Below, one piece after another: positions 1-64,000 of a stretch of 64,000 nt of DNA (positions are counted from its first letter, which is position 1; every line of letters starts with the position of its first letter). The notes under the pieces were generated by a model, which saw only the letters and a program-made list of their open reading frames with translations, ran no database searches and was not told where the DNA came from. This DNA comes from Arenicola marina. Taxonomy: Eukaryota; Annelida; Polychaeta; Arenicolidae. A program made the position numbers and the translations under genes. The stretch covers positions 40,830,035-40,894,034 of the forward strand of contig OZ025256.1 in NCBI GenBank assembly GCA_964019135.1, given 5' to 3'.

Positions 1-416
1 GTGCGAATATCCAGATCAAAGAGTGATCAATAAAGACTTTAACCATACGGACAAGTTGACCCATGTACACTGCTATAAATATGAATAAGTGGTACTATAT
101 CTCGTACGATTGGTCTGTAACATATATTATAGCTCAAATGTGTTTAAATTAAACTTAGAATAGGCTACACGTTGCTCGCAAATCAGAATGGTGATGTACC
201 TAAATGAGACGGTGTATGGATATACAATTATATGTATCCTTCATTGTCGTAAAAGCTGGAGTTCACAAAACCGGCTGAATGTTCGAACATGTGAAAATCT
301 ACTTAGTATTGTGCCAATAGTTAGTTTTGTATTCACTCAGTTATTTGTTAACTTGCACTTGTTTTTGACACGCGTCTATGCTGTATTATTAATTCATACC
401 TGGCATGTGTTAGCGT

Positions 417-1805
417 ATGTGTGATCAAACTGCTCGAGAAATCCTCGAAAATTATGGCGGGATAGAGTGTAATTCGTTGACCGAAATAGTCTCAGAAAAT
501 CAAGATTTTATAGACTTTAACGAGCCAACTTTGATAAAACGTTCATTGTATTATCCTGAGGACATAGCGCCCGATAAAAATCTCAAAGATAGAGATAACT
601 TCTCCGTTCTGAGCCTAAATTGTTGCTCTTTAAACGCGAGACATGACGAGCTCAAGATATTTCTAGAAACTATAACAGCAAGGGGTGTACATTTTACAGC
701 TATATGCTTGCAAGAGAGTTGGCTTTCAGAGGACGTCGATATAGATATGTTCCAAATACCGGGTTATGTTTCAATATCTCAGAGTAAAACGTGTAGTGCC
801 CACGGTGGTCTGTTCATCTACCTAGATGAAAATCTTGACGGTACTGTAATACCCACTCAGACGGACAAAACAGGTTGGGAATTGCAATTAATTGAAATAT
901 CTGGTTATCTGACACGTAAAATTATACTTGGAAATATATACAGACCTCCAAATGAAACGACCGAGATCTATACTTTGTTCACCGAAGAACTACATGAAAC
1001 CCTAGAACATCTAAACGTAGCGAATCATGAAGTCCTCCTAACAGGAGACTTTAATATTGACTTACTAAAGATTAAAGAAAATAGGAAGGTAAATGAGTTT
1101 TATGATGCTGTGAAGTCCTCGAGTTATATCCCCAAGATTACCTTACCCACAAGAATCTCACGACACAGAGCTTCGCTTATTGACAATTGTTATTGCAAGA
1201 TGTCACCTATTACTATAGATGCAACGGCTGGGATATTTATTAAAGGTATGTCAGATCATTTCTCCTACTTCGTTTGCTTAAAGTTGACCAGAAATCCTCC
1301 ATCAAGATCGCCTCGTTTAATCTCTATTAGTTCAAATGACCCAGACTCAGTCAACCGGTTCATTGATGAACTAAGGTCCGTGAACATTGTAGTCCCTATT
1401 ACAGAAAATGGGGATTTTAATGCTAATGAGAAGTATAATGTTTTTGAAGAGATTTTTTTCAAGGCCAAAGAGACACATCTCCTCACTAAAGTTGTAAAAT
1501 TTAGAAAATATAAACACAAAAGAACCCCTTGGATAATTAGTGGAATTATTCGATCAATTAAATTCCGCGATAAGTTATATAAAAAATTAAAGCTATGTGT
1601 ACCGGAGTCGCCTGAATACAATACGACTAAGACAAATCTAGCTAATTACAACAAAATACTGAAAGAAAATATTCAGGTGTCCAAAATGAAGTACTATCAT
1701 TCACGATTAAATATGTGCAAAAATGATATTAAACAAACATGGATGGTACTGAAAGACGTGTTAAATCACTCTCGTAATAAAAAAACATTTCCCGACTACT
1801 TTTGA
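417..1805 (+). CDS. LINE ORF2 N-terminal part: APE-type endonuclease
   Basis: The 462-residue frame is the endonuclease half of a LINE ORF2, which nicks target DNA to prime reverse transcription. Visible family motifs are SLNCCSLNARHDEL near the start (metal-binding N), CLQESWL (E of the QE motif), LTGDFNID, SLIDNCYCK and the terminal MSDHFS (catalytic D-H pair). The C-terminal 130 residues are the basic linker to the reverse transcriptase. A TGA at 1803-1805 ends the frame just before the RT region, which continues in the same frame at 1833, so the ORF2 is interrupted. The identical stop is present in copy 2. Confidence 0.88.
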   Translation: MCDQTAREILENYGGIECNSLTEIVSENQDFIDFNEPTLIKRSLYYPEDIAPDKNLKDRDNFSVLSLNCCSLNARHDELKIFLETITARGVHFTAICLQESWLSEDVDIDMFQIPGYVSISQSKTCSAHGGLFIYLDENLDGTVIPTQTDKTGWELQLIEISGYLTRKIILGNIYRPPNETTEIYTLFTEELHETLEHLNVANHEVLLTGDFNIDLLKIKENRKVNEFYDAVKSSSYIPKITLPTRISRHRASLIDNCYCKMSPITIDATAGIFIKGMSDHFSYFVCLKLTRNPPSRSPRLISISSNDPDSVNRFIDELRSVNIVVPITENGDFNANEKYNVFEEIFFKAKETHLLTKVVKFRKYKHKRTPWIISGIIRSIKFRDKLYKKLKLCVPESPEYNTTKTNLANYNKILKENIQVSKMKYYHSRLNMCKNDIKQTWMVLKDVLNHSRNKKTFPDYF

Positions 1806-1832
1806 ATTAATAATCACTGCGTAAGTGATAAA

Positions 1833-3433
1833 ATGATTGTAAGTGATGAATTTAATACGTATTTCACTAAAATTGGTAAGACCATTCTAAAAGATAATGA
1901 GAGCAACAGCCATCGAACGTTTGAAGACTATCTGAAGAATGCTACAAACAACAGCTTTAGCTTCAAGCAGGTTGAGATTAAAGCCGTTGAAAGCGTCATA
2001 GACGATCTAAAACAGAAAACCAGTTGCGGTCATGATGGGATATCAGCAAAGTTGTTAAAATTGGCAACACATGTGATATCGGAACCCTTGTCCATAATCG
2101 TCAACCAATCACTGAAGACTGGGGTTTTCCCGGATAGCTTAAAGGTAGCGAAAGTTGTGCCAGTTCTTAAAACTGGTGACAGCTCTCTGTTCAATAACTA
2201 TCGCCCTATCTCATTACTACCGGCAGTATCCAAAGTTTTTGAAAAGGTCATGGCTAAGCAATTATATGATTATTTTACGGGTAACAAGTTATTAAATGAG
2301 AGTCAATATGGATTTAGAGCCAAACACTCCACTGAACTGAAATAGTGGACAGAACAATTAACCTAATAGATGAAAATAAAATACCCATAAATATTTTCCT
2401 CGACCTTTCTAAGGCTTTCGATACCATTAACCACGAAATCCTTATTACAAAATTAAAATATTATGGTGTAAATGGAATGTCCTTGAATCTCATCGAAAAT
2501 TATTTCTTTAATCGTAAGCAATTCGTATGTCTTGAAAATGTTAATTCGGAGCAAAAACATATCAATATGGGGGTCCCGCGAGGTTCTATCCTGGGCCCTC
2601 TCTTCTTCATTATCTATATCAATGACATTACCTCTGCCAGCAAATTGTTCCACTTTATCCTTTATGCTGATGACACGACTTTGTTGAGCACACTAAGTTT
2701 ATCTGGTACGAATAACGCACATGTATTGAATAATGAACTGGGCAAAATAAATGAGTGGCTGTCATTAAATAGCCTCGTCTTAAATGCTGATAAGTCTAAA
2801 TTCATGGTGTTCCATACACCACAGAGAATGGTAGAAATTCCGCACCTTGTCGTAGGAAACAAACAGTTAGTGAGTGTTGATGAATTTAAATTACTAGGTA
2901 TAACCCTCGATAAACACCTATCTTGGCGCAAACACACAGATCAACTGGGTCGAAGAATTTCCAAAACTGTAGGCATCTTAAACAAATTCAAGCACACCCT
3001 CCCCGAAACTACGCTTCTCATATTGTACAATTCATTGTTGCTTACACATTTGAACTATGGAATTCTTATCTGGGGATACCGATTGGAAAAGTTAATGCTA
3101 CTGCAGAAAAAGGCTGTGAGAATTATTACTCGTAGCCGATACAACGCCCACACAGAACCTCTATTTAAGAATCGCAAACTCCTAAAGCTTCATGATCTTC
3201 ACCGTGTGCAAATACTAAAATTCGTTTTTAAGTTAAAAAATAATCACTTACCAAACTATTTTGATAGAATTTCTATACAATATCCCTCTGACAGACATGA
3301 CTATAACATAAGGAATCAAACACACGTACAAACCGCAAGAGTGCGTCATGTTTTTGCCACAAAGTGTATCCGACATAGCGTCATATCAACACTCAATGTC
3401 GAACCACCGACAAAATATATACTCACAGTCTAG
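1833..3433 (+). pseudogene. LINE ORF2 C-terminal part: reverse transcriptase, frameshifted
   Basis: The RT region is in two frames: 1833-2345 (170 residues, ending in HSTELK then TAG) and 2345-3433 (362 residues). Motifs in order are CGHDGISAKLL, NYRPISLLPAVSKVFEK, YGFRAKHSTE, FLDLSKAFDTINH (first catalytic D), GVPRGSILGPLFF and the catalytic box LYADDTTLL, followed by thumb and basic C-terminal sequence. The frame change near 2343 lies between RT blocks 2 and 3 and breaks the enzyme. With the TGA at 1803 this copy cannot encode a continuous ORF2. Copy 2 carries the same two lesions, so they predate the duplication. Confidence 0.88.
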
Positions 3434-3849
3434 ACAGTTTTGTAAAGTATGTGAAACATAATGTTATAGAAAACTACCAGATTTATTGTAACTTGCGTAA
3501 CTGCTATATTTGTAATCGGTTGGCGTAGACGTGGTTGTTTTTGTTTAATGAACACTTTTTTTTTCTTTTTTTTCCCTTTTGTTGTCATTGTTCTATGTCA
3601 ATATTTTCTTTTCTACTTGTACGTGTTAATATAATAATTTGATAAGTTCCAGTTAGGTAGGAACTTGTAAATCATGCACCGTGCGTCCTCCTGAAACACA
3701 CATACTGAATGTGCTCTACCCTGGGTGGCCCTCATGCCAGCGGCTTATGCCTTAGTGAGGGTCTCCTCCGACATATGTAAAATATCACATGTAAAATGTA
3801 TTAATTCTATATAGATTGGAAATAAAGGGTCTGAATCTGAATCTGAATC
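3434..3849 (+). other. LINE 3'UTR and (TGAATC)3 tail
   Basis: A non-coding stretch with a long T-rich run at 3557-3578, an AATAAA-type sequence near the end (GGAAATAAAGGG) and three TGAATC units. It matches 11912-12327. The tail is the junction with gag. Confidence 0.75.
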
Positions 3850-4140
3850 GGGGGCCTCTTGTTGGACCAAGTCTATGTCAGCTACCCACCTGGTGAGGGG
3901 CTCTCGGGTGCTCCCATCCCACTTGGTGGTCAGCTGTATCATGTTTTGGCGAAGCGCCTGTCGCTCCTGGCTTGCTAGCCATTGGGTTAAGATGCGATCC
4001 GTTTGATCGCGGTTTGTCTGGATCATCGCCTCTGCGAGCGCATTAGCGGTGATAGCAGTCTGCTGGGCTTGTTGGGCTTGCTGGGCCATTTGTGCCTGCG
4101 CGTGAGCGTCCATATCGCCTGCACCGTCGTCTCCCGCCAT
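3850..4140 (-). CDS. Gag N-terminal part of LTR element, unit 1 (split by LINE)
   Basis: The frame starts at an ATG at 4140 and opens with an acidic Met-Ala-Gly-Asp-Asp stretch, then a QAQMAQQAQQAQQ glutamine/alanine run, then LTRWVADIDLVQQEAP. This looks like the start of a retrotransposon Gag. At 3850 the frame runs into the LINE tail. The rest of Gag, with the zinc knuckle, lies beyond the LINE. In unit 2 that is 7461 down to 6694. Gag would form the particle core in the cytoplasm. As it stands it is disrupted. Confidence 0.65.
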
Positions 4141-4248
4141 TTTACCTTTTAGTTATTCACTGCGCGAAAAACTGGTTAAAACACAAGGTCGCAGCACTCC
4201 GTTCTGCCGGTTTTAGTCTGGCATTAGCTGAGGCGGTGAGTTCAATTC

Positions 4249-4616
4249 CTACACGTAATCTCTCTCTCCAATGTCAGATATAATAACTGCACATTCCTTC
4301 AAAGGTCTTTTTGTTACGTGTTTCTCAAATTTGTCCACCTCGACGTGCTCCCAGCAAATAACACAAAATTTCTTAGGCTTCGGCTCTCTCGAGTGGGTTT
4401 TCCACCAAGTCACAAATTTCGGCATTGCCGTACGTACTGTTCAATCTGCATTTCACTCCATAAGTGAAAAAGAACCAAGTGTTCAATGATAAGGTTCTTA
4501 TGCGTCGCAAGTTCACAAAAAGGACACTGAACCCATACGGATAGGCTATGGTGTCTCTGTCTCCCATTCATGCCTAATAGAATGGACCCAGTGGGATATA
4601 CAGGGGGGTATGACAC
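4249..4616 (-). pseudogene. Zinc-finger-like ORF in LTR element, unit 1
   Basis: Two overlapping minus frames occur here. 4616 to 4410 encodes CPFCELATHKNLIIEHLVLFH, whose C-x2-C and H spacing resembles a C2H2 finger. A second frame from the ATG at 4425 to 4249 encodes KKFCVICWEHVEVDKFEKH, another C-x2-C...H pattern. A one-base shift between them would account for one small finger protein, but this is inference. The same arrangement is at 12727-13094. Function unknown. Confidence 0.35.
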
Positions 4617-4660
4617 ATTAGAATGTCGTCTTCACTACACGGTGGGGGGTTCGGTGACGG

Positions 4661-5302
4661 TTATCGGGGCGACTCTATCTCCTCGTCGTCTGACGATATC
4701 GTTATCGCGTCTTGTTCGGGCGGCGTTCGACGAGCTGGCGTGTCTCGCTCTCTTCCGTTGTCTCTTCGGGATGGCGTTGGCGCCAGCGTCGGGGTCGAGA
4801 GTCTGGCTTCGAAGGGTAGGCCTTGACGTTCCTTTTCGTAGGCCAGGCGCGTGGCTGCCGTAAACTGATCTGGCCGCAAGATAAGGAAGGGCGGCTGCAC
4901 CTGCACAGCTTGCTGCGTTGACGCCTGTCGTGGCGGGGTCACGGCCGATGACGACAGCTGTCGTCTCGGAGACTCACTATGGATGCTAACGGGCCTCACG
5001 TGATTAAAATCGTGACCCTGGTATTGTCCAAACTTTGGCTGTTGATCTACACTCTTCACTCTCGTAGTGAAGTGGTTATGCAGTTTGTCCCAATCAGGCG
5101 TGGCTATAGTCCAACCTCGAGCAGGGCTATAAGTAGAGTCCACCCCGGGGAATTCTTCTACAGCACTCGGCGGATTTATGCTCGTCTGCTGATAGAGATA
5201 AGCGTCTTGGTCGTCCGTAAGGTCGTAAGAACGCTTATGGGGCCGAAACATCCCTACCCGGTGAGCCAATCGTCTACTAGTGTCACTCCCGTCAATGAAC
5301 AC
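4661..5302 (-). CDS. ORF B of LTR element, unit 1; unknown, SIM-like C-terminus
   Basis: The 213-residue frame has no ATG at its start: it opens with GTG just after a TAG. A GTAAGTGAG immediately upstream in the sense direction looks like a splice donor, so this may be an exon. The protein is polar and low in complexity, with no recognised domain. The C-terminus DAITISSDDEEIE fits a SUMO-interacting motif (hydrophobic core followed by acid residues), an inference from pattern only. It lies between the cysteine-rich ORF and gag. The unit 2 copy is identical in translation. Confidence 0.45.
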   Translation of the reverse strand: MFIDGSDTSRRLAHRVGMFRPHKRSYDLTDDQDAYLYQQTSINPPSAVEEFPGVDSTYSPARGWTIATPDWDKLHNHFTTRVKSVDQQPKFGQYQGHDFNHVRPVSIHSESPRRQLSSSAVTPPRQASTQQAVQVQPPFLILRPDQFTAATRLAYEKERQGLPFEARLSTPTLAPTPSRRDNGRERDTPARRTPPEQDAITISSDDEEIESPR

Positions 5303-5355
5303 AAGCTACTCACTTACGCTATGCGGCCAATATGGCGTTGAGGGACCATACAGAG

Positions 5356-5703
5356 CTAAAAATTGCACTGACGACAGGTGCGGTAATAATGGTGCAAATC
5401 CCACCACTGCTTTTTAGACTGTGTCAGCGCTTTTTCCCACTGTAGTACAGCACACCTACAGTGCCAACGAGCCCATTGAGAAGCGTCATGGAATGGCTTC
5501 TTAGCGCAAATGAATAGATGACCAGATTGTCTGGCCGGCGTGTTCTTAATCAGCGCGTGGCACCAGCGACAACACAAAAGGGGCTCACCTTGGCCGAGGA
5601 CGTTAGTTTTCAGACCCTGGCACTCACTGCAAAACCAACTGGATGGCAGCTCTCGTGGTGGCGGTGGGCGGTACTGGCGAATGGCAGCGGTCCTATCTGT
5701 CAT
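5356..5703 (-). CDS. ORF A of LTR element, unit 1: cysteine-rich protein
   Basis: The 115-residue ORF starts at an ATG 82 bases downstream of the LTR, the first ATG after the primer-binding site. It contains repeated cysteine pairs (FCSEC, CCRWC, HCRC, CRQC) and a Trp-rich region, suggesting a zinc-binding fold. No family is recognised. In unit 2 it differs by one residue (LLCC versus LWCC). In unit 3 the 18.5-kb DNA transposon splits it. Confidence 0.5.
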   Translation of the reverse strand: MTDRTAAIRQYRPPPPRELPSSWFCSECQGLKTNVLGQGEPLLCCRWCHALIKNTPARQSGHLFICAKKPFHDASQWARWHCRCAVLQWEKALTQSKKQWWDLHHYYRTCRQCNF

Positions 5704-5766
5704 ATCTTCTTTCTTCTACTCTTCTTATCTTCTTGTCCTCCTTCTTCAGTGAATGTTTTTCACATC

Positions 5767-5784
5767 CTGGTCACGGCACCAATT
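5767..5784 (-). other. Primer-binding site of LTR element
   Basis: Directly downstream of the LTR in the minus direction is TTGGTGCCGTGACCAG, the position and TGG start expected for a tRNA primer site. The same bases lie beside the LTRs at 14263 and 35619. The matching tRNA was not determined. Confidence 0.6.
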
Positions 5785-6428
5785 TGTAAGATCCGACCCC
5801 TGGGTTAAGTCGAGGATTCGAGTCTCACATGTGGCATTTCGGTTCGGCCAGGGCGTGTAGATAGACTCCTGGACTGTACATTCACAAAGCAAGTCGCTTG
5901 AACATTTCAACCAAGCTTTTATTCACAGCGGTAGTACATCTCGTTGTCTAGCTGGATTCTTAATCTTCCGCTAGTTGTTAAGTTTGGGCGGAATTTGGTG
6001 GAAGATGCTTTCACTCTCATTCTCTAGTTTGCGCGTCTGGATTTCGGGTCAGACTGGCTGGCGCCGAGTGTCACCTTATCACCCGTGATCTAGTTCCAGA
6101 GCGCAAACATCACGTTCGCCCGCCTCCCTTCCGGAGCTGTATAAGGGCCTAGCACTTCCGGGTCGACGGATGCAGAACGTTATAGAAAAATGTATATAGC
6201 TAATAAGCGTCGCGAGTACTGGGACACGCGATTGCATCATTACTGCTAGGTGCAGTGACCTAACCTACTTCCACGCGGATCCAGGACACATGACACTGAC
6301 TCATGCGTCGTGAACCTTCTAGAACTATGACTAAGCGTAATATATCCGGTACAGTAGTTACACAATGTCCTTTTCTGGGTGCAGATTAGTCACGCCCAGT
6401 GCGATAAGTACAGGGCGGGGACTTTACA
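5785..6428 (-). repeat. LTR 1 of gag-only retrotransposon array
   Basis: The 644-bp LTR starts TGTAAGATCC and ends GACTTTACA (plus strand), giving TG..CA ends, and is flanked by a primer-binding site on one side and a polypurine tract on the other. It therefore serves as 5' LTR of unit 1 and 3' LTR of unit 2. It lacks about 80 bp present in LTRs 2 and 3 (around 14449-14540). Confidence 0.85.
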
Positions 6429-6446
6429 TTCCTCCCCCCCTTAAGA
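6429..6446 (-). other. Polypurine tract of LTR element, unit 2
   Basis: On the minus strand, AAGGGGGGGAGGAA lies immediately before the LTR, the usual site for plus-strand priming. Followed inward by about 245 bp of AT-rich, non-coding sequence before the gag stop. There is no room for pol. Confidence 0.7.
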
Positions 6447-6693
6447 TAAAAACCTCGTTTTTATCAATTATCCCCATAATCATACCACATTTCGAGACGT
6501 AAAATATACTCGCGATTAACATAAAAAGTAAAATATAGCGCGGTTAACATAATAAGTAAGCTATGATAAAATATAATATAGGGATAAAAACGTTACATTC
6601 AGTACAATCGTAGGCATGCATCTATGATTATTATAACGTAAGTTTACGTATAACGCGATATCAGAATAATATTCGTAGCTAAGACATGTGACT

Positions 6694-7461
6694 TTATCGA
6701 ACTCCGGGCAAGCTAGGCGTTTCCCTATTCTGACCTTTCTGGAACTGTCTAGTACCTTCCTTACGCCCATTAGGATTGCGAGCGGTACATTCACGTGCGA
6801 TATGCCCAAACCTATGACAATTATAGCATCGAATCGGCGGTTTGGCTCTGCTACTTTCGCCAAGGGCACTCACCTGGGGGTGAATAACAGCGTCCAGTGC
6901 TCGGGTGGTCGCCTGCTGCTTCTTCTCCATGTGATTCATCTGCGCCTTCAGATCACTCAGCAATCTTCGTACACCTCCGGTTTCTTCTATGGCATCGATT
7001 TCCATGGCTTCTTCCGTCCTTGGGGCGTCTGCTCTTCCTAATCGCTGGAATCGTTCAACTGCGTTCGTGCAGTTGCGAACTGCTTCGATCGCTCCTTCAA
7101 CCGTGTTGATACCTGGTCGGCTGACTACTTTTCGACACAGATCAGATTTCTTCAGTCCACGAAGAAATGCTTCCAGGAGCATCCTTTGTTGGTCCTCATT
7201 TCCGATATAGGCCGGGTAGGCTTCCTCGGCGAGACCTCTGAAACGGATAATGTAGGCCTCCTCCGTCGCATGAGCTTTCTGGCGGACAACTCCTACCTCA
7301 CCTCGTTTCCTGGACAATTCTTCTCCTCCGAGAAAAATGTTCACCATCTCCGCCTTGATTGTGGCCCATGGAACTTGATTCTTCTCGATCTGGAGTCGAG
7401 CGGCTTCTCTTTGTACGAAACCACTCACCTCCTTAGGGAGAGGGCCACTGGTTGTGCACAC
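6694..7461 (-). CDS. Gag C-terminal part with CCHC knuckle, unit 2
   Basis: About 255 residues, open a little further upstream to about 7489, without a start ATG because the LINE separates it from its N-terminus at 12618-12328. It has a helical capsid-like region (EEAYIIRFRGLAEEAYPAY, LLEAFLRGL) and a single zinc knuckle CYNCHRFGHIAREC near the end, which binds RNA in retrotransposon Gag proteins. It is followed by the polypurine tract and the LTR, so the element ends after gag. Related copy at 15253-16017. Confidence 0.8.
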   Translation of the reverse strand: MCTTSGPLPKEVSGFVQREAARLQIEKNQVPWATIKAEMVNIFLGGEELSRKRGEVGVVRQKAHATEEAYIIRFRGLAEEAYPAYIGNEDQQRMLLEAFLRGLKKSDLCRKVVSRPGINTVEGAIEAVRNCTNAVERFQRLGRADAPRTEEAMEIDAIEETGGVRRLLSDLKAQMNHMEKKQQATTRALDAVIHPQVSALGESSRAKPPIRCYNCHRFGHIARECTARNPNGRKEGTRQFQKGQNRETPSLPGVR

Positions 7462-7574
7462 GATGATGGTATGCAGCTGATGATGATGTTACTGTTCTCA
7501 AATCGATTGCTGTCCGGCCAAGTCACGAAATCCAATCACTTCGAGATGAATGTACTGCATTACAGTGCAGATCG

Positions 7575-8438
7575 ATGGCAAATAATGCATTATTTCATAA
7601 TGTGCCTGAAGAATATGGAAACACCCAGAATACTGAAGATTGCCTGGATAAGCTAAAACACACCCTGCAGCGGCTTGGATATAATATGGATATGGCTATA
7701 GAGCGCTGCCACAGACTTGGTAGGTGGCGAAGCAACCCCGCTTCCAATCCTCGGCCAATAGTTGCAAGACTTACATCACAGAAAGACTTGGCATCCCTTC
7801 TAGAATTTTCCCGGAAGAAACTACCAAAAGGCGCCAACTCGTTTCGTATCACTCCGCACTACCCCCCGGAAATACTCGAACGAAGGAAAGAATACGGGGA
7901 ACGCGCCGAGGCTGCTAGAGAAAGAGCTGCACCCAACCGAGTGCAAACAAAGGTAACAAACGATGCTCTGTATATTAATAATGAGCGCCAAAAAGACAAT
8001 CTTCATGGTATCTCGCCACAGGACATCCTACAGCTGACAGCTCAACAGCGCGAAGATGAAATGTCTGCACTACCCAAACACACAGTTGGACCTGTGGTTA
8101 CTCAAACTGGTGCAACGGCCTACGCGACCATCATCCCCGTGCAAACTTTACAGGATGTGCGGATAAACTACAAGCGGCTAATGGTAGATCCAGACAGAGC
8201 CAAAGCTGCACACAATGTGGTGGCTTACCGCCTCGCCGATAAGCAAGAAGGATGGTTTGACGATGGGGACCACGGTTCAGGACGTCACAGTAAGTTCATC
8301 ATAAAGCGACGTGGACTGGACCACATCGCGATCATCGTCACACGGCGTTTTAGCGACAGAGCGGCCAGCTTCAACCGCTTGAAGGTCCTCGAATCGGCCA
8401 TTGAAGCCGCGCTTCAAAAACACAATCAGGCGGACTAA
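7575..8438 (+). CDS. LINE ORF1 with IMPACT/UPF0029-like C-terminal domain
   Basis: The 287-residue frame (open to about 7490, so the N-terminus is lost) has two parts. Residues 1-95 match the RNA-binding half of LINE ORF1 proteins: ALFHNVPEE, IERCHRLGR and RPIVARLTS are the usual blocks, after a coiled-coil-like lead-in upstream of the ATG. Residues about 165-285 resemble the N-terminal domain of IMPACT/YigZ (UPF0029): AHNVVAYRLADKQEGWFDDGD, then GSGRHSKFI, HIAIIVTRRF and a helix with FNRLKVLESAIE. IMPACT proteins bind GCN1 and act in translation control. A role in this LINE is not known. The two parts are in one frame with no stop. Confidence 0.75.
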   Translation: MANNALFHNVPEEYGNTQNTEDCLDKLKHTLQRLGYNMDMAIERCHRLGRWRSNPASNPRPIVARLTSQKDLASLLEFSRKKLPKGANSFRITPHYPPEILERRKEYGERAEAARERAAPNRVQTKVTNDALYINNERQKDNLHGISPQDILQLTAQQREDEMSALPKHTVGPVVTQTGATAYATIIPVQTLQDVRINYKRLMVDPDRAKAAHNVVAYRLADKQEGWFDDGDHGSGRHSKFIIKRRGLDHIAIIVTRRFSDRAASFNRLKVLESAIEAALQKHNQAD

Positions 8439-8894
8439 TTATCGGTGCCCGCTGGCTACCAAGTATATGTCTTGTTAAGTGCGAATATCCAGATCAAAGA
8501 GTGATCAATAAAGACTTTAACCATACGGACAAGTTGACCCATGTACACTGCTATAAATATGAATAAGTGGTACTATATCTCGTACGATTGGTCTGTAACA
8601 TATATTATAGCTCAAATGTGTTTAAATTAAACTTAGAATAGGCTACACGTTGCTCGCAAATCAGAATGGTGATGTACCTAAATGAGACGGTGTATGGATA
8701 TACAATTATATGTATCCTTCATTGTCGTAAAAGCTGGAGTTCACAAAACCGGCTGAATGTTCGAACATGTGAAAATCTACTTAGTATTGTGCCAATAGTT
8801 AGTTTTGTATTCACTCAGTTATTTGTTAACTTGCACTTGTTTTTGACACGCGTCTATGCTGTATTATTAATTCATACCTGGCATGTGTTAGCGT
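8439..8894 (+). other. LINE inter-ORF spacer
   Basis: About 456 bp between ORF1 and ORF2 with no convincing coding frame. A 78-codon frame at 8666-8902 has no recognisable content. Confidence 0.5.
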
Positions 8895-10283
8895 ATGTGT
8901 GATCAAACTGCTCGAGAAATCCTCGAAAATTATGGCGGGATAGAGTGTAATTCGTTGACCGAAATAGTCTCAGAAAATCAAGATTTTATAGACTTTAACG
9001 AGCCAACTTTGATAAAACGTTCATTGTATTATCCTGAGGACATAGCGCCCGATAAAAATCTCAAAGATAGAGATAACTTCTCCGTTCTGAGCCTAAATTG
9101 TTGCTCTTTAAACGCGAGACATGACGAGCTCAAGATATTTCTAGAAACTATAACAGCAAGGGGTGTACATTTTACAGCTATATGCTTGCAAGAGAGTTGG
9201 CTTTCAGAGGACGTCGATATAGATATGTTCCAAATACCGGGTTATGTTTCAATATCTCAGAGTAAAACGTGTAGTGCCCACGGTGGTCTGTTCATCTACC
9301 TAGATGAAAATCTTGACGGTACTGTAATACCCACTCAGACGGACAAAACAGGTTGGGAATTGCAATTAATTGAAATATCTGGTTATCTGACACGTAAAAT
9401 TATACTTGGAAATATATACAGACCTCCAAATGAAACGACCGAGATCTATACTTTGTTCACCGAAGAACTACATGAAACCCTAGAACATCTAAACGTAGCG
9501 AATCATGAAGTCCTCCTAACAGGAGACTTTAATATTGACTTACTAAAGATTAAAGAAAATAGGAAGGTAAATGAGTTTTATGATGCTGTGAAGTCCTCGA
9601 GTTATATCCCCAAGATTACCTTACCCACAAGAATCTCACGACACAGAGCTTCGCTTATTGACAATTGTTATTGCAAGATGTCACCTATTACTATAGATGC
9701 AACGGCTGGGATATTTATTAAAGGTATGTCAGATCATTTCTCCTACTTCGTTTGCTTAAAGTTGACCAGAAATCCTCCATCAAGATCGCCTCGTTTAATC
9801 TCTATTAGTTCAAATGACCCAGACTCAGTCAACCGGTTCATTGATGAACTAAGGTCCGTGAACATTGTAGTCCCTATTACAGAAAATGGGGATTTTAATG
9901 CTAATGAGAAGTATAATGTTTTTGAAGAGATTTTTTTCAAGGCCAAAGAGACACATCTCCTCACTAAAGTTGTAAAATTTAGAAAATATAAACACAAAAG
10001 AACCCCTTGGATAATTAGTGGAATTATTCGATCAATTAAATTCCGCGATAAGTTATATAAAAAATTAAAGCTATGTGTACCGGAGTCGCCTGAATACAAT
10101 ACGACTAAGACAAATCTAGCTAATTACAACAAAATACTGAAAGAAAATATTCAGGTGTCCAAAATGAAGTACTATCATTCACGATTAAATATGTGCAAAA
10201 ATGATATTAAACAAACATGGATGGTACTGAAAGACGTGTTAAATCACTCTCGTAATAAAAAAACATTTCCCGACTACTTTTGA
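8895..10283 (+). CDS. LINE ORF2 endonuclease region, copy 2
   Basis: Translation identical to 417-1805: same endonuclease motifs (CLQESWL, LTGDFNID, MSDHFS) and the same terminal TGA. Here it lies 456 bp downstream of ORF1, giving the full ORF1-ORF2 order of the element. Confidence 0.88.
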   Translation: MCDQTAREILENYGGIECNSLTEIVSENQDFIDFNEPTLIKRSLYYPEDIAPDKNLKDRDNFSVLSLNCCSLNARHDELKIFLETITARGVHFTAICLQESWLSEDVDIDMFQIPGYVSISQSKTCSAHGGLFIYLDENLDGTVIPTQTDKTGWELQLIEISGYLTRKIILGNIYRPPNETTEIYTLFTEELHETLEHLNVANHEVLLTGDFNIDLLKIKENRKVNEFYDAVKSSSYIPKITLPTRISRHRASLIDNCYCKMSPITIDATAGIFIKGMSDHFSYFVCLKLTRNPPSRSPRLISISSNDPDSVNRFIDELRSVNIVVPITENGDFNANEKYNVFEEIFFKAKETHLLTKVVKFRKYKHKRTPWIISGIIRSIKFRDKLYKKLKLCVPESPEYNTTKTNLANYNKILKENIQVSKMKYYHSRLNMCKNDIKQTWMVLKDVLNHSRNKKTFPDYF

Positions 10284-10310
10284 ATTAATAATCACTGCGT
10301 AAGTGATAAA

Positions 10311-11911
10311 ATGATTGTAAGTGATGAATTTAATACGTATTTCACTAAAATTGGTAAGACCATTCTAAAAGATAATGAGAGCAACAGCCATCGAACGTTT
10401 GAAGACTATCTGAAGAATGCTACAAACAACAGCTTTAGCTTCAAGCAGGTTGAGATTAAAGCCGTTGAAAGCGTCATAGACGATCTAAAACAGAAAACCA
10501 GTTGCGGTCATGATGGGATATCAGCAAAGTTGTTAAAATTGGCAACACATGTGATATCGGAACCCTTGTCCATAATCGTCAACCAATCACTGAAGACTGG
10601 GGTTTTCCCGGATAGCTTAAAGGTAGCGAAAGTTGTGCCAGTTCTTAAAACTGGTGACAGCTCTCTGTTCAATAACTATCGCCCTATCTCATTACTACCG
10701 GCAGTATCCAAAGTTTTTGAAAAGGTCATGGCTAAGCAATTATATGATTATTTTACGGGTAACAAGTTATTAAATGAGAGTCAATATGGATTTAGAGCCA
10801 AACACTCCACTGAACTGAAATAGTGGACAGAACAATTAACCTAATAGATGAAAATAAAATACCCATAAATATTTTCCTCGACCTTTCTAAGGCTTTCGAT
10901 ACCATTAACCACGAAATCCTTATTACAAAATTAAAATATTATGGTGTAAATGGAATGTCCTTGAATCTCATCGAAAATTATTTCTTTAATCGTAAGCAAT
11001 TCGTATGTCTTGAAAATGTTAATTCGGAGCAAAAACATATCAATATGGGGGTCCCGCGAGGTTCTATCCTGGGCCCTCTCTTCTTCATTATCTATATCAA
11101 TGACATTACCTCTGCCAGCAAATTGTTCCACTTTATCCTTTATGCTGATGACACGACTTTGTTGAGCACACTAAGTTTATCTGGTACGAATAACGCACAT
11201 GTATTGAATAATGAACTGGGCAAAATAAATGAGTGGCTGTCATTAAATAGCCTCGTCTTAAATGCTGATAAGTCTAAATTCATGGTGTTCCATACACCAC
11301 AGAGAATGGTAGAAATTCCGCACCTTGTCGTAGGAAACAAACAGTTAGTGAGTGTTGATGAATTTAAATTACTAGGTATAACCCTCGATAAACACCTATC
11401 TTGGCGCAAACACACAGATCAACTGGGTCGAAGAATTTCCAAAACTGTAGGCATCTTAAACAAATTCAAGCACACCCTCCCCGAAACTACGCTTCTCATA
11501 TTGTACAATTCATTGTTGCTTACACATTTGAACTATGGAATTCTTATCTGGGGATACCGATTGGAAAAGTTAATGCTACTGCAGAAAAAGGCTGTGAGAA
11601 TTATTACTCGTAGCCGATACAACGCCCACACAGAACCTCTATTTAAGAATCGCAAACTCCTAAAGCTTCATGATCTTCACCGTGTGCAAATACTAAAATT
11701 CGTTTTTAAGTTAAAAAATAATCACTTACCAAACTATTTTGATAGAATTTCTATACAATATCCCTCTGACAGACATGACTATAACATAAGGAATCAAACA
11801 CACGTACAAACCGCAAGAGTGCGTCATGTTTTTGCCACAAAGTGTATCCGACATAGCGTCATATCAACACTCAATGTCGAACCACCGACAAAATATATAC
11901 TCACAGTCTAG
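10311..11911 (+). pseudogene. LINE ORF2 reverse transcriptase region, copy 2, frameshifted
   Basis: Identical in translation to 1833-3433, with frames 10311-10823 and 10823-11911, the catalytic LYADDTTLL box and the same frame change near 10821. Since both copies share every lesion, neither can supply RT. Confidence 0.88.
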
Positions 11912-12327
11912 ACAGTTTTGTAAAGTATGTGAAACATAATGTTATAGAAAACTACCAGATTTATTGTAACTTGCGTAACTGCTATATTTGTAATCGGTTG
12001 GCGTAGACGTGGTTGTTTTTGTTTAATGAACACTTTTTTTTTCTTTTTTTTCCCTTTTGTTGTCATTGTTCTATGTCAATATTTTCTTTTCTACTTGTAC
12101 GTGTTAATATAATAATTTGATAAGTTCCAGTTAGGTAGGAACTTGTAAATCATGCACCGTGCGTCCTCCTGAAACACACATACTGAATGTGCTCTACCCT
12201 GGGTGGCCCTCATGCCAGCGGCTTATGCCTTAGTGAGGGTCTCCTCCGACATATGTAAAATATCACATGTAAAATGTATTAATTCTATATAGATTGGAAA
12301 TAAAGGGTCTGAATCTGAATCTGAATC

Positions 12328-12618
12328 GGGGGCCTCTTGTTGGACCAAGTCTATGTCAGCTACCCACCTGGTGAGGGGCTCTCGGGTGCTCCCATCCCAC
12401 TTGGTGGTCAGCTGTATCATGTTTTGGCGAAGCGCCTGTCGCTCCTGGCTTGCTAGCCATTGGGTTAAGATGCGATCCGTTTGATCGCGGTTTGTCTGGA
12501 TCATCGCCTCTGCGAGCGCATTAGCGGTGATAGCAGTCTGCTGGGCTTGTTGGGCTTGCTGGGCCATTTGTGCCTGCGCGTGAGCGTCCATATCGCCTGC
12601 ACCGTCGTCTCCCGCCAT
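12328..12618 (-). CDS. Gag N-terminal part, unit 2
   Basis: Same as 3850-4140: ATG at 12618, glutamine/alanine-rich run, broken at 12328 by the LINE tail. It is the N-part of the same unit whose C-part is 7461-6694. Confidence 0.65.
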
Positions 12619-12726
12619 TTTACCTTTTAGTTATTCACTGCGCGAAAAACTGGTTAAAACACAAGGTCGCAGCACTCCGTTCTGCCGGTTTTAGTCTGGC
12701 ATTAGCTGAGGCGGTGAGTTCAATTC

Positions 12727-13094
12727 CTACACGTAATCTCTCTCTCCAATGTCAGATATAATAACTGCACATTCCTTCAAAGGTCTTTTTGTTACGTGTT
12801 TCTCAAATTTGTCCACCTCGACGTGCTCCCAGCAAATAACACAAAATTTCTTAGGCTTCGGCTCTCTCGAGTGGGTTTTCCACCAAGTCACAAATTTCGG
12901 CATTGCCGTACGTACTGTTCAATCTGCATTTCACTCCATAAGTGAAAAAGAACCAAGTGTTCAATGATAAGGTTCTTATGCGTCGCAAGTTCACAAAAAG
13001 GACACTGAACCCATACGGATAGGCTATGGTGTCTCTGTCTCCCATTCATGCCTAATAGAATGGACCCAGTGGGATATACAGGGGGGTATGACAC
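12727..13094 (-). pseudogene. Zinc-finger-like ORF, unit 2
   Basis: Copy of 4249-4616: frames 13094-12888 (CPFCELATHKN..H) and 12903-12727 (KKFCVICWEHV..H) separated by a one-base shift. Function unknown. Confidence 0.33.
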
Positions 13095-13138
13095 ATTAGA
13101 ATGTCGTCTTCACTACACGGTGGGGGGTTCGGTGACGG

Positions 13139-13780
13139 TTATCGGGGCGACTCTATCTCCTCGTCGTCTGACGATATCGTTATCGCGTCTTGTTCGGGCG
13201 GCGTTCGACGAGCTGGCGTGTCTCGCTCTCTTCCGTTGTCTCTTCGGGATGGCGTTGGCGCCAGCGTCGGGGTCGAGAGTCTGGCTTCGAAGGGTAGGCC
13301 TTGACGTTCCTTTTCGTAGGCCAGGCGCGTGGCTGCCGTAAACTGATCTGGCCGCAAGATAAGGAAGGGCGGCTGCACCTGCACAGCTTGCTGCGTTGAC
13401 GCCTGTCGTGGCGGGGTCACGGCCGATGACGACAGCTGTCGTCTCGGAGACTCACTATGGATGCTAACGGGCCTCACGTGATTAAAATCGTGACCCTGGT
13501 ATTGTCCAAACTTTGGCTGTTGATCTACACTCTTCACTCTCGTAGTGAAGTGGTTATGCAGTTTGTCCCAATCAGGCGTGGCTATAGTCCAACCTCGAGC
13601 AGGGCTATAAGTAGAGTCCACCCCGGGGAATTCTTCTACAGCACTCGGCGGATTTATGCTCGTCTGCTGATAGAGATAAGCGTCTTGGTCGTCCGTAAGG
13701 TCGTAAGAACGCTTATGGGGCCGAAACATCCCTACCCGGTGAGCCAATCGTCTACTAGTGTCACTCCCGTCAATGAACAC
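13139..13780 (-). CDS. ORF B of LTR element, unit 2
   Basis: Translation identical to 4661-5302, including the non-ATG start after a TAG and the acidic SIM-like C-terminus. Unknown function. Confidence 0.45.
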   Translation of the reverse strand: MFIDGSDTSRRLAHRVGMFRPHKRSYDLTDDQDAYLYQQTSINPPSAVEEFPGVDSTYSPARGWTIATPDWDKLHNHFTTRVKSVDQQPKFGQYQGHDFNHVRPVSIHSESPRRQLSSSAVTPPRQASTQQAVQVQPPFLILRPDQFTAATRLAYEKERQGLPFEARLSTPTLAPTPSRRDNGRERDTPARRTPPEQDAITISSDDEEIESPR

Positions 13781-13833
13781 AAGCTACTCACTTACGCTAT
13801 GCGGCCAATATGGCGTTGAGGGACCATACAGAG

Positions 13834-14181
13834 CTAAAAATTGCACTGACGACAGGTGCGGTAATAATGGTGCAAATCCCACCACTGCTTTTTAGACTGT
13901 GTCAGCGCTTTTTCCCACTGTAGTACAGCACACCTACAGTGCCAACGAGCCCATTGAGAAGCGTCATGGAATGGCTTCTTAGCGCAAATGAATAGATGAC
14001 CAGATTGTCTGGCCGGCGTGTTCTTAATCAGCGCGTGGCACCAGCGACAACACCAAAGGGGCTCACCTTGGCCGAGGACGTTAGTTTTCAGACCCTGGCA
14101 CTCACTGCAAAACCAACTGGATGGCAGCTCTCGTGGTGGCGGTGGGCGGTACTGGCGAATGGCAGCGGTCCTATCTGTCAT
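13834..14181 (-). CDS. ORF A of LTR element, unit 2: cysteine-rich protein
   Basis: Same 115-residue cysteine-rich ORF as at 5356-5703, with one substitution (CCRWC preceded by Trp instead of Leu). It starts 81 bp downstream of LTR 2. Confidence 0.5.
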   Translation of the reverse strand: MTDRTAAIRQYRPPPPRELPSSWFCSECQGLKTNVLGQGEPLWCCRWCHALIKNTPARQSGHLFICAKKPFHDASQWARWHCRCAVLQWEKALTQSKKQWWDLHHYYRTCRQCNF

Positions 14182-14262
14182 ATCTTCTTTCTTCTACTCT
14201 TCTTATCTTCTTGTCCTCCTTCTTCAGTGAATGTTTTTCACATCCTGGTCACGGCACCAATT

Positions 14263-14984
14263 TGTAAAATCCGACCCCTGGGTTAAGTCGAGGATTCGAG
14301 TCTCACATGTGGCATTTCGGTTCGGCCAGGGCGTGTAGACAGACTCCTGGACTGTACATTCACAAAGCAAGTCGCTTGAACATTTCAACCAAGCTTTTAT
14401 TCACAGCGGTAGTACATCTGGATTTTAATCTTCCGCTAGTTGTTAAGTTGTCTTCCGAGTTGTCTCGACTCTCGGATCCGTGCCCCTTATATACCCCTAC
14501 GCTTCTACACCCCTAGGAGTGTACTCTCTTATCAGGAATTTGGGCGGAATTTGGTGGAAGATGCTTTCACTCTCATTCTCTAGTTTGCGCGTCTGGATTT
14601 CGGGTCAGACTGGCTGGCGCCGAGTGTCACCTTATCACCCGTGATCTAGTTCCAGAGCGCAAACATCACGTTCGCCCGCCTCCCTTCCGGAGCTGTATAA
14701 GGGCCTAGCACTTCCGGGTCGACGGATCCAGAACGTTATAGAAAAATGTATATAGCTAATAAGCGTCGCGAGTACTGGGACACGCGATTGCATCATTACT
14801 GCTAGGTGCAGTGACCTAACCTACTTCCACGCGGATCCAGGACACATGACACTGACTCATGCGTCGTGAACCTTCTAGAACTATGACTAAGCGTAATATA
14901 TCCGGTACAGTAGTTACACAATGTCCTTTTCTGGGTGCAGATTAGTCACGCCCAGTGCGATAAGTACAGGGCGGGGATTTTACA
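14263..14984 (-). repeat. LTR 2 of gag-only retrotransposon array
   Basis: The 722-bp LTR has TGTAAAATCC and GATTTTACA ends, flanked by primer-binding site (left) and polypurine tract (right, 14985-15000). It contains the internal block absent from LTR 1 and lacks a short piece near 14420 seen in LTRs 1 and 3. Confidence 0.85.
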
Positions 14985-15252
14985 TTCCTCCCCCCCTTAA
15001 GATAAAAACCTCGTTTTTATCAATTATCCCCATAATCATACCACATTTCGAGACGTAAAATATACTCGCGATTAACATAAAAAGTAAAATATAGCGCGGT
15101 TAACATAATAAGTAAGCTATGATAAAATATAATATACGGATAAAAACGTTACATTCAGTACAATCGTAGGCATGCATCTATGATTATTATAACGTAAGTT
15201 TACGTATAACGCGATATCAGAATAATATTCGTAGCTAAGACATGTGACTTTA

Positions 15253-16017
15253 TCAAACTCCGGGCAAGCTAGGCGTTTCCCTATTCTGACCTTTCTGGAA
15301 CTGTCTAGTACCTTCCTTACGCCCATTAGGATTGCGAGCGGTACATTCACGTGCGATATGCCCAAACCTATGACAATTATAGCATCGAATCGGCGGTTTG
15401 GCTCTGCTACTTTCGCCAAGGGCACTCACCTGGGGGTGAATAACAGCGTCCAGTGCTCGGGTGGTCGCCTGCTGCTTCTTCTCCATGTGATTCATCTGCG
15501 CCTTCAGATCACTCAGCAATCTTCGTACACCTCCGGTTTCTTCTATGGCATCGATGTCCATGGCTTCTTCCGTCCTTGGGACGTCTGCTCTTCCTAATCG
15601 CTGGAATCGTTCAACTGCGTTCGTGCAGTTGCGAACTGCTTCGATCGCTCCTGCAACCGTGTTGATACCTGGTCGGCTGACTACTTTTCGACACAGATCA
15701 GATTTCTTCAGTCCACGAAGAAATGCTTCCAGGAGGACCCTTTGTTTGTCCTCATTTCCGATATAGGCCGGGTAGGCTTCCTCGGCGAGACCTCTGAAAC
15801 GGATAATGTAGGCCTCCTCCGTCGCATGAGCTTTCTGGCGGACAACTCCTACCTCACCTCGTTTCCTGGACAATTCTTCTCCTCCGAGAAAAATGTTCAC
15901 CATCTCCGCCTTGATTGTGGCCCATGGAACTTGATTTTTCTCGATCTGGAGTCGAGCGGCTTCTCTTTGTATGAAACCACTCACCTCCTTACGGAGAGGG
16001 CCACTGGTTGTGCACAC
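15253..16017 (-). CDS. Gag C-terminal part with CCHC knuckle, unit 3
   Basis: 254 residues, closely related to 6694-7461 with a handful of substitutions, same knuckle CYNCHRFGHIAREC. Its upstream end abuts the LINE fragment at about 16046, as in unit 2. Confidence 0.78.
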   Translation of the reverse strand: MCTTSGPLRKEVSGFIQREAARLQIEKNQVPWATIKAEMVNIFLGGEELSRKRGEVGVVRQKAHATEEAYIIRFRGLAEEAYPAYIGNEDKQRVLLEAFLRGLKKSDLCRKVVSRPGINTVAGAIEAVRNCTNAVERFQRLGRADVPRTEEAMDIDAIEETGGVRRLLSDLKAQMNHMEKKQQATTRALDAVIHPQVSALGESSRAKPPIRCYNCHRFGHIARECTARNPNGRKEGTRQFQKGQNRETPSLPGV

Positions 16018-16045
16018 GATGATGGTATGCAGCTGATGATGATGT

Positions 16046-16365
16046 TACTGTTCTCAAATCGATTGCTGTCCGGCAAAGCCACGAAATCCAATCACTTCGA
16101 GATGAGTGTACTGCATTAAAGTGTAGATCGATGGCATATAATGCATTATTTCATAATGTGCCTGAAGAAAATGGAAGCACCCATAATACTGAAGATTGCC
16201 TGGATAAGCTAAAACACACCCTGCAGCGTCTTGGATATCATATGGATATGGCTATAGAGCGCTGCCACCGACTTGGTAGGTGGCGAAGCAACCCCGCTTC
16301 CTATCCTCGGCCAATAGTTGCAAGACTTACATCACAGAAAGACTTGGCACTCCTTCTAGAAAAGT
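16046..16365 (+). mobile_element. 5' fragment of the LINE in unit 3 (ORF1 start only)
   Basis: The sequence matches the start of the LINE in unit 2, with an ATG at 16131 followed by ALFHNVPEENG and IERCHRLGRW. It stops abruptly at about 16365, where ORF B sequence of the LTR element takes over. The rest of the LINE, gag N-part and half of ORF B are deleted in this unit. Confidence 0.8.
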
Positions 16366-16602
16366 AGTGAAGTGGTTATGCAGTTTGTCCCAATCAGGCG
16401 TGGCTATAGTCCAACCTCGAGCAGGGCTGTAAGTAAACTCCACCCCGGGGAATTCTTCTACAGCACTCGGCGGAGTTATGCTCGTCTGCTGATAGAGATA
16501 AGCGTCTTGGTCGTCCGTAAGGTCGTAAAAACGCTTATGGGGCCGAAACATCCCTACCCGATGAGCCAATCGTCTACTAGTGTCACTCCCGTCAATGAAC
16601 AC
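16366..16602 (-). pseudogene. ORF B fragment, unit 3
   Basis: The N-terminal third of ORF B (FIDGSDTSRRLAHR through DWDKLHNHFTT) with several substitutions, cut at the deletion junction at 16365. Confidence 0.6.
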
Positions 16603-16659
16603 AAGCTACTCACTTACGCTATCCGGCCAATATGGCGTTGAGGGACCATACAGAGCTAA

Positions 16660-16853
16660 AAATTGCACTGACCACAGGTGCGGTAATAATGGTGCAACTC
16701 CCACCACTGCTTTTTAGACTGTGTCAGCGCTTTTTCCCGCTCTAGTACAGCACACCTACAGTGCCAACGAGCCCATTGAGAGGCGTCGTGGAATGGCTTC
16801 TTAGCGCAAATGAACAGATGACCAGATTGTCTGGCCTGCGTGTTCTTAATCAG
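16660..16853 (-). pseudogene. ORF A 3' half, unit 3 (split by DNA transposon)
   Basis: It matches the C-terminal half of ORF A and ends at 16853, where the inverted repeat of the 18.5-kb transposon begins. The other half resumes at 35386. Confidence 0.65.
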
Positions 16854-16878
16854 CCCATAAAAAAAAATTCTATAGAAT
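16854..16878 (+). repeat. Left terminal inverted repeat
   Basis: CCCAT, nine A, then TTCTATAGAAT. It pairs perfectly with 35361-35385. Confidence 0.9.
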
Positions 16879-17350
16879 ATTCTATAGTAAATTCTATAGA
16901 AATTTCTATAGTATTTTCGTATAGTAAATGCTATAAATTTACTATAGAATCTTCTATAGAAACTTCTATAGAGTACTATAGAAACTTCTGAAGAGTTCTA
17001 TAGAAACTTCTATAGAGTACTATAGAAACTTCTATAGAGTTCTATAGAAACTTCTATAGAAACTTCTATAGAGTACTATAGAAACTTCTATAGAAACTTC
17101 TATAGATTACTATAGAAACTTCTATAGAGTACTATAGAAACTTCTATAGAGTACTATAGAAACTTCTATAGAGTACTATATGCATTACTATAGCATTCTA
17201 TAGAAGTTTCTATAGTATCTCTATAGAAATTTCTATAGAATGCTATAGTAATGCATATAGAATTCTACAGTATATTCTATAGATTTGCATAGAAAATTCT
17301 ATATGCAAGTCTATAAAAATTTCTACAGAAAAGTCTATAGATCTCGAGTT
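16868..17350 (+). repeat. Left subterminal array of TTCTATAGAA palindromes
   Basis: Dozens of CTATAG-centred palindromes, many in units of about 22 bp of the form ACTATAGAAACTTCTATAG. Subterminal arrays of short motifs are the binding sites of accessory proteins in CACTA elements. Whether these are bound here is inference. Confidence 0.85.
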
Positions 17351-17807
17351 TAGATCTGTAGTAAAAATTCTATAATAAAGGTTTTAGACTATACAATTGA
17401 ACTTTCCAGAATACTCTTAATACGCCAAACTCAGCATGCTATAGAAATTTACTATAGGAAAAACTATAGAACCTGGTACAGATGTATACCATGAATATAT
17501 ATATCAATATATATGTCTGTTTAGGCATGCATTATTGCATATGAGCTCAACTGCACCATAGCTGCGAGTGAATAAATAAAAAAAGAATAATTTCATTTAA
17601 TCACACATGTTTATTATAGATTATAGATGGAACTTCAAGAATATAAAAAAAACAGATAACAATGAATTAATGAAAGTCAAACAGATTATACTTATACCAT
17701 CTAAACTAACTTAAGGCAAGCACTTTTGACCAACTAAACTAACTTAAATAAGGCATGCACTTAATTTCCACAATCAGGCCGGAACAGTCATCCACAAGTG
17801 CACATGA
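17351..17807. other. AT-rich spacer downstream of BEN gene
   Basis: No gene seen. Probably 3'UTR of the BEN gene and transposon filler. Confidence 0.4.
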
Positions 17808-20800
17808 TCAGCGCTGGCTTTTCCACACTTTGGTGGCGTTGTTCAATTTCTGGCGGATGAGCCCTTTGATTTGCACAACCGTGAGGTGTGCAAATCTCGC
17901 AGCTACATTGTCTGCAAAGAAGATAAGTTCTACATTGTAGATTCTCCTTGACAAGACACACGGCAGGCATGATGTATCTAGATCTATTTAATTGAATAAA
18001 TAGGACCATCTTTTACGTGCAATTCGGGATAATCTCATGGTGCTGTACTTAATACACTTGGACTCGCTTGGGAGCCTTAATATGTCAGTTGGTTGCACCC
18101 TGGCCTTCGATCAACAAGTCCTGCGGGTTCACAAAGCCGGTTTAGCTATAAAGCCCATAATCTAGGCACTTGCTCATACGTATATCCCGCCTCACCATCT
18201 TTTATCATCCCAGGAGGTCTAAGTTAGCCGTCGTGTTGCAGAACACGGGCCTAATTTAAACACTAATAAAACTGAGGTTTGACAGCTATATGCACTCACC
18301 GATCACAGCCTTCAGAGTGCCCTCCTCCATAGCCGGCTTGGCCACCGAGTCCGTCGCACCTGGGCGCGTTGTGCCCGACAGGGAATGGGTGGCCAAGTGC
18401 TCAGTTGTGTACACCGCCTGCAGGAGGTCGTTCACGAACTTCTGGGGTGACGACATGGAGCAGCGGGCCAATACTGACGCGCTTATTGCCTGCAAAAAAA
18501 ATAAGAGTAATTCAATGTATATACGTCAGACCGACGTCATAGACTTCATGCATGGCACGAACGCGTTGATATATCCCAAATGACAAACACACTCTTCCAT
18601 ATCTATTGTACAGAAAACATTCATTCTACTGTCATGCTTCCTTGAATAAAAATAGCGTTTTCAATTGACGTCCACCATTCCTCTTCTATCTAAAATAATA
18701 GTTTAACATTTTACGTAATAGTAAATTTACCGTTTTCTGGCCAACCGGGACTTCCATGGAATCTTCTGGGTCACCACTTGTTGCCTCCTCAAAAGTTGAA
18801 AGTGTGACCGCCTGTTTGGAGGTTGATGGGATCGGCTGACTCATCTGTTTTTTGCTCGGCGACAAAGATCCACGCTCCACAGCTTCCGTGGCCGGCCGAC
18901 TAAGTGTTGGGGATGTGTACTTGACTGACTGCTCCAACACATCCACCAATCTTGGAGCCACTTGAAAAGCAAAACCAGAAATAGGAACAGAAATTAATTA
19001 AAGCAGTTTACACAAGAGTGGTTACCACTAATAAAACCAATCCAATCAGAGACAATCTTTTACTCCCGTGGCTAATGCATCATACTTACATTGTCTGTTA
19101 CTATAAGTATTAAATTTAAAATGACAGTTCCAGGCTCCATCATTTAATTCATCAAAATGTCAGCTGTCGTACGTATAGAGCATTGAAAGAGAGTTTTAAA
19201 TGTGTTCTTCCACAGCTTAATTATATCAGGTGTAGGCCCGGTATCAGAAGTTTGGAGTATACATACATTTAGTCAACCTGATGGTGGAAACAAGAGTTTC
19301 ATTCTCGGCCGTCAAGTTTTTATTCTTCCGCAGTAGTTCTTCGTTAGCGCGCAGTAAATCTTCATTCCTCTTCTTTAGCTGCTTAACCTCACTGAGGAGG
19401 CTCAGGGGTTCATCATCAGATGAAGAGGCCTCTGTCATAGTAAACATCATCATGCCAATGACAATTTGCCACATTTTAATGATGTTTTAAGTGATTTAGA
19501 GATCATGATGTGTCTTTTTTTTTATCTTGTTACACCACACACTAATTGCATGCCACTTGCATATTTATCTTCTCCTTAAATGTGTATCATACATACTGGT
19601 ATTCAACATATTTGCACATATGCATCATAAGGCATTACAGTTTTGCACTTTTCAAATAGTGATAGGGTTTGATCAAATATACAATGCAATCTAAAATATT
19701 ACTTACCAGCACAGTCTGTCTCATTCTGGCTAGTACTTCAGAAGACTTGCTTTCGAGGCGAATTTTCTTAGATGCAGGCCCTTTCTTGCACTCCTGCAAC
19801 TGATCACACCATATATGGTCCCATTAACACGCAGACCACCTTTACTATTTAATTTTGTGTAAAAAAAATTCTAAGAATTTTTTTTATAATGATATAAAAC
19901 TATACATCTACATATTAGTCAAACCAGAGGAATACAGTTCTGGCCATCAGGCCTGCTAGTACTTCCATTTGGCAAGTATCCAAACAGTAACGATAATGTT
20001 TTTCATTTTGGATACATTCATCAGACTGAGATTCATGCAAGGGATGAGATAATTGGCATAGGCTAAATTATCTATAAAGCTACACAGTCTACATTAAAAC
20101 AAGCTTTCTACCATATGGGTATAAAACTTAGACGTAAGACGAAAATAATTTTAATTCTTCTTACACTCTCATCTTCAGAATTTTCATGGCAAATGGCTCT
20201 CTTGACTCGTTTGCCTTTTCCCAGTTCTGGAGTCTTCTTCAGCGCATCCTCGTCTTCTCCCTCAATAAACCTATCACGTCTGTTGCGTAGTCTCTTTGGA
20301 TCATCTGAAGAAAAAGTTTAATGAACAGTTATATCCTGATATTTATCATCCTTAACTGATGACTTCATTTAAATATATTATTTACTTATGATTTAATAAA
20401 TTTCACTTGTTTCAGGGTTATAGTAGGGTCAGCAATCCATGCATGTAAGTGGTATGTAATTTACCAGCACAAAAAAGGAGGATAGCCAATTAATTAATAA
20501 ACCAAGTAGCTTATCTAAGCTACCTAGCAAATTAAATTTATCATGACTAAGCTTAGGTCTACAAGCTAGATCTATATATATAGATCTAGCATAATAAGTT
20601 TAATCTAAAATTTAACAGAATTTCTAATCTAGATCTATATATAAAGTTTAATCCAAAAATTATCAAAAGTAACCAATCTATCCCAATCTATGTAAGCTTA
20701 AGCTTAATAAGTTTATTATAAATTTAAATATAAATTTAGATATAGATCTACCATAATTATGTAAATAGGGTACAAGTTAAATCTAAAATTTACCGTAATT

Positions 20801-21065
20801 ATGCAGCTTTGTAGGTCTAGATCTTATGACTTATCAGTTTATTCTAACTTCTAAGACTTCATGTAATTTCTATAGGGCTTTTAATATACTAACCATGTAT
20901 CAACAGAATCCTTGCTGGACATAACTGTTCTGTTTTTTTTCGCTCGTCCCGCCACTGCACATCTACATCCTGGCCTTCTTCAGGCTTGCCATTCTGGATC
21001 AGATCAATTGATCCCACCTCACACGTCCCATCCTCAAAATGGTACAACGCGTGAGTCGATGGCAT
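17808..21065 (-). CDS. BEN-domain protein, seven exons, carried by the transposon
   Basis: Exons on the minus strand: 21065-20894, 20304-20165, 19793-19707, 19429-19267, 18960-18731, 18489-18300, 17911-17808. All introns have GT..AG borders and phases agree, giving 361 residues. The start is the ATG at 21065 (MPSTHALYHFED); the frame upstream has no ATG. Exon 1 resembles the small N-terminal fold of BEN-type proteins (ALYHFEDGTCEVG, VDVQWRDE). Exon 2 and 3 are basic and acidic tracts, exon 4 is a coiled coil (LKKRNEDLLRANEELL). Exons 6-7 form the BEN domain (SSPQKFVNDLLQAVYTTEHL ... FAHLTVVQIKGLIRQKLN). BEN domains bind DNA, often palindromes, or partner chromatin proteins. It is divergent from the transposase gene. 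Confidence 0.75.
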
Positions 21066-21470
21066 AGTTGCTGTTTCGATTTTTAGAATTTCAACTGTTT
21101 GAACTAAGCTTACTCGTATGCGCGATCCGGATTCAACGGTGCAAAAATTCAAACTGTGAAACTCGCGGGATCTCGGATCCGGATTCGCGTCACAGGACCG
21201 CACTCGTTTTTTTTCTCCTAAACGTTTTGTATTTCAGGAAAGATTAATAGCAGCATAATATTCTATAATAAAGAAAGATATTTTTTAGCTTGTTGTGGAA
21301 TGATCGGCGCGGTTTGGAGTTGTGTTGAAGACTGTTTTATTTCATTTTATGTTTTATTAAAGCGAATTCACTCCGTGTCGAAAATACGAAAACAACTTCC
21401 GGTTGAAAAGAAAGTGCGTTTCGACGCAAGAAATTTGTTTGTATCAGTTAATTTTGACGATGCGACAATA
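21066..21470. promoter_or_regulatory. Divergent promoter region between BEN and transposase genes
   Basis: The two starts face away from each other over about 400 bp (or 235 bp if the transposase begins at the in-frame ATG at 21300). AT-rich around 21240-21295. No core element can be assigned with certainty. The arrangement suggests coordinated expression. Confidence 0.4.
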
Positions 21471-21683
21471 ATGGACGACGGCCGTAAAGGATCTTCGTAT
21501 AAACGGTATTTGTCAGATCCGACTTTGGAAATTCCTAGCTCGACCAAGCATTGGCGAAAAAGGAACGCGCCTCATGCTCATCCAACGCCACCGTTGCCGT
21601 TGGCGTTGGCGTTGTTACCGTGTGAAGATGCTCTGCCTGAAGATCACCAGGCGTTCGACGACAGCAGTGACTCTATTCAGCAG
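21471..21683 (+). CDS. Transposase gene, exon 1
   Basis: The frame starts at ATG 21471 (MDDGRKGSSYKRYLSDPTLEI), chosen because KRYL..P near the N-terminus is usual in this transposase family. An upstream in-frame ATG lies at 21300. The exon ends ATTCAGCAG before the donor GTGAGT at 21684, phase 0. The next exon is 9.8 kb away because a Gypsy element fills the intron. Confidence 0.6.
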
Positions 21684-22387
21684 GTGAGTAAATTATCGTG
21701 GCTCTCATTGTTATAACTGTACAAGGGGCATGCTATTCAGTTCCATTGGGGGGGGGGAGCTGTGCAAGAGTCATTTATTGAAATTCGCCCCGGAAACTGT
21801 CATAACAATGAAACTTCCGATTTACAAGAACATATTAACTGATTTGCATGAAAAAAAACTTGCTGTGGGAACTTCAAGTCACCGCCCGATAACTGTATAG
21901 CAACTCACCCTTCCTGAGACACTTGAGATTACACAATAAGTAAATGTTACTTTGTTGCACTTTGAAGCAGCAGATCGGCTTGATGGCGCCATTCACCATT
22001 TACTATTTACATACCTGTGAGATGCCATAGGTTTGAATTCCTTTGTCATGTTTTATCAGTTACTCTGTTTTAAATTATTGATGCATACCTAAAGTTACAC
22101 AAAGACAAAGTGAACTTGAAATCAATTGATGCCAATTTTGGTTATTTGCACGAAAGAAAACGTCTCTGAGCAGCAGCAACACTTGCGCATGCAAAGTTGC
22201 ATACAATCTAGGTACCCTCGTGAAATGATGCATTGGACTTTTCCAACTTGATCTAGATTTTCAACTAATAAGGTGGCAGCAGGATGACCTTCACCTTCGT
22301 ATAACTTACAAGATAACTGTCAAACCAACATTGTCTGCTCTATTGATTAACATGGCAGGTCATGTATTGTGAGGATATGAATCACAT
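21684..22387. other. Transposase intron 1, left part
   Basis: Non-coding, with a run of nine G at 21749-21758. Ends with ACAT, the left copy of the Gypsy target duplication. Confidence 0.5.
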
Positions 22388-23121
22388 TGTAAAAATGCCA
22401 TTCTTCAGCCCGGCGTGAAGAGTTTTACAAAAATAAATATTAAACGATTCCAAGTTCGAAAAATAACAAAAGACAAGAAAGTCTAATGTGAGTTGCGATC
22501 TGAGGCCAGGCGATCGACAAACTGCCCGCCTGTTTATTTGGTGCTTCTTATATACGGCTGTACATGGGCTACATTTGGTCACATGACCATGGACAATTCC
22601 ATGCCCCCCCCACCCCTCTTTTACGGGGGTCTCGGGAGCACGTGATGGTGGCAGGCAAAGTGCGCCCACCAGGCCTTGCTTATGAAATCTAGTGTCTGTA
22701 TATAAAACTAGCATTAGGTCACTCTAACCCAGCGGTTCACCCCAACCCACTTGGCCCTATTGTTCCCCAAAATATCGAACAACAGCTGTTGCTTAATCAT
22801 GTGATAGTCACGAGCATTGAGCCGCAACCAAAGACGCGAGGACAATATCCAAGGTCATGTCCTGGCCTCTCTGAGACTGTGACCCAGCCGTGGCGACCCG
22901 ACTTACTTAATACTCTCACCATTCCACTATAAACACTGGCTTATGTAAAGGGTTGTTTTCGTCGAGCGTATACTCTTATCTGAGATAACCAAAGGTCAGC
23001 CACAGCGAGCGTCAGAAAACGCTAAGCTTCGTAAACCGTAAGGGGGTTGAGTATGGTAAAATAAAATAAAATAAAATAAAACATTCGATATACTAAAATA
23101 CCTGAAGGAGCACATTTTACA
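22388..23121 (-). repeat. 3' LTR of Gypsy element
   Basis: 734 bp, TGTAAAAATG ... CATTTTACA on the plus strand. Contains (AAAAT)n near 23059-23080. Confidence 0.92.
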
Positions 23122-23320
23122 ATTCCTCCATCACCAAAATGTTTTTCTCCATAGAAAAACTTACAGTCATAACGCCTTAATCTCAAAAACATCAACGGTG
23201 AATATTATATAACCGTAAGTATTACTCAATTACGCAAATGTTGCATAGCCGCAGATATTAAACATAACATGAAAATCGAAGTAGCTATTTGTACTTCCGG
23301 TAATGTCACAATGGTTAGAG

Positions 23321-25138
23321 TCACTTCGATGCGAGCGGGATCTTGGGTGGCGATAAGGTAGGGTGACTCTTAAACACTTCATTGAATACTCGTTGTACGC
23401 CAGCTTCCACAGTTTCTCGTGTCGGTACCGCGGGTGACGTCACTGGGTCGTCGGCTTCCGTGGCTTTCCCCGGAGAACTGGATGTGGACATACCGACGAC
23501 TGTGCTGTCAACGGACGCCGCGCCGCGCCCCTCACCGGATGTTGTGACGAAGCAGGCCGTCGGCTCAGCTGGAATCGCTGAGGCCATTGACCTGCCTCGA
23601 AGGCAAAGAGCGTGACAGCGACCCCGCAGGTTCCAAGCGGCCCACAGCAACAATATGGCCGCCACGATGCAGGACACAGCCGCCACCCACCACCAGGTAG
23701 GTGATGGCCGCTGATGCCACTGTGGGGGCGGCAGAGGTTGCAGATTACGGACATCCGCCAACTTGTTGAATCTCACCGTGGCAGCGGTTTCCAGAGGCGC
23801 CATGTGGAGTTGTTGGACCCAGTCGACATTTGGCCGCAGACTGATGTTGACCTGATGCCATTCCAGGACCAGGCCGACAGTGTGGACCTGCACGCCCACC
23901 TGGGTGTACGGCCCGATCTCCAGCTCACATCCACCAGGGACGGGGATGGACCATGCCCCGGCTGTCAGTTGACCAGTCCGTCCCGATCTTCCCAGGCAAT
24001 GCCAGGAATACTCCGTCACGTCGGGAGTGGACACCAGCATCTCTGCACCTGCAACGGCTGCCCAGAATTTAGTTCCCGAGCTCACCTTTATTAGACAACG
24101 TTCTGTCCGATGACCACCGGAAATGAGTTCTCGTTCGCACGGAAAACCATCCAGCATGACGACTGTGGGGTCACAGATCACCGGATGACGACCCACGCAG
24201 ACAGCCGGTTGAAAGGCCCTCCCACTGGCTGTGTTGATGGCTATGACGGGGGATAGTTGGATCCGACCTGTCATATTTCCTAGGGGCATGGGGATGGCCT
24301 GCAATTTATATTGGATGTACAGGTCAGGACCAGGTATTGGAATGGTAGCCATATACACTAACCGGTCGGTTTCCGCCCATCTGGGTTCTACGCTGGCGAA
24401 CTGGTAATACCATTCCAGGGGGATGACCGTCGCGGTTTCCGTGAGCAACCGGCGCAGGTAGGCGGCAGGGAAGATCTCTTCCGTTAGGACCTGCCGCTCC
24501 AGCGCCATCCTCGCCCTCGTCCAGCGGTCCTCCTCGCGGTCACGCTGGTAGGCGGCCCGCTCCAGGTCGCTTATGGCCTCGATGAGTCGCAGCCGCTGGT
24601 CGGTTCCCCGAACAACATCACCCACGTGCCTTGTTAGGTAATTCAGGTTACGAGTGTTAACATTAATGGCCGCCACAGAATCGTTTACAACCGCTACTAA
24701 GTTCTGCATGTCCAAATATAATGCCTGTTGATGTTGTGCGCTCTTTTTAATATAATTACGCAGCTCCTCAACCTCGGCCTCTGTCGCCGTGCCAAATAGT
24801 TGGTGACTTAAATCACCAACAAAATTAAGTAACCCCCGCTTTTTCCGCATCGTTGTGTTAGCAGTGGCGTGCCAACGAAAGGCCAACGGACGTTCCCTGA
24901 TGGCCAACAGCCGTCCATGGTATTGGTCCCTCATACTCTGGGGAATGGCGGCTGTTTGTACCATTCCTTCAAGTGTCTGGAGGACGTTATCAATGTCACT
25001 AGAGGGGGTTTCCATGGAAACTAGAACCTTCCACTCCGCGGTCTTCACGTAGACGTAATCTTCCTTTGCGACGCGCACGCCCACGGGAAGTTGGGTCGGT
25101 TCGAGGCCAGCCACTGACGCGAGGCACAGGGAAGTCAT
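23321..25138 (-). CDS. env: Envelope glycoprotein of Gypsy element
   Basis: The frame is open from 25186 but begins with GTG. The first ATG is at 25138 and opens a signal-peptide-like MTSLCLASVAG, so it is chosen. Just upstream, CTCTACTTTCAG ending at 25157 is a good splice acceptor, consistent with errantivirus env being made from a spliced RNA. Visible features are a furin-type site RKKR followed by a hydrophobic GLLNFVGDL fusion-peptide-like segment, a conserved LFGTATEAEVEEL helix, and one membrane span about 100 residues before the end (WWWVAAVSCIVAAILLLW). This fits the F-like Env of insect and other invertebrate errantiviruses. The C-terminal tail is unusually long at about 100 residues. 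The frame looks intact. Confidence 0.85.
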   Translation of the reverse strand: MTSLCLASVAGLEPTQLPVGVRVAKEDYVYVKTAEWKVLVSMETPSSDIDNVLQTLEGMVQTAAIPQSMRDQYHGRLLAIRERPLAFRWHATANTTMRKKRGLLNFVGDLSHQLFGTATEAEVEELRNYIKKSAQHQQALYLDMQNLVAVVNDSVAAINVNTRNLNYLTRHVGDVVRGTDQRLRLIEAISDLERAAYQRDREEDRWTRARMALERQVLTEEIFPAAYLRRLLTETATVIPLEWYYQFASVEPRWAETDRLVYMATIPIPGPDLYIQYKLQAIPMPLGNMTGRIQLSPVIAINTASGRAFQPAVCVGRHPVICDPTVVMLDGFPCERELISGGHRTERCLIKVSSGTKFWAAVAGAEMLVSTPDVTEYSWHCLGRSGRTGQLTAGAWSIPVPGGCELEIGPYTQVGVQVHTVGLVLEWHQVNISLRPNVDWVQQLHMAPLETAATVRFNKLADVRNLQPLPPPQWHQRPSPTWWWVAAVSCIVAAILLLWAAWNLRGRCHALCLRGRSMASAIPAEPTACFVTTSGEGRGAASVDSTVVGMSTSSSPGKATEADDPVTSPAVPTRETVEAGVQRVFNEVFKSHPTLSPPKIPLASK

Positions 25139-25186
25139 CACCAGGAGCCGCACCAACTGAAAGTAGAGCGAAAACACACCCACCAC

Positions 25187-28100
25187 TCACAACCGCCGCT
25201 TAATCTTCCTCCTGGGACGTGGCCTGACACGAATGCCAGCTGGGGCTAACCTTAATCTCACTCTATTTACCGACTGCTCTTTACCCCTCCTATCCCTAAT
25301 CTTAATAACAGGCCCAGTTACCTTTACTATACGATAACCTGGGTCCCATCGCGTTGTAAACGTCAATCGATCGGGTGGCGCTTTGAGCAGTACGGACTGC
25401 CCGACCCGGAAGGCGGGGCCAGTCTCTTCAGACAGCCGTTTCCGGTTATACTTCCGGCCATCGTCTGTTTCGATTTGGGCACGCACCTGGGCTTCTTCCA
25501 GATCGCGTAACCACTGGACGCTAGGTGCACCGTCGGCATGGGTAGAAACCGGGAGAATCGCATCCCGGCCATACACCACATAGTATGGTGTATACCCAGT
25601 CACCCCTGGTGTCGTCCTGAGTGCCAGGAGGACACTCGGTAGGACCTCCTCCCACCGCCGCGGTTGATTGCGAACCGCTTTCTCAATCGCAGACTTGAGA
25701 GTCCGGTTGGTCCTCTCGACCTTCCCGTTCGCCTGGGGATGTAAGGCGGTCGTTGTCCTGTGTTCAATGCCTGCAGCGCTGAACCAGGCCGCCATTTGAC
25801 GGTTCCGGAACTCTCCACCATTGTCAGTTATGACAATGGCGGGGCAACCGTGCCTACCCACGACAGCCACCTGCCACGCCCTTTGAACTTCTGCCGCCGA
25901 TTTGGAAGGGATGGGCTCTACCTCAGGCCACCCGCTTAAGTAATCCACAACTACCAAAGCATACCTGTTTCCCTTTTCTGATTCAACGAATGGGCCAATC
26001 AGATCCATCCCCACCATCTCGAAGGGGAAAGATGAGATGGGTATCTCCCCCATGCGATTTTTGTTAACTTTGCGCGAATGTACCGCACACGTGCCACAAC
26101 GATCTACCCATCCTTCTACATCTTTCCGGAGCCCTGGCCAGTAATAATATGGTTTAATTCGCAGGTATGTTTTCAGGGCCCCCATATGTCCTGCTTCATT
26201 GTGGGCGCGCTCATCTATACGGCGCCGCCCACCACCTGCCTGCGGAACTACAAGCCGCGGCAGTTCATTCCGTGACATTCCTTCAACGGAATATAAAAGT
26301 CCATCAATGAGTAATGACTCACCTGTATCAGACTCTTCCTGGGCTTCCTCCCAGGCCGCGAGGAACTCAGCCTTCTGAGAGAGTGCAAGCGACCGACTGC
26401 GCAATCGGTCGGCTCGCAGCAGCCGCTCTCTCAGCGCCTTCTCGCTGGCGGTCCAACCAAAGGCCGCCATGCAGGGTCCTTGACCCTCATTGGCTTCCTG
26501 ACCTACCTGACCGCCCTCTTGGCTCTCGGATGCCTTGATCCGTGAGAGCATGTCGGCCCTTATATTATTAGGACCCGCACGATATTTAATTTTGGCACCG
26601 TACTCCGCTATTAACACTGCCCATCTCTGAATTTTAGTATTGTTCATTTCCTTAGTAAATAAACAAAGCAGCGGTTTATGGTCAGTGTATACCGTAACAT
26701 CTTCCCCATAAATGTACGGACGGAGTTTGCATAAAGCATAGACGACTGCATATGCTTCTTTCTCAATCGCGGCCCATCTGAGCTGTGCTCCGGAGAGTTG
26801 GTGGGAGATATAATGTACGACCCGTTCTACTCCCACCTCATCTTCCTGGACCAGGATCCCACCTATGGCGTACCCACACGCATCCGTGTAGAGCTTATAG
26901 GGGTGACCAACCCGAGGGTAGGCCATCACCCGGTCCGACGTGAGCACAGACTTCAGCCTCTGAAAAGATTCCCGCTCCTCCTGGCCAAAGATGAACGGTA
27001 CCCCTTTTCGAGTCAGAGCCACGAGAGGCGCTGCTGTTTTGGCGTAGTGTGGCATACACTGACGGTAGTAACCGGTCATGCCAAGGAAAGATCTAATCTC
27101 TTTGACGTCAGTGGGCTCCGGGAGGTCGCTGATAACCTGGCACTTATCCGCGATCGGCCGGACGCCTGCCGCCGATACAACGTACCCTAATAATTCCACT
27201 TCCGGCAGGCGAAACTTACATTTTGTTTCCTTGACCTTCAAACCTGCCTTAGCGAGGCGGGATAGCACCGCCCTTACGTCTGCCTCATGCCGCTCCAGTG
27301 ATGGAGAGAAGATGATTATATCATCGATATAGACCATACATAACTTACCAATGAGTCCACTCAATACCTTATTCATGGTGCGTTGGAAATTTGGTGGTCC
27401 GTTTGACAGTCCCATTGGCATGCGGACAAACTCAAACAACCCCAGATGACACGCAAATGCTGTCTTTGAAATGTCGTGTTTATCGACGGGAATTTGCCAG
27501 TAACCTGCCTTTAAGTCTATGACAGAGAATACTGTACTACCCCTAAGTTGGTCGAATATTTCTTGAATATTCGGAAGAGGATATCGATCTTTAACCGTGA
27601 CCGAATTGAGCTTCCGGTAATCAACACAAAAACGGGTGGACCCATCCTTCTTAGGCACAAGGGTGACTGGTGATGCCCAGGGGCTGGAACTAGGGCGAAT
27701 AACTCCTAAACGAAGCATATCCTCCACTTCCTTTTCTATGACCTCAAGCTTGCTTAATGGGACACGGTAAGCCCTTTGTTTAATTGGAGGACTAGTGGTT
27801 TCGATCTTTATAGGATCCAAGGCACAATAACCAAGGGGTGATTCCTCATCAGCAAATACAAAGGGATATTCCTTCATATAAATTGAATGCAATTCATTAA
27901 TTTGCCCCTGTTTTAGGTCTGCCTTGCCTAACGAGAATAAACGACCAAAGAAAGAGAAAACACGTGTTTTAACATTGACCTGGGCTTCACCTTCACGTAA
28001 CAAATCCATCCCGAAAACAATATCAAAGTTCAAATTTCGGATAACAATAAACTGCCGGCGTACACCGAGAAACGGAATATCCAGTACAGTCGTACCTACG

Positions 28101-28231
28101 GCTTCTAATACTTCCCCTCCCGGGCCGCAAAGGCTCGGGGCTGATCGTAAGATCTCACCACCGGCTATGGCTGTCCATAACTCATAACTGACAGCAGATC
28201 TACAAGCACCTGTGTCTATCAAGGCAGACAC
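25187..28231 (-). CDS. pol: Pol polyprotein: protease, RT, RNase H, integrase
   Basis: At least 1014 residues, open a few codons upstream and overlapping the gag end in the -1 frame, so translation by -1 frameshift is likely. Domains in order: aspartic protease (ALIDTGA at residues 3-9), RT with YIDD at about 301, RNase H beginning at TDACGYAIGG (about 449), integrase with an HHCC zinc motif (HNEAGHMG ... CGTC), catalytic D in VGMDLIGPF, D in VITDNGGEF and E in VERTNRTLK, and a GPY/F-like C-terminal module (WDPGYRIVKVTGP). All key residues are present. The stop is immediately before the env frame. Confidence 0.95.
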   Translation of the reverse strand: MSALIDTGACRSAVSYELWTAIAGGEILRSAPSLCGPGGEVLEAVGTTVLDIPFLGVRRQFIVIRNLNFDIVFGMDLLREGEAQVNVKTRVFSFFGRLFSLGKADLKQGQINELHSIYMKEYPFVFADEESPLGYCALDPIKIETTSPPIKQRAYRVPLSKLEVIEKEVEDMLRLGVIRPSSSPWASPVTLVPKKDGSTRFCVDYRKLNSVTVKDRYPLPNIQEIFDQLRGSTVFSVIDLKAGYWQIPVDKHDISKTAFACHLGLFEFVRMPMGLSNGPPNFQRTMNKVLSGLIGKLCMVYIDDIIIFSPSLERHEADVRAVLSRLAKAGLKVKETKCKFRLPEVELLGYVVSAAGVRPIADKCQVISDLPEPTDVKEIRSFLGMTGYYRQCMPHYAKTAAPLVALTRKGVPFIFGQEERESFQRLKSVLTSDRVMAYPRVGHPYKLYTDACGYAIGGILVQEDEVGVERVVHYISHQLSGAQLRWAAIEKEAYAVVYALCKLRPYIYGEDVTVYTDHKPLLCLFTKEMNNTKIQRWAVLIAEYGAKIKYRAGPNNIRADMLSRIKASESQEGGQVGQEANEGQGPCMAAFGWTASEKALRERLLRADRLRSRSLALSQKAEFLAAWEEAQEESDTGESLLIDGLLYSVEGMSRNELPRLVVPQAGGGRRRIDERAHNEAGHMGALKTYLRIKPYYYWPGLRKDVEGWVDRCGTCAVHSRKVNKNRMGEIPISSFPFEMVGMDLIGPFVESEKGNRYALVVVDYLSGWPEVEPIPSKSAAEVQRAWQVAVVGRHGCPAIVITDNGGEFRNRQMAAWFSAAGIEHRTTTALHPQANGKVERTNRTLKSAIEKAVRNQPRRWEEVLPSVLLALRTTPGVTGYTPYYVVYGRDAILPVSTHADGAPSVQWLRDLEEAQVRAQIETDDGRKYNRKRLSEETGPAFRVGQSVLLKAPPDRLTFTTRWDPGYRIVKVTGPVIKIRDRRGKEQSVNRVRLRLAPAGIRVRPRPRRKIKRRL

Positions 28232-28260
28232 TTTCTTAATGCCCTGGTGTCCCGATATCC

Positions 28261-29343
28261 CTATTGAGATTGTGGGGCACCAGGAGCTCGGAAGTCCCCC
28301 GATTGTGTTTTACAATCTCGCCGGAAATGCCCGACTTCCCCACATCCAAAACATGTAACATGCCTGCCTCCTCCAGTACCTCCAGTATATCGTTTGGGGG
28401 TTCCCCCATGCACATTACCCCGAGCTTCTAGTTTGGCTAATCTAGTCATAATTTTCTCAAGGGCGGTTGATAATGGCACGGTGTTTTCGCCTACCTGATT
28501 GATGGTGCCGGCCGGTCTCTTGCTCCTTCCCCGCAGCGCCAGCATCTGATCCTCCACCGCCATAAAGTTTTCCATAAGAGTCTGGATCCCGTCCAGCGTA
28601 GGGTCCCGCATAGCGAAGAGTTGTCGCGCCAGCTTGTCATTTCCGACAGCCTGAGCGAGAGCCGGGATCATACTCCGCCTCAGATCATCGGGACCGACGT
28701 CTGGCAGGGCCTCCCGGAGGGTTATCTGAAATCTTCGCCAAAACACGGCAATAGATTCATCGGCAAACCTCCGCATGGCCATCAGCTCTGTAAAGGCCCG
28801 CCGCTCTTCGTCCCCCGACACAAACTGTCGAACAAGACCAGGGCGGATGTTGATCCAGGCCGCCTGACCTGGGCGGTACCCCTCCAACAGACCGAGGAGC
28901 GCCCGCTTGAGCTCCCCACGTGCTGTCACCAAGGCCACCTCCAGACCCGCACCTGGTACTTGCCTTTCCGATGCGTCGATCTCCCGGATCCACTCCCGGG
29001 AGACCTGCTCGCTCTCGCCGCCGCATGGGATGATACGCGACCAGAGCTTCTTTTCTTGGCGCGCTAGCCGGGCGTCGGCCAGCAGCTGCGCCTGGGATGC
29101 GATGAGGGCGTCGGCGATCTCCCTCGCGCCCGCAACAGCGACATGGTCCGGGGCTGCCATGGCTGGGGCAGGACCTCCTACCACCACGTCCTGTTGCGCC
29201 CCTTGTAAGGCAAGGAGTGCCTGCGCCGCCGCTGCGTGTGCCGCTGCCGCCGCTGCGTCTGCCGCCGCTGCGTCTGCTGCGTCCGCGTCTGCTCCTGCCA
29301 CATCAGCCGCTGCCGCCTGTCCCGCTACTGGCACACCATTCAT
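28261..29343 (-). CDS. gag: Gag polyprotein of Gypsy element
   Basis: 360 residues from the ATG at 29343, about 80 bp after the 5' LTR. The N-terminus is an alanine-rich run (AAADAAAAAAHAAAAQ), followed by a capsid-like helical region (FWRRFQITLREALPDVG) and one zinc knuckle CFGCGEVGHFRRDC near the end. TAG ends the frame at 28261 within the pol overlap. Confidence 0.9.
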   Translation of the reverse strand: MNGVPVAGQAAAADVAGADADAADAAAADAAAAAAHAAAAQALLALQGAQQDVVVGGPAPAMAAPDHVAVAGAREIADALIASQAQLLADARLARQEKKLWSRIIPCGGESEQVSREWIREIDASERQVPGAGLEVALVTARGELKRALLGLLEGYRPGQAAWINIRPGLVRQFVSGDEERRAFTELMAMRRFADESIAVFWRRFQITLREALPDVGPDDLRRSMIPALAQAVGNDKLARQLFAMRDPTLDGIQTLMENFMAVEDQMLALRGRSKRPAGTINQVGENTVPLSTALEKIMTRLAKLEARGNVHGGTPKRYTGGTGGGRHVTCFGCGEVGHFRRDCKTQSGDFRAPGAPQSQ

Positions 29344-29403
29344 GATATGTGAAGAACCATTGAAAAGTCAAAACGTAATATGGAAAACTAATTTTAAAAT
29401 AGA

Positions 29404-29424
29404 TCCTGGCAAAGCTCGCCAATT
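29404..29424 (-). other. Primer-binding site of Gypsy element
   Basis: TTGGCGAGCTTTGCCAGG directly beside the 5' LTR. A close match recurs at 38161-38176 next to an eroded element. Confidence 0.65.
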
Positions 29425-30159
29425 TGTAAAAATGCCATTCTTCAGCCCGGCGTGAAGAGTTTTACAAAAATAAATATTAAACGATTCCAAGTTCGAAAAA
29501 TAACAAAAGACAAGAAAGTCTAATGTGAGTTGCGATCTGAGGCCGGGCGATCGACAAACTGCCCGCCTGTTTATTTGGTGCTTCTTATATACGGCTGTAC
29601 ATGGGCTACATTTGGTCACATGACCATGGACAATTCCATGCCCCCCCCCACCCCTCTTTTACGGGGGTCTCGGGAGCACGTGATGGTGGCAGGCAAAGTG
29701 CGCCCACCAGGCCTTGCTTATGAAATCTAGTGTCTGTATATAAAACTAGCATTAGGTCACTCTAACCCAGCGGTTCACCCCAACCCACTTGGCCCTATTG
29801 TTCCCCAAAATATCGAACAACAGCTGTTGCTTAATCATGTGATAGTCACGAGCATTGAGCCGCAACCAAAGACGCGAGGACAATATCCAAGGTCATGTCC
29901 TGGCCTCTCTGAGACTGTGACCCAGCCGTGGCGACCCGACTTACTTAATACTCTCACCATTCCACTATAAACACTGGCTTATGTAAAGGGTTGTTTTCGT
30001 CGAGCGTATACTCTTATCTGAGATAACCAAAGGTCAGCCACAGCGAGCGTCAGAAAAAGCTAAGCTTCGTAAACCGTAAGGGGGTTGAGTATGGTAAAAT
30101 AAAATAAAATAAAATAAAACATTCGATATACTAAAATACCTGAAGGAGCACATTTTACA
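29425..30159 (-). repeat. 5' LTR of Gypsy element
   Basis: 735 bp, near-identical to 22388-23121. Confidence 0.92.
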
Positions 30160-30163
30160 ACAT

Positions 30164-31480
30164 GTGCAGATCAGATAAACATTACAAATATGTCTAGATT
30201 TCTTACTCAACTCTTACAGCAGAGAAATAATTCAAAAATTTCATTATTCTGACAGTTTTCTGGGCCATGATTAATCGACGCTTGCCTTACTAGGTAACGT
30301 AACCTGTCGCATGCAGTCTGGACAGTATATCATGCGAAAAGACAGCTTAAGTGCTAAAAACCCCTAAATTTGAAGCTTTCAATTTTTCAAGGAGTAGTTA
30401 AGGCTGTATCCATGTGAGACATGCAATGTTACATACATGTTTGCGTTATGAAGTCGTTTTATAGCAATTATAGCCAATTATGTGTATTACTTACTTGAAT
30501 GTCTTACGCGAAAAGATCTCATAATGCAAATATTTAAAGTCATATGTCGCGACAAGTTATGCCATCTAGTAAGGCAACTGGTAAGGGTTTATCCAACATG
30601 GCGGCAGCCCAACCAGCCAACTATCGCTAAAGGGCATCCACATTGATATACCTTTTGATGGTTAAAACCAAACAAACTGGAGAAACAAAATATGGTTTAT
30701 TTTTGCAAGGGGAAAAGATTAGAAACCAAATTAGCCTGATCGGCACTTCCAAATCGTGTCCAAACTGAAAACTGAGTGATACATACATGTTTCAACCCCC
30801 AATATTATACTTTGCCACCATTGACAGAAGTGTACAAGTCTGTATTTGCAGTAATTTATAAACTTTATAAATAACAAAACCAGATCTATACTGCTGTCTA
30901 GCCATGACAAATGAGGAATTATGCGCAGACAACCACCAACTCTCATCGCAAGATGTTACCTTCAAGATTTTGAGCAAAATAATGATTGAATATCATTACT
31001 CAAGATTGATCAGCTGTTAAAGAATATGTCAACACAGGGGATGCAAATTCAAAAGATAATATATTGAATGAGAGAGAAATTTGATATAACATCTCTATGA
31101 TATGCTATCAAATTTTGGGGTAGATCTACCTCCCTGCATTAGCATCATGAGAAAGCAGACCAGTGATCATCTCCTAGCTACATTGTATCAGATCTTGCAG
31201 GAAAAATCTTGCCAAATACAGATATATGTAGTATAAGTTGATATTTCATTCTTATTATGCAATTTTGCTTTGAACATTGTCAAACAACTAGCGAGCAACC
31301 AGGTCACAGGTATTTGCCATGCATGCATATGGAATTGGTTCAGGTGCCTGGCTTCAACATTTCTTTTTTCTGGGATAGGTTGGCTCTATAGCATTGTTAT
31401 TTATATAACAAATGAAAAAAATACAATTTGGAAAGTCATATGGTTACAAATGTGCTGTTATTTATTATATCACTATGCAG
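30164..31480. other. Transposase intron 1, right part
   Basis: AT-rich, no coding frame of note. It ends in the acceptor CACTATGCAG. Confidence 0.5.
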
Positions 31481-31564
31481 GGGGAACCTGCAGAGCCAGA
31501 ACTTGACAGTACTGACATCGACAGACTACAGGATGAAGAACTTCTGGATTTGCAACGAAATATG
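31481..31564 (+). CDS. Transposase gene, exon 2
   Basis: An 84-bp, phase 0/0 exon between acceptor TATGCAG and donor GTATGT. It encodes an acidic stretch GEPAEPELDSTDIDRLQDEE. Confidence 0.6.
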
Positions 31565-31739
31565 GTATGTGAAATAAACCAATAAACAAATAAATGTGCT
31601 ATATGCAGTGAGTGAAAACACTTTCACCGTTGGTATTAAACTGTCTGCAATACCATTGAATGAGTATGTGTCTCTCGTAATATAGTTACTTATGTGCAAA
31701 AGAGATATTCTATACGTATTTTATCTGTTGTATCTTTAG

Positions 31740-34079
31740 ATACCAGCAGCTCCGCTAGGTATTGGAGGCTACGATCCAGAGCAAGCTTCACCGGCATTCT
31801 CATTGTTTGGATATTCTGATGCTGAAGCAGAGATGCCCATATACCCTGGGGCATCATTGAATAGAGGTCAACTTTTGGCACTTGTTGTCGGCTACGCCAT
31901 GGATTCCGGAGTCAGTGGCCGTGGTTTGCAGAAACTGCTTGAGTTATTAAATGTTATGGTCCCAGGCTGTGTACCAAAATCAAGTTACTTTCTGAACAAA
32001 ACCTTTTTTCACTGGGCAGATAAAGCAGAGTTGCATTTCTACTGCCCCAACTGTGAATCTTATTTGGGGACAACAGTTGGTAATCCAGAGTGCCCAAGTT
32101 GCGGTAATGCAGTTAGCGACGAATTGTGCCGTAACGGAAATAACTTCTTTCTTGTCATGCCTCTGGCGCATCAGATAATGGAATTGTTAAAGGACCCTTC
32201 GCTTCAGGACTCCATATTGACACGAAACATTGAACGGCGAGACCGTGCTAGCGTCAAAGAGGATGTGACTTCAGGGGATCTCTATCAACAGCGATTTACC
32301 CGGAACGTCAACAATCTGACACTATCTCTAAACACTGACGGCGCTTCCGTATTTAAGTCCTCAGGTTACTCCATATGGCCAATCTTATGCACAGTGAATG
32401 AACTTCCCCTCATAGAACGATCCAAGCATGTACTGCTCCACTCTTTATGGTTTGGCCCAAAGAAACCCAACGTTGACACTTACTTTGAGCCGTTCACGAC
32501 TGAGTTGCAAAGACTCTATGCAACTGGACTAGACTGGGTTGATAAGGAAGGTGTAGAGCGTGTAACAAAGGTAGCGGTATTGGTGTGCATATGTGACGCT
32601 GTGGCACGCGCTATGGTGCAAAAGTTTAAACAGTTCAATGGCGTGTATGGATGTGGTTTTTGCCTTCACAAAGGGGAATGTGTTGCTAAAGGAAAGGGTC
32701 ACACACGTGTATATCCTCACGAAGATCCAATGCCTGCATTAAGGACTCACAATGAAACCATCGAACATGCGACAGCAGTTGCAGAGCGTGGAGGTGTCGC
32801 TGATGAGAAAGGTGTAAAAGGGGCTAGTCCTCTACTGTTGCTTCCGAAGTTTGACATTGTCAAAGGGTTTGTCCCTGAATATATGCACTCCGTGTGCCTT
32901 GGTGTTACAAAACAGTTTGTCTCCATGTGGACAGAAGGGCGCGCTGGAAGTGACCGGGGGTGTCATATAAGTTCAGCACAGCTAGGAGCCATGGACGAAT
33001 GTTTAGCAGGAGTAATACCCCCTAATGAAGTTATTCGAAGCCCAAGACCCCTAAAGGAACGACACTATTGGAAAGCGTCAGAATGGAGGGCGTTTCCAGT
33101 CTTCTACTCACCAATTGTACTTAAAGGTGTGCTGCCTAAACGCTTCTACCAACACTGGTTGTTGTTCGTATTCGCGATCTACACCCTTCTTCTTCCGCAA
33201 GTAGCTCGTGAGAAGCTGGACAAAGTGTCCCTTTGCTTGTTCAAATTTGTTGTGGAAATTCCAGAACTGTATGGCAAGGAGTATGTTTCATACAATGTAC
33301 ATTCAATGTTGCATCTCGTAGACTGTGTGAAGAGGTGGGGTTTGTTGTGGTCAAACTCGGCTTTTGTCTTCGAAAACATTAATGGAAAGTTGATGGATTT
33401 GTTTTATGGTACGCAAGGTGTCCCTTTTCAAATGTTCAAGTATTTCTTTGCGCGTAACAAGCTTCAGAAATATGCGCCGGATTTATTTTCTGACGCAGCA
33501 GACCTTGAATATTCCTTGATGGCAAGTTTCGTGTGCAACAATATTTGGTCTCGACACACAGTCTCTTTTCAAGAGGGAACTGCCGGTCTCGGAAAGCCCA
33601 AACTCAGATTACTGACAGAGGAAGAAAAGGCGGCGGTGATTGGTTCCAATATAGATATGCGCTGCAGAATAAGTGAGAAATTGGGGACAGTTTTCCAGAG
33701 AGCAGTCATCTCTTCAAAACTGTATTCAACGAAACAATACGCAAATAACTTCAAAAGGAACAATTCTGTCGTTCAGTTACGAAATGGACTGTTTGCACAA
33801 AAATATGCGTTCATTTCGCTTAAGGCTAACTGTCCGTGCTTGGAAGGATGTGCATGTTCAGACTTATTGGTGTTCTGTAACACCCTTTCCAAATCCAGGC
33901 ATCAAATGGTGACGCTGGATCATTATTCGGGAGTTAATCTCTTACAGCATATTGTAAAAGTGGAAGAGAGCCCTGATTTGAGTGTGTGCAGTACTGCCGA
34001 CATACAGTTCAAATGTATCCTCATAGACCAGGGTGGTTTTAAGTATGTAATTGGAATTCCCAAATTTGAGACAGACTGA
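31740..34079 (+). CDS. CACTA/Tnp2-like DDE transposase, exon 3 (core)
   Basis: 779 codons after the acceptor ATCTTTAG, in phase with exons 1-2, giving about 878 residues in all. Features: a helical N-part (SLNRGQLLALVVGYAM), a zinc ribbon CPNC...CPSC, then the catalytic core with NTDGASVFKSS (first D near 32337), VCICDAVARAM (second D near 32595), a GCGFCLHKGEC cysteine cluster, and PEYMHSVCLGV (third acidic residue, E near 32877, where relatives often have D). Downstream YWKASEWRAF, YNVHSMLHL and FVFENINGKL are family blocks in animal Tnp2/Transposase_21-like proteins. It would cut and paste the element. No stop interrupts the frame. Confidence 0.88.
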   Translation: MPAAPLGIGGYDPEQASPAFSLFGYSDAEAEMPIYPGASLNRGQLLALVVGYAMDSGVSGRGLQKLLELLNVMVPGCVPKSSYFLNKTFFHWADKAELHFYCPNCESYLGTTVGNPECPSCGNAVSDELCRNGNNFFLVMPLAHQIMELLKDPSLQDSILTRNIERRDRASVKEDVTSGDLYQQRFTRNVNNLTLSLNTDGASVFKSSGYSIWPILCTVNELPLIERSKHVLLHSLWFGPKKPNVDTYFEPFTTELQRLYATGLDWVDKEGVERVTKVAVLVCICDAVARAMVQKFKQFNGVYGCGFCLHKGECVAKGKGHTRVYPHEDPMPALRTHNETIEHATAVAERGGVADEKGVKGASPLLLLPKFDIVKGFVPEYMHSVCLGVTKQFVSMWTEGRAGSDRGCHISSAQLGAMDECLAGVIPPNEVIRSPRPLKERHYWKASEWRAFPVFYSPIVLKGVLPKRFYQHWLLFVFAIYTLLLPQVAREKLDKVSLCLFKFVVEIPELYGKEYVSYNVHSMLHLVDCVKRWGLLWSNSAFVFENINGKLMDLFYGTQGVPFQMFKYFFARNKLQKYAPDLFSDAADLEYSLMASFVCNNIWSRHTVSFQEGTAGLGKPKLRLLTEEEKAAVIGSNIDMRCRISEKLGTVFQRAVISSKLYSTKQYANNFKRNNSVVQLRNGLFAQKYAFISLKANCPCLEGCACSDLLVFCNTLSKSRHQMVTLDHYSGVNLLQHIVKVEESPDLSVCSTADIQFKCILIDQGGFKYVIGIPKFETD

Positions 34080-34619
34080 TTAATCTTTTTGGGGTAACAT
34101 CAATATTTAACGTATTGTAAGTTCTGTAAGATAAATGCCCTGTAGACGGCCATGGGATCGAACCGATGTTCACTAAATTTAATGTTCACTAGGACTGGAG
34201 TTTGTATAATACTTCTCAATTAAGATATTGTATTACGATTTAATGGGCTGCCGATTTAAATTTTATTCCGTTGCAGTGCGTGTATGGTATGTTTTCCTGT
34301 TGGATAACAACATATTGCAGGTCAAGCCTTACATATGTAATAAACTATATCATTATGTTACAAACGGATAATACAATAGGGCCTAACAATATGTTGATGC
34401 CATTCAATCCTAAAACAAAACGTTGACCGAAAAATAAAGAATGTGAACGTGTAATTGTGTCGGTCTATTAAAATTGTCATGTAACTAAATGCTACGGTAA
34501 TATGTGCTAATCTACACTGCATACGAACAATATTCGTCGCTGTATATATATCTTGTGTTTTTAAGTCGATCCACTATATAATATACTATTAGCATAACAA
34601 TATCTTTTGCTTTTTTTAT
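34080..34619. other. Transposase 3' flank
   Basis: AT-rich, no gene seen. Confidence 0.4.
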
Positions 34620-35372
34620 TCTTTAGTATGCTATAAATTCTACTATAGTAATTTATAAAACGTCTATATATTTCTATAGAGCTTAATTCCTATATGTTTA
34701 AATTGTCACTTTAGAATTCTGTAGTATTCTATAGAATCTGCTATAGCAATCTATGGAACTTAATTTCTATATATATATATAGTGCAATACTTTATCATAT
34801 AATTCTATAGTATTCTATGAAATCTACTATAGCAATCTATGGAACTTTTTATAGTGTAATTAAGACTACTATAGAAGTCTATGGTATTTTATAGAATCTA
34901 CTATAGCAATCTATATGGAACTTCTTTAATCGCTCTATATTGCAATACTTTAATATAGAATCCTATGGTATTCTATAGAATTACTATAGCAATTTATGGA
35001 ACTTTCTATAGTGAAATAATTTACTGTAGAATTCTATAGAATCTACTATAGCAAACTATGGAACTTTCTATAGTGAAATAATTTACTGTAGAATTCTATA
35101 GTATTCTATAGAATCTACTATAGCAAACTATGGAACTTTCTATAGTGAAATAATTTACTATAGCATTCTATAGTATTCTATAGAATCTACTATAGCAATC
35201 TATGGAACTTTCTATAGTGAAATAATTTACTATAGAATTCTATAGTATTCTATAGAATCTACTATATCAATCTATAGAACTTTCTATAGTGCAATAATTT
35301 ACTATAGAATTCTATATTATTCTATAGAATCTACTATAGTATTCTATAGAATTCTATAGAATTCTATAGAAT
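34620..35372 (+). repeat. Right subterminal array of CTATAG palindromes
   Basis: About eight imperfect units of roughly 70 bp, each with TTCTATAGAAT, CTACTATAGCAA and GGAACTTTCTATAGTG, ending in three ATTCTATAGA steps before the terminal repeat. It shares the 10-bp palindrome with the left array although the units differ. Confidence 0.85.
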
Positions 35373-35385
35373 TTTTTTTTATGGG
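35361..35385 (-). repeat. Right terminal inverted repeat
   Basis: ATTCTATAGAA, nine T, ATGGG; the exact reverse complement of 16854-16878. Confidence 0.9.
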
Positions 35386-35537
35386 AGGGCGTGGCACCAG
35401 CGGCAACAAAAAAGGGGCTCACCTTGGCCGAGGACATTGGTTTTCAGACCCTGGCACTCACAGCAAAACCAACTGGATGGCAGCTCTCGTGGTGGCGGTG
35501 GGCGGTACTGGCGAATGGCAGCGGTCCTATCTGTCAT
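35386..35537 (-). pseudogene. ORF A 5' half, unit 3 (split by DNA transposon)
   Basis: The ATG is at 35537. It continues the frame lost at 16853 and precedes LTR 3 by 81 bp. Confidence 0.65.
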
Positions 35538-35618
35538 ATCTTCTTTCTTCTACTCTTCTTGTCTTCTTGTCTTCCTTGTTCAGTGAATGTTTTTCACATC
35601 CTGGTCACGGCACCAATT

Positions 35619-36347
35619 TGTAAGATCCGACCCCTGGGTTAAGTCGAGGGTTCGAGTCTCACATGTGGCATTTCGGTTCGGCCAGGGCGTGTAGACAGAC
35701 TCCTGGACTGTACATTCACAAAGCAAGTCGCTTGAACATTTCAACCAAGCTTTTATTCACAGCGGTAGTACATCTCGTTGTCTAGCTGGATTCTTAATCT
35801 TCCGCTAGTTGTTAAGTTGTCTTCCGAGTTGTCTCGACTCTCGGATCCGTGCCCCTTATATACCCCTACGCTTCTACACCCCTAGGAGTGTACTCTCTTA
35901 TCAGGAATTTGGGCGGAATTTGGTGGAAGATGCTTTCACTCTCATTCTCTAGTTTGCGCGTCTGGATTTCGGGTCAGACTGGCTGGCGCCGAGTGTCACC
36001 TTATCACCCGTGATCTAGTTCCAGAACGCAAACATCACGTTCGCCCGCCTCCCTTCCGGAGCTGTATAAGGGCCTGGCACTTCCGGGTCGACGGATCCAG
36101 AACGTTATAGAAAAATGTATATGGCTAATAAGCGTCGCGAGTACTGGGACACGCGATTGCATCATTACTGCTAGGTGCAGTGACCTAACCTACTTCCACG
36201 CGGATCCAGGACACATGACACTGACTCATGCGTCGTGAACCTTCTATGATTAAGCGTAATATATCCGGTACAGTAGTTACACAATGTCCTCTTCTGGATG
36301 CGGATTAGTCACGCCCAGTGCGATAAGTACAGGGCGGGGACTTTACA
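35619..36347 (-). repeat. LTR 3: 5' LTR at the outer end of the array
   Basis: 729 bp with TGTAAGATCC / GACTTTACA ends. Primer site on the left, but no polypurine tract on the right: the sequence passes into unrelated minus-strand env-like coding, so this is the outer edge of the array. Confidence 0.85.
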
Positions 36348-36353
36348 TATACG

Positions 36354-36761
36354 TCACGTAACTGGTAAAAGTAGCCGACGTCGTGGTGCGCCAGGCGGAA
36401 AGAAGGATACGAGTCGGTTAATGTGCGCTGAAACGAAACTTAACAATTTCTGGATTTGCGCGGGACTTACCAGTGTAGACGGAAGATACCCGTCCAACAG
36501 CGTTTGCACGCCCATCATCCATGTTTCACTTTGAGCTTCCACAACTGCCATATTACCCAATGTATTAACCATGCTACTCAAGAGCGAGGCCACTAGGCGG
36601 ACAACCCTAGCTACATCTGACATACCAAAAAGCAAATCACTTATTTGTCCACGGATATCGGTGATTAAATTGTGATTATTCTCTAGTCCTTTCATTACAT
36701 TCTCAAATTTAACATTAGTAAAGGTGTTAAAACGGGATTTCCGGTACCAGAACCAAGCCAA
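36354..36761 (-). pseudogene. Env-like fragment of an eroded LTR element
   Basis: 135 residues with VKGLENNHNL-like helices, DIRGQISDLLFG, and WMMGVQTLLDGYLPSTLVSP, resembling the helical middle of invertebrate errantivirus Env (W..G...LL.G.L...LVSP). It is cut at 36347 by insertion of the array element. No start or C-terminal span is visible. Weak family assignment. Confidence 0.35.
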
Positions 36762-37650
36762 CGCAGTTATGTCGTTCCTTTGTTTATTCCCTCTGATTGA
36801 ATTGTTCAGTCCGTCGTAAGGGTGTGCGACCGAGATGTCTCCGAGGGAAAAGCTCTCGATCTCTCGTGTCGCACTTCCTTTTATCCGTCCAGTCCGTCAC
36901 CGTGAGCTCACTAGTCCTCAGCCCACGGTTCCCAGCGTGTTAAGGTTGGCCGCGCTTCCGTTTACACAGAATCGGTGCTTTACTGAGAACGGGTTCCTTA
37001 TTAGGGAAACCGCGCATTAATCATAGCTTAGGGATCCAGAAGTTCTAAGACTGCTTATTGTGGATAAGGGGAAAAGGTGACTCATGAGCTTTCGGCGAGG
37101 GGACAGGGAGTTAGGTCGGCCAACCTTGCACGAGGGTCGTCAGTGTGACAAATACATCCGCACCAGTTCTGAGAATTACAGATCTTGGTGAATTCCGACT
37201 TAAGTAAAGAAATCTAATAATATATGTCATTTTCAAAATTGCCCAATGTGGCTTATCAAGAGAGGGGAATTACCGCTACAACATATTGCCTACCACTCCA
37301 GAAAAGTCATGTTTCCACTACATGACTTCGAATATTTGTCACACTCTGTCAATGGAATCGTCATCGTCAGTCAAAAGAGTTACAGCAGTACAGGAACATG
37401 TAGGAAGTGTTTTTTTCTATAATTATATAAGTACGCAAATAAAGGTTGGTTACATAGCCTATATCAACATTAATGCGAAGACAAATATAGAATACATAGT
37501 AACATACAGAATCAGGGAATATCAAAATAAATGAAAACGTGTATCGAATATCATATACAAATTACGAAACCACATATCGAATATAAAGCAAGGTGTATAC
37601 CAACGCGACGTGATACATAGACGACGTGAATGGAACTATCTATGAATGTA
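36762..37650. other. Unassigned repeat-like sequence
   Basis: No convincing coding frame. Likely inside the eroded LTR element bounded by the env-like piece and the gag start at 38065. Confidence 0.35.
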
Positions 37651-37860
37651 TCTCTCCATTAATGGGAGGAGTACACAATACAATACAATACGTTTAATCG
37701 TGGATGAACAATAAAAGAGTTGAATGTAATTCTTTTGCATCTCTCCATTCACCGGAGGAGTACGGTTACATCACTTTTTAGTAGCGGATAAACAATAAAA
37801 GAGGTGAAGGGAAATCCTTTGCATCTCTCCATTAGCCGGAGGAGTACTGGTACAATTCTT
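37651..37860 (+). repeat. Three-copy repeat of about 85-90 bp
   Basis: GCATCTCTCCATTA(G)CCGGAGGAGTAC recurs at about 37650, 37737 and 37821, each followed by an ACAATAAAAGAG-like segment in the first two copies. Confidence 0.6.
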
Positions 37861-37939
37861 TGTTGTAGAAAGCGAAACGTGACAAGAGACGTTAAATATA
37901 TTAATATAAACACGCACATTCATACCATAGTATTTAAAA

Positions 37940-38065
37940 TTAGGCCAATTTAGTTATTAAATGTTTTTCAGTCGTAGCCCGAGTAACTTCATGTTGCGGG
38001 GCACGATTTTCTCCGGCGATTTGCAGAAGACCTTGAGTGTACTGCTGAAACTGCGCCGCATCCAT
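37940..38065 (-). pseudogene. Gag N-terminal fragment of the eroded LTR element
   Basis: The ATG at 38065 starts MDAAQFQQYTQGLLQIAG, 41 residues before a TAA. It lies about 95 bp after a primer site like that of the Gypsy element (GGCGAGCTTGCCAGGAT, 38161-38176), the position expected for gag. Confidence 0.45.
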
Positions 38066-38176
38066 CTTGAGTGCTTTGAAAATGTCACAAATATATTTCT
38101 TGAAACTCAATTAAACAAAAGTCATTTCGTCCAATTAATAATCCGTAATTAATTGTATCCTGGCAAGCTCGCCAAA

Positions 38177-38888
38177 TGAAGAATGTCACTTCGTATTCGA
38201 AGGACAATATTCATTATTTCATATCTATAATTGATATCTTCTTGATTTCTTCTTCTTCCGGGTTCACCTGCAGCGCAGGCTTTTGATGGGCTGCATAATT
38301 TAAGGCATCTTTTTGGTTCAGATCCTTTTATTGCGATGTTATAAAATGTGAATCCATCCGGATTCGTAATACATATAAATCAGCCTAAAAGTTTAAGTAA
38401 TTTTTCCCACCTCGAGCCTTTCTCGCCAACCGCGTGTGTCTGCGCTGGCTGCGGAAACTAGACTGCCGGCCCGTTCTTGCTGGCTTCCTTTTCTTACTCC
38501 CTGAATAATATGGTTTCTTGTTTGTTCGCGGAGACTATTAACTAAAGCAAGACCGGCGAGCAATATTGCGGCTTTCTCTATCTGTAGTTGTTGTATGTAA
38601 GAAGAAGACCGGCCGACGGCAGCGGCCACACCTCTAAACACGATTGTATTATAAGCTAACCGTTGTTCGTATCATAACCCATTAGCCTTGTCTGCCAACC
38701 TGGCGTTCACCCATTAGCGGGTCCGTCAACCTGTCGCTCGACCCTTGCCCAGTTACAATAGAAAAAGAGAAGCGTTTATTCTATTTTAGTCTATAGCCTG
38801 ACTTGTTGATCTGTTAATAGTCAACACAGCGGCACCTGTTTTCCTCTGCAAAGAATATCGCGAGGGAACCTAGGGGCATTATTTTACA
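38177..38888 (-). repeat. Candidate 5' LTR of the eroded element
   Basis: Begins TGAAGAATG beside the primer-like site. A possible end is ..GGGGCATTATTTTACA at 38888, resembling the Gypsy LTR end. Limits are uncertain. Confidence 0.35.
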
Positions 38889-40850
38889 ATGCGCTTGACC
38901 GACTGGTTTGATCGCTTGCTCCCGGGTGGTCTTGGCCCTTTCATTCTGGATAGTTAGAGGCTAAGAGGCATGGAGAGAGGGAGATGGGGCTCACGGGGGC
39001 CATGGCACGGAGCGGCCTGGTAACTTATATATGTACACACTTTCCATTTCCGGGATACTCCCTCATGCCTCGTGGCTATGTATCTAAAAAATACCTGCAC
39101 ATGCGCGTATAATACCATTTAAATGATTTGCGAATGTAACATATATACCGCGGGTCAACTAATTGGCATTTATACTATCAATAATACTACGGACGGTGCA
39201 ATGCAAGATAGTTTCCTTTCCAGCGCATGTTGCACAGAATGCACTTTTACTGTTATCTTTGAATTCGAGAACTCCGGAAACTTTCGTCTGATGCCTGTGA
39301 CCATTGTGAAGTCCACCCCTTTGGTGCTAATTAATTATTCATAATTAATCGAGCACCAAATACGAAGGGCGTGAAACTACAGGGACAGTTGTGACTGGAT
39401 AGGTCGGTCCGGCCAGGGCGCGTTCGGTCTCCTGGACTTGGGCCTTATCCTCGAATAAACAAGGGCAGAGTCGGGAATTTAGGACTTTATTGTGTTACTG
39501 GTTTCAAACAAATTCGATGACTACAAATCAGAAGATAAAATAGTACGTCTCGGGTACAGTCTTTATAATAAAAATGTCGTTATCTAAATAACGAAGATAT
39601 TCCATCGTGAATCGTTGATTAAACATTTCTGTAAAAAGGGGTAATCCGTGTGAAATAATCCTAAGTAATCCAAGGTGTGAGGAACTCTCCTCTCTGGCAA
39701 TTAACAGCAACGTTTCCACAATAGAAATATAAAATACTTTTCTTTTGTACAAAAGTTTTTCTCGCATCGTTTCTCTTAATCCAACTTTTAATGTTACTTC
39801 TTCTCGCTCTGGTGTAAAACTCTTTTCTCCTCTTGTGCGTCGGGCGGCGGGGTTTTTATGGGGGATCCAGATGTCACTCCAGAATTTAGGCCCCTCCCAT
39901 CGGGAAGGCGGCTGGTCGGACTACCCCCACACAGCCTGTACCGCCGGTCGGCACGACGCCAAAAAGTTTCCATCTATCTACAGTTTAGGGAAGAAACTAA
40001 ATCCGTCCGGGGCGATAGGGCGCGGTCGCCTGTGCCTGGCACTGGGTATCACACACTATACGCCCTGCATCACCATCCCTCCCTCATGCCACCTGTTACG
40101 GGATCCGGACCTTGGACCGGCGTCGGGATTAGCTCTATCCAGGCACCTATGGCGCGGCAGAAAAAACATCGTGTAGGATCCAGACGGCGTGTGGGATAGG
40201 GTGATGTGAAGGAACGGGGTAGCTGGGCTGGGTAGGGATAACACTAGTCTTCCGGACCCAGCAACCATACAGTAAGTACTGATTTTATAACTGCGCAATA
40301 GGCATCGCCAGCAGTCTAAAATATTACGTAGATATTAAAATATTAATGCGTTATGGTCATTAACACCGACCATGCTCAAACTAAGAATTGCTTAAATACT
40401 AATTGATTAATAAAATGATTAATAAATGAATGCGAAAATACCACTAAAATAAAGGCGAGGTCGGAGAGAGGCCCGAGCGAGACCTTTACACCATCACGTT
40501 ATAAAGTGGCCGGTCGTATGGTGCCTTGGCCTGTAAGGCATCCTTAGCTGCCTTCCCCGCGATTGGAATGGGATCTGATGTAGTCCTCGTCGAAGAGCTG
40601 GTGCGTGAGGCGGCTTACGGCCTCATAATCACTATCGGATTGTGCGATGGATGCCACCAGCTCTTCCTCGGTTTTTCCCGTTATACAATTGGATGTCTGT
40701 GGCCGCGTATTCTGGGCCACCCACCGACTCTTTCTCGAGGCTTTTCATCTTCGCAGTTGTAAAGTTGACCCCTCGGTCTACTGGGGTAATCAACTTAACT
40801 TATTAAATATTAGTGATAAATTTATTACTTCATCTTGCTGTACTTCTCGT
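38889..40850. other. LTR-element relics, no intact gene
   Basis: Contains an R-like segment (GGCCAGGGCGCGTTCGG at 39411, then TTTATTG) similar to the array LTRs, beside a primer-like GAGCACCAAAT at 39352. Overlapping frames at 39745-40199 have no recognisable content. A minus-strand acidic fragment (EEELVASIAQSDSDYEAV) lies at about 40550-40680. Confidence 0.35.
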
Positions 40851-41225
40851 TGTGTGTGAGACTTTTTTCACGATCCGTGCCAGGGCGTGTACGGCGTCTG
40901 GGCTTTGAGGAATAACAATGAATAGACCTTCATGATGTTTATTCTTCCGTCCGTAGTTTTCTTCTTATAAATAAATACAATACAATATAACCGCCATGAT
41001 ATAACAGCGTGCACACTCGCAGGTGGCGGCTATGGCATTACGACCGACTGGATTGGCGTCTTCTTCCGAGTGGCGGTCCCGAGTCTCTCTGGCTAGTCCC
41101 TTTTATAGGGCCCGCACGCCCACGGTCTATGACTCACTGATATCAGCAATATCAGCCGAAAATACGGCGAATACCACGTCTCCTGAGATGGGGTGGGCGT
41201 TGCTGGTTACGCCCAAAAGTTAACA
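40851..41225 (-). repeat. Candidate LTR of another related element
   Basis: About 375 bp from TGTGTGAGAC to AAAAGTTAACA, followed by TTCCTCCCGGG, a polypurine tract on the minus strand in the same context as in the array elements (..ACGCCC..TTAACATTCCTCCC). It has the shared CCAGGGCGTGT motif at about 40880. Confidence 0.5.
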
Positions 41226-42350
41226 TTCCTCCCGGGCTCTTTAACGAGTTTATCCCGATCTATTTTCGTCTTAGCAAAAATAAACAAGGTTACCGTGACC
41301 TTTCTGGCGAGAACCTGTTTACTGTTGGAGAACCATTACTCATGCTGAGTGAGAAATAAACCATTAGGAGTGAGAAGTAAAACCCTGTGAGTGATAAATA
41401 AACCACTCTTTCGCTGGACAAGCGACCTTGGAACCTTCTTACACACAACTGTCGGCCAATCAACGTAACCTCCCATGGAAAGTGTCTTACTTCCATGGCC
41501 CGATCCGACCTCGGGGTCTTATCTCTCGGACCTCTACCTCTTCCTCCTATGCGTTGTTTGTCAAGTCGGGACAGCTGCAAGGCCAGCGGCGCGGCGGGAT
41601 CTTGGCCAGTTGCCTCAGGCACTTTTAGGGTATATCAAATATAAGTGTGGTTACATTTTGATTATAGGCAAAGCCAAATAGCACAACTAATTAAAGGCTT
41701 CCATAAAGGCAAGCCGAATTACTACCAAATGAAAGGCCTAATTAAAATAATTAAAGACTTAATGAAGAGCCAAGCCTTTACACAGTCGCTTCATCTCGGT
41801 CAACAGCTCCTCAAACTCTACTTTTACTGCCCCGCTCACTCGCTGTTTGAAGGCCCCATAATAGCCGAGGAGAAGGAACGCACAGGTCAGCGCACAGGTA
41901 CAGCACATCGGAAATTCCCGCAATGTGAAACGTGCCTATTATTTGGCGGAGCTCACCTTGGTCCATTGGCGTTCTATTTGCGGACGGGCCAGATGTAAGG
42001 GTATGGCCCAGCATGTACTCCCGAGAGTACAGGCCATGCAAGAGAGATTGTTGATAAATTTCGTGTGGTTTGCCCTAGAACATCTTCTCAGAAGTTCCTC
42101 GTTGATTAACTGCAAAATGAAAAACGTTTCTTTCCGTTTATTTCTCGGACTTTTATACAAAGTTGACATTTATACCGCATACTAAAACAATTAAAACAAA
42201 AAACCAAAACCCTGAATATACATACAGTACTGTCGAATATCGATTGGGGAACAGACAGGGAAACTCTGCTTAATATATAGAGAGCCCTGACACGGTCAAA
42301 GCTAGATTACGGATCGATTGCGAATCATATCTGATTGTAAAGTCGCGACT
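41226..42350. other. No gene recognised
   Basis: Probably internal sequence of an eroded LTR element. No frame carries known motifs. Confidence 0.3.
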
Positions 42351-42955
42351 TGTCAGGGTCATTAACTGCACATTTAAAACATAAACCAGAAGATCCAAAG
42401 CCACTTCCAACCGAAGGTTTGTACGGGCTCGTAAATATAAAACTCAAGACATGTCACTACTTTCAAGTCCAGAACGGAATTCCCTTTATTTTCCAACCCA
42501 CGGCAAAGCACACTTCAGCTTTACAGCATCACGGCGACCGCTATAGGCGGCTACCCAGCGGATCGCGGCCTCCAGTGTCTATGGAGCGTGATCTTCAATC
42601 ATTTCCACCGCCACGGCTCTTAATGGCAGGCGACGGGCGTACGAGCGAACCAAAGTGCGATTTTGATCTGCATTTCGATTGAATACGCTACATCGGCGAC
42701 GTCACGGAAGCGACGATTACACGACGCGTCATTCTCGTACGACGACTGTTTGGTCTTCTCCACCTCGTCACGTTGCGTCGCTGCTTCATCGATGTTTAAA
42801 AAGGTGTTCGCCACGCCGTCTCGTATTGGTTGGCGCCCAGCTAATCTGGTCACGACGGAGATTATTATCGTTGGCTACCTTGACTTTAAGGTCGGTGTTT
42901 CCATCCAATCCTGAAGTAATCCTATCCTTATCTCTCGAAATGCCGCTACCTGACA
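42351..42955 (-). repeat. Solo-type LTR with perfect 7-bp inverted ends
   Basis: 605 bp beginning TGTCAGG and ending CCTGACA. A reversed AATAAA lies at about 42485, giving minus orientation. No matching second LTR or target duplication was seen. Confidence 0.5.
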
Positions 42956-43267
42956 TTTGACCCACGTGTTGAGTTCTGCTTGACGTCAGCCGGTCAGATC
43001 CGGATTTCCCCCTTTGTCACCCCCCACCCCCCACGAGACGCGCCCGGGGAGACGCGGGATGCTCCGGATAAGGGCACAGACGTTACTGGACCAGCCTGGC
43101 CCTTGGACACAGGACACAGACACAGGAATGTCTGGTGGGTGATTAATTTCACCAGCTCCCTTTGATCCGCCTTCTGAGATGCCTGTTGTCTGGCATCTCT
43201 ATCGGCCTGATCAATACGGGTCAACCCCTCGGTATACCACTCAAACGAAATAAATCTAGTCGAGTGC

Positions 43268-43945
43268 ATGTAAACCACCAGAGCTGGAATGAGATGTAGT
43301 CAAAGATTGCTGTCAAATAGTACAGCTTAGTGTATTGATTTATTCCGATATATCACTTGATACTCTCAGAGTAATCTATTGACTTTATCGTTTCATCTGT
43401 GTTCAGTTTCAGGGTTTTAAGACATTACCTGGTGAATCATATCATCACTTGATGTTCTCAGGGTTTAAAAAATCTATGGATCGTTTCAGTATTGACTGTT
43501 CATGGTTTTACCGATATCGACTTGCTGCTCCACCATTTTTTAATTTGTTTTATCTACCAGCTTACAAATATTGATATTTCAGGTTTTTAGTAATAACTCT
43601 TGAGTAGTTTAGATTGAACTTAACCTGTGTGGCACGATATAGCCTTACAGACTTAAAGTGCCGTTAAAACCAAATCAAATCAAATCAACTATCTGTAAAC
43701 CGAAGAAAATGTTGTTCCTGCAACAAACGCCTAGGGTGGGGGTGGGGGGGGTGGGGTGGGGGGCACTACATATATGTGCCGCCCAAGTGACCCTTTTTCC
43801 GCCTGTTTTCTATCTTTCCTTAGAGCAGAAACCTACATTTGTGTTGCTGAAGGACAATTGATTTTTGGCCCCGTACTGTATGTGTCATGTGTCGAACGCA
43901 CCGCTCAACCGTTGTACTTACGAGCCGCCGTAGGAACACGGTTAG
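43268..43945 (+). repeat. Dispersed retroposon-like repeat, copy A
   Basis: About 680 bp shared with 50283-50945. Mid-way it has AAAGTGCCGTTAAAACC followed by (AAATC)n, the kind of tail left by a retroposon, then a G-rich run at 43735-43760. Confidence 0.75.
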
Positions 43946-46149
43946 TCACATGAGTCGTTGAACGTCACCCGGCGAGTGACTGTTTGCTCGGTGTCTTCGG
44001 ACTGTGCCACCGTCACGGTCAGGGTGACTGTTGTTTGAAAAGTCTACGTATTACCAGAAGCCGAAATTGTAATAACATCATCCCAAAACGTCCGTCTTCG
44101 CTCCCCAACTAGTCTTGCTTTCATGCCCCACTCTTATCAACGTATCCTTTATCAAATAAATAACGCCCTACCACGATGGTTATGAAATGAGATAGATCTA
44201 CTTACTGAAGTCCAAGTAGGGGTGCAGGAGCAGCAGCGGTATCGTCGCCACATTCTCTGAAACTCTCCGCACTGTCAACCATAAGCCAGATTGGTAAATC
44301 ACAATAGATCTTGGCATGTTCGTATAACAAAATAGCTATAATTTTTATAATTAATATATCCCGCCAATGAATAAATAATTCATAGTTGGATCGGAATTTG
44401 GTAGCTGGGCATACTCCGTCACATACTGGTGTACTCTCTTAGTTCAGTTATAGAAAACATATGCAGGTTTCAAGAATGTTCAACGCATGTTTGTGACAAG
44501 AATAGATCAATCTTGCACAAGTCAGGCAAGGGAAAGTCTACACATTGTTCAAACGACATGATTTTGGCGGAAAATAACTTTGCATAGTTAACTACAGCTA
44601 CGTAATTTCGACAGCCCAATAATCTATAGGCTATTAAACACTGCGATGGCAGAAAGTCGAAGGCAATATTTTCTCTAGATGTATAACATGCATAGGTAAG
44701 AGTAAGAAGCAATAAAATGTGTACAAAGGTTACTAACTAGTATTATGATGCTGTTTTCTTATAATTTCTGTACAAGTTAAAGGACCGGTCTTCTCAAGAA
44801 CCCAATGCTTATACAATTGTGGTTTTGCTGTAAAATGACATTGCCTAAAATAAAATATTTTGGAGTCATTTTTGCTATTCCACATTTCATTTTGTTATAA
44901 ATGTTTAGCTATATACTACCTTTATACTACCAAGGACAATGTTGATACTATTTCAGAGTTCAATGCAACATTATTGTTCTCAAATTAAAGAAAACCATAA
45001 AATGTCATGCAAAATAGACATAAAAATAGCCTTTTTCAACAAGGTTTTTTTGTCAATGCTACTTCCATGATCATGGATACATGTAATAATCAGACAAATA
45101 CCATTAGCATATATATTGTATGCATTTCAAGTATCTGCTTCAATTTTGAGTTTCCTTATTTGTACCTGGCCATAAGAACACAAACATAAGGCCTTAAAGG
45201 TTTATAAAAAAAACTATAACACCAATCAGCTGCTAAAGACCCAAAATAATCCAACTTCTTGCATTTCCCCTCCATCACAGTCAATACTTGTGCCTCTGGC
45301 GAAAGGTCATAACCGTGCGTACATATTGTTTACCGATCCCACTGAAACGGGGCGCCCTAGCCCTAAAGGGAGGTGGGGGGGGGGGGGTGCAGATCAGGTC
45401 TAAATGGCCGTTTCCCCGCATCTCTCGATCGTTTGACACATCGATCAACCTTTTACTTGCCACAAGCACCCATTTAGACACTAAAGTCGAAAAAGTTCAT
45501 TTTGGTGCACCCGTTGCAACGATCACCTCGAAATATAACTTTAATAGTTTTACCCCTATCAGATCTATACTGAAATAATTATATGACGATTTCTTACAAT
45601 TGACCCACCATACTTCCAAGTTTTACTTCCAAGCCAATTAGCCCCATGTCAAGTAACTCCATAGATAATGTCGCAGGAGAGGCTCAAAATCTGCCGGTCA
45701 GTCGATATTACTATACTACCAAACTGTCAAGTAAAATATACTCTTCTAAACCTTTCTTAGCATAAAAACATGAAATTGAAACATTCCTTACAAAAACACG
45801 TGCCAAAAAAAACGCAGGCCAACCGTCCGCAGTTTATATGGACGTACCTCTGGGAAATATGGCTAAGCAGCTGTGGAAATAAAGTAAAGTTTGTACGGTT
45901 TCTCCCATATACAATAAAATACTAGAGGTTATGGTTCGCGGTTGCATTACAATTACCCACGGTGTGTGGGTTAGACATATATATATATATATAACCGAAT
46001 TGTTTCTTCGCTAGGATTGCAATCAAGGAATTTCAAACTGTCTTAGGCTCATCTCTAGGGATTTAGTGTCGCAGGTTGCCATCATATAATTGAGGGAAAA
46101 AAACAGTGCATTATTCAACGATTTGGCTTTGCAATGAAACTATACGTAC
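43946..46149. other. No gene recognised
   Basis: AT-rich, with a run of 13 G at about 45373-45387. Small frames lack motifs. (AT)n at 45979-45995. Confidence 0.3.
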
Positions 46150-46202
46150 CGAACTTATCCGAAGAGACACGGTTGGGGTGCCGGCGTCTTCATACTCAGC
46201 GT
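46150..46202 (-). CDS. Candidate small exon of the SH3-containing gene
   Basis: 53 bp between TTTTCACAG and GTACGT on the minus strand, encoding an acidic EYEDAGTPTVSLRISS. Linked to the exons at 47210-48400 by strand and spacing only. Confidence 0.3.
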
Positions 46203-46416
46203 CTGTGAAAATATATATTAGTATATAGTAGCATTACAAGATGCACAGTAACAAAAAGGTCGGAATATATCATTGGGAATTCAAAATATTTATACGGGAT
46301 AATGTAACGACAGTGCGTATTGTGGCTTTTATGTGGGCTAAATAATCTCTGAACGTCTTCAATGTATTTGCTATTTTCTGTTCAATTATACCGTTTACGA
46401 TCTGCCACGCTACAGT

Positions 46417-46440
46417 GTCGTCGTCGTCGTCGTCGTCGTC
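46417..46440 (+). repeat. (GTC)8 microsatellite
   Basis: On the minus strand it reads as GAC repeats (poly-Asp) inside a frame at 46470-46270 that follows TTCTTCTAG, a possible acceptor. Confidence 0.8.
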
Positions 46441-47209
46441 ATGTGGCGAAGCTAGAAGAACCATAATCATAACTAATTAAATTGTACTTTTGTTAAATAT
46501 ATTGTACTTTAGTCGATGCAATGATCACCGCATTAAATTCTATTGCATAAGATTCTGGCACGTTCCCGCTTCAAGACCGCACACGCAAACTGATTAGCTA
46601 TTACACACTTATACAATCATATGTTCAGTTGCAGTTCAATTTTCATAATTATTGTTTACACTGAAAATAGCATTACTACATACCTTTCGATTCTTCGGTA
46701 TTCGTCCACGTACGACTACGACTTGAGCTGGATGGTTCTGCAGCTAAGACATGCAGTGACGGTAAGAGCGACCGAGAGACTTAATTATGCAGTGGTTTAC
46801 ACACACAGACGAAATATTTTGGAAAAACGTTCTGCACACATTGTCTATGTAAATATATCTCAATGAGAAAATAGATGCGTCATCACATGTTAAAAGATAA
46901 GAAATGGGTGTAATGGGCACATCTTGATGATGTAGTACACAAGAAGTTCCACATGAGATGTACTCATTTGACCAAAAAAGGGCTTAAAAGCATGTCCGGT
47001 TCTTTATTGCAAACCCATATATGTGTACTTATAAGAATATAAAACATTATTTTCAGTAAAACAGTGTTTTACATTTCTCAATAAATATATTGCTGGATGA
47101 GTAACTTTAATTATGCAGTGGTTTGCACACAGAAACAATTATCCTATCAATACGCTGACTACTGTCTTAAAACACGACCCGGGCAACAATTATTTCCGTT
47201 TACGCATAC

Positions 47210-47519
47210 CTTCATGCTGGAGATCTGTGACATTGGCCAACAAGAAGTTTAATTTTGAATAACTCTTTCCTATTGCGTCTTTGTAGGCCGCAAGGCTGAA
47301 GGCTTCTTCGGTCCCGGGGATATACTTGACTGTCCGTCTGTCCGGATACAGCAGAACCCACTGCTCATTGGCTGAAAAACCTTCATCAAACAAAGCATGC
47401 TTTGCTACAGCAGCTTCGAGGAGATCTTCAACTGCAGCCTCCGGAGATATGGGTATCGGGAGACAGCAGGTTGATATTAACGTCCTTCGCTTACTGCGCG
47501 TGAGACGAGACACATTCAC
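47210..47519 (-). CDS. Internal exon of a minus-strand gene, family uncertain
   Basis: Between acceptor TTATTCCAG and donor GTATGC. Encodes about 103 residues with SPEAAVEDLLEAAVAKHALF, VLLYPDRRTVKYIPGTEEAFSL and YKDAIGKSYSKLNFLLANV. The LLYPD..V..IPG....FTL..YK...GKSYS pattern recalls a module in invertebrate proteins named G2/M-specific E3 ligase-like, from memory and not checked. It follows exon 47806-47712 and the SH3-like exon. Confidence 0.45.
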
Positions 47520-47711
47520 CTGGAATAAATTGTCATGCACAGTAAAGACATTCGCCCTTATCTAGCGGAATATTAATGCAGAATTAAGAACATAGATTGC
47601 AACTTGTATAATGACTTCGCTCAGGCAATGAAAGGAAAATGTCCATGCAAAAAGCTCTTTTCACCGTTTTTTTTATGTCACTCAATAAATTACATATAAC
47701 TATTAACATAC

Positions 47712-47806
47712 CTTCACTTCTTGCACTGCTGCTTTCTTCTTCCTGCTGGGTGCAGCCACACGTGCAGAGGATGCTTTTCGTTTGAAGCTCTCAAACGTCA
47801 TTGTTT
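47712..47806 (-). CDS. Internal exon, basic region, of the same gene
   Basis: Acceptor TTCGTAATTCAG, donor GTATGT. Encodes a Lys/Arg-rich stretch (FESFKRKASSARVAAPSRKK), possibly a nuclear localisation signal. Confidence 0.45.
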
Positions 47807-48144
47807 CTGAATTACGAAAATATATACGTGGTTCTTCTACTAGCCATAATTGCAATCTGGTGTCATATACATAGACAAAGTGGCAAATTAAGTGCAATGA
47901 TTGTTGCAGATGTTCAAACTGACACCTTCATTCACCTCAACTGTGGATATAAATCTATTTTATCTGCACCAACAGCCACTAAAGCAAATTAACCAGTACA
48001 TACTGAGGATATATACATGATTTTTTTTTCTAAGCTTAATATTCAAACTTAATATTAGCAGCAGGATCACAACATACAAATTTTGTTGTTTTCCTCCATA
48101 TCATTCTTAATTAAGGTTCAATTGAAGTTTTAAATAGTACATAC

Positions 48145-48400
48145 CGTTAGTATCACGATTTCCTGGCAATGGGGGTGAAGGGGACCGGGGTTCCACCTCC
48201 TCACCCCAGTACTCCACATGAGTGGCGGGAAACAAGCCAGACTTTGCAGTCTGCTTGTTTTCCCCTGTCAACCACCCCTTTGGAGTCATTGGGGTGCCTC
48301 CCCAACGCCATGGCAGGTGCACCATGATGACTGCATCTTCAGTGAGATCTATATGTTGGGTAGATGCAGCCCTTAGGCCATGTGTTACTCTGTATAACAA
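48145..48400 (-). CDS. SH3-like exon of the same minus-strand gene
   Basis: Acceptor CTTTCATTGTAG, donor GTATGT. The encoded segment has the SH3 order: LYRVTHGL, IDLTEDAVIMVHLP (the L.L..GD.I region), GWLTGENKQTAKSGLFPATHVEYW (W..G......G.FP..YV). A proline-rich RSPSPPLPGNRD follows. SH3 domains bind proline-rich partners. The gene start is not seen. Confidence 0.55.
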
Positions 48401-49494
48401 CTACAATGAAAGACAAAAGGTCCAAGGTGTCAAAAGAGATGTTGCATAAAGGCCATGTTTAAAATGTTGGATATAGCCATGATATTCAATAAATTGTTTC
48501 ATTTGTGAGCTAGCTGAGATGGCCGGATATGTTGAGTGTTTTGTTATTGTAATAACCCTATAATAATAATGACTTCTACAGTGGATATCAAAAAAATTAA
48601 TTACTGGTAGTGTCCAGAACAGACATATACTGGTCTCTGGGTCACTTTTCTGCGTTTCCCAATAATGTCCCATCATGCCGTTGAGATATCCCTACTCATT
48701 GCATATTCAATTTTCGTATTAATATAATATACCGGTACATACTTTAATACTAAGAATTTTATTATTTATAGTATAAATTATATTATTTAAGAAAAAAAAC
48801 ACATTTACTGTTGGGATACTAGTGATCAATTGAATTGAGCGCTCACGCTTTGCAATTACAGTGCCTCATCCTGTATATACTTAACTAGAGGTAATCTCTG
48901 TCAATATCTATTTTATATGCCTTTTTAACCAATTTTTTTTCTCTCAACTCACTCTTCTCTCACAAAACACACTTTCGATATCAATTAACTGGAATTTTAT
49001 AGAGCAGCAATTTTGAATAAAAAAAACCTCAGATAGGCACATCGAGAAAAATTATAGATTTCTGCGCCGGGATTGAGAGAAAAAAAGGGGTCATTTGGAC
49101 GGTACATATGTATATACCTCACTATAGGTAGTGCCCCCCCCCCACCCCTTCCCAAGGGGCATCCACTTGACGCTTGCCTTGTCCCTGTCCTCACACAAGT
49201 CACAGTGTCTCTGTTGGGTATATACACAGGCGCCGCAGATCGACTGACACAGGCCGGAGCCGTTTCACCGCGCGGAGCGGAGAAATGTATCGCGCGGAGC
49301 GGAGAAATGAACTGCGCGGAGCGGAGAAATGCAGAAATACCCTCAGCGCAACCGTTGTACCTATGGGCCACAGTAGTGTTGCCAGCTGCTTGTGGCGGGG
49401 TCGTAGCGCTAGGCGGTTCGGCCCGCTGCTCTGGTTCCGGGGAGGACTCGGGGAAGTCGAATCCCTCGATCAAGGTCGGCCTTACACGCCTACT
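48401..49494. other. No intact gene; reversed copy of a G-rich repeat
   Basis: 49030-49150 resembles, in reverse, the GGCACTACATATATGTG/poly-G part of the 43268 and 50283 repeats. 49262-49335 holds three copies of CGCGCGGAGCGGAGAAATG. Confidence 0.45.
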
Positions 49495-50067
49495 TTAATA
49501 ATCGGCCGTCTTATGGTAAAACACAGTATCCTGTGGGTGGGGGCGACGGAGAGGCTGTGAACCGGGCAGGACTCGAGGACGGTCAAATCGGGGGAGCCGG
49601 ATTCCTCGCCCGAATGCAGTTCTGGTTTGGTAACGGGCGTGCTGCGCTATCCCGACCTGATAAGTGTTATTTGGTGGACGATAACTTCCGGGCGTATGGC
49701 CAAAACTGGGACGGACGCGGGTAGAATACGCGGGTGGTGAAAGAAGCCCACGTCCGCGACTCACCCAGTGACCGTACGGCCACGCGTTGATATTTTCAAG
49801 TGGGGGTGGTGGGGTGGTGTTCCTTGATGAAATCTCTGGCACTGACGCCGACCTCACCAGCGGCGTGACCCGATTACTGCTAGAGGGAGTGCTCGTACTG
49901 TTCACCAGGGGAGGGGGACGACCATTAAAGAAGACTGGGCGAGGAGTTATGATAGATGGCACAAAAGAATGGCCCGGCGGTTCGCGCCTTTTTACTGAGA
50001 GCGAAAACCGCTCAATAGGGCCCTCCTTTGAAAAGTACTTATCAAATACACCACAGTCGTTGGTCAA
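49495..50067 (-). CDS. Hypothetical proline-rich ORF
   Basis: 190 codons, open further upstream, without an ATG. N-part CGVFDKYFSKEGPIERF, then a Pro/Ser/Arg-rich tail. No family recognised; may be a retroelement or exon fragment. Confidence 0.25.
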   Translation of the reverse strand: MTNDCGVFDKYFSKEGPIERFSLSVKRREPPGHSFVPSIITPRPVFFNGRPPPLVNSTSTPSSSNRVTPLVRSASVPEISSRNTTPPPPLENINAWPYGHWVSRGRGLLSPPAYSTRVRPSFGHTPGSYRPPNNTYQVGIAQHARYQTRTAFGRGIRLPRFDRPRVLPGSQPLRRPHPQDTVFYHKTADY

Positions 50068-50282
50068 AATCTCCCACCCTGCACTTACACTACACTTGTA
50101 GAATCAACGTCCCGTTGATTACCGTCTATTTGTAAACTATTTAAATGTAGTAAAATGTTGTTAAACTAGCAGAGATGCAATTCTCTTAGCTGAACAATAA
50201 CACGCATAAGCAAACATAAAATATTAAAGTAACGTAGTATACCTCAACACCACCTAGTTGTTGGGGTTCCAGATAGTCAAAT

Positions 50283-50945
50283 GCATGTAAACCACAAGAG
50301 CTGGAATGAGATGTAGTCAAAGATTGCTGTCAAATAGTACATTTTAGTGTTTTGATTTATTCCGATCTATCATTGATACTCTCAGAGTAAGCTATTGACT
50401 TTATCGTTTCATCTGTGTTCAGTTTCAGGGTTTAAATACATGACCTGTTGAACCCTATCATCACTTGATGGTCTCAGGGTTTTAAAAATCTTTGGATCGT
50501 TTCAGTATTGCCTTGTTATTGTTTTACCGATATGGACTTGCTGCTCCACCATTTTTTAATTTGTTTTATCTACGAGCTTACAAATATTGATATTTCAGGT
50601 TTTTAGTACTAACTCTTGACTAGTTTAGATTGAACTGAACCTGGCACGATAAAGCCTTACAGGCTTAAAGTGCCGTTAAAACCCAATCAAATCAAATCAA
50701 CTATCTGTAAACCATAGAAAACGTTGTTCCTGCAACAAACGCCTGGGGTGTGGGTGTGGGGGGGGTGGGGGGGGGGGGGTGGCACTACATATATGTGACC
50801 TTTTTTCCGCCTGTTTTCCTTAGAGCAGAAACCTACATTTGTGTTGCTGAAGGACAATTGATTTTTTGGCCCCGTACTGTATGCGTCATGTGTCGAACGC
50901 CCCGTTGTACTTACGAGCCACCGTAGAAACACGGTTCGTCACATG
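50283..50945 (+). repeat. Dispersed retroposon-like repeat, copy B
   Basis: Matches 43268-43945, with the same GTGCCGTTAAAACC(C)AATCAAATC tail and poly-G run, but a few indels. Confidence 0.75.
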
Positions 50946-51370
50946 ATGAGCGTCCGGGTCTATAAATAGCCTGGTAAACAATCATGTGACGTCAGCCACG
51001 TGGAAACAAGCAGATAGATCATAGGGGACCAAGGCCAACGGACACAGAACAGAAAGAATCGACTTTATTCGCGACTTCGGGAAGCAACTGACTACGCGAC
51101 AGAACTACACCGCACAGAGCTGTGAACATTCAACCTGGAGACTGCTGCCTTTGCTTAGCCGCGTGACAGTTGAAAGGTAAGGCAGGGGGCCTTATTTGGC
51201 GCGTGGTTGGGGAAATCTACGTGAAGTGTCACCCGTCTGTTTCGATATTTACCCACAATGCCACATATTGTCAAACAGAAAAAACCGTCTCGGCGTTCTG
51301 ATGCAGAGCCGACATAGTGATACTAACATGTCTGTCCTGTCCTGCCCCTTCCTGTCGTTCATGACACCTG
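50946..51370. other. No gene recognised
   Basis: No supported coding frame. Confidence 0.3.
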
Positions 51371-51555
51371 TAGTATTTCTGGTCCCAGGCCTGAAGGGAC
51401 GCTGAAAGTTACTACCTCCGCCCCTGGCGGGATTCAAACCATCAACCTTCGCATCCAGAGCGAGCACCTTACGCATTAGGCCAAAGGGAACTTCCTATTT
51501 GGCCTGAGGCACTTGGTGTCTTTCATCCACTGGGCCTGGGCCAAGATATCACACT
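51371..51555 (-). repeat. tRNA-derived SINE, copy 1
   Basis: On the minus strand: CCCTTTGGCCTAATGCG (A-box-like) and GGTTTGAATCC (B-box) 30-odd bases apart, followed by a shared 3' body with CCTGGGACCAGAAATACTAC. Confidence 0.7.
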
Positions 51556-51653
51556 CCACCCTTTCCCCAATCAACTGCGACCTCGCAGTGACCGCCACCA
51601 TGCACCAGCCATCAAACCGGACGCTGGCCATATCCTGGTCACGGTACCAAATG

Positions 51654-51840
51654 TAGTATTTCTGGTCCCAGGCCCGAATGGACGCCGAAAGTTACTACCC
51701 CCGCCCCTGGCAGGATTCGAACCATCAACCTTTGCATCCAGAGCAAGCACCTTACGCATTAGGCCAAAGGGAACTTCCCATTTGGCCCGAGGTGCTTGGT
51801 GTCTTTCATCCACTGGGCCTGGGCCGAGATATCACACTCC
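51654..51840 (-). repeat. tRNA-derived SINE, copy 2
   Basis: Close to copy 1, with a canonical B box GGTTCGAATCC. The two are head-to-tail, separated by about 98 bp. Confidence 0.7.
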
Positions 51841-53605
51841 TACCTCTACCCAGAAACCCAAACCCTGACCCTAGCCTAGCTAACCCTTAACTTAACCCTA
51901 AACCTAACATCTAAGTACAGACCAAGCCCATTCGCTGTGCAGTCACACTCGTCAACTGGACAGGTAGTCTACGTTATCATGCTACACCGGAGAACTGGCC
52001 AGTCTAGGCCTAGCTCAAGGAAGTTACCCTTTGGTGTAGTGGTTAGAGCATGTTTAAAGTTTCTGTCAACCGGTCTAAGCTTTGTAGTATTACCAGGTTA
52101 CATTATTGTCCGGGTCAGTGAAAAAAAGAATAAATTTAGCCAGTTTTGGTGTTTCACAAGGTGGGTAGGGGTAATTTAGATTGAAATGGATGGGGTGACA
52201 CTGAGAGCTAACACAATTTAAATAAGCTGCAGGGATATTCTACATATCTAAAATGATATGTAAACACCTGCTTTAGATTAGAATATCACAGGCTGAAATC
52301 AAATTAGACTAGAATATCAGACAAGATAGGTATAGTGACTTTACTATAGGGGTAAGAAGTTTTCTATAATTAAGGCAGTAAAATAGTGATCTACCATCAA
52401 TATTTAATTAACAAGGTTTTTCAGTAACAGGGATTGATATACATATTTTATTTGTCTCTAGATTTATTGTATATATTATTTCAATTGTTAACATGGTTAA
52501 ATGGCTGCAGGAATATTGCATTCTACTTGAAGCATTGTTGGTGGCTTATTAAGACGAAGAACTATGAATTTGATATCCTCCTCACAAGCACTACCTTTTC
52601 CAGTATGTTTGTATTCAGTTTAGTGCATATTTTATATCCAGCAACCAATATACTAGGGCTGATAGTCATGGGACTGTTTCACTTTTATATCACCAAGCAC
52701 AATCTATCATCTTTTAGTTGAATTCACACCTACTGCATTTGCCTTTGCCTTAACATTTGCATATATTCCATTCCAGGGGTTTTGTAATTACTGGTACCTT
52801 AATATATGTTAAATGTGTCAAGATATTGTGCACATTATTTGTGTTGTTGCCTTGAGGTTTATTTATTTCATATATTGAATGTGTTATTTATGTGTAGATG
52901 TAGCTCTTATCATTCTATTACATCAATTTGACTATTTTATTTATTGTTGCATTTTGAAGAAAAATATTGATTCCTAAATGTGTCAAAAAGTGTTATGCTA
53001 CAGCTGATAGTGCAGACATATTATTAGTTTAATAATACTAGAAACATGCACTATGTCCACCATCTCCCCACTGCTTTTTTGTACTGGTGTGAGTCAACTG
53101 ATACCACAGTGCAGGAAGCTTATAGACAATATCCTGGAACAACCACATGGCAATAATTGCATTAATTAATAAGTAAAACTAACCATCCAAACTATAAATA
53201 TTAGTGAAACCTTGCTAATGCTAAGCAGAAAATCTTAAAGCATGCTGAAAATCAAAAAAGGTTCTGGAGGCAAATATTCGGAATTAGCAAGATAATAACA
53301 TTCAATTATACATTACATTGAAATTATAATCACCACCACTGTGAGCTGCGGAAGAAACTGAGAGTTACGACAGAATTTTGAATCCGGACAGGTGTGGAAG
53401 GCTGGCTGTGGTATATAAACCCTCGCAACTATGTATATATATATAATAAAATATACATAATATGATATATATATACATATATGAATGGCACGTTTCACAG
53501 ATCATTCGCGATAAAAATGTTTTTGTGGCATTTAAAAATGTAGTTTTCTTAATTATTCAGGATTCCACGATCTCAGCGACGATCTGACAACAGCGACAGT
53601 TAGAG
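51841..53605. other. Upstream region of claudin-like gene; no other gene
   Basis: Begins with a degenerate CCCTAA-rich stretch (51850-51910). A tRNA-like A box CCCTTTGGTGTAGTGG is at 52027. The rest is AT-rich with (TA)n at about 53429-53480. TATAAA near 53413 could be a promoter element. Confidence 0.4.
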
Positions 53606-56600
53606 ATGGCGTCGGGGGTATCCATTGCGGGATTGGTGTCACTCTCCCTGGCTGTCCTGCTGACCGGGATCAGCGTCAGCACGCCCTTCTGGATCAGGTC
53701 ACGTGACAACTCCACGGATGCCTTTCACTCCGGACTCTGGGTCCAGTGTGACGAACAGAATTGTTCCTCGCTCGGAAGTGGACCCGACACTCCAAGTAGG
53801 TTTCCATGACTACCCCACACTCCAAGTAGGTTTTCATGACTACCCCACACTCCGAATAGGCTTCTATGACAACCACAAGATACAAATATATATTCATGAC
53901 AACTTTAAACTACAAATAGGTATTCATGACAACCACAAACTACAAATAGGTATCCATGACAACCACCAGCTACAAATAGGTATCCATGACGAGCCCACAC
54001 TCTAAATAAGTAGCCATGATTACCCCCACACTACAAATAGGTATCCATGACTACCCCACACTATAAATAGGTTTCCATGACTACCCGGCACTCCAAATAG
54101 GTTTCCAGGGCAACCACAAACTACAAATAGGTATCCACGACTACCCCACACTACAATTATGTATCCATGATTACCCACACTACAAATAGGTATCCATGAC
54201 TACCCCACACTCCAAATAGGTCTCCATGACTACCTCACACTCCAAATAGGTATCCATGACTACCCCACACTACAACAGGTATCCATTATTACCCCACACT
54301 ATAAATAGGTTTCTATGACTACCCGACACTCTAAATAGGTTTCCATGACAACCACAAACTACACATAGGTATACATGACTACTCCACACTACAAATAGGT
54401 ATCCATGACTACTCCACACTATAAATAGGTTTCCATGACTACCCGACACTCCAAATAAGTTTCCAGGACAACTACAAATAGGTATCTATGACTCCACCAC
54501 ACTACAGATAGGTATCCATGACAACCACAAACTACAAATAGGTATCCATGACAACCACAAACTAAAAATATGTATCCATGACAATCACGAACTAAAAATA
54601 TGTATCCATGACGACCCCACACTCCAGATAAGTATCCATGATTACCCCCACACTACAAATAGGTGTCCATGACTACCCCACACTATAAATAGGTTTCCAT
54701 GACTACCCGGCACTCCAAATAGGTTTTCGGGACCACCACAAAACTACAAATAGGTATCCATGACAACCCCACACTACAAATATGAATCCATGATTACCCC
54801 ACACTACAAATAGATATCCATGTCTAAACCTCACTACATTTAGGTATCCATGACTACCTCACACTCTAAATAGCTATCCATGACTACCCCAGACTACAAA
54901 CAGGTATCCATTATTACCCCACACTATAAATAGGTTTCCATGACTACCCGAAACTCCAAATAGGTTTCCATGACAACCACAAACTACAAATAGGTATCCA
55001 TGACTACCACACACTATAAATAGGTTTCCATGACTACCCGACACTCCAAATAGCTTTCCAGGACAACCACAAACTACAAATAGATATCCATGACTACCCC
55101 ACACTACAAATATGTATCCATGATTACCCCACACTACAAATAGGTATCCATGACTACCCCACACTACATTTGGGTATCCATGACTACCACACACTCCAAA
55201 TAGCTATCCATGACTACCCGACACCACAAACATGCATCCATTATTAGCCCACACTACAAATAGGTATCCATGACTACCCCACACTACATTTAGGTATCCA
55301 TGACTACCTCACACTCTAAATAGCTATCCATGAGTACCCCACACTACAAACATGTGTCCATTATTACCCCACGCTATAAATAGGTTTCCATGACTACCCG
55401 ACACTCCAAATAGGTTTCCATGACAACCACAAACTACAAATAGGTATCCATGACTACCCCACACTATAAATAGGTTTCCATGACTACCCGACACTCCAAA
55501 TAGGTTTCCAGGACAACCACAAACTACAAATAGGTATCCAGGACTACCCAACACTACAAATATGTATCCATGACAACCACAAACTACAAATAGGTACGCA
55601 TGACTACCCCACACTATAAATAGGTATCCATGACTACCCGACATTCCAAATAGGTTTCCAGGACAACCACAAACTACACCTATGTATCTATGATTACCCC
55701 ACACTACATTTAGGTATCCATGACTACCCCACACTCCAAATAGGTATCCGTGACTAACCAACACTACAAAGAGATATCCATTACTACCCCAAACTATAAA
55801 TTGATATACCCCAAAGCATTGTGTTGCGTTTCTATATAATGTTTATATAATATAACCACTTTGCATTGCCCTCTTTTTGTCATATAATGTCCGATTTATG
55901 ACCACTTTGCATTGCCCTCTTTGTGTCATATAATGTCCGATTTATGACCACTTTGCGGAGCCCTCTTTATGTCATATAATGTCCGATTTATGACCACTTT
56001 GCAGAGCCCTTTTTGTATCATATAATGTCTGGTTTATAACCACTTCGCACTGCTCTCTTTGTGTCCTATTATCTTTGTTTTATAACCACTATGCATTTTC
56101 CTTTTTGTGTCACATAATGTGTTGTCCATAAAATACTCCGCTTTGCCTGCCTAGTATTGTACTGTACTATGAACACCTGTATGATTATGTTCCCTGCTTA
56201 CTCCGCAGCCTGGTTCGCTGTGGCTCGCGTGGTGTACGCCGTGGTGGCTGCCAACACGGTGGTGGGACTCGGCCTGGGGGTCCTCTACATCAGCGGCCGT
56301 TCCTGTGTGGGGTCCGTTCGCACCCTCCGGATGCTCCTCATCAACCTGGTCATCACTGGTACGTACCTCCTGCCCTCCTCATCAACCTGGTCATCACTGG
56401 TACGTACCTCCCGCCCTCCTCATCAACCTGGCCATCACTGGTACGTACCTCCCGCCCTCCTCATCAACCTGGCCATCACTGGTACGTACCTCCCGCCCTC
56501 CTCATCAACCTGGTCATCACTGGTACGTACCTCCCGCCCTCCTCATCAACCTGGTCATCACTGGTACGTACCTCCCGCCCTCCTCATCAACCTGGTCATC

Positions 56601-59600
56601 ACTGGTACGTACCTCCCGCCCTCCTCATCAACCTGGTCATCACTGGTACGTACCTCCCGCCCTCCTCATCAACCTGGTCATCACTGGTACGTACCTCCCG
56701 CCCTCCTCATCAACCTGGTCATCACTGGTACGTACCTCCCGCCCTCCTCATCAACCTGGTCATCACTGGTACGTACCTCCTGCCCTCCTCATCAACCTGG
56801 TCATCACTGGTACGTACCTCCCGCCCTCCTCATCAACCTGGTCATCACTGGTACGTACCTCCTGCCCTCCTCATCAACCTGGTCATCACTGGTACGTACC
56901 TCCTGTCCTCCTCATCAACCTGGTCATCACTGGTACGTACCTCCCGCCCTCCTCATCAACCTGGTCATCACTGGTACGTACCTCCCGCCCTCCTCATCAA
57001 CCTGGTCATCACTGGTACGTACCTCCCGCCCTCCTCGTCAACCTGGTCATCACTGGTACGTACCTCCTGCCCTCCTCATCAACCTGGTCATCACTGGTAC
57101 GTACCTCCTGCCCTCCTCATCAACCTGGTCATCACTGGTACGTACCTCCTGCCCTCCTCATCAACCTGGTCATCACTGGTACGTACCTCCCGCCCTCCTC
57201 ATCAACCTGGTCATCACTGGTACGTACCTCCCGCCCTCCTCATCAACCTGGTCATCACTGGTACGTACCTCCCGCCCTCCTCGTCAACCTGGTCATCACT
57301 GGTACGTACCTCCTGCCCTCCTCATCAACCTGGTCATCACTGGTACGTACCTCCTGCCCTCCTCATCAACCTGGTCATCACTGGTACGTACCTCCTGCCC
57401 TCCTCATCAACCTGGTCATCACTGGTACGTACCTCCCGCCCTCCTCATCAACCTGGTCATCACTGGTACGTACCTCCCGCCCTCCTCATCAACCTGGTCA
57501 TCACTGGTACGTACCTCCCGCCCTCCTCATCAACCTGGTCATCACTGGTACGTACCTCCTGCCCTCCTCATCAACCTGGTCATCACTGGTACGTACCTCC
57601 TGCCCTCCTCATCAACCTGGTCATCACTGGTGCGTACCTCCCGCCCTCCTCATCAACCTGGTCATCACTGGTACGTACCTCCCGCCCTCCTCATCAACCT
57701 GGTCATCACTGGTACGTACCTCCTGCCCTCCTCATCAACCTGGTCATCACTGGTACGTACCTCCCGCCCTCCTCATCAACCTGGTCATCACTGGTACGTA
57801 CCTCCCGCCCTCCTCATCAACCTGGTCATCACTGGTACGTACCTCCCGCCCTCCTCATCAACCTGGTCATCACTGGTACGTACCTCCCGCCCTCCTCATC
57901 AACCTGGTCATCACTGGTACGTACCTCCTGCCCTCCTCATCAACCTGGTCATCAGTGGTACGTACCTCCCGCCCTCCTCATCAACCTGGTCATCACTGGT
58001 ACGTACCTCCCGCCCTCCTCATCAACCTGGTCATCACTGGTACGTACCTCCTGCCCTCCTCATCAACCTGGTCATCACTGGTACGTACCTCCTGCCCTCC
58101 TCATCAACCTGGTCATCACTGGTACGTACCTCCCGCCCTCCTCATCAACCTGGTCATCACTGGTACGTACCTCCTGCCCTCCTCATCAACCTGGTCATCA
58201 CTGGTACGTACCTCCTGCCCTCCTCATCAACCTGGTCATCACTGGTACGTACCTCCTGCCCTCCTCATCAACCTGGTCATCACTGGTACGTACCTCCCGC
58301 CCTCCTCCTCAACCTGGTCATCACTGGTACGTACCTCCCGCCCTCCTCATCAACCTGGTCATCACTGGTACGTACCTCCCGCCCTCCTCATCAACCTGGT
58401 CATCACTGGTACGTACCTCCTGCCCTCCTCATCAACCTGGTCATCACTGGTACGTACCTCCCGCCCTCCTCATCAACCTGGTCATCACTGGTACGTACCT
58501 CCCGCCCTCCTCATCAACCTGGTCATCACTGGTACGTACCTCCCGCTCTCCTCATCAACCTGGTCATCACTGGTACGTACCTCCTGCCCTCCTCATCAAC
58601 CTGGTCATCACTGGTACGTACCTCCCGCCCTCCTCATCAACCTGGTCATCACTGGTACGTACCTCCCGCCCTCCTCATCAACCTGGTCATCACTGGTACG
58701 TACCTCCCGCCCTCCTCATCAACCTGGTCATCACTGGTACGTACCTCCCACCCTCCTCATCAACCTGGTCATCACGGGTACGTGCCTCCCGCCCTCCTCA
58801 TCAACCTGGTCATCACTGGTACGTACCTCCTGCCCTCCTCATCAACCTGGTCATCACTGGTACGTACCTCCCGCCCTCCTCATCAACCTGGTCATCACTG
58901 GTACGTACCTCCCGCCCTCCTCATCAACCTGGTCATCACTGGTACGTACCTCCCGCCCTCCTCATCAACCTGGTCATCACTGGTACGTACCTCCCGCCCT
59001 CCTCATCAACCTGGTCATCACTGGTACGTACCTCCCGCCCTCCTCATCAACCTGGTCATCACTGGTACGTACCTCCCGCCCTCCTCATCAACCTGGTCAT
59101 CACTGGTACGTACCTCCCGCCCTCCTCATCAACCTGGTCATCACTGGTACGTACCTCCTGCCCTCCTCATCAACCTGGTCATCACTGGTACGTACCTCCC
59201 GCCCTCCTCATCAACCTGGTCATCACTGGTACGTACCTCCCGCCCTCCTCATCAACCTGGTCATCACTGGTACGTACCTCCCGCCCTCCTCATCAACCTG
59301 GTCATCACTGGTACGTACCTCCCGCCCTCCTCATCAACCTGGTCATCACTGGTACGTACCTCTGCCCTCCTCATCGACATGGTCATCACTGGTACGTACC
59401 TCCCGCCCTCCTCATCAACCTGGTCATCACTGGTACGTACCTCCCGCCCTCCTCATCAACCTGGTCATCACTGGTACGTACCTCCTGCCCTCCTCATCAA
59501 CATGGTCATCACTGGTACGTACCTCCCGCCCTCCTCATCAACCTGGTCATCACTGGTACGTACCTCCCGCCCTCCTCATCAACCTGGTCATCACTGGTAC

Positions 59601-62600
59601 GTACCTCCCGCCCTCCTCGTCAACCTGGTCATCACTGGTACGTACCTCCCGCCCTCCTCATCAACCTGGTCATCACTGGTACGTACCTCCTGCCCTCCTC
59701 ATCAACCTGGTCATCACTGGTACGTACCTCCCGCCCTCCTCATCAACCTGGTCATCACTGGTACGTACCTCCCGCCCTCCTCATCAACCTGGTCATCACT
59801 GGTACGTACCTCCCGCCCTCCTCATCAACCTGGTCATCACTGGTACGTACCTCTGCCCTCCTCGTCAACCTGGTCATCACTGGTACGTACCTCCCGCCCT
59901 CCTCATCAACCTGGTCATCACTGGTACGTACCTCCCGCCCTCCTCATCAACCTGGTCATCACTGGTACGTACCTCCCGCCCTCCTCATCAACCTGGTCAT
60001 CACTGGTACGTACCTCCTGCCCTCCTCATCAACCTGGTCATCACTGGTACGTACCTCCCGCCCTCCTCATCAACCTGGTCATCACTGGTACGTACCTCCC
60101 GCCCTCCTCATCAACCTGGTCATCACTGGTACGTACCTCCCGCCCTCCTCATCAACCTGGTCATCACTGGTACGTACCTCCTGCCCTCCTCATCAACCTG
60201 GTCATCACTGGTACGTACCTCCCGCCCTCCTCATCAACCTGGTCATCACTGGTACGTACCTCCCGCCCTCCTCATCAACCTGGTCATCACTGGTACGTAC
60301 CTCCCGCCCTCCTCATCAACCTGGTCATCACTGGTACGTACCTCCTGCCCTCCTCATCAACATGGTCATCACTGGTACGTACCTCCCGCCCCCCTCATCA
60401 ACCTGGTCATCACTGGTACGTACCTCCCGCCCTCCTCATCAACCTGGTCATCACTGGTACGTACCTCCCGCCCTCCTCGTCAACCTGGTCATCACTGGTA
60501 CGTACCTCCCGCCCTCCTCATCAACCTGGTCATCACTGGTACGTACCTGCTGCCCTCCTCATCAACCTGGTCATCACTGGTACGTACCTCCCGCCCTCCT
60601 CATCAACATGGTCATCACTGGTACGTACCTCTCGCCCTCCTCATCAACCTGGTCATCACTGGTACGTACCTCCCGCCCTCCTCATCAACCTGGTCATCAC
60701 TGGTACGTACCTCCCGCCCTCCTCATCAACCTGGTCATCACTGGTACGTAGCTTCCGCCCTCCTCATCAACCTTGTCATCACTGGTATGTACCTCCTGCC
60801 CTCCTCATCAACCTGGTCATCACTGATACGTACCTCCCGCCCTCCTCATCAACCTGGTCATCACTGGTACGTACCTCCTGCCCTCCTCATCAACCTGGTC
60901 ATCACTGATACGTACCTCCCGCCCTCCTCATCAACCTGGTCATCACTGGTACGTACCTCCCGCCCTCCTCATCAACCTGGTCATCACTGGTACGTATCTC
61001 CCGCCCTCCTCATCAGCCTAGTCATCACTGGTACGTACCTCCCGCCCTCCTCATCAACCTGGTCATCACTGGTACGTACCTCCCGCCCTCCTCTTCAGCC
61101 TAGTCATCACTGGTACGTACCTCCCGCCCTCCTCATCAACCTGGTCATCACTGGTACGTACCTTCCGCCCTCCTCATCAACCTGGTCATCACTGGTACGT
61201 ACCTCCTGCCCTCCTCATCAACCTGGTCATCACTGGTACGTACCTCCCGCCCTCCTCATCAACCTGGTCATCACTGGTACGTACCTCCCGCCCTCCTCAT
61301 CAACCAGGTCATCACTGGTACGTACCTCCCGCCCTCCTCATCAGCCTAGTCATCACTGGTACGTACCTCCCGCCCTCCTCATCAACCTGGTCATCACTGG
61401 TACGTACCTCCCCCCTCCTCATCAACCTGGTCATCACTGGTACGTACCTCCTGCCCTCCTCATCAACCTGGTCATCACTGGTACGTACCTCCCGCCCTCC
61501 TCATCAACCTGGTCATCACTGGTACGTACCTCCCGCCCTCCTCATCAACATGGTCATCACTGGTACGTACCTCCCGCCCTCCTCATCAACCTGGTCATCA
61601 CTGGTACGTACCTCCTGCCCTCCTCATCAACCTGGTCATCACTGGTACGTACCTCCCGCCCTCCTCATCAACCTGGTCATCACTGGTACGTACATCCTGC
61701 CCTCCTCATCAACCTGGTCATCACTGGTACGTACCTCCCGCCCTCCTCATCAACCTGGTCATCACAGGTACGTACCTCCCGCCCTCCTCATCAACCTGGT
61801 CATCACTGGTACGTACCTCCCGCCCTCCTCATCAACCTGGTCATCACTGGTACGTACCTCCCGCCCTCCTCATCAACCTGGTCATCACTGGTACGTACCT
61901 CCCGCCCTCCTCATCAACCTGGTCATCACTGGTACGTACCTCCCGCCCTCCTCATCAACCTGGTCATCACTGGTACGTACCTCCCGCCCTCCTCATCAAC
62001 CTGGTCATCACTGGTACGTACCTCCCGCCCTCCTCATCAACCTGGTCATCACTGGTACGTACCTCCCGCCCTCCTCATCAACCTGGTCATCACTGGTACG
62101 TACCTCCCGCCCTCCTCATCAACCTGGTCATCACTGGTACGTACCTCCTGCCCTCCTCATCAACCTGGTCATCACTGGTACGTACCTCCTGCCCTCCTCA
62201 TCAACCTGGTCATCACTGGTACGTACCTCCTGCCCTTCTCATCAACCTGGTCATCACTGGTACGTACCTCCTGCCCTCCTCATCAACCTGGTCATCACTG
62301 GTACGTACTTCCCGCCCTCCTCATCAACCTGGTCATCACTGGTGCGTACCTCCCGCCCTCCTCATCAACCTGGTCATCACTGGTACGTACCTCCTGCCCT
62401 CCTCATCAACCTGGTCATCACTGGTACGTACCTCCTGCCCTCCTCATCAACCTGGTCATCACTGGTACGTACCTCCCGCCCTCCTCATCAACCTGGTCAT
62501 CACTGGTACGTACCTCCCGCCCTCCTCATCAACTTGGTCATCACTGGTACGTACCTCCCGCCCTCCTCATCAACCTGGTCATCACTGGTGCGTACCTCCC

Positions 62601-63824
62601 GCCCTCCTCATCAACCTGGTCATCACTGGTACGTACCTCCCGCCCTCCTCATCAACCTGGTCATCACTGATACGTACCTCCTGCCCTCCTCATCAACCTG
62701 GTCATCACTGGTACGTACCTCCCGCCCTCCTCATCAACCTGGTCATCACTGGTACGTACCTCCCGCCCTCCTCATCAACCTGGTCATCACTGGTACGTAC
62801 CTCCCGCCCTCCTCATCAACCTGGTCATCACTGGTACGTACCTCCCGCCCTCCTCATCAACCTGGTCATCACTGGTGCGTACCTCCCGCCCTCCTCATCA
62901 AACTGGTCATCACTGGTACGTACCTCCCGCCCTCCTCATCAACCTGGTCATCACTGGTACGTACCTCCCGCCCTCCTCATCAACCTGGTCATCACTGGTA
63001 CGTACCTCCCGCCCTCCTCATCAACCTGGTCATCACTGGTACGTACCCCCCGCCCTCCTCATCAACCTGGTCATCACTGGTACGTACCTCCCCCCACCCC
63101 CTCCTCATCATCATTTCACTACGTTGTTTCTAAGGCCGCATAGATCAGAATCTAATGTTAATATTATGTGATATTTAGTTATTTTACGATTTTGTTCTGT
63201 GGTTCGAGCCCTGATGTGCTTAGGTCTGTGTGGATAAAGATCCCACGTCTTTATTCGCACGGGACATGGCTCCGCTCTTTCCTTTTTTCTCCCATTGACG
63301 CGTAATGACCGGCATTGATTACAGCGTCCTTCATATACAACCAATTACTTCATATTAAGTTATACGTGTATTTACTTTATCATATATCATCCTTTTTTCT
63401 TATATTATTAAATTCACATGTTGTTTTTTCATGGTATTTAGTTTTATGATATATCATATATGGTATATATATATATATTTATATGAAATTATTGAATTGC
63501 CCTGTTGTTATTGCATGACATCATATATGTTATATAGACATGTATATATGAATTTATTGAATTGCCCTGTTATATTGAGTCTGTGACATTCTCTGCTTCC
63601 CTACAGCCCTGGAGGCGTGTATGGCCATCTCAATGTTCGCCGTCAAGGTGGACGACACCAGCTACTTGACCTACCACCAGCCGACCACCTTCTCCTGGTC
63701 CCTGATTCTGGCCTGCTGCGGGGGTGGCTGGACCACCCTCAGCCTCATCCTCTACATCCTCGAGGCCCCTAACGTCAAGCGTCGCCATGACTACAACTCC
63801 CTGAAGGACTCCACCACGGCCTGA
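53606..63824 (+). CDS. Claudin/PMP22-like four-span membrane protein
   Basis: Three exons, 53606-53795, 56209-56358 and 63607-63824, join in phase 1 at both junctions, giving 185 residues. The first exon has a start ATG, a membrane span (IAGLVSLSLAVLLTGISV) and the claudin-superfamily loop signature PFW ... GLWVQC....C. Exon 2 carries span 2 (VVYAVVAANTVVGLGLGVLY) and the start of span 3 (MLLINLVIT), and exon 3 completes span 3 and has span 4 (WSLILACCGGGWTTLSLILY) with a short basic tail. Such proteins act at cell junctions or in membrane organisation. Acceptors are TTACTCCGCAG and CTTCCCTACAG; donors are GTAGGT and GTACGT. Both donors lie at the edge of tandem arrays. Confidence 0.8.
53787..55805 (+). 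repeat. 30-bp minisatellite in intron 1, starting in exon 1
   Basis: About 67 units of the pattern ACACTCCAAATAGGTTTCC followed by ATGACTACCCC. The first unit spans the last nine bases of exon 1 and its donor CCAA|GTAGGT. The second unit also keeps GTAGGT; later ones mostly read ATAGGT. Variants (ACAAATAGGTATCC) alternate in blocks. Confidence 0.9.
55835..56125 (+). repeat. 46-bp tandem repeat in intron 1
   Basis: About six copies of a unit containing ATAATGTCCGATTTATGACC and ACTTTGCATTGCCCTCTTTG, decaying toward the right. Confidence 0.85.
56334..63092 (+). repeat. 41-bp minisatellite repeating the exon 2 splice donor
   Basis: About 165 units. Each contains CTCCTCATCAACCTGGTCAT, CACTGGTACGTACC and TCC(C/T)GCC. 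The first unit is the end of exon 2 (coding LLINLVIT) plus the donor ACTG|GTACGT. The unit has no stop in any plus frame and 41 is not a multiple of three, so a translation cycles through three frames and yields open frames of over 1500 and 2100 codons. These are array artefacts unless the intron is retained. A few units are 40 or 39 bp, or carry point changes. Confidence 0.95.
63093..63606. other. Intron 2 remainder
   Basis: 63190-63330 has a B-box-like GGTTCGAGCCC at 63202 and may be a tRNA-derived SINE fragment. The rest is (AT)-rich up to the acceptor CCCTACAG. Confidence 0.4.
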
Positions 63825-64000
63825 AGCCGCCAGATATACAACCCCCTGAAGGTCACCGCTGCGGACTGAAGGTCACCACTACGGCCTGAAGCCACCAGAT
63901 ATACAACTCCCTGAAGGTCACCACTACGCCCTGAAGGTCACCACTACGGCCTGAAGCCACCAGATATACAACTCCCTGAAGGTCACCATCACGGCCTGAA
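63790..64000 (+). repeat. Tandem repeat over the stop codon and 3'UTR
   Basis: The exon 3 end (TACAACTCCCTGAAGG ... CACGGCCTGAAGCC) recurs three to four times as AGATATACAACTCCCTGAAGG and GTCACCACTACGGCCTGAAG, continuing past the window edge. Confidence 0.85.

What the first reader, a model, noticed from the sequence alone, without database searches (positions are those of the whole stretch)
16854..35385. Giant CACTA-like transposon pairing a DDE transposase with a BEN-domain protein
The element has perfect CCCAT-starting inverted repeats, subterminal arrays of the palindrome TTCTATAGAA at both ends, and two divergent multi-exon genes: a Tnp2-like transposase and a BEN-domain protein. Plant CACTA elements (En/Spm) use an accessory protein, TNPA, that binds subterminal repeats. 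BEN domains are known to bind short palindromes, so the BEN protein may fill the TNPA role here. That pairing is inference. I know of no description of it.
Basis: partly seen in the sequence, partly recalled or inferred. Interest (0 to 1): 0.88.

Follow-up and report, generated by a model that had tools for sequence, protein, structure and literature searches.

The report
Animal CACTA-type transposon with BEN partner
This is a cut-and-paste jumping gene of an animal that carries, next to its transposase, a gene for a BEN-type DNA-binding protein; relatives in the same genome keep the pair together, and where the short palindrome at their ends differs, the DNA-reading helix of the BEN protein differs too.

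Summary
The element is real. Perfect 25-bp inverted repeats bound it (16854-35385), two uninserted copies of its target lie in the window, and a 2-bp AG duplication flanks it. It is not giant: a 7.8-kb gypsy-type LTR element (22388-30159) sits inside, leaving 10,756 bp. It carries a seven-exon BEN gene and a divergent Tnp2-type transposase with intact DDE residues, a RAG1-like core and a BAH-like C-terminal fold. CCC ends, 2-bp duplication and Transposase_21 place it with the animal TRC elements described in 2006. The pairing is not a one-off: in the 867-Mb host genome BEN matches lie within 15 kb of 14 of 54 transposase loci (crude chance 0.05), in three transposase clades. An end-to-end diverged copy (C3, 8.9 kb) has both genes, arrays, CCC ends and AG duplication. 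One clade carries CCATGG arrays instead of CTATAG; both BEN helices read there have Ser where 9 of 9 CTATAG relatives have Asn, a base-contacting position in BEND6. Best reading: the BEN protein binds the subterminal palindromes, a TNPA analogue. Binding is untested, the joint shift may be a single event, BEN was not found near two nearly full-length transposases, and other species could not be examined.

The parts
16854..35385 (.). whole transposon, 18,532 bp with the nested LTR element, 10,756 bp without
   Evidence: terminal inverted repeats, empty sites, lengths
16854..16878 (+). left terminal inverted repeat, starts CCCAT
   Evidence: 25 bp, 100% complementary to 35361-35385
35361..35385 (-). 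right terminal inverted repeat
16852..16853 (.). target-site duplication AG, left copy
   Evidence: empty sites read ..ATCAG|CGCGTGG..
35386..35387 (.). target-site duplication AG, right copy
   Evidence: the base after it differs by one substitution from the empty sites
16868..17469 (.). BEN-side subterminal array, 35 CTATAG cores, many in 10- and 12-bp steps
34643..35371 (.). transposase-side subterminal array, 34 CTATAG cores, steps more mixed
17808..21065 (-). BEN gene, seven exons: 20894-21065, 20165-20304, 19707-19793, 19267-19429, 18731-18960, 18300-18489, 17808-17911; 361 aa
   Evidence: splice borders, open frame; BEN PF10523; matches to all parts of the protein in the C3 copy
18300..18489 (-). 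exon 6, most of the BEN domain
17808..17911 (-). exon 7, end of the BEN domain with the recognition helix (RQKLNNATK)
31475..31564 (+). putative first coding exon of the transposase (30 aa)
   Evidence: frame and GT/AG borders only
31740..34079 (+). main transposase exon, 779 aa, Transposase_21; D200, D286, C305xxC308, H521xxxH525, E545 present
33573..34049 (+). BAH-like C-terminal domain of the transposase (residues 612-770)
22388..30159 (-). nested LTR (gypsy-type) element with gag-, pol- and env-like frames; not part of the transposon
   Evidence: LTRs 99.6% alike, flanked by ACAT at 22384-22387 and 30160-30163
5064..6429 (.). uninserted copy of the target repeat (empty site at 5552-5553)
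13542..14985 (.). second uninserted copy (empty site at 14030-14031); itself a duplicate of the first

Best explanation
A two-gene animal cut-and-paste transposon of the TRC/CACTA kind. Shown: it inserted with a 2-bp duplication; it codes for a transposase with the catalytic residues and a RAG1-like predicted core, and, divergently, for a BEND6-like BEN protein; both ends carry long arrays of one short palindrome; relatives in the same genome keep the BEN gene with the transposase and the arrays. Inferred: dimers of the BEN protein bind each palindrome, fill the arrays cooperatively (many steps of 10-12 bp, about one helix turn), mark and bring together the two ends for the transposase, and may also control the two promoters, as TNPA does in Spm. 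When the palindrome changed between CTATAG and CCATGG in one lineage, the recognition helix changed with it. The BAH-like end of the transposase may tether it to nucleosomes.
Against: No binding or movement was measured. The CCATGG copies belong to one transposase clade, so the joint shift may be a single event. Many paired loci are near-identical copies; the pairs stand for three clades, so 14 is not 14 independent cases. Of the 28 BEN loci, 14 have no transposase match within 15 kb. With the C5 BEN query two last-exon matches lie 12-13 kb from a transposase in a non-divergent orientation (C3:56.33M, C1:73.26M). The 2006 TRC paper names no BEN. The transposase has Cys pairs (C102, C105, C118, C121) that could form a DNA-binding zinc ribbon. 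Among proteins of other species the BEN query found one relative, bird BEND6, and its BEN region alone none, so the pairing outside this genome is unproven. The dS for BEN against C3 is saturated.
Confidence: 0.7

Rival explanations
1. The BEN protein travels with the transposon but acts on silencing or transcription (repressor, insulator or anti-silencing factor) rather than in end recognition; the transposase binds the arrays itself.
For: BEN-solo proteins are repressors and insulators (passages); Cys pairs at transposase residues 102-121 fall in a weak zinc-binding match below cut-off (TerY_C E 0.011); fungal DNA transposons carry an epigenetic accessory (TET/JBP, passages).
Against: The palindrome and the BEN recognition helix differ together between lineages, though perhaps in one event. 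Both roles may hold at once, as for TNPA.
Confidence: 0.22
2. The BEN gene is a captured host gene without a role in transposition (Pack-type capture).
For: It is rich in introns and resembles BEND6 over 70% of its length.
Against: Found with the transposase in three clades, two of them only 35-42% alike to the window, and dN/dS of 0.17-0.25.
Confidence: 0.05
3. The region is an ordinary host locus with a BEN gene and a repeat, not one mobile unit.
For: The window is rich in other repeats.
Against: Empty sites, terminal repeats and duplication; end-to-end second copy on C3.
Confidence: 0.01

Closest known systems
TRC elements (SmTRC1 of Schistosoma mansoni, TRCs of Tribolium and Aedes; DeMarco et al. 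2006, PMC1636069)
   Same: Transposase_21 domain, termini starting CCC, 2-bp target-site duplication, animal host (passages and section 5)
   Different: Described at 4.5, 5.2 and 9.2 kb; the words BEN and second gene do not occur in the main text; its TNPA-like candidates SmTRC-PrA/PrB come from alternative splicing of one unit, and the authors found nothing like them in other TRC elements (passage)
Plant CACTA / En-Spm with TNPA and TNPD
   Same: Tnp2-type transposase, subterminal repeats, two element-encoded proteins; TNPA binds the subterminal repeats (passages)
   Different: Ends are CCC, not CACTA; 2-bp, not 3-bp duplication (3 bp recalled); the partner is a BEN protein; genes divergent
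RAG1 / Transib / CMCT clade transposases
   Same: DDE with C(2)C and H(3-4)H between the second D and E (definition from PMC12730594 passages); RAG1 core fold
   Different: BAH-like C-terminal domain; 2-bp duplication
BEND6 and BEN-solo proteins (Insv, Elba)
   Same: BEN domain with helix KLNNxxK; Insv binds the palindrome TCCAATTGGA and variants TCYAATHRGAA (passages)
   Different: Coded by a transposon; targets proposed here are CTATAG or CCATGG arrays; first part of the protein without a Pfam match

Membership tests
TRC (animal CACTA-related) | Transposase_21 domain | tested here: met
   PF02992 E 1.3e-13, over cut-off; 21 of the 24 proteins of alignment A1, window included, match it
TRC (animal CACTA-related) | termini starting CCC | tested here: met
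   CCCATA in window, C3 and the C7 220-bp copy; CCCTTA in C5 and C10
TRC (animal CACTA-related) | 2-bp target-site duplication | tested here: met
   AG, AG, TT, AA, TA: 5 of 5 elements with both ends located; empty site shown for the window only
Plant CACTA (En/Spm) | termini CACTA and 3-bp duplication (3 bp recalled) | tested here: not met
   CCCAT and AG
Plant CACTA (En/Spm) | TNPA-type protein (Transposase_24) | tested here: inconclusive
   the partner matches BEN, and PF03004 is not among its Pfam matches; tnpA is highly diverged between species
CMCT clade | C(2)C and H(3-4)H between second D and E | tested here: met
   D286, C305xxC308, H521xxxH525, E545
BEN domain proteins | BEN domain | tested here: met
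   PF10523 E 1.2e-7 over cut-off; BEND6 7yul E 2.3e-18
BEN domain proteins | sequence-specific DNA binding | not testable with these tools
   of the BEND6 helix-5 residues R254, N261, N262, K265 three are kept and R254 is Gly; numbers placed on the alignment by their spacing
BAH domain | BAH fold in the transposase C-terminus | tested here: inconclusive

The most novel reading that the evidence does not exclude
Animal TRC/CACTA transposons recognise their ends through an element-encoded BEN protein whose recognition helix co-evolves with the subterminal palindrome (CTATAG with Asn, CCATGG with Ser at one base-contact position), next to a RAG1-type transposase that carries its own BAH-like chromatin domain: a natural series of BEN code changes, and possibly a source of host BEN-solo proteins such as BEND6.
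Probability: 0.4. Interest if true: 0.88.

Novelty: new variant of a known kind. Interest (0 to 1): 0.8.

Why it matters
In 2006 the TNPA-like role in animal TRC elements was left open: the Schistosoma candidates had no counterpart in other TRC elements (passage). A BEN partner gives that role a named DNA-binding fold. None of the papers listed by the searches for BEN with CACTA, EnSpm, transposase, transposable element or subterminal repeats is about this pair, judged by titles and abstract openings. The two palindrome classes make the binding code of BEN domains, stated to be unknown for BEND6 (passage), testable with natural pairs, and raise the question whether host BEN-solo genes came from transposons or the reverse.

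Tried and rejected
Giant transposon: rejected, nested LTR element. Chance arrays: rejected. One-off capture of BEN: disfavoured by the genome search. Viral contigs and prokaryote genomes gave no relative of the transposase and viral contigs none of the BEN protein; the two viral-contig matches to the terminal pattern hold no TTCTATAGAA and were dropped. Protein search for BEN: one hit; the BEN region alone: none of 57 candidates. Rfam: nothing over the gathering scores in the window. The two Pfam accessions together: no paper. BAH with transposase and DNA transposon: four papers, none on this by title; the wider search listed 15 of 427 papers, none of the 15 with a BAH hit. Profile A2 against the PDB sequences: nothing relevant. 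C6:10.95M has matches to the first 105 BEN residues, an array and an ATATGGG end, but no transposase in the 9.5 kb fetched: a broken copy. The C11:19.8M pair shows no array or terminus in the stretch held and has stops: a relic.

Counting notes. The 54 loci come from 61 stretches typed in; the 69 BEN stretches come from two searches. The null places loci at random and ignores near-identical copies. One locus is printed NOT divergent because two tandem copies were merged. The 10 of 12 counts transposases matched over 700 or more of 779 residues in one stretch; my notebook (entry 8) gives 11 of 13 because it also counted C11:15.67M, which is two stretches. Helices were read in 11 copies outside the window: 9 put in the CTATAG class (C3, C7:28.4M, C9:1.54M, C9:1.05M, C1, C18 twice, C7:16.3M, C11:15.67M) and 2 CCATGG (C5:29.7M, C10); C18:22.08M is classed by its BEN sequence, since its held stretch has one CTATAG. 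C13 gave no helix. Both ends were counted in 6 elements and the 220-bp copy, over array stretches that I chose; outside them L070-L073 hold 1 to 4 CTATAG each.
Full report
What is there. The element runs from 16854 to 35385, with perfect 25-bp inverted repeats CCCATAAAAAAAAATTCTATAGAAT at its ends. The palindrome TTCTATAGAA occurs 19 times in the window against 0.08 expected, only in the two ends; its core CTATAG occurs 35 and 34 times there and twice in the interior. Steps between cores are mostly 10 or 12 bp on the left and more mixed on the right.

The ends are exact. The window holds two further copies of the repeat into which the element jumped, at 5064-6429 and 13542-14985, themselves parts of one duplication; the flanks match both across the insertion point, with an indel of about 90 bp further right against the first copy. 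The empty sites read ATCAG|CGCGTGG; the filled site has ATCAG on the left and AGGGCGTGG on the right, so AG was duplicated, with one substitution next to it.

It is not giant. A gypsy-type LTR element with gag- and pol-like frames and a frame with a weak, below-cut-off match to Baculo_F, LTRs 99.6% alike and ACAT on both sides, lies at 22388-30159 between the two genes. Without it the transposon has 10,756 bp.

BEN protein. Seven exons, 361 aa, BEN domain over the Pfam cut-off. Its nearest solved structure by sequence is BEND6 (E 2.3e-18), and a bird BEND6 covers 70% of it at 32% identity. Of the BEND6 helix-5 residues R254, N261, N262 and K265 that touch DNA bases (passages of PMC10206803), three are kept and R254 is Gly, placing the numbers by their spacing on the alignment.

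Is the pair real? In the host genome (867 Mb) the transposase matches 61 stretches, grouped into 54 loci, and BEN matches 33 stretches by the window protein and 36 by the Pfam model. BEN lies within 15 kb of 14 of the 54 loci; crude random placement gave 0.05 on average and at most 2 in 2000 draws. Orientation is divergent at 13; the 14th is a tandem pair merged by the script, each copy divergent by coordinates. A 15th, C9:30.29M, appeared with a C5 BEN query, and with it two last-exon matches 12-13 kb from a transposase that are not divergent (C3:56.33M, C1:73.26M). Of the 12 transposases matched over 700 or more residues in one stretch, 10 have BEN; C17:20.89M and C9:7.77M do not. Fourteen of 28 BEN loci have no transposase match within 15 kb. 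The pairs fall in three transposase clades: 100-79%, 42-40% (one partial copy 48%) and 38-35% alike to the window. Within a clade many copies are near-identical, so these are three lineages rather than fourteen independent cases. The partner is old in this group or was gained more than once.

Arrays go with BEN. Of the 10 BEN loci that the window protein finds besides the window, 8 have 11 to 36 CTATAG cores in the 3-kb pieces held; C11 and C18:22.08M have 1 to 3. Three of them show the terminus next to the array: ATATGGG at C3, C6 and C18:29.95M.

A second copy from end to end. C3:56535949-56544887 (8,939 bp) has termini CCCATATAAAA, AG on both sides, arrays of 47 and 28 cores, a transposase 78-79% alike with a break between residues 668 and 697, and matches to all parts of the BEN protein, weakest in exon 5. 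dN/dS between window and C3 is 0.17 for BEN (dS saturated) and 0.135 for the transposase; against the C11 relic 0.25 and 0.24. Both genes therefore show constraint.

The arrays alone can move. C7:31806765-31806984 is a 220-bp copy made only of ends and array; its first 136 bp equal the window's left end; it is flanked by TT.

Palindrome and helix differ together. The two elements read from the clade with 40-42% transposases carry CCATGG (ACCATGGT) arrays and no CTATAG in them: C5:29726651-29740403 (53 and 19 cores, duplication AA) and C10:17216830-17228233 (27 and 10 cores, duplication TA); the held downstream ends of C5:17.1M, C20 and C3:31.6M have 9-10 CCATGG. Elements with 35-36% transposases carry CTATAG (C7:16.25M 14/16, C11:15.67M 18/11). 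Helix 5 reads RQKLNNATK in the window and contains KLNN in nine further copies of the CTATAG class, but reads REKLSNVTK and REKISNVVK in the two CCATGG copies. The changed residue is the N261 position of BEND6. This is what one expects if the BEN protein reads the palindrome. Other helix residues differ too, and the CCATGG copies share a clade, so it may be one event.

How it likely works. Shown: the unit and its insertion, the pairing, the constraint, and array type against helix type. Inferred: BEN dimers bind the palindromes, spread along arrays of about one-turn spacing and gather the ends for a RAG1-like transposase; they may also regulate the two divergent promoters, as TNPA does for Spm (passages). 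The half-site TTCTA also occurs in a variant of the Insv consensus TCYAATHRGAA, which is suggestive only.

What is known. TRC elements (DeMarco 2006; passages and section 5 seen) define the kind: Transposase_21, CCC termini, 2-bp duplication. BEN does not occur as a word in its main text. Full-text searches for BEN domain with CACTA, EnSpm, transposase, transposable element and subterminal repeats listed nothing that describes the pair; most subscription papers and Repbase are outside that library, and I judged the lists by titles and abstract openings.

Limits. No binding or expression data; one host genome; the flanks of the two nearly full-length transposases without BEN could not be read; genome counts are lower bounds by the tool's own statement.

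Noticed in passing
window 31740-34079, residues 612-770: BAH-like C-terminal fold in a RAG1-like transposase, missed by Pfam; the region aligns with relatives from other animals at 17-32% identity.
   Followed up: partly
G000:C11:12518182-12560472: BEN exon repeated 16 times at exactly 2,809-bp spacing next to a transposase of the 36% clade: a tandem amplification inside or beside an element.
   Followed up: no
G000, genome-wide: With the C5 BEN domain as query, 141 of 150 scored matches cover only the last-exon part (query residues 44-93): perhaps many deletion derivatives that keep the BEN last exon beside the array.
   Followed up: no
L013, L027, L015, L022 inner array edges: CTATAG arrays of several copies end inwards in CCATGG- or CATGG-like units, as if one palindrome replaced the other.
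   Followed up: no
G000:C11:19803600-19814700: Relic pair whose transposase is 91-92% but BEN region 73-74% alike to the window in DNA, with a further BEN stretch at 78%: mosaic or unequal rates.
   Followed up: no
window 1-16361: About 8.5-kb direct duplication (99.7% over 6 kb, 98.5% over 1.8 kb) with non-LTR retrotransposon-like frames (endonuclease and reverse transcriptase by eye) and a CCHC gag-like frame.
   Followed up: no
window 53782-63092: Large minisatellites: 30-bp unit x 67 and 41-bp unit x 165 at 97% match, with strong GC skew.
   Followed up: no
window 22388-30159: Young LTR element with an env-like frame (weak Baculo_F match, E 0.00055, below cut-off).
   Followed up: no
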